Shown: positions 1 through 44,744 of the stretch, one piece after another
Numbering within the stretch: position 1 is the first letter of the stretch
Layout: each line of letters opens with the position of its first letter
Assembly: GCA_028714255.1 (NCBI GenBank)
Contig: JAQTMR010000018.1
Coordinates: 1 to 44,744, forward strand
Direction: 5' to 3'
Source: Phycisphaerae bacterium
Lineage (GTDB): Bacteria > Planctomycetota > Phycisphaerae > Sedimentisphaerales > Anaerobacaceae
DNA: 44,744 nt
Notes under the pieces: generated by a model
Database searches by the model: none
What the model was told of the DNA's origin: nothing
Seen by the model: the letters and a program-made list of their open reading frames with translations, nothing else
Program-made: the position numbers and the translations under genes

Positions 1-127
1 AAGAATTATCGGCTGCGAGTTCAGGGAAACAACCAGCGACAAAGAGCTTCTAAAGATGATTACCCTTACTGCCGATGCTGACAGATGCGTAATTGCATAC
101 AACAGATTCCTCGGCGAGGCCGGCGGA
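1..127. repeat. Terminal direct repeat, left copy (circular junction)
   Basis: Identical base for base to 44618-44744. A gene reads in frame across the junction (44064 to the end, then 1-3727). This is what a circular or circularly permuted molecule gives after assembly. The length of exactly 127 suggests an assembler k-mer overlap rather than a biological terminal repeat. Confidence 0.95.
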
Positions 128-3100
128 ACCGACAGTATCGCAATTAACTTCGAAGGCGGCTCTGACAAGACTATCATCGCCCAAAACACCTTCATAGGGG
201 ACTGGTCCGGTTATGTAATTGACGGTTCAACGGCCGCTTCGACCGAACTGGCCGTTTACGGAAACTATATACACAACTGCGATACGAGCGCCGGAAAAAC
301 TATGGCCTTTCACGCATCCGCTACCGGCGGGATTTTCTCCAATCGGTGCTACGGCAATGGGGCATCGTTTGCCATTGTCGGCGATGCCATGTTCGTATCG
401 CCCGACAATATAGTTATGGCCACCGAGAACGCCGAAGTCAGAAACTACGAGTCTATGTTCGGCGCTTTTACCGGCGATGGGGGTACGGATGCGGGCGATA
501 GTATTTACGCCGATATGGTCCTTGCGCAAACCGACCTCGATGCGATTATAGCCGACTTTGTCGATTATAGTCTCGATGAATTAGTCTCAAGCGACGACGC
601 CGCGGGAGCGACACCATATCCCGATTCAGTGGTTCAGGATTCCATTTTTGCGTTTTTGATGTCAAAGTCGGCTTCACCAGTAGCGACTTCCTACGATAAC
701 ACGAAACACTCGTTACAGGCGATAGGCGACGACACAGATACGCTTATTGTGGATACCACGGCCATTCAGGCATTACTGGCCGCTATGAACAATACCGGTT
801 ACGTGGGCACCTGCTCAAACAACGCAGTTACCACAACCGCTATCGTTTCTATTCTGGCCGGTTTCGGCGACGACTACTTTAATACCGGATGGTTCATGAT
901 TGTTATCAAAAATGCGTCCGGTGCAGGTACAGCGCCGGAAGGAGAGATTATAGACATCACGGACTATTCATCGGCGACCGGCACGTTTACTCTTAACGTG
1001 GCCGCCACAGAGGCACTGACGACCGGCGATTGTATTATGTTAAAGCGCACCGAGGAACTGGAACTTGATATGCCGACAGCATTGGGCGGTGCCGGAACGA
1101 TTCGGTACGTGGATTCCGGTACAAGCGGCGATGGTTCGGGCCTGACGTGGGAAAACGCCTACGCCACCCTTGCCCTTGCCGAAGCCGCATGCTCCGCCGG
1201 CGATGTTATCTATGTAGCCGACGGCCATAACGAAAATATTACTACCGGCGGCGATGTTATTAATGTAGCCAATATTACCGTTATTGGTATGGGTAAAGGC
1301 GATGCCAGACCGTTATTCGATTTTGACGCCGCCGATGACGAACTTACGCTCGATGCCGCAGGCATTACGCTTAAAAATCTTCGCTTCAGACCCGGCGCAA
1401 CTATTGTAACCGCCTGTATAAGAGTCGAAGATGCCGGTATCGGCTGCACTATCGAAGATTGCGCTTTTGTCGATGGCGAAGCCTCCACCACCGATGAATT
1501 TGTCGATGCTGTAAGCGTAGATACCCTGGCATCAAATTTGACCGTTAAAAACTGCACTTACTTCAGCGCCGATGCAACGGGACATACCAATACGTTTGTT
1601 AATCTTGACGAGGCCACGATTGCAAATGCAACAATCGAAGGATGTACGGTATTCGGGATGTTCGCCGAAGCACCTATCTGGGGCGCAGCTTCGATTCCGA
1701 CAAACGTAACTATCCGCAACAACACGATTTCAAATACGACTACGGGCCAGCTATGTATAGAGTTTCAGGGCGCAGCCACCGGCGTTTGCGTGGGGAACAG
1801 ATTATATTCCGATTCTTACGCTACGATGCTCGACCCCGGCTCTTTAAAGTGCATTGATAATTTGGGTGCCGATGCCATCGACCAGCAGGCAATCGCCGTC
1901 CCAATAAGCGCAGAAACCTCAGATGTTACTGCCGTTGCTGACGGGTCCGAACTTGAAAGACTCGAACTCCTGCAGGAAATGACTGATGATGCCCTTGCTG
2001 CGATGGGACTCGACCAGGCCGTCGATAACACTTACTACGTCGACAGCGTGGCAGCCAACGGCGGGACCGGCCTGACGTGGGAAACTTCCGAGAACACACT
2101 CGTTCTTGCCATAGGCGATGTAACCACCAATACCGGAGCAACTATTTTTCTTGCCGCAAACCACGCCGAAAATATCGGCGGCGCTACCGCCGTTAATAAG
2201 GCCGGTATGACGATAATTGGTTTGGGCAGCGGCGAATCCCGTCCGATATTAACGTTTGATACCCAAACCGACTCTCTGGTTCATACTGTTCCTAATGTGA
2301 AGTACAAGAACATTATTTTTGTAGTTTCGACACAGGATTGTACTGCCGGGATAACTTTGGACGCAAGTTCTGACGGTGCTGTTTTCGAGGACTGCGAATT
2401 CAGGAATACAACAACTTCAGAGTTTGTAAATACAGTTACTTTGGCTGCTGCAACAGATAATGTCCGATTTACCAGATGCAAGTTTATAAATAACACCGCC
2501 GCCGGCGGAAATGTGGCCGCTATTAGCAGTACGGCCGGTGTTACCAACAATCTGGTAATTGAGGATTGCTACTTCTACGGAGCGTTTACGACAGCGGCTA
2601 TTTTATCTGACCAGGTTGAAGTTAACCTGCAAATCAAAAACAACACGATATACAATACATCGACCGGCGATTACGCGATAAAACTTTCGGCTGCCGCGCT
2701 GGGCATCATGTCGGGCAATAAATGTTATGCCGATACCTGGGGAACCATAATCGATCCAGGTTCGCTGAAATGTTACGATAACTACGTAACTACCGCCATT
2801 GACGAAACCGGTTATCTCTATCCCGACAGACCCCAAAAAATCGATTCTGTCCACGGCACAGGCCGGGTCATTTATGTAGACTCCGGCGTGGCCGCCGCCG
2901 GCGGAGGCGGGACGTGGGCGACCGCATTGCAGACCATCGATGCGGCTATGGACCTGACCAGCGCCGACAGGGGCGATGTTATTTATGTCGCTCAGGGCCA
3001 TAAGGAAGTCGAACAGGCGGCCGCCGCCATATTTACCTGCGATGTCGCGGGCGTTTCGATTATCGGAGTCAGCAGCGGTTCATCTTTTGCGACCGTAGCT

Positions 3101-3727
3101 GCCGGCGATACCACCGATAACCAGATGCCGACATTTATTTTAGACCACGCCTCCGCGACCGTAAGCGTTACGGCTGCAAATGTTACGCTTAAAGGTCTGA
3201 AGTTCGAGTCCGATGCGGCTGATTGCGCTATTGGTATTACTGCCGCCGCAGGCGCTGATGGGCTGGTTGTCGATGGATGTTATTTCCGCGACGGAGCTGC
3301 TGCCGAAGAACTGGTAATAGGCGTAAGCATAGCTGCCGCCTGCACCGATGTTCAGGTCAAGAATTGCTACTTTTCGACGTATCCAGGCGGCGGATGTGCA
3401 AATGCCATACTGCTGGCCGGGGCATCTGACGACAGTATCTTCGAGAATAATGTGGCAAACGGAACATACTCCGGCGGTGCGTTTTTGGCCACCGCAGCGG
3501 CCTCCCGCAACCTCACTTTTAAAAATAACACCTTCTGTAATCAGGGAGCCATTGCCGTTGACCTGAATGCCGGAACAACCGGCGTTATGGCCAACAATTA
3601 TCTGGCCGGAACGACATCTATTGCCGCCGCCCTGACGGATGTGGATGCTATGTGGCTGTTTGAAAATTATGTATCAGGTGAAGATAACAAGAGCGGACTG
3701 CTTGACCCCGCTGCTGATGCAGATTGA
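1..3727 (+). CDS. Tailspike / adhesin with four beta-helix units (3' part of the gene starting at 44064)
   Basis: Continues the gene that starts at 44064; base 1 is the third base of a codon. The joined product is 1426 residues. After a signal peptide it has four related units beginning near residues 68, 552, 862 and 1140. Each opens with a YVDSG-like strand followed by a glycine-rich TW segment, then a GDxIYVAxGHxE motif and a long run of short beta strands with turns such as NNTI, CxFxD and NN. This is the pattern of right-handed parallel beta-helix (pectate-lyase-like) tailspikes that bind or cleave surface glycans. No catalytic residues could be assigned. It is the first gene of the exterior tail module and is followed by a terminator. 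The product is inferred from repeat pattern and position only. Confidence 0.75.
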   Translation, partial: RIIGCEFRETTSDKELLKMITLTADADRCVIAYNRFLGEAGGTDSIAINFEGGSDKTIIAQNTFIGDWSGYVIDGSTAASTELAVYGNYIHNCDTSAGKTMAFHASATGGIFSNRCYGNGASFAIVGDAMFVSPDNIVMATENAEVRNYESMFGAFTGDGGTDAGDSIYADMVLAQTDLDAIIADFVDYSLDELVSSDDAAGATPYPDSVVQDSIFAFLMSKSASPVATSYDNTKHSLQAIGDDTDTLIVDTTAIQALLAAMNNTGYVGTCSNNAVTTTAIVSILAGFGDDYFNTGWFMIVIKNASGAGTAPEGEIIDITDYSSATGTFTLNVAATEALTTGDCIMLKRTEELELDMPTALGGAGTIRYVDSGTSGDGSGLTWENAYATLALAEAACSAGDVIYVADGHNENITTGGDVINVANITVIGMGKGDARPLFDFDAADDELTLDAAGITLKNLRFRPGATIVTACIRVEDAGIGCTIEDCAFVDGEASTTDEFVDAVSVDTLASNLTVKNCTYFSADATGHTNTFVNLDEATIANATIEGCTVFGMFAEAPIWGAASIPTNVTIRNNTISNTTTGQLCIEFQGAATGVCVGNRLYSDSYATMLDPGSLKCIDNLGADAIDQQAIAVPISAETSDVTAVADGSELERLELLQEMTDDALAAMGLDQAVDNTYYVDSVAANGGTGLTWETSENTLVLAIGDVTTNTGATIFLAANHAENIGGATAVNKAGMTIIGLGSGESRPILTFDTQTDSLVHTVPNVKYKNIIFVVSTQDCTAGITLDASSDGAVFEDCEFRNTTTSEFVNTVTLAAATDNVRFTRCKFINNTAAGGNVAAISSTAGVTNNLVIEDCYFYGAFTTAAILSDQVEVNLQIKNNTIYNTSTGDYAIKLSAAALGIMSGNKCYADTWGTIIDPGSLKCYDNYVTTAIDETGYLYPDRPQKIDSVHGTGRVIYVDSGVAAAGGGGTWATALQTIDAAMDLTSADRGDVIYVAQGHKEVEQAAAAIFTCDVAGVSIIGVSSGSSFATVAAGDTTDNQMPTFILDHASATVSVTAANVTLKGLKFESDAADCAIGITAAAGADGLVVDGCYFRDGAAAEELVIGVSIAAACTDVQVKNCYFSTYPGGGCANAILLAGASDDSIFENNVANGTYSGGAFLATAAASRNLTFKNNTFCNQGAIAVDLNAGTTGVMANNYLAGTTSIAAALTDVDAMWLFENYVSGEDNKSGLLDPAADAD

Positions 3728-3741
3728 TAGTTTAAATTAAT

Positions 3742-3768
3742 GGGCGGGCTTACCCGCCCGCCCATTTT
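3742..3768 (+). terminator. Rho-independent terminator after tailspike gene
   Basis: GGGCGGG (3742-3748), loop CTTA, CCCGCCC (3753-3759), then a short T-rich stretch ending near 3768. It lies between the tailspike stop and the next ATG at 3779. It also shows that an apparent upstream start at 3740 is not coding. Confidence 0.75.
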
Positions 3769-3778
3769 CTGGAATTAT

Positions 3779-5416
3779 ATGAAAAAGATAATTCTATTCT
3801 TAATTCTGTTTTTGTTCAGTATAAGTTTTGCGGAAAATTGTTTTAAAGCAATAATTTCCTCTCAATCGCAAACAGATTACGGATGTAATATTCCGGTTAC
3901 ATACACTATTGGCCTGCCGGAAGGGACAAAAACGCCGTGCAGGGCCTACAAACAATATAACCAGACCTGGCAGGAAATTACCGGGAAAACTTCCGACGAT
4001 TTTTTTAACAACATCGAATGTGTCCGGTTTGAATATGACAGCTCAATATCTTATATTTCACTGAACTTCCCGACAGATTCCAATATCTTATATTTCAAAA
4101 TTGTGGATTCAGCTGGAGTTTCCACGGTAGATTATCCGCCTCTTAATTTACAATCGCCGACAAATATTTCGGCTCAAGTGGTATATTACGATGATGCGAT
4201 AGTTGAGTATGTTGCCAATGGCAATATACACAAATATCGTTTTTATCCGTATAAATATCGAAACAGCACATATTACGTAAATCCGCAATATATCGAATAT
4301 CAGGCCCCATCGCCCGACACAAGCGGGAGAAAATATTATATTGATTTTGCGCCATTTTGGACATTCGACCCGAATTGCGACGGCGTAATAGCCTTGTCCT
4401 ATATGCATAACGGCACGGAGGTCATAAGAAACTGGGACAAGGCGCAGCGACTGCCCAATACCATTACAGAATTTTTAGATTACGAATCCGACTTCTGGAA
4501 TTTAACCGTTACAGGTTCTCCGGAAACGTGGACTGGTTACGCAGACCAGGACCATGTTAATTATTATTATAATCTTCCGAATTACTACGATGCCCGCAAG
4601 GCTGTCGTTTGTGCTACCGGCGATGACTGGTCAGGCTCTTCTTCCTCATCAAATCCAATGCAAAGCATAGTTGATGTATTTGCGCAGGATAAACTTTATT
4701 TAACCATTGGAATTATCACTGAACTTGACCCTAACTGGACTGAAATTAAAAACCAAATCGCCACCGGTTATGTTGAACCTGCCTCACACGGCAGGACAAC
4801 CAAAACCGCCTCTGAATACGAAGAAGGGGATGCCGCCGCCGAAATAGAAGGCAGTAAACAGGACATTTTCACAAATCTTAATAATGATTTACCGGATTTT
4901 TTAATACGAGGAAATAGCAAATATGTTTTGACATTTATGGAGCCGAGCGGCGTTTCAACAATGCAGGCAAGAGCGCAAATCGGTCAAAGCAAATATCTGA
5001 CTGATAGAAGCACGGTCAGCAATGTTTCAACCTTCCAGATATGGGACGATGCAAATGGCCTGCTTAATCGAATCGGCTATACAATCAGAATGGGCAGCGG
5101 CGATGGCGGGACCTCTGATATAAACACCTTAAATGCCAAGTTTAACAGCGTGTATAACGCAAACGGCATATATCATCTTATGTTTCACCCTACGAGTTTA
5201 GATGATGGCGACAATCTGGCCACTTATGTTACTTCTCATCTTACATACATATCCGGAAAAAAGGATGTTTGGTATGTTCCGTTCGGACAGTTGTATTTAT
5301 ATCGCTATATGACGGCAATTGCGACTTCTGAAGTTTTTGTCGAGCAGTACGTCGCACAGGATAACCGAAACAGATATGACTCCAGCGCGTTTTTGCTGGG
5401 CAGAAACAGATATTAA
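3779..5416 (+). CDS. Secreted tail protein with polysaccharide-deacetylase-like C-terminal half
   Basis: 545 residues from ATG 3779; an earlier in-frame ATG at 3740 lies inside the terminator. The N-terminus is a clear Sec signal (MKK, hydrophobic core, cleavage after SFA). The second half resembles the NodB/polysaccharide deacetylase fold: GDDW near residue 280 (compare the metal-binding DDG motif), SHG near 336 (compare the H-x3-H zinc motif, second His not evident), FHP near 469 and a VWYVPFGQ strand near 495, typical of the family's C-terminal end. Such enzymes remove acetyl groups from surface glycans. Between tailspike and tail tube A, a receptor-glycan-modifying tail protein is plausible. 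The fold match is by eye and the active site looks incomplete. Confidence 0.5.
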   Translation: MKKIILFLILFLFSISFAENCFKAIISSQSQTDYGCNIPVTYTIGLPEGTKTPCRAYKQYNQTWQEITGKTSDDFFNNIECVRFEYDSSISYISLNFPTDSNILYFKIVDSAGVSTVDYPPLNLQSPTNISAQVVYYDDAIVEYVANGNIHKYRFYPYKYRNSTYYVNPQYIEYQAPSPDTSGRKYYIDFAPFWTFDPNCDGVIALSYMHNGTEVIRNWDKAQRLPNTITEFLDYESDFWNLTVTGSPETWTGYADQDHVNYYYNLPNYYDARKAVVCATGDDWSGSSSSSNPMQSIVDVFAQDKLYLTIGIITELDPNWTEIKNQIATGYVEPASHGRTTKTASEYEEGDAAAEIEGSKQDIFTNLNNDLPDFLIRGNSKYVLTFMEPSGVSTMQARAQIGQSKYLTDRSTVSNVSTFQIWDDANGLLNRIGYTIRMGSGDGGTSDINTLNAKFNSVYNANGIYHLMFHPTSLDDGDNLATYVTSHLTYISGKKDVWYVPFGQLYLYRYMTAIATSEVFVEQYVAQDNRNRYDSSAFLLGRNRY

Positions 5417-5437
5417 CTTTTATTAAGGAAAAAAATC

Positions 5438-6094
5438 ATGAAAAAGACAATTTTAATTACAGTCTTATCTTTATGCAGTCAGGCTTTTGCTGTGCTGTCG
5501 ACTGTGCCGCATGATGCGGGCTTGGGGCAACATCTGACCACCGTCCAGCATAAAGCCGAGCTGGTTGTGACGGCAGAGGCGAATATGGCCGAACTCGACC
5601 CGAACGATGAAATGACATGGGACGACTGCAAAACTCTGGCCACTCATATACCGACTAAATGGAACGCCGTCAGCTTGAGTTTTTACGGGTATGGCGACGG
5701 CGGCGATACGCGGGGAGTTGCCGATTCGAACGACCCCGGCGACCCCTGCAACGCCACGTTTAAATTCAGCGTCTATTTCTGCGATTTTTACGGGGGACTG
5801 GAACCTGCTTTAGTCGACGCTAACGGCGTTATCGGGGACCAGCAGCTCAGCCACGACCCTGCTGGGGGAACCGAACTCAACGCGGGCGAGCCGAACTCAA
5901 GCTATTGCTGGGCCGATACCATTAACAGCGGGACCGCATCGTGGGGCAAAACAATTACCTACTCCAATTATCTCGGTACGAATATGAAGGCGGAACTGAA
6001 AATCGACCGGCAGGAGTCCTACGGGATTTACGTCAGAATTTACAATATCTCATCGGGCGTAGCGAAAATCTATTGCGTAATGAACGGGTTTTAG
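5438..6094 (+). CDS. Secreted hypothetical tail-module protein
   Basis: 218 residues with a good Shine-Dalgarno (AAGGA) before the ATG. It starts with a Sec signal (MKKT, hydrophobic core, cleavage after QAFA). The rest is rich in Gly, Asp, Tyr and Cys and looks all-beta, with FYGYGDGGDTRG and YFCDFYGG segments. No family recognised. It sits between the deacetylase-like protein and tail tube A and probably belongs to the receptor-binding or fibre apparatus. Function is inferred from position only. Confidence 0.6.
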   Translation: MKKTILITVLSLCSQAFAVLSTVPHDAGLGQHLTTVQHKAELVVTAEANMAELDPNDEMTWDDCKTLATHIPTKWNAVSLSFYGYGDGGDTRGVADSNDPGDPCNATFKFSVYFCDFYGGLEPALVDANGVIGDQQLSHDPAGGTELNAGEPNSSYCWADTINSGTASWGKTITYSNYLGTNMKAELKIDRQESYGIYVRIYNISSGVAKIYCVMNGF

Positions 6095-6106
6095 GAGATT
6101 ATTATT

Positions 6107-6826
6107 ATGCCTACCGAAACGGAAATAGCCAATCTGGCCGGCGGGAAAATCGGCGGATTCGGCGACCAGGCAACGGCGGCCGGTTTTATCGAGACTATCA
6201 ACGGCACCGACAAAATATCCAAATGGTGCAAAACACTCCTGCCGGAATGCCGGAAACAGGCAATCATAGATTTAACAATAGCAGGCTGCCCGCCGAGAGA
6301 GGCGATAAAATACGCCGATTTAGGGGCAGAAGTCGCAGAAGAAAGTCTGCCGGAAATTGGCGGATGGGAATACGCCTTTAACCTGCCTTCCGATTGTATC
6401 GCCGTGTCAAAACTGCTGGACGAAGATTTTACCAGCACAACCGAAAAACGGACCGAATACCAGTTTGAAACCATCGTAAATAAAACCAATAACGGCAGAT
6501 TACTGCTTACAAATGACCTCACAAACGCAGATGGGACAGGCGCATTCATCGAGTACGTAATCGACCAGACCAACCCTGCGGCATTCAGCAAGACGCTGAA
6601 AAACTGCATAGTTCTCCTGCTGGCGGCGGAACTGTGCCCACTGGTCGGCAAGGACCCGAAACTAAGAAATCAGCTGCTTATCGAATACGAACAACTAACA
6701 AAGCCCAGCGCCAAAAAATATAACCAGAGCCAGTTTAATAATTACGCCAAATCGAAGCCCGGGGATTATTTCGGCGGACGCGGCCAAACCACCATTCAAT
6801 ATAATAATGCGGAAACAGACCAATGA
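6107..6826 (+). CDS. Tail tubular protein A (T7 gp11-like adaptor)
   Basis: 239 residues, strong ribosome site TAGGAGAT. Shows the usual gp11-family features: an N-terminal helical part with a WCKTLLPECRKQAI segment, a central WEYAFNLPSDCIAV strand motif, YQFE followed by a LLLTND strand, and a C-terminal helix with LLAAELCPLVGKD. In T7-like virions this ring joins the portal to the tail nozzle. It overlaps the fibre gene by ATGA, so the two are translationally coupled. Unlike its neighbours it has no signal peptide. Confidence 0.88.
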   Translation: MPTETEIANLAGGKIGGFGDQATAAGFIETINGTDKISKWCKTLLPECRKQAIIDLTIAGCPPREAIKYADLGAEVAEESLPEIGGWEYAFNLPSDCIAVSKLLDEDFTSTTEKRTEYQFETIVNKTNNGRLLLTNDLTNADGTGAFIEYVIDQTNPAAFSKTLKNCIVLLLAAELCPLVGKDPKLRNQLLIEYEQLTKPSAKKYNQSQFNNYAKSKPGDYFGGRGQTTIQYNNAETDQ

Positions 6827-9585
6827 AAACAAAAACGCAATTATCGATTATTCTGCTGTTGGTAATGTATTCTACTGCAGCAGCAACAGTACCGGCCGGT
6901 GAGACAATCAGGGAGTTTTCTACCTGTAACGGAACAGCAACGACCTTTAATTTTACAATTCCATGCGGTTCGGCGGACGATATCAAAGTATATAAACGCC
7001 TGATTTCAACCGGAGTACAAACACTTTTGATACAGGATACAGATTATACTATTTCCCTGACCACAGACGGCGACCATTATTCCGGCGGGACAGTAACTAT
7101 TTCGCCGGCACTTGCCTCGACTTATAAGGTGGTAATAACAAGAGACGGTGCACAGACTCAGGAAACATCGGCAGAGTCTGTCAACCCCACTTCAGTGGAA
7201 GCGATGGCCGATAAGATTACAAGGATTACGCAGGATTTAAAGGACAGAAAAAACAGGTCTATTCGCTTACAGGAAAGCGATGCCGATACGGACCTTGAAT
7301 TGCCCGTATTAAGAGCGGATAAATACGTTGCTTTTAATGACGATAACGACCTTATACTGACGGCAGGGCCGAGAGGAGACAGCAATATACCCGTATCTTC
7401 TTTTATAGAAACTTTATTTGACGATTCCGGCCCTGCAGATGCGCTTACAACTCTTTCGGGCAGACCTGTAATAAACGTCAAAACATACGGCGCGGCAGGA
7501 AACGATTCGACAGATGATTATTTGACTATAACGAACGCAGTAGTAGCTGCTTCAGAAGCCAATTATCCTTTGTATTTCCCGCCGGGGATTTATCAGATTT
7601 CCAAAGGTCTTGAAATAACTACCGATAATATGATTATCATAGCCGACAATGCCACACTTAAACCTCACAGCACTTACACAGGCACGATAAAGGCCTGGGA
7701 TTACGACGCTAATGTTACCGAGATGTCTTTAATGCGTGTTTTGGACTGTAATAATTTTCAAATCTACGGTATGACTTTCGACCAGGGTGGATGGGAGGCT
7801 ACGGGAGATGAAAACGGCGGCGGACTTACCATATTTCACTTCGTAGTGCCGGAGGCGTGGACTGAACATTTTATAATTGAAAATTGCACTTTTAATAACT
7901 GCGACAAGTGCATTATCGTAGCTAACGATGTCAGGGACGTAGTGGTAAACAACTGCAAGATGCTCGACTTTACCGATACCGCTATAAGTTTCGACCAGTA
8001 TTATCCGGGCGGGGTCGTAAAGCATTACCCGATAGGACTGCGATTTACCAACAACTTTGTCTCTACGACCTCAAAAAACAACTACGCTATTTATCTGTCG
8101 GGTTTTTCGGACGCTTACATACATAACAACAAAATTAAATCCGGTATGGGCGGTATCATAGTCAAGACCAATGACTTCGGTACACAGGCCGAAAACTGTG
8201 TAATATCCAACAACACCATCAATATAGCCAATGCCACGCTTACCAACATAGACAGTGGTATTCACATAAGAGGCACATCGTTTGTCGCCGATTCCGATGA
8301 TATAGTAAAAGACGATTTTTACGCGCGCGGGATTTCAATTACCAATAATTTCATAAACTCGAGTACCGACCACTCAACCGATACGACCAATTCAAATATA
8401 GCCGGCATTCAGTTATATTTCGCCGAAGATGTTACTATTCAGGGCAACAGAATCTCTAATTTTCCGGTTTGTATAAACATGGCCGATGTAAAGACCATTA
8501 CGGATGAGGGGGTTTACGCCAGCAGGAGAACCTGCCCGATGATTATAGGCAACACGTTTGCCAACGCCTCGCGCTCTCCGATAGTATTCAATTCGGTAAA
8601 AGGCGCAACCATTATCGGAAACGTATTTAAGAACTGGGGCAGAGGCGCAAATGTCTCCGCCGAATACAAAGGCATCGATATAGGCGGTCAGGGTCAGAGT
8701 TCTTACGGACAGAAGAACGTAAAAATCATAGGAAACCACTTTGTAGATTATGCCGGTTCCCATAACGCTTTTATCGCCAACGGCAGGTCTGCGCAAAACT
8801 GCTATATCTTCCATAACACCTGGGAAGACCCTAACGGAATTGTAACCGACGCCGACAGCAAGGTCGATACCCAAAGTATCGATGTTACGGTCTATACGGG
8901 GTTTAACCAAAAGACAACGTCGGGCAGAATTTTTAAGGGCGCAGCCAACTCAGCAGGTTCGTATTCTGTTTATGACAGGATTGAATTTTTGAGCCCTACT
9001 GCCGTAGCAGGCACTAAATGGAACGGCCAGATTTGCACTACCGCAGGCGCAACCGGCAGGTCAACAGCGGTAACCGCAACGGGTTCGGCGGATGCTAATT
9101 ACTTTACCGCCTCCGCTTCTATGTCGGGAAATAGTGAACTCCGAACAGGAGACAGGATAATAGCAGGTGCGACCAACTATACTATCACTGAGATTGATTA
9201 TAGGCAGAATTACGTCTATGTAACCCCCGTTCTGGCCGGCGATTTGAGCGCGAATGCAATTACATTTCAAACTGCGGTATTTTCCTATATAAATCCCGCA
9301 CAGGAAGCAAGCATATCCACGCTGGCTAATGATGCCACACCTTCGGTTACAGGTGCTAATTTATGGCTCACCGGCGGCACAACCACTATAACCGATTTTG
9401 ATGATGGGGCTACCGGACAGATAATTACAGTAATCGCAGCACATAGCCTGACGATAACCGACGGCACGAATATCTTTTTAAACGGCAGTGCGAATTTTAC
9501 CATGACCGCTACCGATACCCTTACGCTGATTCAGCAGTCGGACGGCAAATGGTATGAAACAGGTCGAAGCGACAGCGGGGCTTGA
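6823..9585 (+). CDS. Tail fibre: T7 gp17-like N-terminus plus pectate-lyase-3 beta helix
   Basis: 920 residues. A Sec signal (about residues 1-22, cleavage in STAAA) comes before the conserved tail-fibre N-terminal domain (about 25-170), which includes the two-strand ITRDGAQTQETS region and the EAMADKITRITQDLKDR helix that attaches fibres to the tail. From about residue 216 (VINVKTYGAAGNDSTDD) a pectate-lyase-3 type beta helix runs to about 700. A C-terminal beta domain ends in LTLIQQSDGKWYETGRS, common in podovirus fibres. The expected role is host surface binding, possibly depolymerase activity. The signal peptide is the odd part: the canonical N-terminal domain follows it intact. Confidence 0.85.
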   Translation: MKTKTQLSIILLLVMYSTAAATVPAGETIREFSTCNGTATTFNFTIPCGSADDIKVYKRLISTGVQTLLIQDTDYTISLTTDGDHYSGGTVTISPALASTYKVVITRDGAQTQETSAESVNPTSVEAMADKITRITQDLKDRKNRSIRLQESDADTDLELPVLRADKYVAFNDDNDLILTAGPRGDSNIPVSSFIETLFDDSGPADALTTLSGRPVINVKTYGAAGNDSTDDYLTITNAVVAASEANYPLYFPPGIYQISKGLEITTDNMIIIADNATLKPHSTYTGTIKAWDYDANVTEMSLMRVLDCNNFQIYGMTFDQGGWEATGDENGGGLTIFHFVVPEAWTEHFIIENCTFNNCDKCIIVANDVRDVVVNNCKMLDFTDTAISFDQYYPGGVVKHYPIGLRFTNNFVSTTSKNNYAIYLSGFSDAYIHNNKIKSGMGGIIVKTNDFGTQAENCVISNNTINIANATLTNIDSGIHIRGTSFVADSDDIVKDDFYARGISITNNFINSSTDHSTDTTNSNIAGIQLYFAEDVTIQGNRISNFPVCINMADVKTITDEGVYASRRTCPMIIGNTFANASRSPIVFNSVKGATIIGNVFKNWGRGANVSAEYKGIDIGGQGQSSYGQKNVKIIGNHFVDYAGSHNAFIANGRSAQNCYIFHNTWEDPNGIVTDADSKVDTQSIDVTVYTGFNQKTTSGRIFKGAANSAGSYSVYDRIEFLSPTAVAGTKWNGQICTTAGATGRSTAVTATGSADANYFTASASMSGNSELRTGDRIIAGATNYTITEIDYRQNYVYVTPVLAGDLSANAITFQTAVFSYINPAQEASISTLANDATPSVTGANLWLTGGTTTITDFDDGATGQIITVIAAHSLTITDGTNIFLNGSANFTMTATDTLTLIQQSDGKWYETGRSDSGA

Positions 9586-9587
9586 TA

Positions 9588-11891
9588 ATGAAGATAAAAA
9601 ATCTTATTTTAATTTTTTTGTTTGCAACAATATTGTTCGGATATTCCCCGGGGATAACGAGTTTTAACACAGGCCAGATTTCCCCTTATATGGAGGCCAG
9701 AAGCGATTTTGTAAAATATCCTTCTTTCTGCAGAACGCTTGAGAATATGGTTGTCCTGGCGCAAGGACCTGTAACGAGACGGCCGGGAACAAAATACATC
9801 GCTACAGCCAAATCCGAAAACTGCGTGCTTATACCTTTCGAGTATTCCACTGACGATACTTATATCCTTGAATTCGGCGATGAATATATAAGATTTTACC
9901 GAAACGGCGGGCAGATTCTCGACCCCTGCGACCCTAATATCGCCTATGAAATAACCACTGTTTTCGACATAAACGACGTTGCAAAATTACGGTACGCCCA
10001 GTCCAATAATGTGATGTACCTTGTTGACGGCAGCGATGAGCCGCAAAAACTTACCCGCACATCTCACACGAGCTGGACGATAGAGGATGCAAATATCGTT
10101 ACAGGGCCTTTTCAGATTGCCAATACCGAAGATATAAATATAGTGCCGTCAGATGTAAATATCGGAGAGTCCATAACATTAATGGCTGATTCAAATATAT
10201 TCCTTGCCGGACATGTCGGGGCACTGTGGCAAATAAGCCAGGAAAGAACATCGTCCACGCTTACGGGGACCCTCGACGCAAACGGCTCATCCGTAACTTC
10301 GGGCTATTTTGAGGGCAGTTATAGTTTCGTTACTACCGGAACATGGGAGGGCACTATTACCCTGCAGAGAAGCACAAACGGCGGGATAACGTGGGATGCG
10401 GCCCTGACTCCCTTATCCTCGACCAATTACGATAACCCATCCGAAACGGAAGCTGACGGTGCGGTTTACAGGATTACGATGTCCGCCTATGTGAGCGGCG
10501 AATGCGAATATACGCTGACTATAGGGGACACTCTCAATAACGGTATAGTAAAAATAACCGCCGTAACGGACGGCAACGAGGCTGTCGCCACTGTAATAAC
10601 CGAACTTGTGAATACGGACGCCACTAATGTATGGAGAGAAGGGTATTGGTCGGATTACAGGGGCTGGCCCAAAACAGTTTGCTTTCATCAGCAAAGACTT
10701 ATTTTCGGCGGCTCGGAGTCCTTCCCCCAAACTATGTGGTTCGGCAAACAAGACCCCGATGATTACACTAATTTTTCGGAAGGTTCCGCCGATACATCGT
10801 CTTTTACAATGGCCTTGCAGGGACAGAACCCTCTGCAATGGATGCTGTCGGGAGATTATATTTTTATAGGTACGAGCGGTTCTGTCGGCAAATACGGCAA
10901 GCAGGGTGAAGCCATTACCCCTACGAGCCCCTCTTATAATGAACAGACTAAAAACGGCTCTGCCGATATGCAGGCGGTTTTCGCAAACGACTCTATACTG
11001 TACGTCGAAAGAGGAAACAGGAAAATCAGGGAACTTGCGTATTCTCTGCAGTCCGATAAATTCGTATCGCCCGACCTTACTATACTTTCCGAAAATATAA
11101 CACAAAGCGACATAAAAGACATAGCGTTTCAGGCGAGGCCGAACCCTATACTCTGGTGCGTATTAAATGACGGGAATATGGCTACGCTCACTTTTCAGAG
11201 GGACCAGGAAATAATCTCCTGGGCTATGCAGACAACGGACGGCAATTTTGTGTCGGTTTCAGTTATTCCCAGCGGCGGGGAAGATGAGGTTTGGGTGGAA
11301 ACGTCAAGGACAATAAGCGGCTCGGAAGTTTTCTATATAGAACAATTCCAGCCATTCGACTGGGGAACCGACAACAACGACTGCTTCTTTGTCGATTGCG
11401 GCCTGGATTATGACAGTACGGCTACGGATAGTTTCGGCGGACTGTCTCATTTAGAGGGCAAAAGCGTTTCGGTCTACGCGGACGGCATCGCCCTTTCTAA
11501 TGTTACTGTTTCAGGCGGTACGACAACGATAGCAAACTCGGCGGGACGGGTGATAATCGGACTGCCCTTTACATCTAAACTTGAAACAATACCGATTACA
11601 ATCGACCCGCAGGACAAGGCGATGAATAAAAAAATTACCAGAGTCAATATTGACTTTTTGAATACAGGCTACTGTAAATACGGGTTCGGCAGATACAGCG
11701 AACTTATACCGGTAAACTTCTGGAACAATTTTACAACCGCCAAACAACCGCTTTATACCAGTGAAGATGCACCATACGATTGCGCCTGGCCGTTTGGCCC
11801 GAAGAAAAAAGCCACAATTTACCTGGAAACCGATAAACCCCTGCCATTGTGCGTCAGGTCAATAATACCCGAAATTGAGGTAACTAAATAA
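9588..11891 (+). CDS. Tail tubular protein B (T7 gp12-like nozzle)
   Basis: 767 residues from ATG 9588; a TTG two codons earlier is less likely. The family N-terminus is clear (TSFNTGQISPYMEAR, then CRTLENM and GPVTRRPGT). It continues with repeated beta segments, the WPKTVCFHQQRLIFGG motif and SVGKYGKQGEAITP, all usual for gp12-like nozzle proteins. Before the canonical start sits a hydrophobic signal-like segment (about residues 1-21, MKIKN then LILIFLFATILF) with a less clear cleavage site. The tail nozzle carries the fibres and conducts DNA during ejection. It follows the fibre gene with almost no gap. Confidence 0.9.
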   Translation: MKIKNLILIFLFATILFGYSPGITSFNTGQISPYMEARSDFVKYPSFCRTLENMVVLAQGPVTRRPGTKYIATAKSENCVLIPFEYSTDDTYILEFGDEYIRFYRNGGQILDPCDPNIAYEITTVFDINDVAKLRYAQSNNVMYLVDGSDEPQKLTRTSHTSWTIEDANIVTGPFQIANTEDINIVPSDVNIGESITLMADSNIFLAGHVGALWQISQERTSSTLTGTLDANGSSVTSGYFEGSYSFVTTGTWEGTITLQRSTNGGITWDAALTPLSSTNYDNPSETEADGAVYRITMSAYVSGECEYTLTIGDTLNNGIVKITAVTDGNEAVATVITELVNTDATNVWREGYWSDYRGWPKTVCFHQQRLIFGGSESFPQTMWFGKQDPDDYTNFSEGSADTSSFTMALQGQNPLQWMLSGDYIFIGTSGSVGKYGKQGEAITPTSPSYNEQTKNGSADMQAVFANDSILYVERGNRKIRELAYSLQSDKFVSPDLTILSENITQSDIKDIAFQARPNPILWCVLNDGNMATLTFQRDQEIISWAMQTTDGNFVSVSVIPSGGEDEVWVETSRTISGSEVFYIEQFQPFDWGTDNNDCFFVDCGLDYDSTATDSFGGLSHLEGKSVSVYADGIALSNVTVSGGTTTIANSAGRVIIGLPFTSKLETIPITIDPQDKAMNKKITRVNIDFLNTGYCKYGFGRYSELIPVNFWNNFTTAKQPLYTSEDAPYDCAWPFGPKKKATIYLETDKPLPLCVRSIIPEIEVTK

Positions 11892-11892
11892 T

Positions 11893-12498
11893 ATGTCGAC
11901 CGAATCACTTTTAATGGGCGCATTGATTGGTCAGGGCGTCGGCACCGGATTGTCCATAATGGGCCAGATTCAGGAAGGCAAAGAGGCGGAGGAACAGGGC
12001 AAAAGAATGAAAGCCCTTGCGCAGGCCCGAGCAGCGATAGACATAGAGAACGCAGAGGCCGCAAGAGAACGTTCTGTCGAGGAAGCCAAAATAAAATCAG
12101 AACGGGGCACTAAATTACTTGCCCGCCAGAAAGCCGCCTTCGCTGCGGGCAATGTTTTAACCAATGTAGGCTCTCCTCTCGTTTTAGAGGCTGAAACCAA
12201 AAGGGATATAGCAAAAGACATCGGATTTATCCTGGAAACCGGCAGAGGCGAATCCGACGCTTATAGAAGTCAGGCCGAATACGAACTGGCCTATGGCGAT
12301 ATAATGGAAAAACAGGGCAAGAAGGCAAGAAAACAATCAAAATGGGACGCACTTGCTACCGGACTGGGAGGATTCGGCTCTATGGCTTATATGGGTTATC
12401 AGGGTGGGTATTTCGGCGGGAGCAAAAGTGGAACGGGATCACAACGACCGGCTACCGGCCCGATGAGTAAGGGTTATAGATTAAGATTAGAAGGCTAA
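11893..12498 (+). CDS. Internal virion protein (T7 gp14-like)
   Basis: 201 residues. An N-terminal glycine-rich hydrophobic segment (GALIGQGVGTGLSIMG) is followed by a long Ala/Glu/Lys helix with ERSVEEAKIKSERG and FAAGNVLTNVGSP, then a C-terminal GLGGFGSMAYMGYQGG segment. This is typical of gp14-like ejection proteins, which enter the host outer membrane at infection. It starts one base after the tail tube B stop and precedes the two larger internal proteins, the usual podovirus order. No signal peptide. Confidence 0.8.
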   Translation: MSTESLLMGALIGQGVGTGLSIMGQIQEGKEAEEQGKRMKALAQARAAIDIENAEAARERSVEEAKIKSERGTKLLARQKAAFAAGNVLTNVGSPLVLEAETKRDIAKDIGFILETGRGESDAYRSQAEYELAYGDIMEKQGKKARKQSKWDALATGLGGFGSMAYMGYQGGYFGGSKSGTGSQRPATGPMSKGYRLRLEG

Positions 12499-12501
12499 CT
12501 A

Positions 12502-14196
12502 ATGGGCGAGATGGAACTCTATCAGCGAAATCAATTACCGGCCGCCGGCGGCGGAGGAAAACCGCCTTATCGGCTGGCCGGTCAGCCGACAGACAGAAGC
12601 GGCCAGATTAGATTCGGCCAAACCCTTGCCGGTTTTTCAGGCAACATATTTGAGAAACTAATCGAAACGAGAGCGAACAACGAACACCACGAATTTTTAG
12701 GCAAAGTCAGTACGGCACAGGCGGAATTTGAGGGCTTTGTCAGGGCCAACCCCGGCGCACCGCTGGAGGACATCCAAAAAGCCAAGCAGAAAATGCTTAC
12801 GGATATTGACACTGCCGGCCAAAGTTCACAAACCAATATAGCAAAAGAAGCGAATAAAAACTTTTTGCTTCTTAACAGGGAAAAAATCGAAAAGCAGGCG
12901 GACGGCGAAGTCGGCGCAATAGTAATGAGGCACGAGGAGGATAAATTTAATATTCAGCGTCAAATATATCTCAAGACCGGCAATAAGGCCGCACTTGCCA
13001 ATTTATATAAACGCCATACGGAGAGCGGCTTTCTCGATAAGGAAACGGCGGAAATTGCATACAAAGCGGACACTATATACATCAATACGGAGTTAGAAAA
13101 GGCACAGAAAAAACAGGATGAAAATACCGCCCTGTCGCTGGCATCATCAATCGGCGGCAAAGAAGGCTTAAAATGGCTTCTGGACGAGAAAAATACACCG
13201 CAACTCGATACAGACCAAAAAAAATCAGTCATAAGCTCTTATAATTTTTTTGAGAAACAGAAACAAAAGAGCCAGACCTTAAATATTGAAAAAATGCAGG
13301 ATGATATTGCTGCAAGGCTTAACGAACCCGATGCGGTAAAACTACTTGCAGACATTGACAGTTTGCCGGACGATCCGGCCAGGGGAGTAAACAGCAAAAA
13401 CTGGTATAAAGAGGTCGTTCTTAACCGCGATAAATACCAGACCGACCTCGACGTTAAAATGGATTTACAGTTTAAAATTGATATGAATGAGCCGATTACC
13501 AAAAACGATATCAGGGAAAAATTAGGAAGGGGACTATCGGTTGCGGATGAGCAATGGCTCGAAAAAAGACTCACAGACAGCCAAGGCGATAAAAGGTACA
13601 GCCAGACAGTCAAATTCGCGCTGGAAAATCTGAAAAAACTGAAAACAACCGGAGAGTTTATTTCCGGCCAACTCGGCGTAACTGTAAAACCCGAAGACCA
13701 GACAATAACAGAAAGTCTGCAAAACCAGAAAATATTTTCAGCTATTTACGATGAATTTATACAATGGGTAGATGAACACCCGGACGCAAAAACGGGCGAG
13801 ATAACGGCCAAATACCAATCGCTTGTAGAACCGACACAAAATCAGGCTGCTTTGGGATGGTGGACGAACCTGTGGAGTTATCAAATTTTAGGACACAGAC
13901 TGATTTCTATATTAGGCGATACAGAGGAACAATTGCAGGTAAAGCGAAATGCAAAATTCTGGAATCAACTCCTGCAAAAAAATGATGATGAAGTTTTGGC
14001 CGAAATAGCGAAACTGCCGACATCCGTTCAGGCACAATGGAAGATTGATAAAAAAGCGGGTTCAACACCCAGGGAGTTTCTTAAAAAACAAAGAGATTAT
14101 CTGTTTTCCGGCGTTAAAACACCATATAAAATAGGCGACAAAAAGACCATAAACGGCACGACATATACCTATAACGGCAAGGAATGGGTGTACTAA
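12502..14196 (+). CDS. Internal virion protein (T7 gp15-like)
   Basis: 564 residues, ribosome site AAGG seven bases before the ATG. Mostly charged, helical sequence with many Lys, Glu and Gln, including predicted coiled-coil stretches (about 100-140 and 220-260). N-terminal QLPAAGGGGKPPYRL and RSGQIRFGQTLAGF segments resemble gp15-like core proteins. It lies between gp14-like and gp16-like genes, the conserved order for the ejectosome that spans the periplasm. Assignment rests mainly on order and composition. Confidence 0.7.
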   Translation: MGEMELYQRNQLPAAGGGGKPPYRLAGQPTDRSGQIRFGQTLAGFSGNIFEKLIETRANNEHHEFLGKVSTAQAEFEGFVRANPGAPLEDIQKAKQKMLTDIDTAGQSSQTNIAKEANKNFLLLNREKIEKQADGEVGAIVMRHEEDKFNIQRQIYLKTGNKAALANLYKRHTESGFLDKETAEIAYKADTIYINTELEKAQKKQDENTALSLASSIGGKEGLKWLLDEKNTPQLDTDQKKSVISSYNFFEKQKQKSQTLNIEKMQDDIAARLNEPDAVKLLADIDSLPDDPARGVNSKNWYKEVVLNRDKYQTDLDVKMDLQFKIDMNEPITKNDIREKLGRGLSVADEQWLEKRLTDSQGDKRYSQTVKFALENLKKLKTTGEFISGQLGVTVKPEDQTITESLQNQKIFSAIYDEFIQWVDEHPDAKTGEITAKYQSLVEPTQNQAALGWWTNLWSYQILGHRLISILGDTEEQLQVKRNAKFWNQLLQKNDDEVLAEIAKLPTSVQAQWKIDKKAGSTPREFLKKQRDYLFSGVKTPYKIGDKKTINGTTYTYNGKEWVY

Positions 14197-17100
14197 TGCC
14201 GACAATCACCACAGAACAAATCGAACAATTAGAGCGGACGGTAACGGACCCGCAAGAACCCCCTATAATGCCGCAGGAAAAACGAACCCTCAGCACAGAA
14301 GCGATGGAACAGCTTGAAGAACAGGAATCCATCAGAACCAATATGGCGGTGCTGACTGAGGCGGAATTGCAGCAGGGAGCTATGGCGGTGCCGGACGAGC
14401 TGGGAAACCTGCAACTCGTACCAAAAACCGACAACATAAAATACGGTCCTACAATCCGGGCGGCCAATATCACATACCTTGCAAACGCATTCGATATGGA
14501 CGACAAAGCGGCAGAGGGAGTTTATGATAGTCTTGTAACAAACATTTTCGGAGATAAAGAACCAGTTCATTTGAATATGTCGTTTGTAAAACAGTGGCAG
14601 CAGGACAAGTTTTTACAAATGAACGGCATCGACCCGAAACTGTGGCGGCTGGCAATAAATTTTATCGAAACGGCAGGCAAAGGGCAGGACTGGCAGACTA
14701 AAATTAACACTATTCCGGAAGATAGGATAGATGAATTTTTTAGTTATGTTTATAAAAACGCAGTACCCAAAGAATACGGATTTTGGGCCAAAGCGGGTAA
14801 AAGGGTGCAGAGAGGCACCACAAAAACGATAAGGGCATTTAAGAATCAGCTCAACTATTATCCCAATCGGACTCTATGGAATTACGAACACGGAACGAGC
14901 GGACTGCCAGCCTCAGAAGTTTTTACCGAAGAGGAACTTAAAAATATGCCGGATATCGGAAAAACAGAAACAACCTACAATCCAGATGAGGAAATCGAAA
15001 AAGAACGCAGACGAGCGGTATATCTGTCAAAGGCATATCAGTTATTGCATTCAAAAGAAAATTTAAAGGGCGGCAATAAATTATCGAGAGGGTTTTTCGG
15101 CGCTCTGGAAATGGCACCGGCAACGGTGGGAAGTTTAGCGGCCAATATCATACCAGGCGGGGGAGTGGCATTCTGGTATATACAAAGCTCGACTGAATTA
15201 TTCGAAAATATGGTATCAAACGGCATTGACCCGGAAAAAGCGGGCAAAATATCAGCCATCGCAGCAATACCCTATGCATATACCGAAATGCTCGAAAGAC
15301 AAACCTTTCTGCCAAATATTCTCAAACAAGGGGGCAAGCAAATAGTTAAAAAAACATTCGGCAAATTTATGCGAGATAAAGGAATCGACTACCTGACAAA
15401 TATGGGGCAGGAAACCATACAGGCCGGAATTGATATAACAAGTATGAAACTGGGGGATTATCTGGACAAAGAAAGTCCCGATATAGACTACAAACGGTTA
15501 ATCGACAATGAAATCGAAGGACTCAAAGAGGCGGCACTTGCCCTGCCGTGGATGATGGGACCCGGCGGCGCTGTTGACCTTGCAACAAGCGTTGATTTTG
15601 GCTTAAAAACACAGACAACCCCTAATATTAAGCTGAAACAAACGGTGCCAAACGCAACGCCTATAACAGACGCAGAGAGGCTATCGATGCTCGGTGAAGT
15701 CCAAACTATCCTCGAAGCGATGGGAGAGCATTCAGACAATCCGTTTGGCGATGAACTGCGGCAAAGGCTCGATATCCTCAAAAAGGGTGGGTCAAAAGAA
15801 GAACTGGACAACCTGCGGAAACAATATGACCAGGTATTCGGGAATGAAGGACCACCAGTACCCGGGGAAATCAGTCCGAAAGACAAAGCAAGAATGGAAA
15901 TAAGAGACTTGCAGGCAAAACAGGGCGAGGATGTCACGGCAATGGATAAAGAAGTAGAGGAAATTCAGCGACAGGCGATGGAGACGGGCAGGATACCCGA
16001 TGAGGCAATAGGCAAGGAAAGACCATTTGCTTTCGATAAAAACTCCACAGCCGAACAGGGCAGATTCACTTTAAAACCCATCCCCGAAATATCAGGGTAC
16101 TTTGATAAGGAAAGTCTGGAATCACGCAGCCAGACAGAGAATATGACCCTGCCGGACGGTATTACGGCAATTGTCGGACTGCATGAGGGCAGCGAAGAGG
16201 TACAATCGCTTCAATTCGACAGGACAAAATGGACGGATGAAGCTGCCGGCCAGTGGTGGGAAGATAACAGGATAAATTTTAAATTTTTTGTGCCGTCAGG
16301 ATATAAACCAAAAACGATTGAAAGAAAAATAACAGAGGCACAACCCAGGCAGATAAGGACAATCGAGGATTTATCGCAAAGTTACGAAGGACTGCCGTAT
16401 TCGGAACTTATGGGCGAGATTCGCAACCTCAATAACAAACTCAAAAAACCGCAAAGCCCGGAAATGAAGGCGGAACTTCAAAACCGCATCGATGCGGCCA
16501 AACAAATAGCAGAAAAACAGCACCCGGCATATAAAGAATTACTGAAAACCAACAGGGAAATTGCGGAACACGATATTTACAGGGATATCGAGCAGCAAAC
16601 GTCCAAAGCAGGGATAAGACTTGACCCGACAAACCCGATTATCATAGACCCGAAAGACTGGGGCGAGGTACAAAGCGCAATCGATGGCAACCCGTACCTC
16701 GAAAGATGTTTTGTTAAGGGACCGAAACCGGACGAAAGACCTGTCGGATTTAAAGGCTATTTTCAGATAGATAGCTGGGCAACGGAAAATTTCATACGTC
16801 AAAACGAAACTCAGGAAGATATAGAAAGTTACGGAGAGGCAAGAATACCCGGCAGGGAAAACACGGCGGATATCGACCTGTTTATCGAGGCGATAAATAT
16901 AGGCGAGCAACAGCGGAAAGGCGAAAAGGGGGTAGTAAACGAGACGACACTGCAACAGGCAATCGATACCGGTGAGCCGACGCTGCAGTGGCTTGCCGTC
17001 AAACGGGATATGCTGAGAAAAGGCTTTACACTTGACGAGGTACAGGAAGCGGAGATAGAATTCTATAAGGAGCTCAAAAATGAATACGAGAGTACAGAAG

Positions 17101-20069
17101 TATCTGAAAGCGGTAGTGAAGTTTCTAAAGAGCAGGAAACAGAAGCCGGCACCGAGCAAGTAAAAGAGGACAACGATTTTTCAGACTTCTTTGATTTTCA
17201 GGAACAAGCTACCCGCGACAACATAGAACCATCTAAACAACAGCCAAGCGGGAAAGATGTGTTATATCACGGTACGGACGCTGAAAGTGTTAATCTCCAA
17301 AGCACTAAAAAAGGCGATGGATACCACGTTGGGGCTGGGCCGGTAGAATTTCTCGGTATTTCATTATCCAAGAGCAAAGACGTTGCGCAATCATACGGAA
17401 AGAATGTAATCAAATTTAATTTTGAACCTAAAAATCCAAAACAATTTAAGAACCTTAACGCTTTACGCAATGACATTTTAAAGACTTTTGCAAAACCGGA
17501 GAATATAGAAAACCTGCCAGATTATTACAAGGATGTTGCCGATAGTTATAAAGCAAAATTACAGGCCGAGGGTTATGACTCTGTAATATTCTTGGAAGGC
17601 AAAAAGAATGCACCGGACACAAAGCAATCGGAAACTATAATCCCTATCAGTGATGATTTTTATAATCAGGCAAAAGCAGAACTCAAACGCTTTCTCGTAT
17701 CAGAGGAACAGTTCAAAGCGGCGGGTGAGAGATTAGCGAAAGACGAGCAAAACGAACCCGGTAAGGGATTTCGACAAGGCTCGGTTTTGGGCCCCGAGCA
17801 AATCAGGGATTTAATGATTAGAGGAGCATATTATTTCGAAAGCGGTATCAGAGATATAAAGGCATGGACTGAAAAGATGATCGCCGAATTCGGCGAGGTT
17901 ATCAGAGAACACCTGCCGAGGATATGGGCTCAAATCCGAGTCGAACAGGATATGATAGATAACGCACTGTATCCAGACCAGAAATACGCCGATAGCTGGT
18001 ATAACGAGCAGGAAGTTTCAGACAAACTCCTTATCGAAAAAGCAAAAACCGCAACGGACGACGGCGGAAAATGGGTTAAAGATAAATTCATCGTAATATC
18101 GAGCAGACTATACGATATCGCACCGTTTTTACTGCGAAGAGTAAGACGACACTTTTTCAATACAATGACAAAAAACGTTCAGAGAGAACAGCGAGTCCTA
18201 CCCCTGCTTACACAATTCAAAACCATCGAAAACAAGGTCGATATGAAAGACCTGTCACTGGCACTGTTTAACGGCGACAGGGCAAAGGTACTGAGAATAT
18301 TCGACCAATACAATATCCCGGCAGAATTTTACGAAGAGGCTCAAAAGGTACTCGATGAACAGTACATCGAGGAGAAATCGGTAGGAATGGACACCAGATA
18401 CCGTAAAGACTACTGGCCCATCAGAATTAAGGACTGGGACGGCTTCCAAAATTTCATGATGGCAAAGTACCACGATTCCGATACCTGGTCGGCAATCACA
18501 CAGGCAATCAAAAAACGCCAAGAGCAGGCGGGTGGGCGACCATTAACAAATGAAGAAAAGGCGAAAATAGCATCAAATATTATTAGAGGTTTTCGAATCG
18601 GAGGTATGACACTGGCCCAGCCGGGTTTTACAAAAGGCCGGACAATCCCGCGAATCGAAAGCGAAATGCTGCCCTATCTTGAAAACCCGGCAGAGGCGTT
18701 AATATCACGAATTCGAAGCGGAACCGAAGAAATTGAAAAACGCAGATTTTTCGGCAAAGGCTCAGCGGAACTGACAAAATTACAGGCGGAACAAAGCGGA
18801 CTGCGAACCAGACTCTACAAATTGTCAACCAGACAGGGCTATAAAAACTTCAAATTTGAAACCTACGAAACGCATATCAGCGAGGCCGCCAAACGGATGA
18901 AGGAAGTTACGGCCAAGATTGAAGAACTGACCGATAAGACAATCGAACAATCCGTAGGAGATTACGTTACACAACTCGTTGAAAATAAGGCAATCACTCC
19001 CCGGCAGGAACGCGAGCTGCAAACACTGCTATCAGGAATATTCGACCCAAAAGGAATGTCAAATACGGGCAGAGTTTTTGCCAATCTGAATGTAATTACA
19101 CTCTTAGGTTCACCCCTTAACGCACTTACACAGCTGAAGGATATGGGTATCGCTGCGTCCAGGGACCCGGCAGGGTTCGCACCGGCTTTTGCGCAGGCAA
19201 TAAGCGGAAAATCAGAGGTTACACTTGCGGACATCGGAATTACAGATGTGGGAGTGGAATTTACCGACCAGCAGTTAGGCAAGAAAACAGAATGGATACT
19301 CAAACATAACGCATTCAATAAATTCGATAAATTAGGCAAACAGGAATATATCAATACAGTCCTAAACAAATACAGAAAAGAAGTACAGGACACCATCAGC
19401 AGGGACACCCAGCAACGGCTCAATAAGGTTTTCGGTGATGAGGCCGGACAGGTAATAGAGGACCTGCGAAGCGGCCAGATTACAGACAATATAAGATTTT
19501 TACTGTTTAACGAATTATGCGAAATACAGCCGTTGACGCTTGCGGAAACGCCGCTTGCCTACGCAAAGGGTGGGGATGCGAGACTATTTTACTCAATGAG
19601 ACTGTTCACCTTGAGACAGTTTAATTTTATCCGCGATGAAGTCAGAACAGAACTTAAAGAAAACGGCAAAATGGCGGCAATGGGAAAACTGGTAAAACTG
19701 GCGTTCTTTTTGTCATTATTCGGAGTCGGAGTAGATACTTTAAAAGACTTCATACTCGGCAAGCCACTCGACCTTGAGGACAACATCGTAAACAACATCA
19801 GTCAGTATATTTTCATGTCCAGATATAACTTCAATAAATTCAAACAGGAAGGAGTTCTGCGAACATTAGCCGAACAGATACTGCCACCAACAAAAGTTTT
19901 TGATGTTACAACGCAAGACCTGCTTAACTGGGAATTTAAAAAAACGCCGCGAGCAATACCCATCGGCGGAGAACTATATTACTGGTGGTTCGGGGCGGGA
20001 AGCGAACGAAACGCACGCTCACCACAAAGAACACAAAGAACTCGAAGAACAAGGGCGACAAGAAAATAA
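14196..20069 (+). CDS. Giant internal virion protein (gp16-like) with ADP-ribosyltransferase-like domain
   Basis: 1957 residues from ATG 14196, which overlaps the previous stop as TAATG. This is the last ejection protein. It is a polyvalent protein: a helical N-terminal third with hydrophobic segments (about 300-345 and 445-470); low-complexity Glu-rich linkers; a domain near 1018-1160 that begins VLYHGTD and contains SLSKSKDVAQSYG and AEGYDSVIF, matching the YHGT strand pattern of ADP-ribosyltransferases; then LKRFLVSEEQFKAAGERLA and a GAYYFESGIRDIKAWTEKM helix seen in large polyvalent phage proteins. The C-terminal third is helical. It probably enters the cell with the DNA, so the transferase would act on the host at once. 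The last residues (SPQRTQRTRRTRATRK) are encoded by a dispersed repeat and may be a later extension. Confidence 0.75.
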   Translation: MPTITTEQIEQLERTVTDPQEPPIMPQEKRTLSTEAMEQLEEQESIRTNMAVLTEAELQQGAMAVPDELGNLQLVPKTDNIKYGPTIRAANITYLANAFDMDDKAAEGVYDSLVTNIFGDKEPVHLNMSFVKQWQQDKFLQMNGIDPKLWRLAINFIETAGKGQDWQTKINTIPEDRIDEFFSYVYKNAVPKEYGFWAKAGKRVQRGTTKTIRAFKNQLNYYPNRTLWNYEHGTSGLPASEVFTEEELKNMPDIGKTETTYNPDEEIEKERRRAVYLSKAYQLLHSKENLKGGNKLSRGFFGALEMAPATVGSLAANIIPGGGVAFWYIQSSTELFENMVSNGIDPEKAGKISAIAAIPYAYTEMLERQTFLPNILKQGGKQIVKKTFGKFMRDKGIDYLTNMGQETIQAGIDITSMKLGDYLDKESPDIDYKRLIDNEIEGLKEAALALPWMMGPGGAVDLATSVDFGLKTQTTPNIKLKQTVPNATPITDAERLSMLGEVQTILEAMGEHSDNPFGDELRQRLDILKKGGSKEELDNLRKQYDQVFGNEGPPVPGEISPKDKARMEIRDLQAKQGEDVTAMDKEVEEIQRQAMETGRIPDEAIGKERPFAFDKNSTAEQGRFTLKPIPEISGYFDKESLESRSQTENMTLPDGITAIVGLHEGSEEVQSLQFDRTKWTDEAAGQWWEDNRINFKFFVPSGYKPKTIERKITEAQPRQIRTIEDLSQSYEGLPYSELMGEIRNLNNKLKKPQSPEMKAELQNRIDAAKQIAEKQHPAYKELLKTNREIAEHDIYRDIEQQTSKAGIRLDPTNPIIIDPKDWGEVQSAIDGNPYLERCFVKGPKPDERPVGFKGYFQIDSWATENFIRQNETQEDIESYGEARIPGRENTADIDLFIEAINIGEQQRKGEKGVVNETTLQQAIDTGEPTLQWLAVKRDMLRKGFTLDEVQEAEIEFYKELKNEYESTEVSESGSEVSKEQETEAGTEQVKEDNDFSDFFDFQEQATRDNIEPSKQQPSGKDVLYHGTDAESVNLQSTKKGDGYHVGAGPVEFLGISLSKSKDVAQSYGKNVIKFNFEPKNPKQFKNLNALRNDILKTFAKPENIENLPDYYKDVADSYKAKLQAEGYDSVIFLEGKKNAPDTKQSETIIPISDDFYNQAKAELKRFLVSEEQFKAAGERLAKDEQNEPGKGFRQGSVLGPEQIRDLMIRGAYYFESGIRDIKAWTEKMIAEFGEVIREHLPRIWAQIRVEQDMIDNALYPDQKYADSWYNEQEVSDKLLIEKAKTATDDGGKWVKDKFIVISSRLYDIAPFLLRRVRRHFFNTMTKNVQREQRVLPLLTQFKTIENKVDMKDLSLALFNGDRAKVLRIFDQYNIPAEFYEEAQKVLDEQYIEEKSVGMDTRYRKDYWPIRIKDWDGFQNFMMAKYHDSDTWSAITQAIKKRQEQAGGRPLTNEEKAKIASNIIRGFRIGGMTLAQPGFTKGRTIPRIESEMLPYLENPAEALISRIRSGTEEIEKRRFFGKGSAELTKLQAEQSGLRTRLYKLSTRQGYKNFKFETYETHISEAAKRMKEVTAKIEELTDKTIEQSVGDYVTQLVENKAITPRQERELQTLLSGIFDPKGMSNTGRVFANLNVITLLGSPLNALTQLKDMGIAASRDPAGFAPAFAQAISGKSEVTLADIGITDVGVEFTDQQLGKKTEWILKHNAFNKFDKLGKQEYINTVLNKYRKEVQDTISRDTQQRLNKVFGDEAGQVIEDLRSGQITDNIRFLLFNELCEIQPLTLAETPLAYAKGGDARLFYSMRLFTLRQFNFIRDEVRTELKENGKMAAMGKLVKLAFFLSLFGVGVDTLKDFILGKPLDLEDNIVNNISQYIFMSRYNFNKFKQEGVLRTLAEQILPPTKVFDVTTQDLLNWEFKKTPRAIPIGGELYYWWFGAGSERNARSPQRTQRTRRTRATRK
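20019..20050 (+). repeat. Dispersed ACCACARAGAACACRRAG repeat, copy 1
   Basis: ACCACAAAGAACACAAAG-type sequence inside the 3' end of the giant virion protein gene. It encodes the basic SPQRTQRTRRTR tail. Related copies lie at 26503-26531, 27790-27812 (inverted) and 33681-33700. Confidence 0.65.
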
Positions 20070-20125
20070 GTAAAAAGTGAAAAATTGAAAATTTACGGAA
20101 CTACAAAAATTAGGAAGGATTTTTT

Positions 20126-20398
20126 ATGACGCTTGAAATTTTAAGTTTGACACCGTGCATTCTGGCAATAATGGTAACGACCACAGCAGGAGAAGCACCA
20201 TACCTGCAATACGGGGCACTGGGTCTTTGTGCTATGATAGTATATTTTCTATGCAAATATATCTATCACCTGAGCGGTTTACTGTCAAAGGACAGTGAAA
20301 AACTCGAACAACTAACAGAGAAAAACACAAAGGCTTACGACCGCCTGACAGATGTGCTCAAAGACAGACCCTGTATAATGAAAGACAGTAGGTTATAA
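20126..20398 (+). CDS. Small membrane protein, holin-like
   Basis: 90 residues with a strong ribosome site (GGAAGGA). One weakly hydrophobic N-terminal segment (about 5-20), one clear membrane segment (about 27-46, ALGLCAMIVYFLCKY), then a charged coiled-coil-like tail (KDSEKLEQLTEKNTKAYDRL). Location after the last virion gene and this membrane-plus-charged-tail design suit a holin or inner-membrane spanin. No diagnostic motif is visible, so the lysis role is inferred. Confidence 0.5.
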   Translation: MTLEILSLTPCILAIMVTTTAGEAPYLQYGALGLCAMIVYFLCKYIYHLSGLLSKDSEKLEQLTEKNTKAYDRLTDVLKDRPCIMKDSRL

Positions 20399-20420
20399 CT
20401 ACGGCGAAGATTTTGAAAAA

Positions 20421-20801
20421 TCAGAGAGTTTTTCTTTTTGAAAATGCTACAATCAACAGGATTGCAAGATTGATATAAAAAACCGCCCAGATGAACAAAA
20501 CATTCCTATTAACCGCCCCACCATTAACCCAGGCATCATACCAAGGAAGAAATAATAATGCCGGTGCGAATATCGGCGACAATAAAAACCCCACCGGATA
20601 AGCCAAAACACCGATGAATTTTTTAAAAAGCTCTATATCGTCTCCTATCAGGATCACAGCCATGAGCAAACCTATCGCCCAGTTAAAAATTCGATAGTAT
20701 TTTTTGAAAGTTTCTGTTATCTGCTTTCCATCATAACCTTTTTCGGCCAACCGTTTACCTGCCGCCTCGAACTGTTCATCTGAAATTAATAATCGTTTCA
20801 T
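20421..20801 (-). CDS. Minus-strand membrane protein sharing a motif with the giant virion protein
   Basis: 126 residues, ATG at 20801 reading left. The N-terminus MKRLLISDEQFEAAGKRLAE closely matches LKRFLVSEEQFKAAGERLA inside the giant virion protein (about residues 1162-1180). After a soluble N-terminal part there are about three hydrophobic segments (IFNWAIGLLMAVILIG, VLAYPVGFLLSPIFAPALLFL, FIWAVFYINLAILLIVAF). Three bases separate it from the upstream regulator-like gene, so the two are co-transcribed. Function unknown. Expressed opposite to everything around it, it could be a lysogenic or superinfection-related membrane protein (inference). Confidence 0.6.
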   Translation of the reverse strand: MKRLLISDEQFEAAGKRLAEKGYDGKQITETFKKYYRIFNWAIGLLMAVILIGDDIELFKKFIGVLAYPVGFLLSPIFAPALLFLPWYDAWVNGGAVNRNVLFIWAVFYINLAILLIVAFSKRKTL

Positions 20802-20803
20802 TT

Positions 20804-21097
20804 TTATCCCAACTTTTTATGTTTTTTCTTGTCGGCCTTGTCCTGCATTTCGGCCTGGAATTTGCGCAGATTTTTTGTCTCATCCTCGGTTAAAAGCACA
20901 AGGGTAGTTTGACAGGGAACATTATCATCGGAATTAACCTCAGCTATAATCCTCTGGCGGTCCTCGGCAGAGAGGCGGCTGAATAACAACAAACCTGCCG
21001 AAAGAACATTTTTAAGCCCATATACAGAGGCCAATTCGTTTTTGATTTTCTGTAAATCACTATTCAAAACTACGGTTGTTGTGTTTTTACTCGGCAT
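20804..21097 (-). CDS. Small regulator-like protein (minus strand)
   Basis: 97 residues. The N-terminal TTTVVLNSDLQKIKNELASVYGLKNVLSAGLLLFSRL reads like a ribbon-helix-helix strand followed by two helices. The C-terminus is lysine-rich (DKADKKKHKKLG). It is first in a two-gene minus-strand operon, divergent from the gene at 21187 across a short AT-rich region with a palindrome. A transcription factor is a reasonable guess but no firm family match was made. Confidence 0.5.
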   Translation of the reverse strand: MPSKNTTTVVLNSDLQKIKNELASVYGLKNVLSAGLLLFSRLSAEDRQRIIAEVNSDDNVPCQTTLVLLTEDETKNLRKFQAEMQDKADKKKHKKLG

Positions 21098-21165
21098 AAA
21101 AATAAAAATATCAAAAAAATCTGTAAGCGTAAACCCTTATTCTAAAATAGTTTAAGAAAATTAGC

Positions 21166-21182
21166 ATATTTACGGTAAATAT
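21166..21182. promoter_or_regulatory. 17-bp palindrome, candidate operator in divergent region
   Basis: ATATTTAC-G-GTAAATAT, perfect 8-bp arms around one central base. It ends four bases before the ATG at 21187, where a Shine-Dalgarno would normally be, and lies between the divergent genes 20804-21097 (minus) and 21187-21438 (plus). It looks like a repressor binding site. Confidence 0.5.
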
Positions 21183-21186
21183 TTAT

Positions 21187-21438
21187 ATGGACAGCCACGG
21201 GAAACTGCCGACAATTCATATTATGAAAGATACAAACGAAAAATCGGAACGCAAAGAAATCAAGTCGCTGACCTATACTCAGCAGAAACATCCAAAACTG
21301 ATTGAACTGGTAAACGAACTTGCAACCGTGCAGAACACTAAATATCCTCAAACAGCACTCGAAATGCTGTTAATTACTATACTGCCAAGCATTATAGCAA
21401 AAAAGAGAGTGGAGTCAAGCATAAATTACCCAATTTAA
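21187..21438 (+). CDS. Small hypothetical protein, possible regulator
   Basis: 83 residues from ATG 21187; ATG 21223 is an alternative start. Neither has a recognisable ribosome site and the first lies against the palindrome, so the message may be leaderless. The C-terminal two thirds (HPKLIELVNELATVQNTKYPQTALEMLLITILPSIIAKK) looks like two or three amphipathic helices and resembles the C-terminal half of small ribbon-helix-helix regulators. Divergent from the minus-strand regulator-like gene. Confidence 0.5.
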   Translation: MDSHGKLPTIHIMKDTNEKSERKEIKSLTYTQQKHPKLIELVNELATVQNTKYPQTALEMLLITILPSIIAKKRVESSINYPI

Positions 21439-21464
21439 CTAAATTATCAAAAAGGAGTTTCACC

Positions 21465-21872
21465 GTGTGCAACAATGAAAAAAGGGCAAAAAGGGCATTA
21501 GCAAAAATAGTACATAGCAGGGGGGTTTGTGAAATGTGCGGCAAACCGGGCGAATACGGCAATCCCCTCGAATTTCACCATATCGACGGCAGGGAAAACT
21601 ACGCAACGATGTTCCTGCCGGAATTGAGTATGCTTCTGCATCTGCACTGTCATAAAAACGACCCCGAAAAGGCACCCCACAAGAACCAGCCGGGCTTTGA
21701 GATATGGCTGAGCGAAACATACCCTGAAAAATACCTGCTTTGGCAGAGTTTGAGATATAAAAACGTTCGATGGTTCGAAATTGATTTTAAGCAGATACGC
21801 ATAAACCTTGAGGCCAGGGCGAACGCAACGGCAGGGGGGCATCAATCGACCCTCTACCGCAAGACGGCATAA
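21465..21872 (+). CDS. HNH endonuclease family protein
   Basis: 135 residues starting at GTG 21465 with AAAGGAG eight bases upstream. Motifs: CEMCGK zinc pair (about 18-23), EFHHIDGR (the first HH of HNH), then LHLHCHKN. This is the beta-beta-alpha metal active site of HNH nucleases with a CxxC structural zinc site. It could be a free-standing homing-type nuclease or a phage nuclease involved in DNA processing. It lies directly upstream of the tRNA genes, away from the terminase, which argues for an accessory role. Confidence 0.75.
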   Translation: MCNNEKRAKRALAKIVHSRGVCEMCGKPGEYGNPLEFHHIDGRENYATMFLPELSMLLHLHCHKNDPEKAPHKNQPGFEIWLSETYPEKYLLWQSLRYKNVRWFEIDFKQIRINLEARANATAGGHQSTLYRKTA

Positions 21873-21946
21873 TAGTCAAAGGCACAGGCTTTGCAAAAGG
21901 ATTATAGAACGGCAGGGACGCTCATTGAAAATTGAAAACAAATAAA

Positions 21947-22021
21947 GGCGGGGTAGAGCAGTTAGGCAGCTCATCGGACTCATAATCCGAAGGTCGCTGG
22001 TTCGAATCCCAGCCCCCGCAA
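21947..22021 (+). tRNA. tRNA-Met (CAT), initiator-like
   Basis: 75 nt without CCA. Acceptor GGCGGGG/CCCCGCA, T8 A9, D-arm GAGC-AGTTAGGCA-GCTC, anticodon arm TCGGA-CTCATAA-TCCGA (anticodon CAT), variable AGGTC, T-arm GCTGG/CCAGC, discriminator A. The 1-72 position is a G-A mismatch over six G-C/C-G pairs, as in bacterial initiator tRNAs (C-A there), and the overall sequence closely follows initiator tRNA. Differences: the third anticodon-stem pair is A-T rather than G-C, and the T-loop side has one extra C (eight-base loop TTCGAATC). It may supply initiator tRNA late in infection; an elongator is not excluded. Confidence 0.85.
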
Positions 22022-22042
22022 ATGGGCGAAAGCCCACGAACA

Positions 22043-22115
22043 GGCGGAATTAGTGGTTCGAATCCACTTAAGCCTTACGGCTTATGGAGTAATTGGTAAC
22101 TCGCCGCCATTTTAA
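22043..22115 (+). ncRNA. Circularly permuted tRNA-like RNA
   Basis: All four tRNA stems occur, but in 3'-half-then-5'-half order. GGCGG (22043-22047, 3' side of the anticodon stem), AATT variable loop, T-arm AGTGG-TTCGAAT-CCACT (22052-22068), acceptor 3' strand TAAGCC (22069-22074), TTAC, acceptor 5' strand GGCTTA (22079-22084), T8 G9, D-arm GAGT-AATTGGTA-ACTC (22087-22102), G26, CCGCC (22104-22108, 5' side of the anticodon stem), then ATTTTAA. Invariant bases are present: T8, A14, A15 with T48, G18 G19, A21, T54 T55 C56 A58. Joined at the ends, the loop would be ATTTTAA with anticodon TTT (Lys). Position 1-72 does not pair. It follows the tRNA-Met after a small GAAA-capped hairpin (22023-22036). 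Confidence 0.7.
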
Positions 22116-22120
22116 AAGTT

Positions 22121-22170
22121 AAAGGCATTGATACGTTTGACGCATCAAGCGTCGGAAAGTGAGTAAAAAT
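22121..22170 (+). promoter_or_regulatory. Leader element A, copy 1: conserved box plus hairpin before small gene
   Basis: AAAGGCATTGATACG (22121-22135), then hairpin GACGC-ATCAA-GCGTC (22139-22153, extendable by G-T pairs), then GGAAAG and GTGAG before ATG 22171. Copy 2 at 22697-22744 has the same box and the same layout but a different stem sequence, so the stem is conserved by compensating changes. Confidence 0.6.
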
Positions 22171-22563
22171 ATGGGTAATTCAGGAAGTATCATAAAAGAA
22201 GTCAGATTTGTAATCGAAGATGAATTAACGCAGGTATATGTTTTTTCTGAAGCGGTCGATGATTGTCCAATCGGTGTTCAAGGTTGGCATCACAAAACTT
22301 TTCCAAAGTCAATGCCCGTTATAGATGTACTTCAAAATCATATCGCAGAATACCTCGAATGGCCGCTAAATGCCCCAGAATCCCATAGCGGTATAACTGG
22401 TGAAGAACAAGACCGAATCAGAAGTTTGATAATAAACAGAACTGGAATCCCCGAACACGAATGCGACGGCTCTGGTTGCGATAGCGGCGACCCGATTGAT
22501 TTGACTTTGGCAGAAATATCACAAGGCATAGATTATTTAAGAACAAAAAATGAAACGAAATAG
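22171..22563 (+). CDS. Hypothetical acidic protein
   Basis: 130 residues from ATG 22171; a GTG four codons upstream lies at the ribosome site, so it is less likely to be the start. Acidic, with a beta-rich N-terminal half (EVRFVIEDELTQVYVFSEAV), a WHHKTFP segment and a Cys-containing ECDGSGCDSGDPID loop. No family recognised. It is enclosed by leader element A and a trailer repeat that are nearly complementary to each other. Confidence 0.6.
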   Translation: MGNSGSIIKEVRFVIEDELTQVYVFSEAVDDCPIGVQGWHHKTFPKSMPVIDVLQNHIAEYLEWPLNAPESHSGITGEEQDRIRSLIINRTGIPEHECDGSGCDSGDPIDLTLAEISQGIDYLRTKNETK

Positions 22564-22564
22564 C

Positions 22565-22651
22565 GTGGTGAGTCAACTATATCAATACCAAGTTAAAAAA
22601 CCCTTTTTAGGGTTCACACGGGGCGCTGGTTTCTCTCCTCGGCCAGCCCCC
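22565..22651 (+). repeat. Trailer repeat copy 1 followed by two hairpins
   Basis: 22565-22591 (GTGGTGAGTCAAC...TATCAATACCAA) matches 22921-22947 after the next small gene. TATCAATACC (22580-22589) is complementary to GGCATTGATA in the leader (22124-22133), nine of ten bases. Then come AACCC-TTTTTA-GGGTT (22599-22614) and GGGGC-GCTGG/CCAGC-CCCC (22620-22651). The second may act as a terminator or processing site; there is no clear T-run. Confidence 0.55.
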
Positions 22652-22696
22652 ATTTGAAAAGAAGCTACCTGATTATGGAAGGCAGATTACAGATAA

Positions 22697-22744
22697 AAAG
22701 GGCATTGATACGCCTGGCTCACCAGAGCCAGAAAGAAGTAAATA
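22697..22744 (+). promoter_or_regulatory. Leader element A, copy 2
   Basis: AAAGGGCATTGATACG (ending at 22712), then hairpin CTGGCTC-ACCA-GAGCCAG (22714-22731), then AAAGAAG and ATG 22745. Same order and spacing as copy 1 at 22121, with a longer, different stem. A short AGATTACAG-type repeat lies just upstream. Confidence 0.6.
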
Positions 22745-22927
22745 ATGAAGAAAAAATTTGGAAAGTATAGACTTAATCAAATAGTGGAAATTTGCAAAGG
22801 CCGTCTAAAAGGTGAAAAAGTAAAAGTTATCGGCGAATCGAATCTTAATATGAACCACCTAATAATAGTTTATCGCAAAAAAGGCAGAAACAAAACTATG
22901 GGATTTGAACCGTCAAGTTTGCGGTGA
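22745..22927 (+). CDS. Very small basic protein
   Basis: 60 residues, strongly basic (MKKKFGKYRLNQ, RKKGRNK). The centre (GRLKGEKVKVIGES...HLIIVYRKKG) looks like a small beta barrel of KOW or SH3 type that could bind RNA or DNA; this is a guess. Enclosed by leader element A copy 2 and trailer copy 2, whose box (TTCAATACC, 22937-22945) again complements the leader box. Confidence 0.6.
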   Translation: MKKKFGKYRLNQIVEICKGRLKGEKVKVIGESNLNMNHLIIVYRKKGRNKTMGFEPSSLR

Positions 22928-22947
22928 GTTAAGTGATTCAATACCAA
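22921..22947 (+). repeat. Trailer repeat copy 2
   Basis: GCGGTGAGTTAAGTGATTCAATACCAA, overlapping the stop of the 60-residue gene. It matches 22565-22591 at most positions (shared GGTGAGT, AA, TCAATACCAA). Confidence 0.55.
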
Positions 22948-22981
22948 AAATAATGCTATTGTCAGAAAGATGAAATCAGGA

Positions 22982-23056
22982 AATGGCGGATAAAAAATGA
23001 AATAATGTCCATAGATTTTCAGCGGCGGGGCGTTCCCGCCGCCTTATCCGCCGATT
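22982..23056 (+). ncRNA. Nested stem-loop between small genes
   Basis: Outer stem GGCGGATAA (22985-22993) with TTATCCGCC (23044-23052). Inner perfect stem GCGGCGGG (23022-23029) with CCCGCCGC (23035-23042), loop GCGTT. No T-run follows, so it is more a structured leader for the gene at 23087 than a normal terminator. Nothing else recognised in 22948-23086 except an AGATTA-type repeat near 23060. Confidence 0.5.
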
Positions 23057-23086
23057 TTAAATCAGATAACAGATTATAGGTTTAAG

Positions 23087-23365
23087 ATGGCAGAAAAAAC
23101 AGAACCAGAAAACAATATTTTTCAACACCTTTTAAAGCAGAGTCCCAAAAAAGATTTAGATGATTTTCTCAAAACCTTTAAGGGTGCAGTGTTTAACGGC
23201 AAAAAAGGCTTTATCACTGCGAGAAAATACCTTTGGGAGAAAAAAGGTGAATGCGTAGTTATATTTCACGACTGGTGGGTTATTTTAAAAAACGGTGCAG
23301 ACTGGATGAACTGTTTAAAATTACGACTATATATGAATGATTGGCATTATAAAAAATCAGCGTAA
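23087..23365 (+). CDS. Hypothetical protein
   Basis: 92 residues. Helical N-terminus (NIFQHLLKQSPKKDLDDFLKTFKG), then a Trp/Tyr-rich part (RKYLWEKKGECVVIFHDWWVILKNGADWMNC). No family recognised and no good ribosome site apart from AGGTTTAAG. Part of a run of small plus-strand genes typical of early accessory regions. Confidence 0.55.
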   Translation: MAEKTEPENNIFQHLLKQSPKKDLDDFLKTFKGAVFNGKKGFITARKYLWEKKGECVVIFHDWWVILKNGADWMNCLKLRLYMNDWHYKKSA

Positions 23366-23390
23366 TCAGTGATAAAACGCAGGTGAAAAA

Positions 23391-23639
23391 ATGAGCGATG
23401 ATAATAAAATGACAGCAATAACAGCACATATGGAGGGCGAAAGCGTCATTGAAAAAAATCTCGGTAAAAAACATAAAATCTCTGATGACGAAATAGAATT
23501 TTTGAAAAACTCTATTCGCGAAATATTCACCGATGATAAACGTGATGGACTGGAACGATTGAGTCAATCCTGTACCGCAATTCTGACCACAGAAAAATTT
23601 GAAAAATATATTTATTTGCCGTCAAAAAAACAAGGATGA
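23391..23639 (+). CDS. Hypothetical protein
   Basis: 82 residues; start context CAGGTGAAAAAATGAGCG is repeated exactly at 23906-23923. Mostly helical and charged (EKNLGKKHKISDDEIEFLKNSIREIF). The centre might be a small helix-turn-helix but no clear match. Followed closely by the SEC-C gene. Confidence 0.55.
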   Translation: MSDDNKMTAITAHMEGESVIEKNLGKKHKISDDEIEFLKNSIREIFTDDKRDGLERLSQSCTAILTTEKFEKYIYLPSKKQG

Positions 23640-23643
23640 AAAA

Positions 23644-23901
23644 ATGAATAGCGAAACAGGCGAAATCAAACGATTTGATGAAATCATAAAATTACCCAAA
23701 GCAGAACAGGCGAAGTATATCCCCATAGACGAACAACTTATGACAGAAAAACAACGCACAACGCAACAGGTATCTAAATTTGATGGTCAATCCGCACTCG
23801 GCAAAATAAGAGTTAAGCATCGTAATAGTTTGAGAAATCAACCTTGTCCCTGCGGTAGCGGCATTAAATTTAAGTGGTGTTGCTGGGATAAAACCTGTTA
23901 A
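23644..23901 (+). CDS. SEC-C motif zinc protein
   Basis: 85 residues from ATG 23644 (AAGGATG upstream). The C-terminus CPCGSGIKFKWCC (about residues 68-80) is the SEC-C zinc motif known from the end of SecA and from many small proteins that bind nucleic acid or proteins. The N-terminal part is charged and unremarkable. Function in the phage unknown; a zinc-binding adaptor is likely. Confidence 0.75.
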   Translation: MNSETGEIKRFDEIIKLPKAEQAKYIPIDEQLMTEKQRTTQQVSKFDGQSALGKIRVKHRNSLRNQPCPCGSGIKFKWCCWDKTC

Positions 23902-23916
23902 AAAACAGGTGAAAAA
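23893..23916 (+). promoter_or_regulatory. Hairpin masking the ribosome site of the next gene
   Basis: ACCTGTT (23893-23899), AAAA, AACAGGT (23904-23910): a perfect 7-bp stem holding both the stop codon of the SEC-C gene and the AGGTG ribosome site of the gene at 23917. Ribosomes ending the first gene would open it, a translational coupling design. Confidence 0.55.
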
Positions 23917-24150
23917 ATGAGCGTGAAAATTAAAAAAAATAAAGAAAATCCAGAAAGCACAGAACTTTTAGCGGCTAATATAATCAAGGTCGCAGACGGT
24001 TTTGAAAAACTCCTGAAAAGTCCACTCAACGATAGGGCACTCATTGTGCTTTTGCACGATGCAATAGGCCAATCCAATATTTCAAAAGGTCAAATAAAGT
24101 TGGTTCTGGACGCACTCCCAAGACTTAAGGGATGGTATATAAAACATTAA
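23917..24150 (+). CDS. Hypothetical protein
   Basis: 77 residues, starts in the repeated context CAGGTGAAAAAATGAGCG. Lysine-rich N-terminus, then two or three helices (AANIIKVADGFEKLLKSP, ALIVLLHDAIGQ, QIKLVLDALPRL). No family recognised. Last gene before the integrase cassette; its stop lies 22 bases before the left inverted repeat. Confidence 0.55.
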   Translation: MSVKIKKNKENPESTELLAANIIKVADGFEKLLKSPLNDRALIVLLHDAIGQSNISKGQIKLVLDALPRLKGWYIKH

Positions 24151-24172
24151 ATAGTCGTTCTTTTATAAGTTA

Positions 24173-24192
24173 ATAGTGATTTTGGCGGGATG
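24173..24192. repeat. Left inverted repeat of the integrase cassette
   Basis: ATAGTGATTTTGGCGGGATG. Its reverse complement recurs at 25575-25593 with a single base missing. The pair encloses the integrase leader RNA, the integrase gene and the TTATGGGA repeats. Confidence 0.7.
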
Positions 24193-24198
24193 AACATA

Positions 24199-24375
24199 CC
24201 CCGTAAATTTTGCCTTCAAGGTGGCAAAATTCCAATATCGGGGCTCCTAACGGAGCTTGACTATGGGACTGGTTCTGTTAAACTGCCGGCGGCTTGACCT
24301 ATCGCAGTTTTACCTTCAAGGTGGTAAAACTAAGTGCGAGGGTTACCTGAAAGGGTACAGCGGCCGGCGGAAAGG
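24199..24375 (+). ncRNA. Structured RNA leader of the integrase gene (two domains)
   Basis: Domain 1: outer stem CCCCG (24199-24203) / CGGGG (24239-24243) around hairpin TTTTGCC/GGCAAAA with loop TTCAAGGT, then hairpin CTCC-TAAC-GGAG (24244-24255) and CTTGA, which could pair with TCAAG of the loop as a pseudoknot. Domain 2: outer stem CTGCCGGC with GCCGGCGG (ending 24370) enclosing GTTTTACC/GGTAAAAC with the same TTCAAGGT loop (about 24308-24331) and TACCT-GAAA-GGGTA. Domain 1 has a close structural copy at 31132. The reading frame open from 24257 runs through this structure by chance; AAAGGA then gives the real start at 24386. RNA family not recognised. Confidence 0.65.
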
Positions 24376-24385
24376 ATGGTGGAAA

Positions 24386-25360
24386 ATGGAACAGCCCAAA
24401 TTAGCAAGCCTGTTTGCGACTTATTTGTCGTGTCGCTCTTTTACAAACAAAAGCGTCGAAATCAAGAGCAGGGCGGTTAAGTATTTCGTTGAACTGTTCG
24501 GCGATATCGAACCGGAAAATATAACCTATAACCACGCAGAGGATTATGTTAATTTTCTGCGAAAGGAAAGAAAGGCCGGAGCGGTTAACGCATACCTGCG
24601 GAACATCAAGCCGTTTTTCGTTTGGCTGGTCCGCAGAGGACATACAAAATCGAACCCGTTCGAACAGATAAGACTACTGCCGGAAGATAAGATTTATCGA
24701 CCGCCGTACAGCGGCGATGAACTTGCCAGGCTGATTAAGGTAGCAGACCTGAGAATGAAAGTTATTACGCTTCTGGCACTGTGCAGCTCGATGCGGAGAA
24801 CTGAAATCCTTAATCTGGTAGTCAAAGACATTTATTTCGACAGGTCCTGCATCCTGATTAACCCCAAAGAAGAAACGGAGACGACGTGGCGATGGACAAT
24901 CAAGAACCATCAGCACGCTTTTGTACCGATGCCGGAAACTATCGAACTGCCGGGCGAGACGGTAAACCTGCACAATTTAATCGTGCAACTTATCGAGACG
25001 CTGCCGGCGAAACAACCTTATCTGTGCCTCAAAGCACAACATTACGAGGTGAATATGAGGCTGAAAGCAGAAGGCAGATTGACGGATGAGCGGCGATTGA
25101 CTCCGTGGCTGAGGTTCAGTAACGATTTTAAGCGACTATGCAAAAGGGCGACGATTGAATCGAAAAGCCTTAAGGACCTGAGGGCGACTTTCGCGACGAC
25201 ACTTGCGGAATCGAATTACCCTCTGACAAAGACCCAAAAGGCAATGCGACACAAAAGCCCGCAAACAACAGCGAATTATTATATACAGCATGACCAGTGC
25301 AAAATAATCAATGAAGTAAACGAATTGTCTCAGAATTATTATGTAACCACAGTCCCATAA
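24386..25360 (+). CDS. int: Tyrosine recombinase / integrase
   Basis: 324 residues from ATG 24386; the frame is open from 24257 but the first 43 codons lie in the structured leader and lack family similarity. N-terminal SAM-like core-binding domain (about 5-95), then the catalytic domain: Arg in SSMRRTEIL (near 135), KDLR (near 262) where the family has HxLR, RHKSPQTT (His near 288) and NYY (nucleophile Tyr near 297). The box II His is replaced by Lys, a known variation in some tyrosine recombinases. It probably integrates or excises the phage. It is flanked by an inverted repeat and followed by TTATGGGA repeats that may be arm-type binding sites. Confidence 0.88.
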   Translation: MEQPKLASLFATYLSCRSFTNKSVEIKSRAVKYFVELFGDIEPENITYNHAEDYVNFLRKERKAGAVNAYLRNIKPFFVWLVRRGHTKSNPFEQIRLLPEDKIYRPPYSGDELARLIKVADLRMKVITLLALCSSMRRTEILNLVVKDIYFDRSCILINPKEETETTWRWTIKNHQHAFVPMPETIELPGETVNLHNLIVQLIETLPAKQPYLCLKAQHYEVNMRLKAEGRLTDERRLTPWLRFSNDFKRLCKRATIESKSLKDLRATFATTLAESNYPLTKTQKAMRHKSPQTTANYYIQHDQCKIINEVNELSQNYYVTTVP

Positions 25361-25408
25361 TATATGTTATGGGAACGGGTTATGGGACAAAAAAACAATA
25401 TTATGGGA
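25353..25408. repeat. TTATGGGA repeats, candidate attP arm sites or iterons
   Basis: Four copies: inverted TCCCATAA at 25353-25360 (overlapping the integrase 3' end), TTATGGGA at 25367-25374, 25380-25387 and 25401-25408; two continue as TTATGGGACA. Clustered short repeats next to an integrase gene suit integrase arm-binding sites; replication iterons are the alternative. Confidence 0.55.
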
Positions 25409-25445
25409 CACCTGTAAAACAGTAATTTAGGTCGCTGCAAGTTTA

Positions 25446-25484
25446 CCCAGTGGGGGTAGCCCCCTGCGGGCTACCCCCACTGGG
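25446..25484. repeat. 17-bp perfect inverted repeat
   Basis: CCCAGTGGGGGTAGCCC (25446-25462), loop CCTGC, GGGCTACCCCCACTGGG (25468-25484). Very stable; no T-run in either direction. Could be a terminator, a protein site or an origin hairpin. It lies between the TTATGGGA repeats and two further hairpin groups. Confidence 0.6.
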
Positions 25485-25513
25485 GTTACTTCCAAATAAT
25501 ATCACGCTATTAC

Positions 25514-25660
25514 AGACTCCTTACGCTCCTCCTTGTAGGGAGTCTCCACTACCGATGGGGTGGTTTTCCCACCCCATCCGCCAAAATCACTATACGCACA
25601 CGGTATAGAAATATACCTCGGAAACGCCCCCTCACTTGTTTCGCAAGAAACTGAGGGGGC
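25514..25660. other. Cluster of stem-loops in gene-free region 25361-25676
   Basis: AGACTCC/GGAGTCT (25514-25545); GATGGGGTGG-TTTTC-CCACCCCATC (25554-25578); GCCCCCTCA (25626-25634) with TGAGGGGGC (25652-25660) enclosing GTTTC-GCAA-GAAAC with a GNRA tetraloop. With the TTATGGGA repeats and the 17-bp inverted repeat this fills the 316-base gap. The reading frame from 25560 runs through hairpins and is not coding before 25677. Confidence 0.55.
25575..25593. repeat. Right inverted repeat of the integrase cassette
   Basis: CATCCGCCAAAATCACTAT, the reverse complement of 24173-24192 apart from one G. It overlaps the 3' arm of the hairpin at 25554-25578. Confidence 0.7.
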
Positions 25661-25676
25661 AATATTTAAAGGTAAT

Positions 25677-26537
25677 ATGAGCAAAAAAACGGATAAATAC
25701 TGGGACATCGGCTGGCAGTTAATGGATGGCTGCACGAAATGCTCCCCCGGCTGCCTGCATTGCTGGTCTGAAAGTATGGCAGCCAGACTCCACGCAGAAG
25801 ATATTTACGTCGATGGCTGCCCGGGCGGCTCTTATAACTGGCACGGTACTATCAGACTTAATCACAATCGCTTAAAAATTATCGGCGGCAAACCAAAAAC
25901 AATAACAATCTGGAACGACCCGTTCCACGAGAAAGTGCCATTTGGGTTTATCGACAGAGTTAATGCGATTATAGCTCTCTGTCGGCAACACACTTTTATG
26001 GTTTTGACGAAAAGAATTGAGAGGATGGAAAAATATTTTGTAGCCGAATCATCAAAACTGGGAGGTTTTACAGAAAGAATAATTAGAGAATCTAATCGTT
26101 ATATTGACAATAAAAAATATGACGAATTTTATGAGTATATGAGAGATAAACAGGGCATCTTGCCAAATCTCTGGCTTGGCACAACAATCGAAACGTGGGA
26201 ACAATGGGACAGAGCAAAGATACTTTCTGAAATTCCGGCATATAAAAGATACTGGTCTATCGAACCTTTGCTCGGAGAATTTCCTCATCAATTACCACCC
26301 GAAAAAACAGACTGGATTATTATCGGTGCAGAAACAGGGCAAGGCAGACGACCTTGTAAGCTCGAATGGTTCGAGCCGTTCATCGAATATGCGGATTTAT
26401 ACAATATTCCGGTATGGGTGAAGGCTATAGAGCTTAACGGCAAAATCGTAAAAGATATAACTCAATTCCCCAAATTCCTGCAAAGACGCGAATCTCCGAC
26501 ATTCACCACAGAGAACACAGAGGACACAAAGCTATGA
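25677..26537 (+). CDS. DUF5131 / phage Gp37-Gp68 family protein
   Basis: 286 residues from ATG 25677 (AAAGGT five bases upstream). The N-terminus DKYWDIGWQLMDGC followed by CSPGCLHCW gives the family's cysteine cluster. Later KTITIWNDPFHEKVP, FMVLTKRIERM, LPNLWLGTTIETWEQWDRAKIL, YWSIEPLLGEF and IIIGAETGQGRRPC are all characteristic. The cysteines and TIM-barrel-like pattern recall radical SAM enzymes, but the activity is unproven. Next to methyltransferases, a role in DNA or nucleotide modification is possible. The last residues (TTENTEDTKL) come from a dispersed repeat. Confidence 0.85.
   Translation: MSKKTDKYWDIGWQLMDGCTKCSPGCLHCWSESMAARLHAEDIYVDGCPGGSYNWHGTIRLNHNRLKIIGGKPKTITIWNDPFHEKVPFGFIDRVNAIIALCRQHTFMVLTKRIERMEKYFVAESSKLGGFTERIIRESNRYIDNKKYDEFYEYMRDKQGILPNLWLGTTIETWEQWDRAKILSEIPAYKRYWSIEPLLGEFPHQLPPEKTDWIIIGAETGQGRRPCKLEWFEPFIEYADLYNIPVWVKAIELNGKIVKDITQFPKFLQRRESPTFTTENTEDTKL
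26503..26531 (+). repeat. Dispersed ACCACARAGAACACRRAG repeat, copy 2
   Basis: TTCACCACAGAGAACACAG followed by AGGACACAAAG. It encodes the C-terminal TTENTEDTKL of the DUF5131 protein. Confidence 0.7.
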
Positions 26538-26572
26538 AATTTTCAATCTTAAATTTTAAATCTTCAATTCAG
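26536..26572. repeat. AT-rich dispersed repeat, inverted copy of 36357-36391
   Basis: The reverse complement begins AATTGAAGATTTAAAATTT and continues AAGATTGAAAATTTC. It matches the sequence at 36357-36391 with only a few differences. Shorter AATTGAAAATT pieces occur at 20084 and 21924. Confidence 0.55.
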
Positions 26573-26589
26573 ATAAGGCAGGGAAGCCC

Positions 26590-27102
26590 ATGTCAAAACT
26601 CAAACGAATAATCACGGCAATAGCATTCGCCATCATATCCATCTGGTACCAGCCGGACTGGATAAACGCGGCTGAGACAATCACAAAAAGACCGCCATAC
26701 CACGGACTCGACGATGAAATTCCGATTATAGGGGCGGCGGCAGAACGAAACAACTGCAACGGTAAACTATTCTCAATACTTCTGGCAATCCGCAAGGCAG
26801 AGGGAACACCAACATTCGGAATCGACCACCCGGCATGCAGAGATATGGTAGAAAAAGACCCCAACAACGCAGCGGATATCTACGCATCGTTCGCAGCTCG
26901 AACCGTGCGGAATAATTTCCGCAGGTTCGAAGAAACTCAGTATCCAGTTATCAGTTATCAGGACTGGATAGAATTTATAAATTATCTCGGTAATGTGTAC
27001 TGCCCGGTTCGACAGGCGGACGGCACGGACGACCCACAGGGGAATATAAGCTGGAAGAAAAACGTGAAATACTGGTTCAGAAAATTTGAGGCGACGGAAT
27101 GA
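26590..27102 (+). CDS. Exported lysozyme-like / transglycosylase-like protein (possible endolysin)
   Basis: 170 residues. A signal or signal-anchor segment (about 1-27, IITAIAFAIISIW, cleavage possible after INA) leads into a small domain with LLAIRKAEG (near 64-72; the Glu is a candidate catalytic acid), FGIDHP, DIYASFAARTVRNNFRRF, WIEFINYLGNVYCP and SWKKNVKYWFRKF. This order is common in phage lysozyme-like proteins with a lytic transglycosylase-type fold. It is the best endolysin candidate here, though far from the holin-like gene. It overlaps the next gene by ATGA. Confidence 0.55.
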   Translation: MSKLKRIITAIAFAIISIWYQPDWINAAETITKRPPYHGLDDEIPIIGAAAERNNCNGKLFSILLAIRKAEGTPTFGIDHPACRDMVEKDPNNAADIYASFAARTVRNNFRRFEETQYPVISYQDWIEFINYLGNVYCPVRQADGTDDPQGNISWKKNVKYWFRKFEATE

Positions 27103-27815
27103 CGTTACCAGTAAATCAAATTATCTGTGGTGATTGTTTAACGGTTATGAAAGACTGGCCGGATAAAAGTATTGATATTGTTCTGACAGACCCACCATAC
27201 TTTATACCAGCCGAACATTATCAAACTCGCAGTCGCTTTAAAAGAAGTGTTTCTGATTTGGGAGTATTAGAAGGATTTTTCCATCAATTTTTTGAGCAGA
27301 TTGATAGAGTTCTTAAAAATGATGGTCTATTATATGTTTTTTGTGATGGTCAAAGTTATCCACTTTTTTATTATCAAACTTTTTTAATTTGCAAAACAGT
27401 CAGACCGATTATATGGGACAAAATCACAAGTGTAAATGGTTATTATTGGAGGCATCAACACGAACTTATCCTTTTCGGTGTTCGTCCAGAAAAACACAAA
27501 ATTCCGACAGGATTAGGAGATGTTTTAAAATTTAGAGCAGTGCCTGTAGGTCAAAGACGGCATCCAGCAGAAAAACCTAAGGATTTATTAAAATGTATCC
27601 TTCAAAATACAGCGAGAAACAATGAAATTATTGTTGATCCTTTTGCAGGGTCCTGCAGTGTTCTTGAAGTGGCGAGAGAATTAGGCTTGCCATATATAGG
27701 CATAGAACTTTCTGAAGAATATATTAAAGATTCAAATACTGAAGTTCCCGTCCAAGAACAATTTAAAGGGCAAACTGGACTATTTGAATCCTCTGTGTCC
27801 TCTGTGGTGAATTAA
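27099..27815 (+). CDS. DNA methyltransferase, N4-cytosine / N6-adenine (DPPY, beta-type order)
   Basis: 238 residues. Catalytic motif TDPPYF near residue 30; the AdoMet-binding motif comes later (DPFAGSCSVLEVARELG, near 178-194), the order of beta-class methyltransferases. ERHPAEKP-like RHPAEKPKDLL precedes it. It transfers methyl groups to exocyclic amines of DNA bases. No restriction enzyme gene is adjacent, so self-protection or regulation is likely. Its end (SSVSSVVN) is encoded by an inverted copy of the dispersed ACCACAGAG repeat. Confidence 0.88.
   Translation: MTLPVNQIICGDCLTVMKDWPDKSIDIVLTDPPYFIPAEHYQTRSRFKRSVSDLGVLEGFFHQFFEQIDRVLKNDGLLYVFCDGQSYPLFYYQTFLICKTVRPIIWDKITSVNGYYWRHQHELILFGVRPEKHKIPTGLGDVLKFRAVPVGQRRHPAEKPKDLLKCILQNTARNNEIIVDPFAGSCSVLEVARELGLPYIGIELSEEYIKDSNTEVPVQEQFKGQTGLFESSVSSVVN
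27790..27812 (-). repeat. Dispersed ACCACARAGAACACRRAG repeat, copy 3 (inverted)
   Basis: Reads ATTCACCACAGAGGACACAG on the minus strand. It ends the methyltransferase gene on the plus strand. Confidence 0.65.
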
Positions 27816-28150
27816 TGACGACCGCCCTACGCCATCGCGATATCCAGACCCAAAAGACGCTGTTTACGATAGCGACGGGGGCGAGCTGCCCCGATACATC
27901 CAGCGAGGCAGAAAAAAAGGTAACCGAAAGCGGGGCAAGAGCGCGGCACTGCTCGATGATTTATAATACGCTCTTGGAATATAACGGGGCGACAAGCGCA
28001 GAACTGGCACTGAAACTATGGCCGCACCTTGACCATCAGCAGGTATGGAAACGGATGCACGATCTTGTCGAACTGCAGCAGGTCAGACGCGGCGAAAAGA
28101 GAAAATGCAAAGTCAGGAAATCAATGTGTTCGACGTGGTGGATTGTATGA
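27815..28150 (+). CDS. Winged-helix DNA-binding protein
   Basis: 111 residues, starting as TAATG on the previous stop. The C-terminal half (MIYNTLLEYNGATSAELALKLWPHLDHQQVWKRMHDLVELQQVRRG) has the pattern of a winged helix: three helices, then a basic wing. The N-terminal 45 residues look disordered. It lies between two methyltransferases and overlaps the second by ATGA. A small regulator or replication accessory factor; target unknown. Confidence 0.6.
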   Translation: MTTALRHRDIQTQKTLFTIATGASCPDTSSEAEKKVTESGARARHCSMIYNTLLEYNGATSAELALKLWPHLDHQQVWKRMHDLVELQQVRRGEKRKCKVRKSMCSTWWIV

Positions 28151-28926
28151 GAAAAGCATTAGATTTATTTTGCGGAGCTGGGGGATCCGGTAAAGGATTA
28201 CACGATGCAGGATTTGAAGTAACCGGCATAGATATTCTTCCACAACGGCATTATCCGTTTGAATTTATCAAAATGGACGCAATGGAATTGACAACAGAAG
28301 AATTACGGCGATTTGATTTTATTTGGGCTTCACCGCCTTGCCAGAGGCATTCTGTAATGACTAAACGATGGGGAGATACTATCAGAAACAATCATCCTGA
28401 TTTAATCGAGCCGGTTCGGGCAATGCTCAAAAAAAGCGGAGTTCCTTACTGCATTGAAAACGTGGTCGGTGCGCCCATTGATAATATACTTATGCTCTGC
28501 GGTTCGATGTTTGGACTTCAAACAAAATATGGCAGCCAGTTAAGACGGCACAGATTTTTTGAAACTTCGTTTTATTGCTGGCAGCCTGAATGCAAACACA
28601 AAAAAGGTTCTGTAATTGGAGTGTATGGGGGGGGGCAACATCCGGGACGACGGTATCACAGAAACGACAAAGGAGAATTGGTAACGCCTCGAAAGGAATA
28701 TCCAGCGACAATCGGCGTTTACGGAAACGCCGGCGGTTCGAGCAACAGGGACAATCTTATTCAATTTGGAACACAAGACCGGCGCGACGCTATGGGGATT
28801 CAATGGATGTCGGGCAAAGAACTTACACAGGCAATACCCCCAACCTATTCAAAGTATATTGCAGAACAATTTTTGAGAAAAGCGAACGTAAAATTACAGG
28901 AAATTGAAAGCGTAAAAACGGCATGA
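28147..28926 (+). CDS. C5-cytosine DNA methyltransferase
   Basis: 259 residues from ATG 28147 (ATGA overlap); the frame is open further upstream but that part lies over the previous gene. Motif I DLFCGAGGSGKG (5-16), motif IV SPPC with the catalytic Cys (near 64), motif VI IENVVG (near 103), motif VIII-like QLRRHRFFE (near 132), and a C-terminal IPPTYSKYIAEQF motif X. All catalytic parts are present in a compact protein with a short target-recognition region. Expected to methylate phage DNA at C5 and so evade restriction. Confidence 0.85.
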   Translation: MRKALDLFCGAGGSGKGLHDAGFEVTGIDILPQRHYPFEFIKMDAMELTTEELRRFDFIWASPPCQRHSVMTKRWGDTIRNNHPDLIEPVRAMLKKSGVPYCIENVVGAPIDNILMLCGSMFGLQTKYGSQLRRHRFFETSFYCWQPECKHKKGSVIGVYGGGQHPGRRYHRNDKGELVTPRKEYPATIGVYGNAGGSSNRDNLIQFGTQDRRDAMGIQWMSGKELTQAIPPTYSKYIAEQFLRKANVKLQEIESVKTA

Positions 28927-29819
28927 CGGATTTTCCAATGAAAATATCGGCTTTGGCACCGTGGTTCGGCGGCAAACGAAATATTGCACCGGCGATAATA
29001 AAACTGCTCGGCAAACACAGAGTTTACTGGGAGCCGTTCTGCGGGTCTATGGCGGTCCTGCTGAATAAAGAACCGTGCGTTATGGAAACCGTAAACGACC
29101 TGCACGGCGACCTTATAAATCTGGCAAGGGTAGTACAAAAAGAAAATACAGCGCTGGAACTTTACGGCAGGCTGGCAAGGACTCTGATGCACGAGCAGCT
29201 CCACATCGAGGCGGCAAACAGATACAGGGCAAGAGGTTATTTTTCAAACAGCGATGAGCCGGACATTGACAGGGCTTACGATTATTTTCTCTGTGCGTGG
29301 ATGGGCAGAAACGGCGTTACAGGCACTTTATCATATAATCAGGGATTTTGTGTGAGATACATTGCTAACGGTGGGCATGCGGCCAAGCGATGGCGGTCTG
29401 TTATCGAAAGCATTCCCGCCTGGCATTATCGTCTTGCGAATGTAACCATTTTAAACAGGGACGCATTTGAGATAATTAGGAAAATTCAAGATACCGACGG
29501 CACAGTGATATATATTGACCCGCCATATTTAGTCAAAGGCGCAAAATACATTCACGATTTTAAGCCGGACGAACATACAAAGTTGGCAGAGATATTGCAG
29601 CGGTTTAAAAAATCACGAGTGGTCGTTTCGTATTACGATCATCCCTTACTGACTGAATTATATCCCGGCTGGACACAGCATAAAATCGACGTCAGCAAGG
29701 CAATGTCAAACGCGGGCAGTCAGGGTAAAAAGGATGTCCGGGCGGTTGAAGTTTTACTGGTTAATTCAAAAAAGGATTTATTTAACTCTGAAAATTTTGC
29801 TCTTATAGAATCAGCGTAA
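28923..29819 (+). CDS. D12-class N6-adenine DNA methyltransferase (Dam family)
   Basis: 298 residues, ATGA overlap with the C5 enzyme. APWFGGKRNIAP (near 12-23), EPFCGSMAVLL motif I (near 38), VNDLHGDLINL, and the catalytic YIDPPYLVKG (near 197) are the standard Dam/D12 signatures. A second start five codons later (MKISAL) is possible. It adds N6-methyladenine at a short site. Third methyltransferase within 2.7 kb, each of a different class. Confidence 0.9.
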   Translation: MTDFPMKISALAPWFGGKRNIAPAIIKLLGKHRVYWEPFCGSMAVLLNKEPCVMETVNDLHGDLINLARVVQKENTALELYGRLARTLMHEQLHIEAANRYRARGYFSNSDEPDIDRAYDYFLCAWMGRNGVTGTLSYNQGFCVRYIANGGHAAKRWRSVIESIPAWHYRLANVTILNRDAFEIIRKIQDTDGTVIYIDPPYLVKGAKYIHDFKPDEHTKLAEILQRFKKSRVVVSYYDHPLLTELYPGWTQHKIDVSKAMSNAGSQGKKDVRAVEVLLVNSKKDLFNSENFALIESA

Positions 29820-29829
29820 AGGACTAACT

Positions 29830-30687
29830 ATGCAAGCTTATAGGATTGTAGACTGGAAAAAACGCTTTGAGTACACAAAAGATAAACGCAGGGCCGATGA
29901 TAATACCCCCCTGGACAAACTCCGCCAGAAGGCACACGACTCCATCTTGATGAAAGTGTTCGGGCATGTACTCGGCCCCGGCTATCGAACGGTAATCGAC
30001 AAGGCATGGAAGGCGGGCGAATGTAATGAACTGGCGGTAATGGGACAATTCCTAAAACTTTGCGAAATCGCCGCAGACCAGGACGACCCCAAACACAGAG
30101 GATGGCTGCTCGACCACAACCAGCAGCCGATGGATATTAAACAGACAGCAGAACTCCTGAATATCCAGTGTGTGAGCAGATTCAAGGACAATATGATGGT
30201 GCTGATAGAGGTTGGCTGGTTAGAAAATTGTGAATATCCTGTGAGTTTGCAAAATTTGCAATCCGTTGCAAAAATTGCAGAGGGGTCGGCACCCCCCGGC
30301 GATGATTGCAAGCCTTTAATACACGAAACCGAAACCGAAACTACAGAACATAACATCGAAACAACAGGTCCGCAAAACGACTCGATTCTTCCCCCAACTG
30401 ATTCGGACTCGGATTCGAGAATTGAGGACTCTAAAAATGCACAATTTTTCTTATTAGGACTGACGGAGATTATACCGGGTCATTGGACAGGCAGCGACCA
30501 TACGACCCTCGCAAACATCGCAGAGCACATCACCAAACACGGGGAAAACTACGCAAAGGTATTACGGGAGATAAAGGCGGCATTGGGGAACTCCCGCAGT
30601 ATAAATAATCGACGGGCGTTCATTGTGGACTTCTGTAAAAAACGATACGGATTTCAAAAAACGGTACAAAAATATGTTCGAAATTGA
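29830..30687 (+). CDS. Probable replication protein (initiator / replisome organiser type)
   Basis: 285 residues, ribosome site AAAGGAC. N-terminal helical half with a possible winged helix (DIKQTAELLNIQCVSRFKDNMMVLIEVGWLENC), an acidic linker (ETETETTEHN, TDSDSDSR) and a C-terminal helical half (LANIAEHITKHGENYAKVLREIKAALGNS). This two-domain, linker-containing design is common in phage replication initiators and DnaD-like proteins, and no other replication gene is visible. Not a firm family assignment. Confidence 0.5.
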   Translation: MQAYRIVDWKKRFEYTKDKRRADDNTPLDKLRQKAHDSILMKVFGHVLGPGYRTVIDKAWKAGECNELAVMGQFLKLCEIAADQDDPKHRGWLLDHNQQPMDIKQTAELLNIQCVSRFKDNMMVLIEVGWLENCEYPVSLQNLQSVAKIAEGSAPPGDDCKPLIHETETETTEHNIETTGPQNDSILPPTDSDSDSRIEDSKNAQFFLLGLTEIIPGHWTGSDHTTLANIAEHITKHGENYAKVLREIKAALGNSRSINNRRAFIVDFCKKRYGFQKTVQKYVRN

Positions 30688-31045
30688 ATTTGAACCGATA
30701 AGCGATGAAGAACTTTACGGCGAAAAGCCGGAATTTGAGGCGGCGTTCTACTGGCCGTTCGGTACACTCCTTGCCAACTTTTATAAACTTGCCAAGAGAA
30801 ACGGTATCGACTGGCCCCTGCGAAGCAGATACGACTGGCAAAGTCTGGAGAAAGTAAAGGCGGCGATGGAGTTTGTTTTTAAGAGACTTCCTGCGTGCGA
30901 TAAAGATTTTATAAAAAGCGATTACAACTGGTTCCTCGACAAGAGCAAGATAATCGACTGGAAAGGCGTCGTGGAATACAAGGAGCCAACCATAAACGTA
31001 TCGGGCAGCAGAATACTCGACGAGCTCGGCAGGGAGGAAAAATGA
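30674..31045 (+). CDS. Hypothetical protein coupled to the replication gene
   Basis: 123 residues from ATG 30674, overlapping the previous gene by 14 bases; a TTG at 30623 would extend it but adds unrelated sequence. Acidic N-terminus, aromatic-rich centre (FYWPFGTLLANFYKLAKRNGIDWPLRSRYDWQSLEK) and helical C-terminus. No family recognised. Co-translation suggests a partner of the replication protein. Confidence 0.6.
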   Translation: MFEIEFEPISDEELYGEKPEFEAAFYWPFGTLLANFYKLAKRNGIDWPLRSRYDWQSLEKVKAAMEFVFKRLPACDKDFIKSDYNWFLDKSKIIDWKGVVEYKEPTINVSGSRILDELGREEK

Positions 31046-31131
31046 TACCGAAAAAATTTAATTGGCCGTTTTTCTTCGTGATGGTCGCAATCGTAATTTT
31101 TTGGACGATAATAATAAAAATATTTTTTTAG
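31042..31131 (+). CDS. 29-residue single-span membrane peptide
   Basis: ATGA overlap with the previous gene and AGGGAGG upstream. MIPKKFNWP is followed by a continuous hydrophobic span (FFFVMVAIVIFWTIIIKIFF). Good ribosome site and tight overlap support translation. Function unknown; small phage membrane peptides often modulate host membrane proteins or lysis. Confidence 0.55.
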   Translation: MIPKKFNWPFFFVMVAIVIFWTIIIKIFF

Positions 31132-31200
31132 CCCCGTAATTTTCCGCCCTCAAGGCGGCGAAAAAACAATATCGGGGTTCGGCGAAACGCCGAAGAAAGG
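31132..31200 (+). ncRNA. Structured RNA, second copy of the integrase-leader domain 1 fold
   Basis: Outer stem CCCCG (31132-31136) / CGGGG (31173-31177) around hairpin CGCC/GGCG with loop CTCAAGGC, then AATATCGGGG and hairpin TTCGGC-GAAAC-GCCGAA (31178-31194), then a ribosome-site-like GAAAGG. Same order and spacing as 24199-24255 (there TTCAAGGT loop, AATATCGGGG, CTCC-TAAC-GGAG), with different stem sequences. It begins exactly at the stop of the 29-residue gene and leads to ATG 31219. Confidence 0.65.
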
Positions 31201-31218
31201 TGATTTACGAGCTGGATT

Positions 31219-31437
31219 ATGTGGTTACAAATTGGGCTGGCACTGTATCGGTTCTTCAAAGAAATGAACGCCGAGAATGCAACGCCGGCGACAAAGGCGG
31301 CGGCACTGGAAAAAGGAGTCGGCATTTTCGACAGGCTTTTCCCAAAAGCAAAAATCAAGGAATCAATGTCCGTCATTCAGCCGGAAGATATCAGCACGAT
31401 TGCCGAAATAGTTAGGGCGATAAACGAAAGCAGGTAA
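31219..31437 (+). CDS. Small hypothetical protein
   Basis: 72 residues. Short amphipathic N-terminus (MWLQIGLALYRFFKEM), then ATPATKAAALEKGVGIFDRLFPKAK and a C-terminal helix (EDISTIAEIVRAIN). No family recognised; the segment between resembles small virion-associated or holin-adjacent proteins. Preceded by the structured RNA at 31132, four bases before the next gene. Confidence 0.55.
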   Translation: MWLQIGLALYRFFKEMNAENATPATKAAALEKGVGIFDRLFPKAKIKESMSVIQPEDISTIAEIVRAINESR

Positions 31438-31440
31438 ACT

Positions 31441-32028
31441 ATGAACTATCCGCAAATAAGAGACAGCCTGAAAACGTTCGATATTATCAACTGTGAGGCA
31501 AAGGATATATTCTGGCGACTGATCGGACATACAGCGATGGTTTACAAAGACCCCTTGACCGGGCAGGTTATGGTATTCGAGAGTACGAGTCTGAATAAAT
31601 GGGCCGGAATATCAGGCGTGCAGCTTAACCCTATGGGACTGTGGCTTGCGAACTATCCCGGAAAGGTATTTATCAGGCAGTTTACGTTTGAGTCGAATTT
31701 TATACTCAAAAGCGGGCCGGAAGATTTTATCAAAAAGTATCGGGGCACTTCATACCCCGATTATTCGAAATGGGATGGATTCTGGAAACTGGTATGTTCG
31801 GCACTGGATATAAGAATTTTCTACAAAGATATCGCAACATACCAGGGCGATGATAAAGGAATTTTCTGCACCGAACTGGTGGTAATGATGCTACGGTACT
31901 GCGGACTTATGACCAACGGCATGCCGGCAGATGAATTTGAGCCGGATAATTTAAGAGAAGGTTTTCAGGGTAATATAAAACACTATCTTGTCGGATGTAA
32001 ATTGGGAAACGAAATCAGAATTAAATAA
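31441..32028 (+). CDS. Permuted papain-fold (NlpC/P60, YiiX-like) hydrolase
   Basis: 195 residues. The order of catalytic residues is circularly permuted: His in IGHTAMVY (near 30) comes before Cys in FCTELVVMMLRYCG (near 141), as in YiiX/YebB-like members of the NlpC/P60 superfamily. VFESTS after the His strand and DEFEPDNL near the end are also typical. Such enzymes cleave amide or ester bonds in peptidoglycan or lipids. No signal peptide is seen, so it may be cytoplasmic or virion-borne. A terminator follows. Confidence 0.6.
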   Translation: MNYPQIRDSLKTFDIINCEAKDIFWRLIGHTAMVYKDPLTGQVMVFESTSLNKWAGISGVQLNPMGLWLANYPGKVFIRQFTFESNFILKSGPEDFIKKYRGTSYPDYSKWDGFWKLVCSALDIRIFYKDIATYQGDDKGIFCTELVVMMLRYCGLMTNGMPADEFEPDNLREGFQGNIKHYLVGCKLGNEIRIK

Positions 32029-32044
32029 CTTCTTCTCATTTATA

Positions 32045-32075
32045 GGCGGGTGGGCGGCGACCCGCCCGCCATTTT
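32045..32075 (+). terminator. Rho-independent terminator
   Basis: GGCGGG (32045-32050) with CCCGCC (32065-32070), inner GGG/CCC, then ATTTT. Very similar in sequence to the terminator at 3742, and likewise directly behind an operon. Confidence 0.65.
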
Positions 32076-32088
32076 GAAAAACAAAAAA

Positions 32089-32292
32089 ATGATGTGGTTA
32101 AAAAAAATAATTCAGTTTTTCCGGATGCACGATTTTGAAGCTACTACAGGAATTTTAGATTCACGGGTAATGCCTATGATGTATTGTAAAAAATGTCACA
32201 TCGCAAAGGCATACATCATAAGCGACATGCCATTTTATGGATTAGTACAATTTTTGTTTTATCACGGCTGTCCGGGAAAGAAGGAAAAATGA
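32089..32292 (+). CDS. Small hypothetical protein with CxxC
   Basis: 67 residues from ATG 32089; upstream in-frame sequence is terminator. MMYCKKCHIAKAY gives a possible zinc knuckle with a later Cys (HGCPGK). Aromatic, partly hydrophobic C-terminal region. No ribosome site is evident. Overlaps the next gene by four bases. Confidence 0.5.
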   Translation: MMWLKKIIQFFRMHDFEATTGILDSRVMPMMYCKKCHIAKAYIISDMPFYGLVQFLFYHGCPGKKEK

Positions 32293-32429
32293 GTTACGGC
32301 GACCCACGAAATAATATGCCTCCAACAGATAGCGAAATGCGGGATGTAATTTTTGGTACAACGGCTGAACCGGAAAAACCAAATTTTAGATTAAGGGAGT
32401 TTGGCAAAAAGGAGATAAAAAATGATTAA
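32289..32429 (+). CDS. 46-residue hypothetical protein
   Basis: Good ribosome site (AAGGAA) and ATGA overlap with the previous gene. MSYGDPRNNMPPTDSEMRDVIF and a basic end. No family recognised. Ends eight bases inside the following gene. Confidence 0.55.
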   Translation: MSYGDPRNNMPPTDSEMRDVIFGTTAEPEKPNFRLREFGKKEIKND

Positions 32430-32685
32430 CATACCACAACGAATAAAAGTAGAACGAATTGCTCCGATAGAATTGCCGGTGGTCGTCGAAGAAAAATCCT
32501 GCGAAAGTATACAGACAAAAGAAGTCGATTGTAAGTTTTGTGGAACACATCATTTTAACCGATCCAATATTGAACACCAAAAACAACAATATGAAATGAT
32601 TGCAAAAATTATCAATAAATACGGAATTTACTGCGTAAACGAGATTTTTTTGCACGAGCAAAATAGTTCTCAAAGAGACATATGA
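32422..32685 (+). CDS. Small zinc-finger-like protein
   Basis: 87 residues, strong ribosome site (AAAGGAGAT). CKFCGTHHFNRSNIEHQ looks like a treble-clef or C2H2-like knuckle (Cys, Cys, His, His). Helical C-terminus. Overlaps the recombinase gene by ATGA, so it is co-expressed with it and could be an accessory DNA-binding factor (inference). Confidence 0.55.
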   Translation: MINIPQRIKVERIAPIELPVVVEEKSCESIQTKEVDCKFCGTHHFNRSNIEHQKQQYEMIAKIINKYGIYCVNEIFLHEQNSSQRDI

Positions 32686-33464
32686 AAACACTCCTGTCTA
32701 AACAACGAATCGCGACAATCAAACGCACGGCCACCGGCGACATACATAAACTCTGTCTTATGGCCGAGCAACAACGCCAGTACACCCGCCAGAAAACAAA
32801 GCGGGCAAAACAAAAACCAAAGAAGTATCTCAAATCGACCGACTACCTTACGAGCGAACAGTTCGCACGGGTACTCAGTTTCATAATCTCAAAAGCAGAT
32901 ATCGACCGCAAACGCACGCAGGCCCAGACACGGGCCATCCTGAATGAAATGCTTATCATACTCCTGGCCGAGACGGGATTGAGGGCATCGGAAGCGGTAA
33001 ACCTGAAACTGAGAAACCTGCCATCATATCACGGCAAACCAGAAATCGAGGTCGAAGAGGGCAAAGGCAATAAGGACCGGACCATTGGAATATCTGATTA
33101 TCTTGTTCAAAAGTTAAATGATTATGTAAAAAAATACCACAAACTGCATTCAGCAGGGGCGGCGGTGTTTTACGGGCAGCAGGGGGCACTGACATACAAG
33201 GCAATTTATAAAAGGATAAAGACAATCGGTAATAATTGCGGGGTAAGACTCAAACCGCATATTTTTCGTCATACATTCGCGACCCTGCTGCTGGATGTTA
33301 CGGACAATCAATTCCTGATAAAGAACCAGCTCGGACACGACAATCTGGCTACGACAACGATATATACCCGAACGCTTAATCAAAAGCTGAGGTCTGCGAT
33401 GGGCAACTTCCATAATCGGCTATGGCAGAGTTACAACACGGTTTTATTCGATAATAGGTCATAA
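32682..33464 (+). CDS. Second tyrosine recombinase (XerC/XerD-like)
   Basis: 260 residues. All catalytic residues are present: Arg in GLRASEAVNLKLRNL (near 99), a Lys in the beta hairpin (GKGNKDRTIGI, near 130), HIFRHTFA (His-x2-Arg, near 193), LGHDNLATT (His near 217) and IYTRT (Tyr near 227). The N-terminal core-binding domain is short (about 80 residues) and basic. It could be the main integrase, with the 24386 gene a directionality or mobile-cassette recombinase, or the reverse. Confidence 0.9.
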   Translation: MKTLLSKQRIATIKRTATGDIHKLCLMAEQQRQYTRQKTKRAKQKPKKYLKSTDYLTSEQFARVLSFIISKADIDRKRTQAQTRAILNEMLIILLAETGLRASEAVNLKLRNLPSYHGKPEIEVEEGKGNKDRTIGISDYLVQKLNDYVKKYHKLHSAGAAVFYGQQGALTYKAIYKRIKTIGNNCGVRLKPHIFRHTFATLLLDVTDNQFLIKNQLGHDNLATTTIYTRTLNQKLRSAMGNFHNRLWQSYNTVLFDNRS

Positions 33465-33542
33465 AATGTACGTAAACGGAACTATTTTATTTATGTATAG
33501 AACCAAGAGGAATTTACAAACGAAAATTAAAAAATGTTAATA

Positions 33543-33555
33543 TAGAATAATTCTA
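33543..33555. promoter_or_regulatory. Palindrome, candidate operator near XRE regulator
   Basis: TAGAAT-A-ATTCTA in the 253-base gap 33465-33717. A related imperfect dyad TAGAATTACTA lies near 33634-33644. No convincing promoter pair was found; the gap is AT-rich and otherwise holds one dispersed repeat copy. Confidence 0.4.
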
Positions 33556-33680
33556 CCCCCCATCGAATTGATTATAAAACGTTATGAGTAATAGAGATAA
33601 GAGAAATAAAAACTGCGTTAAAATAGCCAAAGTAGAATTACTAAAAACGTGATGAAACGAAGATATAAGAGGTCGGGTTT

Positions 33681-33700
33681 ACCACAAAGAACACGAAGAA
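33681..33700 (+). repeat. Dispersed ACCACARAGAACACRRAG repeat, copy 4
   Basis: ACCACAAAGAACACGAAGAA, here intergenic, 18 bases before the XRE gene. Confidence 0.6.
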
Positions 33701-33717
33701 AATAAAGGATTTCAGGG

Positions 33718-33945
33718 ATGAATTTAACCGAACCGGCACAGGGACATAAAAAACTAAATTCCATAGAACTTATCCGCCGCAGACGGGCTGCCGGAATGAG
33801 CCAGAGGGTTTTGGCCTTGAAGATAGCGGAGATTACCGGCAAGGTAAATCTGGCCCAGCAGTATATAGCCCATTGGGAAAGTTTAAAAACCCCAGACATA
33901 CCGGTCGAATATGCAGAGGCCCTCGAAAAGATTTTTCCGGGATAA
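33718..33945 (+). CDS. XRE-type helix-turn-helix regulator
   Basis: 75 residues, a complete single-domain protein. IELIRRRRAAGMSQRVLALKIAEITG...AQQYIAHWESLKTPDIPVEYAEALEKIF follows the Cro/C1 helix-turn-helix layout (Gln after MS, IxxWE, PxxYAxALxxIF). A Cro-like or repressor role in the lysis-lysogeny decision, or control of late genes, fits its position just before the packaging operon. Confidence 0.8.
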   Translation: MNLTEPAQGHKKLNSIELIRRRRAAGMSQRVLALKIAEITGKVNLAQQYIAHWESLKTPDIPVEYAEALEKIFPG

Positions 33946-34068
33946 AGAAAAAATACAACAAAATACTTGTTAGACACACCACACCCACACCGTCAAAATA
34001 CAGTCATCCTACTTTTTTCGACAGTGCCATGGAAGGGCGAAAGTTATGGAATGACGAATTTTTTCAGA

Positions 34069-34102
34069 ACGGCCGGTCTGCCACAGCCCGGCCGTATTTT
34101 TT
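34069..34102 (+). terminator. Rho-independent terminator before packaging genes
   Basis: ACGGCCGG (34069-34076), 11-base loop, CCGGCCGT (34088-34095), then ATTTTTT. A textbook terminator ending directly at ATG 34103. It separates the regulator transcript from the late genes, or is a site for late antitermination. Confidence 0.8.
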
Positions 34103-34261
34103 ATGGAAACAAACGAAATTTTTAAACGGATTCTGGATGATGTCGAAGAACTCAAAGATAATCACATGAGACAAGCAGATGAATTTATATCGCTTCACGA
34201 TATCCGAACGGCGACGATAAAGGCACAGGAAATTTTTAAACGAAATGGCAGCTCCGACTAA
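34103..34261 (+). CDS. 52-residue hypothetical protein
   Basis: METNEIFKRILDDVEELKDNHMRQ... is a charged, helical, coiled-coil-like peptide. ATG lies directly behind the terminator T-run, with no ribosome site, so expression is uncertain. It overlaps the small terminase gene by 17 bases, as coupled phage genes often do. Confidence 0.5.
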   Translation: METNEIFKRILDDVEELKDNHMRQADEFISLHDIRTATIKAQEIFKRNGSSD

Positions 34262-34868
34262 ATATAAAAAAGAGTTTCTCACGATCCTGGCGACTTACGA
34301 GGACAATCCTCTTGCGCTGACGGACAACGGTAAAATCTCGAATACGAAACTTGCCAAGATTTTCAAGGTGGATAAAAGCACCATCGGCAACTGGCTGACG
34401 CCCGGAAGCGGTTACTACGAGCCGGCGTTTGCAAAGATGATAAGACGCCTGCAAAACGTTATCTATTGCGGTGAGATAAAAGAAAGCGCCATAGAACGAG
34501 CCAAAAAACATAAACAACATAAATTTACGTATGAACCCAAAGAGGTGAGAGTAATGCTGCCGCCGCTATCAAAAATGGGGAAAAAAGCATTACTCGAATA
34601 CGCACGATATGCTTTGAAAATTAAGGTCGATTCAAAACTCACAAAGCCCATTATCGAACACGAAATCCGCACAGCGGCACAGGGAATGATTAAAACCGAA
34701 ATGGTTGTTACCAAACACGAAATTACAGATGTTCCGGCGGATCCGGCAGCCATAAAAATGGTGGTGCCGAATATACAGCCGAAAGACGACCTCGAACCGT
34801 GGAAATTTGAAGAAACTGTAACAGTCGATGCAAGCCCGACACTTGCTAATTTATTGAAAAAATTATGA
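34245..34868 (+). CDS. terS: Terminase small subunit
   Basis: 207 residues. The N-terminal DNA-binding part has a helix-turn-helix (ISNTKLAKIFKVDKSTIGNWLTPGSGYYEPAFAKMI). A central basic helical part and a proline-containing tail (VPADPAAIKMVVPNIQP) follow. Directly upstream of the large terminase with ATGA overlap, the standard packaging arrangement. It would recognise the packaging start site on phage DNA. Confidence 0.75.
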   Translation: MAAPTKYKKEFLTILATYEDNPLALTDNGKISNTKLAKIFKVDKSTIGNWLTPGSGYYEPAFAKMIRRLQNVIYCGEIKESAIERAKKHKQHKFTYEPKEVRVMLPPLSKMGKKALLEYARYALKIKVDSKLTKPIIEHEIRTAAQGMIKTEMVVTKHEITDVPADPAAIKMVVPNIQPKDDLEPWKFEETVTVDASPTLANLLKKL

Positions 34869-36352
34869 TAGCCGAACTAACCGAAAAACAACAGGCTCAA
34901 AAGTTTATTGACCGTTACAAAGACGACCCGATAGGTTTTCAGGTAGATTGTCTCGATGTTAAACCCGAACATATATGGCCCAAAATGGTTGAAATGGCCG
35001 AATCTGTCAGGGACTATCAAAAGACGGATATAGAGGCCGGACACAGCGTCAGCAAGGACTATGAAGCGGCCAGGCTGGCTCTGTGGTTTTTATACACACA
35101 CAAACCGTCAACTGTAATTATTACAGGACCAGGGAATAATCAGGTTGAGAATGTGTTCTGGAAAGAAATACATACCGCATATACCGATGCGAAAATCCCA
35201 TTGGGCGGGCACTTGACACAGCTTAAACTGGATATAGACCCAGACAGAAAATGGTTTATGATAGGCTTTACGACCGACCCGGACGTGGTAACGGGTGAAG
35301 CGACGAGATTTCAGGGATTCCACAATAAATACGTTCTTGTAATATTCACGGAGGCCGCAGGAATTAAGGCGGCTGTATGGAAAGCGGCTGAATCGCTTAT
35401 AATCGGCGAAGGTTGCAGATGGCTGGTTTACGGCAACCCAACGAGCGCTACAGGTTCATTCGCAGAGTGCGAGAAAGACCCGACATGGCACTACATAAAT
35501 ATCAGCGTTAAAGACACACCAAATTTTAAAGAAGACAGAGATATCATACCCGGCGTTTCGGGGCGAACATACGAGGAAATTATACGCCTTAAATACGGCG
35601 AGGAATCGAACGAATACGCAATAAGAGTTTTGGGAAGAAAGCCCGAATTTACACAGGGAACGTATTTGGGCAGGGGACTTGCCAAGGCCGAAACCGATAA
35701 ACGAATCGGAATGACAAATCTATACGACCCGACATCGCCGGTTTATACGTTTTCGGATATAGGAGATATGTACTCGGCATTCGGGTTTGTCCAGTTTATC
35801 CAGTCGAATATAAGAATTATTGATTTTTACTACGATTGCGAGGGCAAAGGGCTGCCGGCGTATTCGGTAATGCTGCAGGAAAAAAAATACAGATACGGCG
35901 GCCATTATTCACTGCCTGATATATTTAAAGAAGGCCCAAACCAAAAGAGTTCACACACCGGCCAGTATACGGTCGATGTGGCAAGGTCTTTAGGAATTGA
36001 TTTTAAGAAAATAGACCTGCCATCGAGAAACGACTGTATCCGGGCTGCACAGGACATAATGGGTAAATGTCAGTTTGATATAAACGCCCAGGAATGCGTT
36101 GACGGCCTGCTGGACTGGCGACAGCGGAAGAACGAAGCGGCGAGCACACCCGATAAGCCGGTTTACTTCGAAGAGGCAGTGAAGAGCTGGGGCAGGCATG
36201 TCGGCGATATGTTCTGCGGAATTGCAGTAGCATACAGGTATATGTCTTTTACAGGACAAAAGCCGGGCAAAATTAGTATGACCCTGCCGGCGGAAAATAA
36301 ATCGCCATATAACGATAGAGTATTAAGACACGGGTTCAGGAGAACGGCATAA
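34865..36352 (+). CDS. terL: Terminase large subunit (packaging ATPase-nuclease)
   Basis: 495 residues. Degenerate Walker A GHSVSKD near 58-64; Walker B strand VLVIFTEAAG near 157 (Thr where Asp is usual, Glu kept); coupling motif LVYGNPT near 183. Nuclease domain: FSDIGD near 296-301, and WGRHVGDMF near 441-449 for the last acidic residue. Powers DNA packaging through the portal and cuts the concatemer. Followed by a 171-base gap with a dispersed AT-rich repeat. Confidence 0.88.
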   Translation: MIAELTEKQQAQKFIDRYKDDPIGFQVDCLDVKPEHIWPKMVEMAESVRDYQKTDIEAGHSVSKDYEAARLALWFLYTHKPSTVIITGPGNNQVENVFWKEIHTAYTDAKIPLGGHLTQLKLDIDPDRKWFMIGFTTDPDVVTGEATRFQGFHNKYVLVIFTEAAGIKAAVWKAAESLIIGEGCRWLVYGNPTSATGSFAECEKDPTWHYINISVKDTPNFKEDRDIIPGVSGRTYEEIIRLKYGEESNEYAIRVLGRKPEFTQGTYLGRGLAKAETDKRIGMTNLYDPTSPVYTFSDIGDMYSAFGFVQFIQSNIRIIDFYYDCEGKGLPAYSVMLQEKKYRYGGHYSLPDIFKEGPNQKSSHTGQYTVDVARSLGIDFKKIDLPSRNDCIRAAQDIMGKCQFDINAQECVDGLLDWRQRKNEAASTPDKPVYFEEAVKSWGRHVGDMFCGIAVAYRYMSFTGQKPGKISMTLPAENKSPYNDRVLRHGFRRTA

Positions 36353-36356
36353 CAAA

Positions 36357-36391
36357 TTGAAGATTAAAAATTTAAAATTGAAAATTGTTTT
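36357..36391. repeat. AT-rich dispersed repeat (inverted copy at 26536-26572)
   Basis: AATTGAAGATTAAAAATTT continuing AAAATTGAAAATTG; it lies right behind the large terminase stop. Confidence 0.5.
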
Positions 36392-36461
36392 AAAAACCGT
36401 CTGGCAGGTATTTGACGATTTGGCATGGATAATGCTGGGTTATCTTCCGCCGAGAAATTAA
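36378..36461 (+). CDS. Candidate 27-residue peptide (TTG start)
   Basis: TTG 36378 opens KIVLKTVWQVFDDLAWIMLGY and ends PPRN. Amphipathic and compositionally like a real peptide, but there is no ribosome site and its 5' end lies in a dispersed repeat. A 16-residue hydrophobic frame (MILIITLLVIEAV) follows at 36470. Both are weak; the gap 36353-36523 may be non-coding. Confidence 0.2.
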   Translation: MKIVLKTVWQVFDDLAWIMLGYLPPRN

Positions 36462-36523
36462 GGCACAAATGATTCTGATTATAACATTACTGGTTATAGA
36501 AGCCGTCGCAAAAGGATAATCGA

Positions 36524-36934
36524 ATGTACGAACTGCGCAGACTAAAACCCGAAGATATTGCGGAAATAAGGGGCAGTCTTATCGAGAGACGAGAACTGCC
36601 TGATATGGCCGTTGTGAATAAAATTATGTCCGAAAATCCGGCTTATACATATCTGATGGACGATAAGGTCGTCGCCTGCTGCGGAGCGATTAAGATTGAC
36701 GGCGACTGGCAGATATGGGCCATGTACTCCAAAAACTTCTCCTGCTTTACGCGGTGCAGGGCCGCTATGGCGTTTAAAAGACACCTGCCGGAGATAGGCA
36801 AGGCAAAGATTTATATACCGTCCGACCTGCCCAACGGAAAAAAGTACGCTGAATTTTTAGGTGCCACATATATACGCTCTGAAATGAGTAAAATTTGGGC
36901 CGGTATTAATAACGATATTTACGAGGTGGCGTAA
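36524..36934 (+). CDS. GNAT-like virion assembly protein (T7 gp13-like)
   Basis: 136 residues, ribosome site AAAGGAT. MYELRRLKPEDIAEI, VACCGAIKIDGDWQIWAMYSKNF, and a C-terminal AKIYIPSDLPNGKKYAEFLGATYIRSEMSKIW show an acetyltransferase-type fold as in the gp13 family. The AdoCoA pyrophosphate loop looks degenerate, so it may be structural. In T7, gp13 is needed for morphogenesis of the internal core; position near terminase and portal agrees. Confidence 0.7.
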   Translation: MYELRRLKPEDIAEIRGSLIERRELPDMAVVNKIMSENPAYTYLMDDKVVACCGAIKIDGDWQIWAMYSKNFSCFTRCRAAMAFKRHLPEIGKAKIYIPSDLPNGKKYAEFLGATYIRSEMSKIWAGINNDIYEVA

Positions 36935-37209
36935 TGGGAACTGAAGGAATTTGGATTCCGTTGTTAATTGGCGCTGCCGCGGCGACACCTGCGATTGTAT
37001 CTGCTACGCAGGGGGGCACGGGCGGCAGCGGCGGGTTTAGTATGCCCTCTGCCAAAGCGAGCCAGGCGGTAAAGACCGCGGCTGCACCGGCAAATATTGC
37101 CTCGACCGAACAGGAGAAAATGAATAAACGGCTCGCCGCCTCAATGCTCACAAAAGACTGGGGCGGGGTAAAATTAAGCAAACCGGGACTTTTGGGTTTA
37201 GGAGTATAA
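36934..37209 (+). CDS. Small Gly/Ala-rich head-module protein
   Basis: 91 residues with GAGGTG ahead of the start. Hydrophobic N-terminal segment (WIPLLIGAAAATPAIVSAT), glycine-rich centre (GGTGGSGGF) and Ala/Lys-rich C-terminal helix. No family recognised. Typical of small membrane-active or minor capsid proteins in podovirus head operons. Confidence 0.55.
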   Translation: MGTEGIWIPLLIGAAAATPAIVSATQGGTGGSGGFSMPSAKASQAVKTAAAPANIASTEQEKMNKRLAASMLTKDWGGVKLSKPGLLGLGV

Positions 37210-37210
37210 A

Positions 37211-37339
37211 ATGCCGGTTAAAAAAGTAAAAGGCGGTTACCGATGGGGCAGACGCGGCAAAATTTATCGCGGACGCAGAGCCAAGGCAAGAGCGGCAAGA
37301 CAGGGACGTGCGGCCTATGCTCGCGGATATAAAGGATAA
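37211..37339 (+). CDS. 42-residue highly basic protein
   Basis: MPVKKVKGGYRWGRRGKIYR continues with Arg/Ala/Lys-rich sequence to ARGYKG. One base after the previous stop and two bases before the portal gene, which it precedes in several podoviruses. Probably binds nucleic acid or packs inside the head (inference). Confidence 0.7.
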   Translation: MPVKKVKGGYRWGRRGKIYRGRRAKARAARQGRAAYARGYKG

Positions 37340-37341
37340 TT

Positions 37342-39123
37342 ATGTTTTGGGAAGATAAAACGCTATACGACAGGATAATCGACCGGCTGACGCAGCAGGC
37401 GCAGAAATACATCAAGTGGCGGACCGCTCAGGATAAGATTATCGAGATATTCCGCTCGGATATGGGGATTGAGTCCAGTCTTGACGGTGATTTTTTCGGT
37501 GCGGATATATACGAAAGCACACCCGCCTATGCGCTGGAAATAATGTCAACGGCCTTCAGGGGCAGCACAGTCAGCGAAGCACTCGACTGGATAAGATATG
37601 GTATGGGCGCTTTTGAATTACGAGGCATAGATAAATTAGACCAGTGGTGCCAGGACATCAGGGACCACATGACGGCGGTTTACAGAAGAAGCAACTTTTA
37701 TGATGTTCTGCCTCAATTTACCAAAGACGCCTTTTCGATAGGTTCTCCCGTGATGTTCGGGGGAGAGAATATCGTCACCAGGCGCATAATGTGGATGCCT
37801 ACCTATTATAAACACACATTTTTATTTTATGATAAATATAACGAATCCGAAGGCGTTATAGTCAACGATACCGAATGGACAGCAAAACAAGTATTCGATA
37901 CATTCATAAACAAAGAGGGGCAGGCAGGCAAGGATGCCAGAGAAAAGAAACTCAGCGTAAGTCTCAATAATTCGCTCGAACAGGGACAATTTAACGACAA
38001 AGCTACGATTATCAGGGCGGTTTTTAAGGCAAACGACCCGATATGGAACAATAAGAATTTCAAAAAACCGGCCGGAAGATATAAATGGATTTCAGTATTT
38101 TTTGAACTCGGAACCGAAGAAAAGAATAAAAATACACCCCTTAACGAAGATATGGGATTCTTCACCCAGCCGTATGTTTACTGGAACTACGATAAAAAAT
38201 CGCAGGATTCTTCCGCCCGAACACCGGCTTTTTATGCCGTTTTCGACGCTATGAGCGGACAGGATGTATATAAAGACTTCCTTGAAAATATGAAAAATCA
38301 AAACCGACCGGCGGTAATGGCACTGAACGAAATGAAAGGCCGGCTCGATATGGGACCGGAAGGGCTGATATGGGTCGATAAAGAGGAATATATGTCGCCG
38401 CCAAAAACGCTGGATTTAATAGGCCAGGTCAATTTTACCAAAGAACTGGCGGATTTACTGGGTGAAACCTGCAAACGCCATTTTCACGTTAACGAATTTC
38501 AGGCGATGAATAATCTGGCACGAACCAACAAACAGCCCGTCAGCGCCCTGCAAATATTGAAAATGGACGCCGAAAACAGTATTTTGCTAAGCCCGGCAAT
38601 CGAATCGCAGCGAAGCGTTTTGAGGATGATTGACGAAAGAATGATGGGCATTGAAATTGAGGCGGGCAACGGGCCTTTCGCGCCCGAGGTGAGGGAAAAT
38701 ATCACCGATATAATTTTAGAGAATATCAAGGACCGGAGAATAGCCACGGTCGCCGTTATACCCGAATTTATAAGCCAGCTCGGCAGGGCACAAAAAATAG
38801 CACAGGCACTTGAGCCTATAACAATGGGAATAGATATAGCGGCCGATATGGCCGCAAAATTAGACCTCGATTTGGTAATGGCGGTTAAGGGATATAAAGC
38901 ACTCGACAAGGCATATACAGCGATGGGGTTCCCAATGGATTGTCTGGCAACCGAAGAGGAATATATGGCGGCCAAAGAATTTGTTAATAAGCAAAGGGCG
39001 GCGGATAAACAGGCGATGCAGGCGGTTGAAATGATGAAGGCAAGCAAGAACATTCAGGGACCGGTTGACCCGAACAGCGTTTTGGCGGGCGCGGGGAAAG
39101 CTATGGCAGGGGCGGTGATATGA
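37342..39123 (+). CDS. Portal protein (T7 gp8-like head-tail connector)
   Basis: 593 residues with AAAGGATAATT ahead of ATG. N-terminal helix (RIIDRLTQQAQKYIKWRTAQDKII), LEIMSTAFRGSTVSEALDWIRYGM, a WMPTYYKHTFLFYDKYN strand, YVYWNYDKKS, a clip/stem region (DLIGQVNFTKELADLLGETCKRHFHVNEF) and an Ala/Met-rich C-terminus. Matches the head-tail connector family in size and order. Forms the dodecameric ring for packaging and tail attachment. Confidence 0.88.
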   Translation: MFWEDKTLYDRIIDRLTQQAQKYIKWRTAQDKIIEIFRSDMGIESSLDGDFFGADIYESTPAYALEIMSTAFRGSTVSEALDWIRYGMGAFELRGIDKLDQWCQDIRDHMTAVYRRSNFYDVLPQFTKDAFSIGSPVMFGGENIVTRRIMWMPTYYKHTFLFYDKYNESEGVIVNDTEWTAKQVFDTFINKEGQAGKDAREKKLSVSLNNSLEQGQFNDKATIIRAVFKANDPIWNNKNFKKPAGRYKWISVFFELGTEEKNKNTPLNEDMGFFTQPYVYWNYDKKSQDSSARTPAFYAVFDAMSGQDVYKDFLENMKNQNRPAVMALNEMKGRLDMGPEGLIWVDKEEYMSPPKTLDLIGQVNFTKELADLLGETCKRHFHVNEFQAMNNLARTNKQPVSALQILKMDAENSILLSPAIESQRSVLRMIDERMMGIEIEAGNGPFAPEVRENITDIILENIKDRRIATVAVIPEFISQLGRAQKIAQALEPITMGIDIAADMAAKLDLDLVMAVKGYKALDKAYTAMGFPMDCLATEEEYMAAKEFVNKQRAADKQAMQAVEMMKASKNIQGPVDPNSVLAGAGKAMAGAVI

Positions 39124-39158
39124 GAAATTTTAACAGATTAATCTTGAAAGGATTAAAA

Positions 39159-39743
39159 ATGAAAAATGTAATCGTGGTGATTTTAGCGTTTCTTTTGATT
39201 ATTGGTTCCGGCTGCAAAAATAAACCGATAGCGGAATTACCTGAAATCCAGGACTCAAACTACGCCTGGGATGCCAGTGATGATAATTTCATAGAGGGGT
39301 TGTGTAAGGAGAACGATATAAACTGGGTCAAAGACTGCTATCGCATCTCCTGTCCAAAGTGTTATTTCGGCGGTGCATTTGTAGAACAACTGCCGAACGG
39401 CGGAACTGTTGGAAGTTTTTTGTATCATTGGAACGGCAAAGTTTGTTGTAGAGAATGCGGTTATCCAACAGGGCACGATTGGAAGATATACAAAATAGTA
39501 GGCGAACAGGCAACAAATACTATTATTACGGATGCTAACATTGCCCCAATTACTATTGGCGTGAGCAATGCAGTAGAGATAAAGAATTTGAGGTTTAATT
39601 CAACCGCAGAGACTTGTACTTATGATGAACTGAGAGAGGCATTAATGAATGAAGCAAATGAAGTCAATAACACTGTTACTATTGATGAAGAAGGTGAAAC
39701 CTTTATCGGAACAGACAGTAATTTAGTGGTTCGATTTCGATGA
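39159..39743 (+). CDS. Putative lipoprotein with zinc-ribbon-like cysteines
   Basis: 194 residues from ATG 39159 (GAAAGGATT upstream); an in-frame ATG at 39120 overlaps the portal stop but puts extra residues before the signal. MKNV, a hydrophobic core and IIGSGC suggest a lipoprotein signal with a slightly unusual lipobox (Gly at -3). The mature part has CPKC ... CCRECGY, a CxxC pair of zinc-ribbon type, and a C-terminal TIDEEGETFIG strand region. A secreted lipoprotein between portal and scaffold genes is unexpected; superinfection exclusion is one possible role (speculative). Confidence 0.6.
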   Translation: MKNVIVVILAFLLIIGSGCKNKPIAELPEIQDSNYAWDASDDNFIEGLCKENDINWVKDCYRISCPKCYFGGAFVEQLPNGGTVGSFLYHWNGKVCCRECGYPTGHDWKIYKIVGEQATNTIITDANIAPITIGVSNAVEIKNLRFNSTAETCTYDELREALMNEANEVNNTVTIDEEGETFIGTDSNLVVRFR

Positions 39744-39762
39744 GGATGCCGGGAATGATGAT

Positions 39763-40380
39763 ATGACAGACACAAAAGAAACAATAGAGGTGGTAGATGT
39801 AATATGCAATCTGTTGAAGGGAACAGACAGGGAAAATATATTAAAACTTATTAATTATTTATTAACCAGCGACTTTTTTACATCCCCGGCATCGACGCGC
39901 AATCACGGCTGCTACATCGGCGGGCTGGCAAGCCACAGCCTTGCGGTCTATCGGAAACTATCGGAATTTAACCTTGCACTGGCCCTCGGCACAAATGAAG
40001 AATCGCTGATAATCGCCGGGATACTTCACGATGTATGTAAAATAAACGCTTATATCAGGACCAAGGCGGACGATGGCTGGACTTATAACCGCGATAAGGA
40101 AGAGGGCCACGCCGCACTATCGATTAAGCGAATTAAGAAATACATCAAACTTACCGACCTCGAAGAACTAATGATTAAATATCACATGGGAGTTTACGGG
40201 CTAAACGAGTACGACAAAAAAACGGGTGAGTACCCCCTGCGGGGCGATGAAACCAAGAGCAAGGAGGAACGGTACGGCAAATCACTGGCTAATATCTGGC
40301 ACCATCAGCCGATTGTTAAAATAATGTATATTTGCGATGAACTGGCGACACTGGAAGAGAAAAACGGAGAAAAAAAATAA
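39763..40380 (+). CDS. HD-domain phosphohydrolase
   Basis: 205 residues. LASHSLAVY (first His near 56), GILHDVCK (the HD pair near 88-89), then EGHAALSIKRIKKYIKL and KYHMGVYG supply further metal ligands; a late D in YICDELATL completes the set. HD proteins cleave phosphate esters of nucleotides or cyclic nucleotides. Presence in the head operon, well away from other metabolism genes, is unusual; degradation of nucleotide signals used in host immunity is possible but unproven. Confidence 0.8.
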   Translation: MTDTKETIEVVDVICNLLKGTDRENILKLINYLLTSDFFTSPASTRNHGCYIGGLASHSLAVYRKLSEFNLALALGTNEESLIIAGILHDVCKINAYIRTKADDGWTYNRDKEEGHAALSIKRIKKYIKLTDLEELMIKYHMGVYGLNEYDKKTGEYPLRGDETKSKEERYGKSLANIWHHQPIVKIMYICDELATLEEKNGEKK

Positions 40381-40421
40381 TAGACTTTCTAAAAAAACCT
40401 GAAAAGAAAATAGTTAAGCAG

Positions 40422-40631
40422 ATGGACCAAAGAGGGCTCAATATAATGCTCTTTAAAATGGTTCAGCAGGCAGGTGGAAAACTTAACTTCCCATGCCAGT
40501 CCCTGAATCTGCCTGTCGGTTCAATGCTGCATATAACCTATGATGATAAAACCGATAGTTTCGATGTTGAATGTGCGATTGTCGAACAAAAAGTAATAAT
40601 CGAACCTGATAGAAAACTGGTGACGCCATAA
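40422..40631 (+). CDS. Small hypothetical protein
   Basis: 69 residues. Helical start (NIMLFKMVQQAGG) and beta-rich end (SMLHITYDDKTDSFDVECAIVEQKVIIEP). No family recognised. In line with the head operon, just upstream of another small gene. Confidence 0.5.
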   Translation: MDQRGLNIMLFKMVQQAGGKLNFPCQSLNLPVGSMLHITYDDKTDSFDVECAIVEQKVIIEPDRKLVTP

Positions 40632-40648
40632 ACGAAGAATTTAGAAAT

Positions 40649-40906
40649 TTGCTGATTAGAGATTATCAGGCTATGGGCAACAGATACCTTGCCTACAGGC
40701 TTCAGGATGTATTCAAAAAGATTGTAACGCCCGAAGATGTCGCACTGCACAATAAAATCGTCGATGAAATTTCGATAATGGTCGGAGGCGATAAAAATAA
40801 TTTAAAACTGTTTTTTGACGGTATTGCGGAAATTATAGTCAACAAACCAAAACAGTTTTTGAAAAAAGTCGCGGAGAAAATTTTACAGATAATAACGAAA
40901 GGATGA
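40649..40906 (+). CDS. Small helical protein
   Basis: 85 residues if TTG 40649 is used, 77 from ATG 40673. YLAYRLQDVFKKIVTPEDVALHNKIVDEISIM and a lysine-rich amphipathic end (KPKQFLKKVAEKILQIITKG). No family recognised. Ends three bases before the scaffold gene, so it is probably co-translated. Confidence 0.5.
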   Translation: MLIRDYQAMGNRYLAYRLQDVFKKIVTPEDVALHNKIVDEISIMVGGDKNNLKLFFDGIAEIIVNKPKQFLKKVAEKILQIITKG

Positions 40907-40909
40907 AAA

Positions 40910-41797
40910 ATGGATGAACCGAATGAAGGACCGGAAATCCCGGCAGACCACTGGGTGAATAAGGAAACCCACGAAAAACTCGTTACACCGGAGGCAAAAC
41001 AGGCATTATCGAAGTATAAAACACGGGAAGATGCTATCGCAGGCGGCCTTGAGGCAATGAAGGTGGTTGGCAGACCGTTTAAAATACCCGAGAGCCTTGC
41101 TGATGTAGAAAAATGGCCGGACAAAAAAGACCAGGAGGGGTTCAGGACCGGACTCGATAAACTACTCAATGAAAGAGTGAAGGGCGGTGCCCTCAATAAA
41201 CTGCTCGGCGCTGTCGAAACGGCGGAAGATTTGAAAGATATTAATTTCGCCGCCGGACTGCCGGAAGGACAAAAGCCAAATGAGGCTTTAATAGGCGTTC
41301 TGTCGAACTTTGCCGTTGAACAGCATGTGCCGAAGGCACTGGTTGCCAAATACATAGAACACTCAAATAAAGCCTCAATCGAGATAGGGGCCAAAATGGC
41401 CGCTGCACAGGAAGCAGCGCTTCTGGCAAAGGCCAAAGAGGCTGATGATGCACTTATCGCCAACCCGGCTTACGGGACAATCGAAAAGGTGCAGGCGGCT
41501 GATGAACTTGTACGCAGGATGTTCCAGAACAATCTCGGCCTTAACGCAGAAGAATACGAACAGGCGGCCGGTGAACTGGTAAATGCGAACTTTACGCAGA
41601 ATGTAATCCTGAGAAGGGCCCTGCATGCGGCCGCCCGACAACTGGTGAAAGAGGGTGAGAATCATATTGGAGCCGGCGGCGGGAAAGAAAAAGAAAAAAT
41701 AAAGACAACTGCCGAAACAACAGATGAAACTCTTGCTGCCGAACTGGCACCAACGTATAAAGCACTCGGATGGAAAAAACCAGATAATAAAAAATAA
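40910..41797 (+). CDS. Head scaffolding protein
   Basis: 295 residues, acidic and helical. PADHWVNKETHEKLVTPEAKQALSKYKTREDAIAGGLEAMKVVGRPFKIPESL is the typical N-terminus of podovirus scaffolds; the middle is Ala/Lys/Glu coiled coil (AAAQEAALLAKAKEADDAL) and the C-terminus is TYKALGWKKP. It lies between portal and capsid, as expected. Guides capsid assembly and leaves before packaging ends. Confidence 0.82.
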   Translation: MDEPNEGPEIPADHWVNKETHEKLVTPEAKQALSKYKTREDAIAGGLEAMKVVGRPFKIPESLADVEKWPDKKDQEGFRTGLDKLLNERVKGGALNKLLGAVETAEDLKDINFAAGLPEGQKPNEALIGVLSNFAVEQHVPKALVAKYIEHSNKASIEIGAKMAAAQEAALLAKAKEADDALIANPAYGTIEKVQAADELVRRMFQNNLGLNAEEYEQAAGELVNANFTQNVILRRALHAAARQLVKEGENHIGAGGGKEKEKIKTTAETTDETLAAELAPTYKALGWKKPDNKK

Positions 41798-41827
41798 TTT
41801 GACATATAATTTAACAGGAAAAATAAA

Positions 41828-42163
41828 ATGAAAAAAGAAAAAGCAGTAACCGGACCAAACATCGTGGAACTTCACAAGTACAAATGCCTCGATTGCAGTG
41901 CGACATCTACGAGCGAAAAAGCACCCGAAAAATGCGAAAACCCGACTTGCCCATCCAACCGGCCGAAACCAATGCCGGCGGTTGATAGTGCAAAATTGAT
42001 TGAACAGCAGAAAGCGGCAAGGGCAGAGGCAAAGGCGGCACGATTGCAGCAGGCAAGCCCAAAAGCTAAAGCAGACGCCAAGGTAAAAGCTGAAGCGGAT
42101 GCAAAAGCAAAGGTCGAAGCCGATGCAAAGGCTAAAGCGGATGCAGAAGCTAACAAAAAATAG
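41828..42163 (+). CDS. Zinc-knuckle protein with Ala/Lys/Asp repeat tail
   Basis: 111 residues, ribosome site AGGAAAA. Residues 19-42 hold YKCLDC and KCENPTC, a four-Cys zinc site. The second half is a low-complexity AKADAK/KAEADAK repeat likely to form one long charged helix. Located between scaffold and major capsid. A small head accessory protein is likely; no named family. Confidence 0.6.
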   Translation: MKKEKAVTGPNIVELHKYKCLDCSATSTSEKAPEKCENPTCPSNRPKPMPAVDSAKLIEQQKAARAEAKAARLQQASPKAKADAKVKAEADAKAKVEADAKAKADAEANKK

Positions 42164-42170
42164 CCCCTCG

Positions 42171-42292
42171 AAAGAGATACGGCTTTAAATATAAAAAAAG
42201 AGATACCGTAACTCACTGAGTTGCGCCTCTTGACAATCCGAAAAGACGGATTGATTTGGCACAGTCATAAGTTGTGCAAGGCGAGAGCCTTG
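42171..42292 (+). ncRNA. Structured 5' leader of the major capsid gene (five stems)
   Basis: TACGG (42178-42182) with CCGTA (42206-42210); AACTC-ACT-GAGTT (42210-42222); CAATCCG-AAAAGA-CGGATTG (42234-42253); GCACA/TGTGC (42259-42277); CAAGGC-GAGA-GCCTTG with a GNRA tetraloop (42277-42292). The stems are almost back to back in a 198-base gene-free gap. It might stabilise the very abundant capsid mRNA, or be a processing site or riboregulator. RNA family not recognised. Confidence 0.55.
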
Positions 42293-42344
42293 AAAAAGAC
42301 ACCTCTCCCGAAATAGTCAGTTAAACAATTTGAATTAAAAACTA

Positions 42345-42361
42345 TTTTTGGAGATTTCAAA
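42345..42361 (+). promoter_or_regulatory. Strong ribosome site of the major capsid gene
   Basis: TTTTTGGAGAT then TTCAAA before ATG 42362. The same TTTTT(A)GGAGAT context precedes the cement gene (43427-43438) and the tailspike gene (44046-44057), the three genes expected to be made in large amounts. Confidence 0.65.
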
Positions 42362-43384
42362 ATGGCAACAAACACCGTTTCTAATGTAGGGAACATCTTT
42401 GATGTTCTCAAATTTAAGCTGCCCAACGGGTCTGTAATAGATTCCGTTGTGAACACACTGGTCGAGACGGACGACTTTTCGAAGTTTATGCCCTCTTTCC
42501 CGGCAAATGGCGGGCTGACGCATCACGGGCTCAGGACGGTATCCCTGCCTACGGGCTACCTGGTTGATGTCGGAGGCAGCTGGAAAACATCCAAGAGCCA
42601 GCGTGAACCGTTCGTCGAGGGCCTCTGCACGATTAAATCGACGTACCAGGCCCCGAAAGACACCTTTACCACCGATTCAGAAGAGGCCGGCAAGGCGCTT
42701 CTGAAGGCCGAAAAAGACGGCCATGTCGTGATGATGAATCAGACGGTCGGCAATTTAATCCTTGCCGGAAGCACCACACCGAACCAAAGCGGGCTTGTCG
42801 GTCTTATGGAGCGAGCCCCGTATAACGCCATCGATGAGAAGTTTACCTTTGACGTCGGCGGGACAGGCTCGAACCTCAGGAGCTGCTGGCTGGTAAAGCC
42901 CGGCATCGATACGGTACACGCCCTGCACAACCCGTTCCATCCAACCCTCGGCATCGAACAGGATGATAAGGGTGAGGTAATGGTCGATGGCCTCGGCACA
43001 AACGGCGATGAGCACCGATGGGACATTATGATTGAGTTCGCAATCACAAAAGGCATCTGCGTAAGGGATATGACTGCGATGAAACGCATAGCCAATGCCG
43101 CGTGCGGTGTGGACGATGTGGTGGATGCTACTTTGATAAACAAAATCGTCGAGGCGAGCATTATCAACGCCCCCAAGGGTCTTACCAACCGCCAGTGGCT
43201 GCTGTTCTGCGATGAGAGGCTCTACGCAAAATTAGTTATCGCAGCGATGGACAAACTGTTCGTCTATACATCGGATAAGAACATCTACCACACTGCACTG
43301 CCGATGATAGGCCCGGACATTGTGGTGTGCAGATGGGACGCCCTGAATTGTGCAATCGGCTCGGGCGAGACGATTGTGACCTAA
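42362..43384 (+). CDS. Major capsid protein
   Basis: 340 residues. NTLVETDDFSKFMPSFPANGGLTHHGLRTVSLPTG, DVGGSWKTSKSQREPFVEGLCTIKS, a RWDIMIEFAITKGICVRDM segment, NRQWLLFCDERLY and a final WDALNCAIGSGETIVT match the capsid family found in BPP-1-like and related podoviruses (HK97 fold expected). It sits right after scaffold and before cement, with the strongest ribosome site and a long structured leader. Confidence 0.88.
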   Translation: MATNTVSNVGNIFDVLKFKLPNGSVIDSVVNTLVETDDFSKFMPSFPANGGLTHHGLRTVSLPTGYLVDVGGSWKTSKSQREPFVEGLCTIKSTYQAPKDTFTTDSEEAGKALLKAEKDGHVVMMNQTVGNLILAGSTTPNQSGLVGLMERAPYNAIDEKFTFDVGGTGSNLRSCWLVKPGIDTVHALHNPFHPTLGIEQDDKGEVMVDGLGTNGDEHRWDIMIEFAITKGICVRDMTAMKRIANAACGVDDVVDATLINKIVEASIINAPKGLTNRQWLLFCDERLYAKLVIAAMDKLFVYTSDKNIYHTALPMIGPDIVVCRWDALNCAIGSGETIVT

Positions 43385-43443
43385 AATTTCAGGTTAAAAA
43401 GTTTAACGTAAATTTTAAAACAATAATTTTTAGGAGATAAAAA

Positions 43444-43929
43444 ATGATACTAACAAAACCAGGAAAACTTTGCGTCGCACAGGAGTTCAGTTACGCTACC
43501 GGCGCAGAAGATTCCGAAAACAAATTGAACATCGGGACAGTAGAAGATGTTCCCGATGGTACATGGATTGACATTGAAAACGCAGCGGCACCTGCCGGCA
43601 CCGGCGCACTGACGATTAACCTTGTCGTGGCCCTGGAAGCGACGCTCGACAATGTAATTAGCGTCCTACAGGTTGTTATTGCCGCCGTGACCGATAAGCG
43701 CATCGCCACGAAAGGCGCACACATTCTCGGCTGCTCGCTTCCGCGGGAAGTCAGGGAACTGGCGGAACAACTGGGCTACGATTATATCGGCCTGATAGTT
43801 ACGCCGACAAGTTCGCTGGTCGTTTCATTAAACGCGGCGATTTCGCCCAGTCAGCCGAGAACACGCGATAAGGCCCAAACCGTTGAATCCAACGTAGGTG
43901 TGCCGACCCAGGCAAGCGCTGGGAGCTGA
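43444..43929 (+). CDS. Capsid cement / decoration protein (Bbp16-like)
   Basis: 161 residues, ribosome site TAGGAGAT. ILTKPGKLCVAQEFSYATGAEDSENKLNIG, then a two-lobed beta pattern with ILGCSLPREVRELAEQLGYDYIGLIVTPT. This is the pattern of Bordetella phage BPP-1 Bbp16, which dimerises on the shell surface. Directly behind the major capsid gene, as there. Confidence 0.75.
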   Translation: MILTKPGKLCVAQEFSYATGAEDSENKLNIGTVEDVPDGTWIDIENAAAPAGTGALTINLVVALEATLDNVISVLQVVIAAVTDKRIATKGAHILGCSLPREVRELAEQLGYDYIGLIVTPTSSLVVSLNAAISPSQPRTRDKAQTVESNVGVPTQASAGS

Positions 43930-43939
43930 TAAAAACAGC

Positions 43940-43987
43940 GGGGCGGGGCGGGCGATTCGTTTCTGAATCCTTTCCGCCCTCAGCCCC
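43940..43987 (+). terminator. Long GC-rich stem-loop after capsid operon
   Basis: GGGGC (43940-43944) with GCCCC (43983-43987), GGGCGG with CCGCCC (43974-43979), and GATTC-GTTTCT-GAATC at the tip. No T-run follows, so it may be an mRNA-processing or partial terminator structure that reduces read-through into the tail module. Confidence 0.5.
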
Positions 43988-43993
43988 GATACC

Positions 43994-44025
43994 AGATTAC
44001 AGATGGTAGATTACAGATTACAGAT
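43994..44025. repeat. Short tandem AGATTACAG repeats
   Basis: AGATTACAG occurs three times within 32 bases, the last two overlapping by two bases. Single copies or close variants lie at about 22684 and 23061. They resemble intergenic filler repeats of some environmental bacteria. Confidence 0.6.
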
Positions 44026-44063
44026 CGATGTAAAAAAAGTTAAAAATTTTTGGAGATAAAAAA

Positions 44064-44744
44064 ATGAAAAAGATTATGGTTTTTTTAATTTTGTTCGTCT
44101 GCCTTGCCGGTACGGCAGGGGCATTGACTTACGATGCAGATAACTACCAGAAGAACAAGGGATTTGCTTTAGGCGGCAAGGGAACGGCCGACCCGATTTA
44201 TGGGTTCATAGACGAGATTGACGCCCTTGACCTTGAGGGTGTAATCAACGGAACGGGAGAAACATTTTACGTTGACAGCGGCGCTGCCGGAGGTGCGGGC
44301 ACTTCCTGGGCGACTGCGGTTGTCACTATAGATGAGGCTGTTAATTTATGCACCGCCAACAGGGGTGATATAATTTATGTCGCACAGGGACACGCAGAAA
44401 ATATCGCCGGCGCTGCCGGAGTGGCCTGCGATATTGCCGGTATAAAAATTATCGGCTGCGGCGAAGGCGACGATATGCCCGAACTTTCTTTTACCGCCGC
44501 AGGCTCGACTTTCGCCATATCGGCCGCCGATGTAACAGTTCAGGGCATCCGTTTTCTCGGCAATTACACGAACGGCGTAACTGAATGCATCGATGTTACG
44601 GCCACCGGAGACGGGGCAAGAATTATCGGCTGCGAGTTCAGGGAAACAACCAGCGACAAAGAGCTTCTAAAGATGATTACCCTTACTGCCGATGCTGACA
44701 GATGCGTAATTGCATACAACAGATTCCTCGGCGAGGCCGGCGGA
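44064..44744 (+). CDS. Tailspike / adhesin with four beta-helix units (5' part, continues at base 1)
   Basis: ATG 44064 with ribosome site TTTTTGGAGAT. Residues 1-20 are a classic Sec signal (MKK, hydrophobic core, cleavage after TAGA). Then a short linker (YDADNYQKNKGFALGGKG) and the first beta-helix unit from about residue 68 (FYVDSGAAGGAGTSWATAV, GDIIYVAQGHAENI). Open to the end of the window; the last 127 bases repeat the window start and the frame continues there. Confidence 0.8.
   Translation, partial: MKKIMVFLILFVCLAGTAGALTYDADNYQKNKGFALGGKGTADPIYGFIDEIDALDLEGVINGTGETFYVDSGAAGGAGTSWATAVVTIDEAVNLCTANRGDIIYVAQGHAENIAGAAGVACDIAGIKIIGCGEGDDMPELSFTAAGSTFAISAADVTVQGIRFLGNYTNGVTECIDVTATGDGARIIGCEFRETTSDKELLKMITLTADADRCVIAYNRFLGEAGG
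44618..44744. repeat. Terminal direct repeat, right copy (circular junction)
   Basis: Identical to 1-127. Counting it once gives a 44,617-bp circular genome. Confidence 0.95.

Follow-up and report, generated by a model that had tools for sequence, protein, structure and literature searches.

Signal peptides on the outer tail proteins of a short-tailed phage lineage suggest tail production outside the cytoplasm

Gene content of the window

The window, the whole stretch of 44,744 nucleotides analyzed here, is a circular podovirus genome whose ends overlap by 127 bp. It was binned in a 2.4-Mb MAG, the RpoB of which placed that MAG in the Planctomycetota near Phycisphaerae/Sedimentisphaerales MAGs. 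The window contained a PF12236 head-tail connector, a phrog_212 capsid, a phrog_394 tube A, a phrog_418 internal protein and a full-length homologue of gp12-type nozzles, as in T7/epsilon15-type podoviruses (short-tailed Caudoviricetes). Tail proteins of such phages usually carry no export signals, a trait which is not formally defining and from which the window departs. The relevant genes are listed below with a signal-peptide (SP) score, a home-made log-odds measure of n-, h- and c-regions which is not SignalP; it was calibrated with ten known E. coli signal peptides (13.6-20.9) and 506 control ORFs. An arrow marks the predicted cut.

44064..44744, through the circle to 3727, +, tailspike (right-handed beta helix); signal peptide 44064-44123, MKKIMVFLILFVCLAGTAGA↓LTYDA, SP score 20.4
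56..3727, +, remainder of the tailspike gene (ORF plus the 127 bp end overlap); Pfam Beta_helix 2.9e-20 on the 56-3724 part
3779..5416, +, polysaccharide-deacetylase-like protein, orphan; signal peptide 3779-3832, MKKIILFLILFLFSISFA↓ENC, SP score 18.5
5438..6094, +, tail-region protein of no named family; signal peptide 5438-5491, MKKTILITVLSLCSQAFA↓VLS, SP score 14.1
6107..6826, +, tail tube A (gp11-type adaptor), no signal; phrog_394 1.1e-16, SP score -4.5
6823..9585, +, tail fibre; phrog_2234 and phrog_1640; signal peptide 6823-6885, MKTKTQLSIILLLVMYSTAAA↓TVPAG (predicted mature N-terminus TVPAG), SP score 16.9
9588..11891, +, tail tube B or nozzle (gp12-type); phrog_376 9.6e-181; signal peptide about 9588-9641, MKIKNLILIFLFATILFG↓YSP (cut placed from relatives, the best-scoring cut lying 4 residues further on), SP score 16.1
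11893..12498, +, internal virion protein (gp14-like), no signal; phrog_418 8.1e-17, SP score 3.5
12502..14196, +, internal virion protein (by position), no signal; SP score -3.0
14184..20069, +, gp16-like giant internal protein (by position), no signal; SP score -9.5
37342..39123, +, portal or head-tail connector, no signal; PF12236 2e-25, SP score -16.7
39159..39743, +, phage lipoprotein; MKNVIVVILAFLLIIGSG↓C, SP score 17.3
40910..41797, +, scaffold-like protein (by position), no signal; SP score -23
42362..43384, +, major capsid protein, no signal; phrog_212 2.3e-13, SP score -14.2

The nozzle matched phrog_376 over residues 23-766 (E 9.6e-181), and the profile built from its alignment matched the Tail Nozzle of PDB 8ck1 (1.3e-109). 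An AlphaFold model of the nozzle, built with 8 sequences, had a pLDDT of 55.5. A search of genome contigs with the nozzle yielded no relative. The match of the deacetylase-like protein to PF01522 (E 0.007) did not reach the cut-off, and no relative of this protein was found among the viral contigs or phages searched.

Signal peptides on the exterior tail proteins

All five exterior tail genes of the window (5/5) opened with strong Sec-type signals, as the first-pass annotation had proposed for these same proteins, and the scores (14.1-20.4) lay within the range of E. coli secretory proteins. By the home-made score the leaders had the type I (Sec/SPase I) layout, with a basic n-region, a hydrophobic h-region and small residues at -3 and -1. 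The coordinates given in that annotation were correct; 3779 is the signal-bearing ATG within an ORF which opens at 3740. A sixth signal had been overlooked in ORF 39120, which when read from an internal start at 39159, beside the portal gene, carries a lipoprotein-type (SPase II) leader with a lipobox and invariant cysteine in its sequence (IIGSG↓C). Tube A, portal, capsid, scaffold, decoration and internal proteins scored from -23 to 3.5, which bears out the earlier claim that the tube A, head and internal proteins are without signals.

Among the 506 ORFs from 12 comparison podoviruses, 20 scored at least 14, an upper bound as the best of several starts was allowed. Those that could be identified were Rz spanins, endolysins and lipoproteins, together with tail-region genes from a relative, Caudoviricetes sp. 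vir555. Unlike in the window, no identified tail gene reached this score in the other 11 phages (T7, epsilon15, HTVC010P, YeP5, Vibrio 1.185, SR18, TL-2011b, Carin1, ctVRi840, BUCT708 and ctQRb9), in agreement with the view that ordinary podoviruses lack tail signals.

Wrong start codons or chance hydrophobic N-termini could produce such leaders artefactually, and the window nozzle start, which has no clear Shine-Dalgarno sequence and a TTG upstream, would fit that explanation. We consider it extremely improbable. Start codons are backed by Shine-Dalgarno sequences at many signal-bearing genes, with good ones ahead of most leaders, and in three relatives (L024 and L159 for the nozzle, L148 for the fibre) no alternative start codon lies between leader and conserved N-terminal motif. 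Rather than downstream starts with nothing conserved upstream, leaders were found in 15 nozzles and 8 fibres, and they were absent from 67 nozzles and from the tail genes of the 11 control phages.

The ribosome-binding site and leader DNA of protein 5438 was 86-89% identical over 36 bp to that of genes for secreted proteins in same-family genomes, a resemblance to host-family secretory genes which we counted in favour of export. CRISPR-spacer matches to window DNA in 89 family genomes were weak and short, two of them being host secretory leaders, and were set aside. Hydrophobic segments on a distal tail could also remain on the virion and insert into the outer membrane of the receiving cell at entry, with which the signal pattern is only compatible. 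This seems very improbable given the complete n/h/c organisation of the leaders including a peptidase site, the host-like DNA of one leader, and the presence of leaders on spike, fibre and accessory proteins despite their different places in the virion.

Conservation of the nozzle and fibre leaders

N-terminal alignments of both families showed the signals as additions ahead of the canonical nozzle and fibre N-termini, as had been claimed. Of 82 gp12-type nozzle homologues 15 carried a signal, all within one 19-row clade (SH-aLRT 98), and the remaining 67 nozzles in the tree had none. Signal status changed 4 times on the tree, compared with 14.1 times with shuffled labels. The distance from the start to the F..G..SP motif was 22-35 aa in signal-bearing nozzles and 8-16 aa in signal-less ones, and most nozzle leaders finished with a small residue (S/A/T-F-G↓Y/V or similar). 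In the relative L020 the nozzle gene was found in two parts (9084-9425 and 9425-11497), each starting with a separate signal (MIKRIVIIILIVGLAALA, score 18.2, and MKKIILLIILFLSAVSFA, score 18.5), and every chain thus apparently requires a signal.

A signal was present in 8/10 fibre relatives. In all eight signal-bearing fibres the junction A/G↓TV fell at an alignment-fixed position, with A, V or I at -3. Signal-less homologues start M-TV, and the residue after the predicted cut equals their residue 2. In the alignment the fibre leader thus stands in place of the initiator Met of signal-less homologues, as expected with a cleaved leader.

This junction bears on the suggestion that the leaders are uncleaved anchors, which would hold tail parts in the inner membrane facing the periplasm, with tails built there and heads perhaps docking from the cytoplasm. 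In favour of it, the cleavage site is weakest in the window nozzle (LFG↓Y), and the lipoprotein genes that neighbour the portal, in the window as in G001, could tether heads. Anchors, however, need no junction, and both the A/G at -1 in 8/8 fibres, followed by residue 2 of the signal-less homologues, and the small residue ending most nozzle leaders speak against them. The membrane-anchored tail intermediates raised in the first-pass annotation are disfavoured by the exactness of the fibre junction, and we regard the anchor explanation as unlikely. The other two meanings raised there, assembly on or across the membrane and display on the cell surface, look alike at sequence level.

Mean identity was 37% among nozzle leaders and 46% among fibre leaders, yet all scored at least 13. 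In neutral-drift simulations to 40% identity the score was kept in 6% of runs from the window nozzle leader and 9% from the window fibre leader. Since the leaders have diverged while drift rarely keeps the score, the nozzle and fibre leaders seem to be maintained by selection.

Distribution across the clade

Among clade relatives with a readable N-terminus, signals were absent from tube A (0/9), capsid (0/10), portal (0/4) and scaffold (0/5). The tailspike N-terminal domain behind the leader recurred in relatives, each with its own leader. The split was thus reproduced in the survey of head and tube A genes, but the earlier proposal that it follows virion topology was not fully supported, as there were three exceptions: in L157 a gp14-like internal protein bears a signal, in L226 the fibre has one and the nozzle none, and G001:C12, a sister phage from the same host genus, has kept the spike signal with none on nozzle or fibre. 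The same-genus phage indicates that the host does not impose nozzle and fibre signals, which rules out the host cell plan as their cause, and together with L226 it indicates that nozzle export is not obligatory. The portal gene of G001:C12 is also adjoined by a lipoprotein gene (LLVAG↓C), for which L014:8057 (MNKVLILTVLLLVAG↓C) provides evidence.

The spike signal retained in G001 would suit exported proteins that work outside the cell, released or surface-bound, in superinfection block, polysaccharide stripping or as decoys; virions would then take up only copies that lack the signal, owing to internal starts or failed targeting. Proteins of the deacetylase-like, beta-helix and LamG kinds typically act on polysaccharides or bind them, and internal ATG/GTG/TTG codons occur in the window fibre and several nozzles. 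These internal starts are, however, unconserved and absent from two nozzles (L024 and L159) and one fibre (L148), and dual starts giving one exported and one cytoplasmic form were therefore not supported. A nozzle has no evident job off the virion, and both halves of the split L020 nozzle carry signals. We judge such outside action to be quite unlikely.

A proposed route of tail export

Leaders on the outer tail proteins and their absence from head and core proteins suggest that tails are made outside the cytoplasm in this short-tailed lineage, of which at least one member comes from Planctomycetota. We infer that the distal tail is probably exported through Sec, processed by signal peptidase I and joined to finished heads once the inner membrane is open. 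In this scheme the nozzle, the fibre, the spikes and accessory proteins of the tail would be made as preproteins and cross the host Sec translocon, after which signal peptidase I would cut the leaders, leaving mature nozzle and fibre N-termini about the same as those of cytoplasmic homologues. As in any podovirus, the cytoplasm would be where heads, portal, tube A and internal proteins are made. A late opening of the inner membrane would let heads and exported tail parts meet, and the nozzle, then fibres and spikes, would be added last, in the periplasm or the lysate. T7 assembles in the order portal, gp11, then gp12 and fibres; the boundary between signal-less and signal-bearing proteins fits this order, which we counted for export. 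We are evenly divided on the fuller scheme of two-compartment assembly, in which filled heads are cytoplasmic, while Sec-exported nozzle, fibres and spikes mature in the periplasm and are joined at inner-membrane opening or at head release across it. The L157 internal-protein signal counts against export, as does the membrane opening required to bring heads to periplasmic nozzles, since no holin or endolysin was recognised within the window.

Tailed phages are taken to build their tails wholly in the cytoplasm, and we know of none that makes them elsewhere. No account of a signal peptide on the nozzle or fibre of a tailed phage turned up in a literature search outside preprints and most subscription papers. 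If true, tail export would add a new route of assembly, permit oxidative folding of tail parts and keep heads from being infectious before lysis; it could also block superinfection from inside the cell. Absence of signals has been used as support for phage origin (PMC6199706), and pipelines that take a signal peptide to indicate a host-secreted protein, not a phage tail, would assign these genes wrongly. The clade lends itself to natural comparison, with signal-bearing and signal-less nozzles and fibres in phages that share a host genus, and with a nozzle in two pieces that both bear signals.

Comparison with known systems

The window tail resembles those of T7/epsilon15-type podoviruses in families and gene order (phrog_376, PDB 8ck1, PF12236, phrog_394, phrog_418), and the tails of the model phages T7 and P22-like phages are built in the cytoplasm. 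In filamentous phages pIII and pVIII are preproteins with cleavable signal peptides that reside in or across the inner membrane until assembly. Those phages have a membrane-embedded coat and extruded virions, whereas here the leaders belong to soluble tail parts of a tailed dsDNA phage, the capsid of which is a phrog_212 major head protein with no signal and not a membrane-embedded major coat protein. Lysis proteins such as T4 RI, with a cleavable signal peptide (PMC8385771), and the signal-peptide endolysin of a relative, PfDIW6 (PMC8951688), likewise use Sec and signal peptidase but are not virion structural proteins.

Among the control phages, vir555 (BK063671) has similar gene order and families and signals on tail-region proteins 25129, 38538, 40848 and 41577. 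Unlike the window, vir555 has no signal on its nozzle (annotated 26231) or fibre (37057, MTVSNT...), and in the alignment its fibre starts exactly where the predicted mature form of signal-bearing fibres starts.

Genome and host

The window, contig C18, belongs to a metagenome-assembled genome (MAG) of 2.41 Mb and 98.9% completeness. A 127-bp overlap between the two contig ends makes it a complete circular assembly, with the tailspike gene spanning the join. RpoB of this MAG was 80-87% identical to that of Planctomycetota MAGs, many of them named Phycisphaerae or Sedimentisphaerales. The host assignment, made by binning, is supported by a phage found in a second genome of this genus (G001:C12), which has a 55% identical nozzle and likewise forms a circle with 127 bp of overlap, and by a further nozzle in the same family (G066). 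The window phage also contains two tyrosine integrases (24257-25360 and 32682-33464), a tRNA-Met gene (21947-22021) and, within 27099-29819, three DNA methyltransferases.

Signal peptides in the window

The genes under discussion were:
44064 onward, across the join to 3727: tailspike
3779: deacetylase-like protein
5438: unknown tail-region protein
6107-6826: tube A, gp11-type adaptor
6823-9585: tail fibre, gp17-type
9588-11891: nozzle (tail tube B), gp12-type
39159-39743: lipoprotein

The nozzle matched phrog_376 (1e-180) and the tail nozzle structure 8ck1 (1e-109), the fibre matched tail phrogs with its leader preceding the matched region, and tube A, portal, capsid and a gp14-like protein were likewise recognized by family matches. 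Leaders were judged by direct translation and a log-odds score of their n-, h- and c-regions. Tailspike, deacetylase-like protein, 5438, fibre and nozzle all carried leaders matching known E. coli secretory proteins in strength, a sixth leader, of lipoprotein type, was found on 39159, and none of the head and core proteins scored positive. A seventh score-positive ORF, at 41872, is on the minus strand within an opposite-strand gene and was taken as chance. Across the 12 podoviruses used for comparison, the same score was reached by 4% of ORFs (best of several starts allowed); those identifiable were spanins, endolysins and lipoproteins, with tail-region genes in the relative vir555 only. Shine-Dalgarno sequences support the start codons of most signal-bearing genes, and in the relatives L024, L159 and L148 no other start codon could give the conserved N-terminus.

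Leaders across the clade

A quick maximum likelihood tree was built from 82 nozzles, drawn from scans of viral contigs and genomes and from annotated phages. Ordinary nozzles start 8-16 residues ahead of a conserved F..G..SP motif, as do those of the named phages near the clade (HTVC010P, Lederberg EXVC029P, ct8d5349 and epsilon15), whereas 15 of the 82 start 22-35 residues ahead of it and carry a leader (score of at least 13, or seen by inspection in L002, with a TTG start, L017, L020 and L021). All 15 fell within one supported clade of 19, whose other four members, including the G001 phage, lack the leader; the trait required 4 changes on the tree versus 14.1 with shuffled labels. The nested position of the G001 phage suggests that its nozzle signal may have been lost. 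Several signal-bearing nozzles (L002, about 7189-10959; L021, 7390-11145; L017, 3225-7094) have large extra domains inserted soon after the N-terminal domain, LamG-like by eye, with GLUG in L020, an arrangement that makes the nozzle look like a carrier of carbohydrate-binding modules.

Fibre relatives in viral contigs were found with the mature N-terminal domain only as query. Eight fibres carry leaders (window, L001, L019, L022, L023, L024, L148, L226), and the homologues of G001, vir555 and G029 and the more distant L149-L155 do not. In all eight the predicted cut falls exactly ahead of Thr-Val; position -1 is Ala or Gly, and position -3 is Ala, Val or Ile. The leaderless homologues begin Met-Thr-Val, so the leader occupies the place of their initiator Met. 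Cleavage would thus yield nearly the same mature protein, and this junction is the best sequence evidence for leader removal. The first-pass proposal that both leaders are additions ahead of a canonical N-terminus was borne out by these N-terminal comparisons with leaderless homologues. Mean leader identity was 37% for nozzles and 46% for fibres, with the score kept nonetheless; simulated random drift of the window leaders to 40% identity kept it in 6-9% of runs, so the leaders seem to be preserved by selection.

The L020 nozzle is split into two adjoining pieces (9084-9425 and 9425-11497), each with its own signal peptide; the second piece begins mid-protein and has the leader MKKIILLIILFLSAVSFA. 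A third gene upstream (6490-9087) repeats the nozzle N-terminal region with GLUG-type repeats and a leader-like start. A signal on each fragment is hard to explain unless every chain must reach the same compartment.

The first-pass annotation had the signals follow virion topology, which held as a strong rule for exterior parts and not as a strict one. G001:C12 lacks signals on nozzle and fibre and retains them on the spike (13424), 17798 and 30078, so host genus does not impose them. L226 (1095-4591; nozzle leaderless, fibre and other tail-region proteins with signals) is a partial state of the trait, and L157 has a strong signal peptide on a gp14-like internal protein (10573-11247), the sole core protein in the clade with a clear one. 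Vir555 (Caudoviricetes sp. BK063671, L108) has signal peptides on tail-region proteins 25129, 38538, 40848 and 41577 and a gene order like that of the window clade; its recorded host, Methanomicrobiales, may deserve a check.

Assembly and release

The divide between leaderless and signal-bearing proteins separates tube A (gp11) from the nozzle (gp12), which are added in consecutive steps of T7 tail assembly. Export is the most economical reading of the signals: the outer tail proteins would pass through Sec, be cut by signal peptidase I and fold in the periplasm, and we infer that they would join late with heads closed by tube A. To let the heads through, the membrane would need a large opening. 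We give lower weight to membrane-anchored assembly of tail parts and to purely extracellular roles of the exported proteins. Among the literature searched (e.g. PMC8385771, PMC8951688) phage use of Sec was limited to lysis proteins, and one paper treats the lack of signal peptides as characteristic of phage tail proteins (PMC6199706); signal-bearing podovirus tails are a variant with a potentially new assembly route.

No holin or endolysin was recognized among the window ORFs scanned (Pfam, PHROGs) in this apparently complete genome. A small membrane protein (20126-20398) might be a holin. A lipoprotein gene adjoins the portal in both same-genus phages (39159-39743 in the window, 8057-8383 in L014, the G001:C12 sequence); the two proteins look different, and are candidate superinfection-exclusion or head-tethering proteins.
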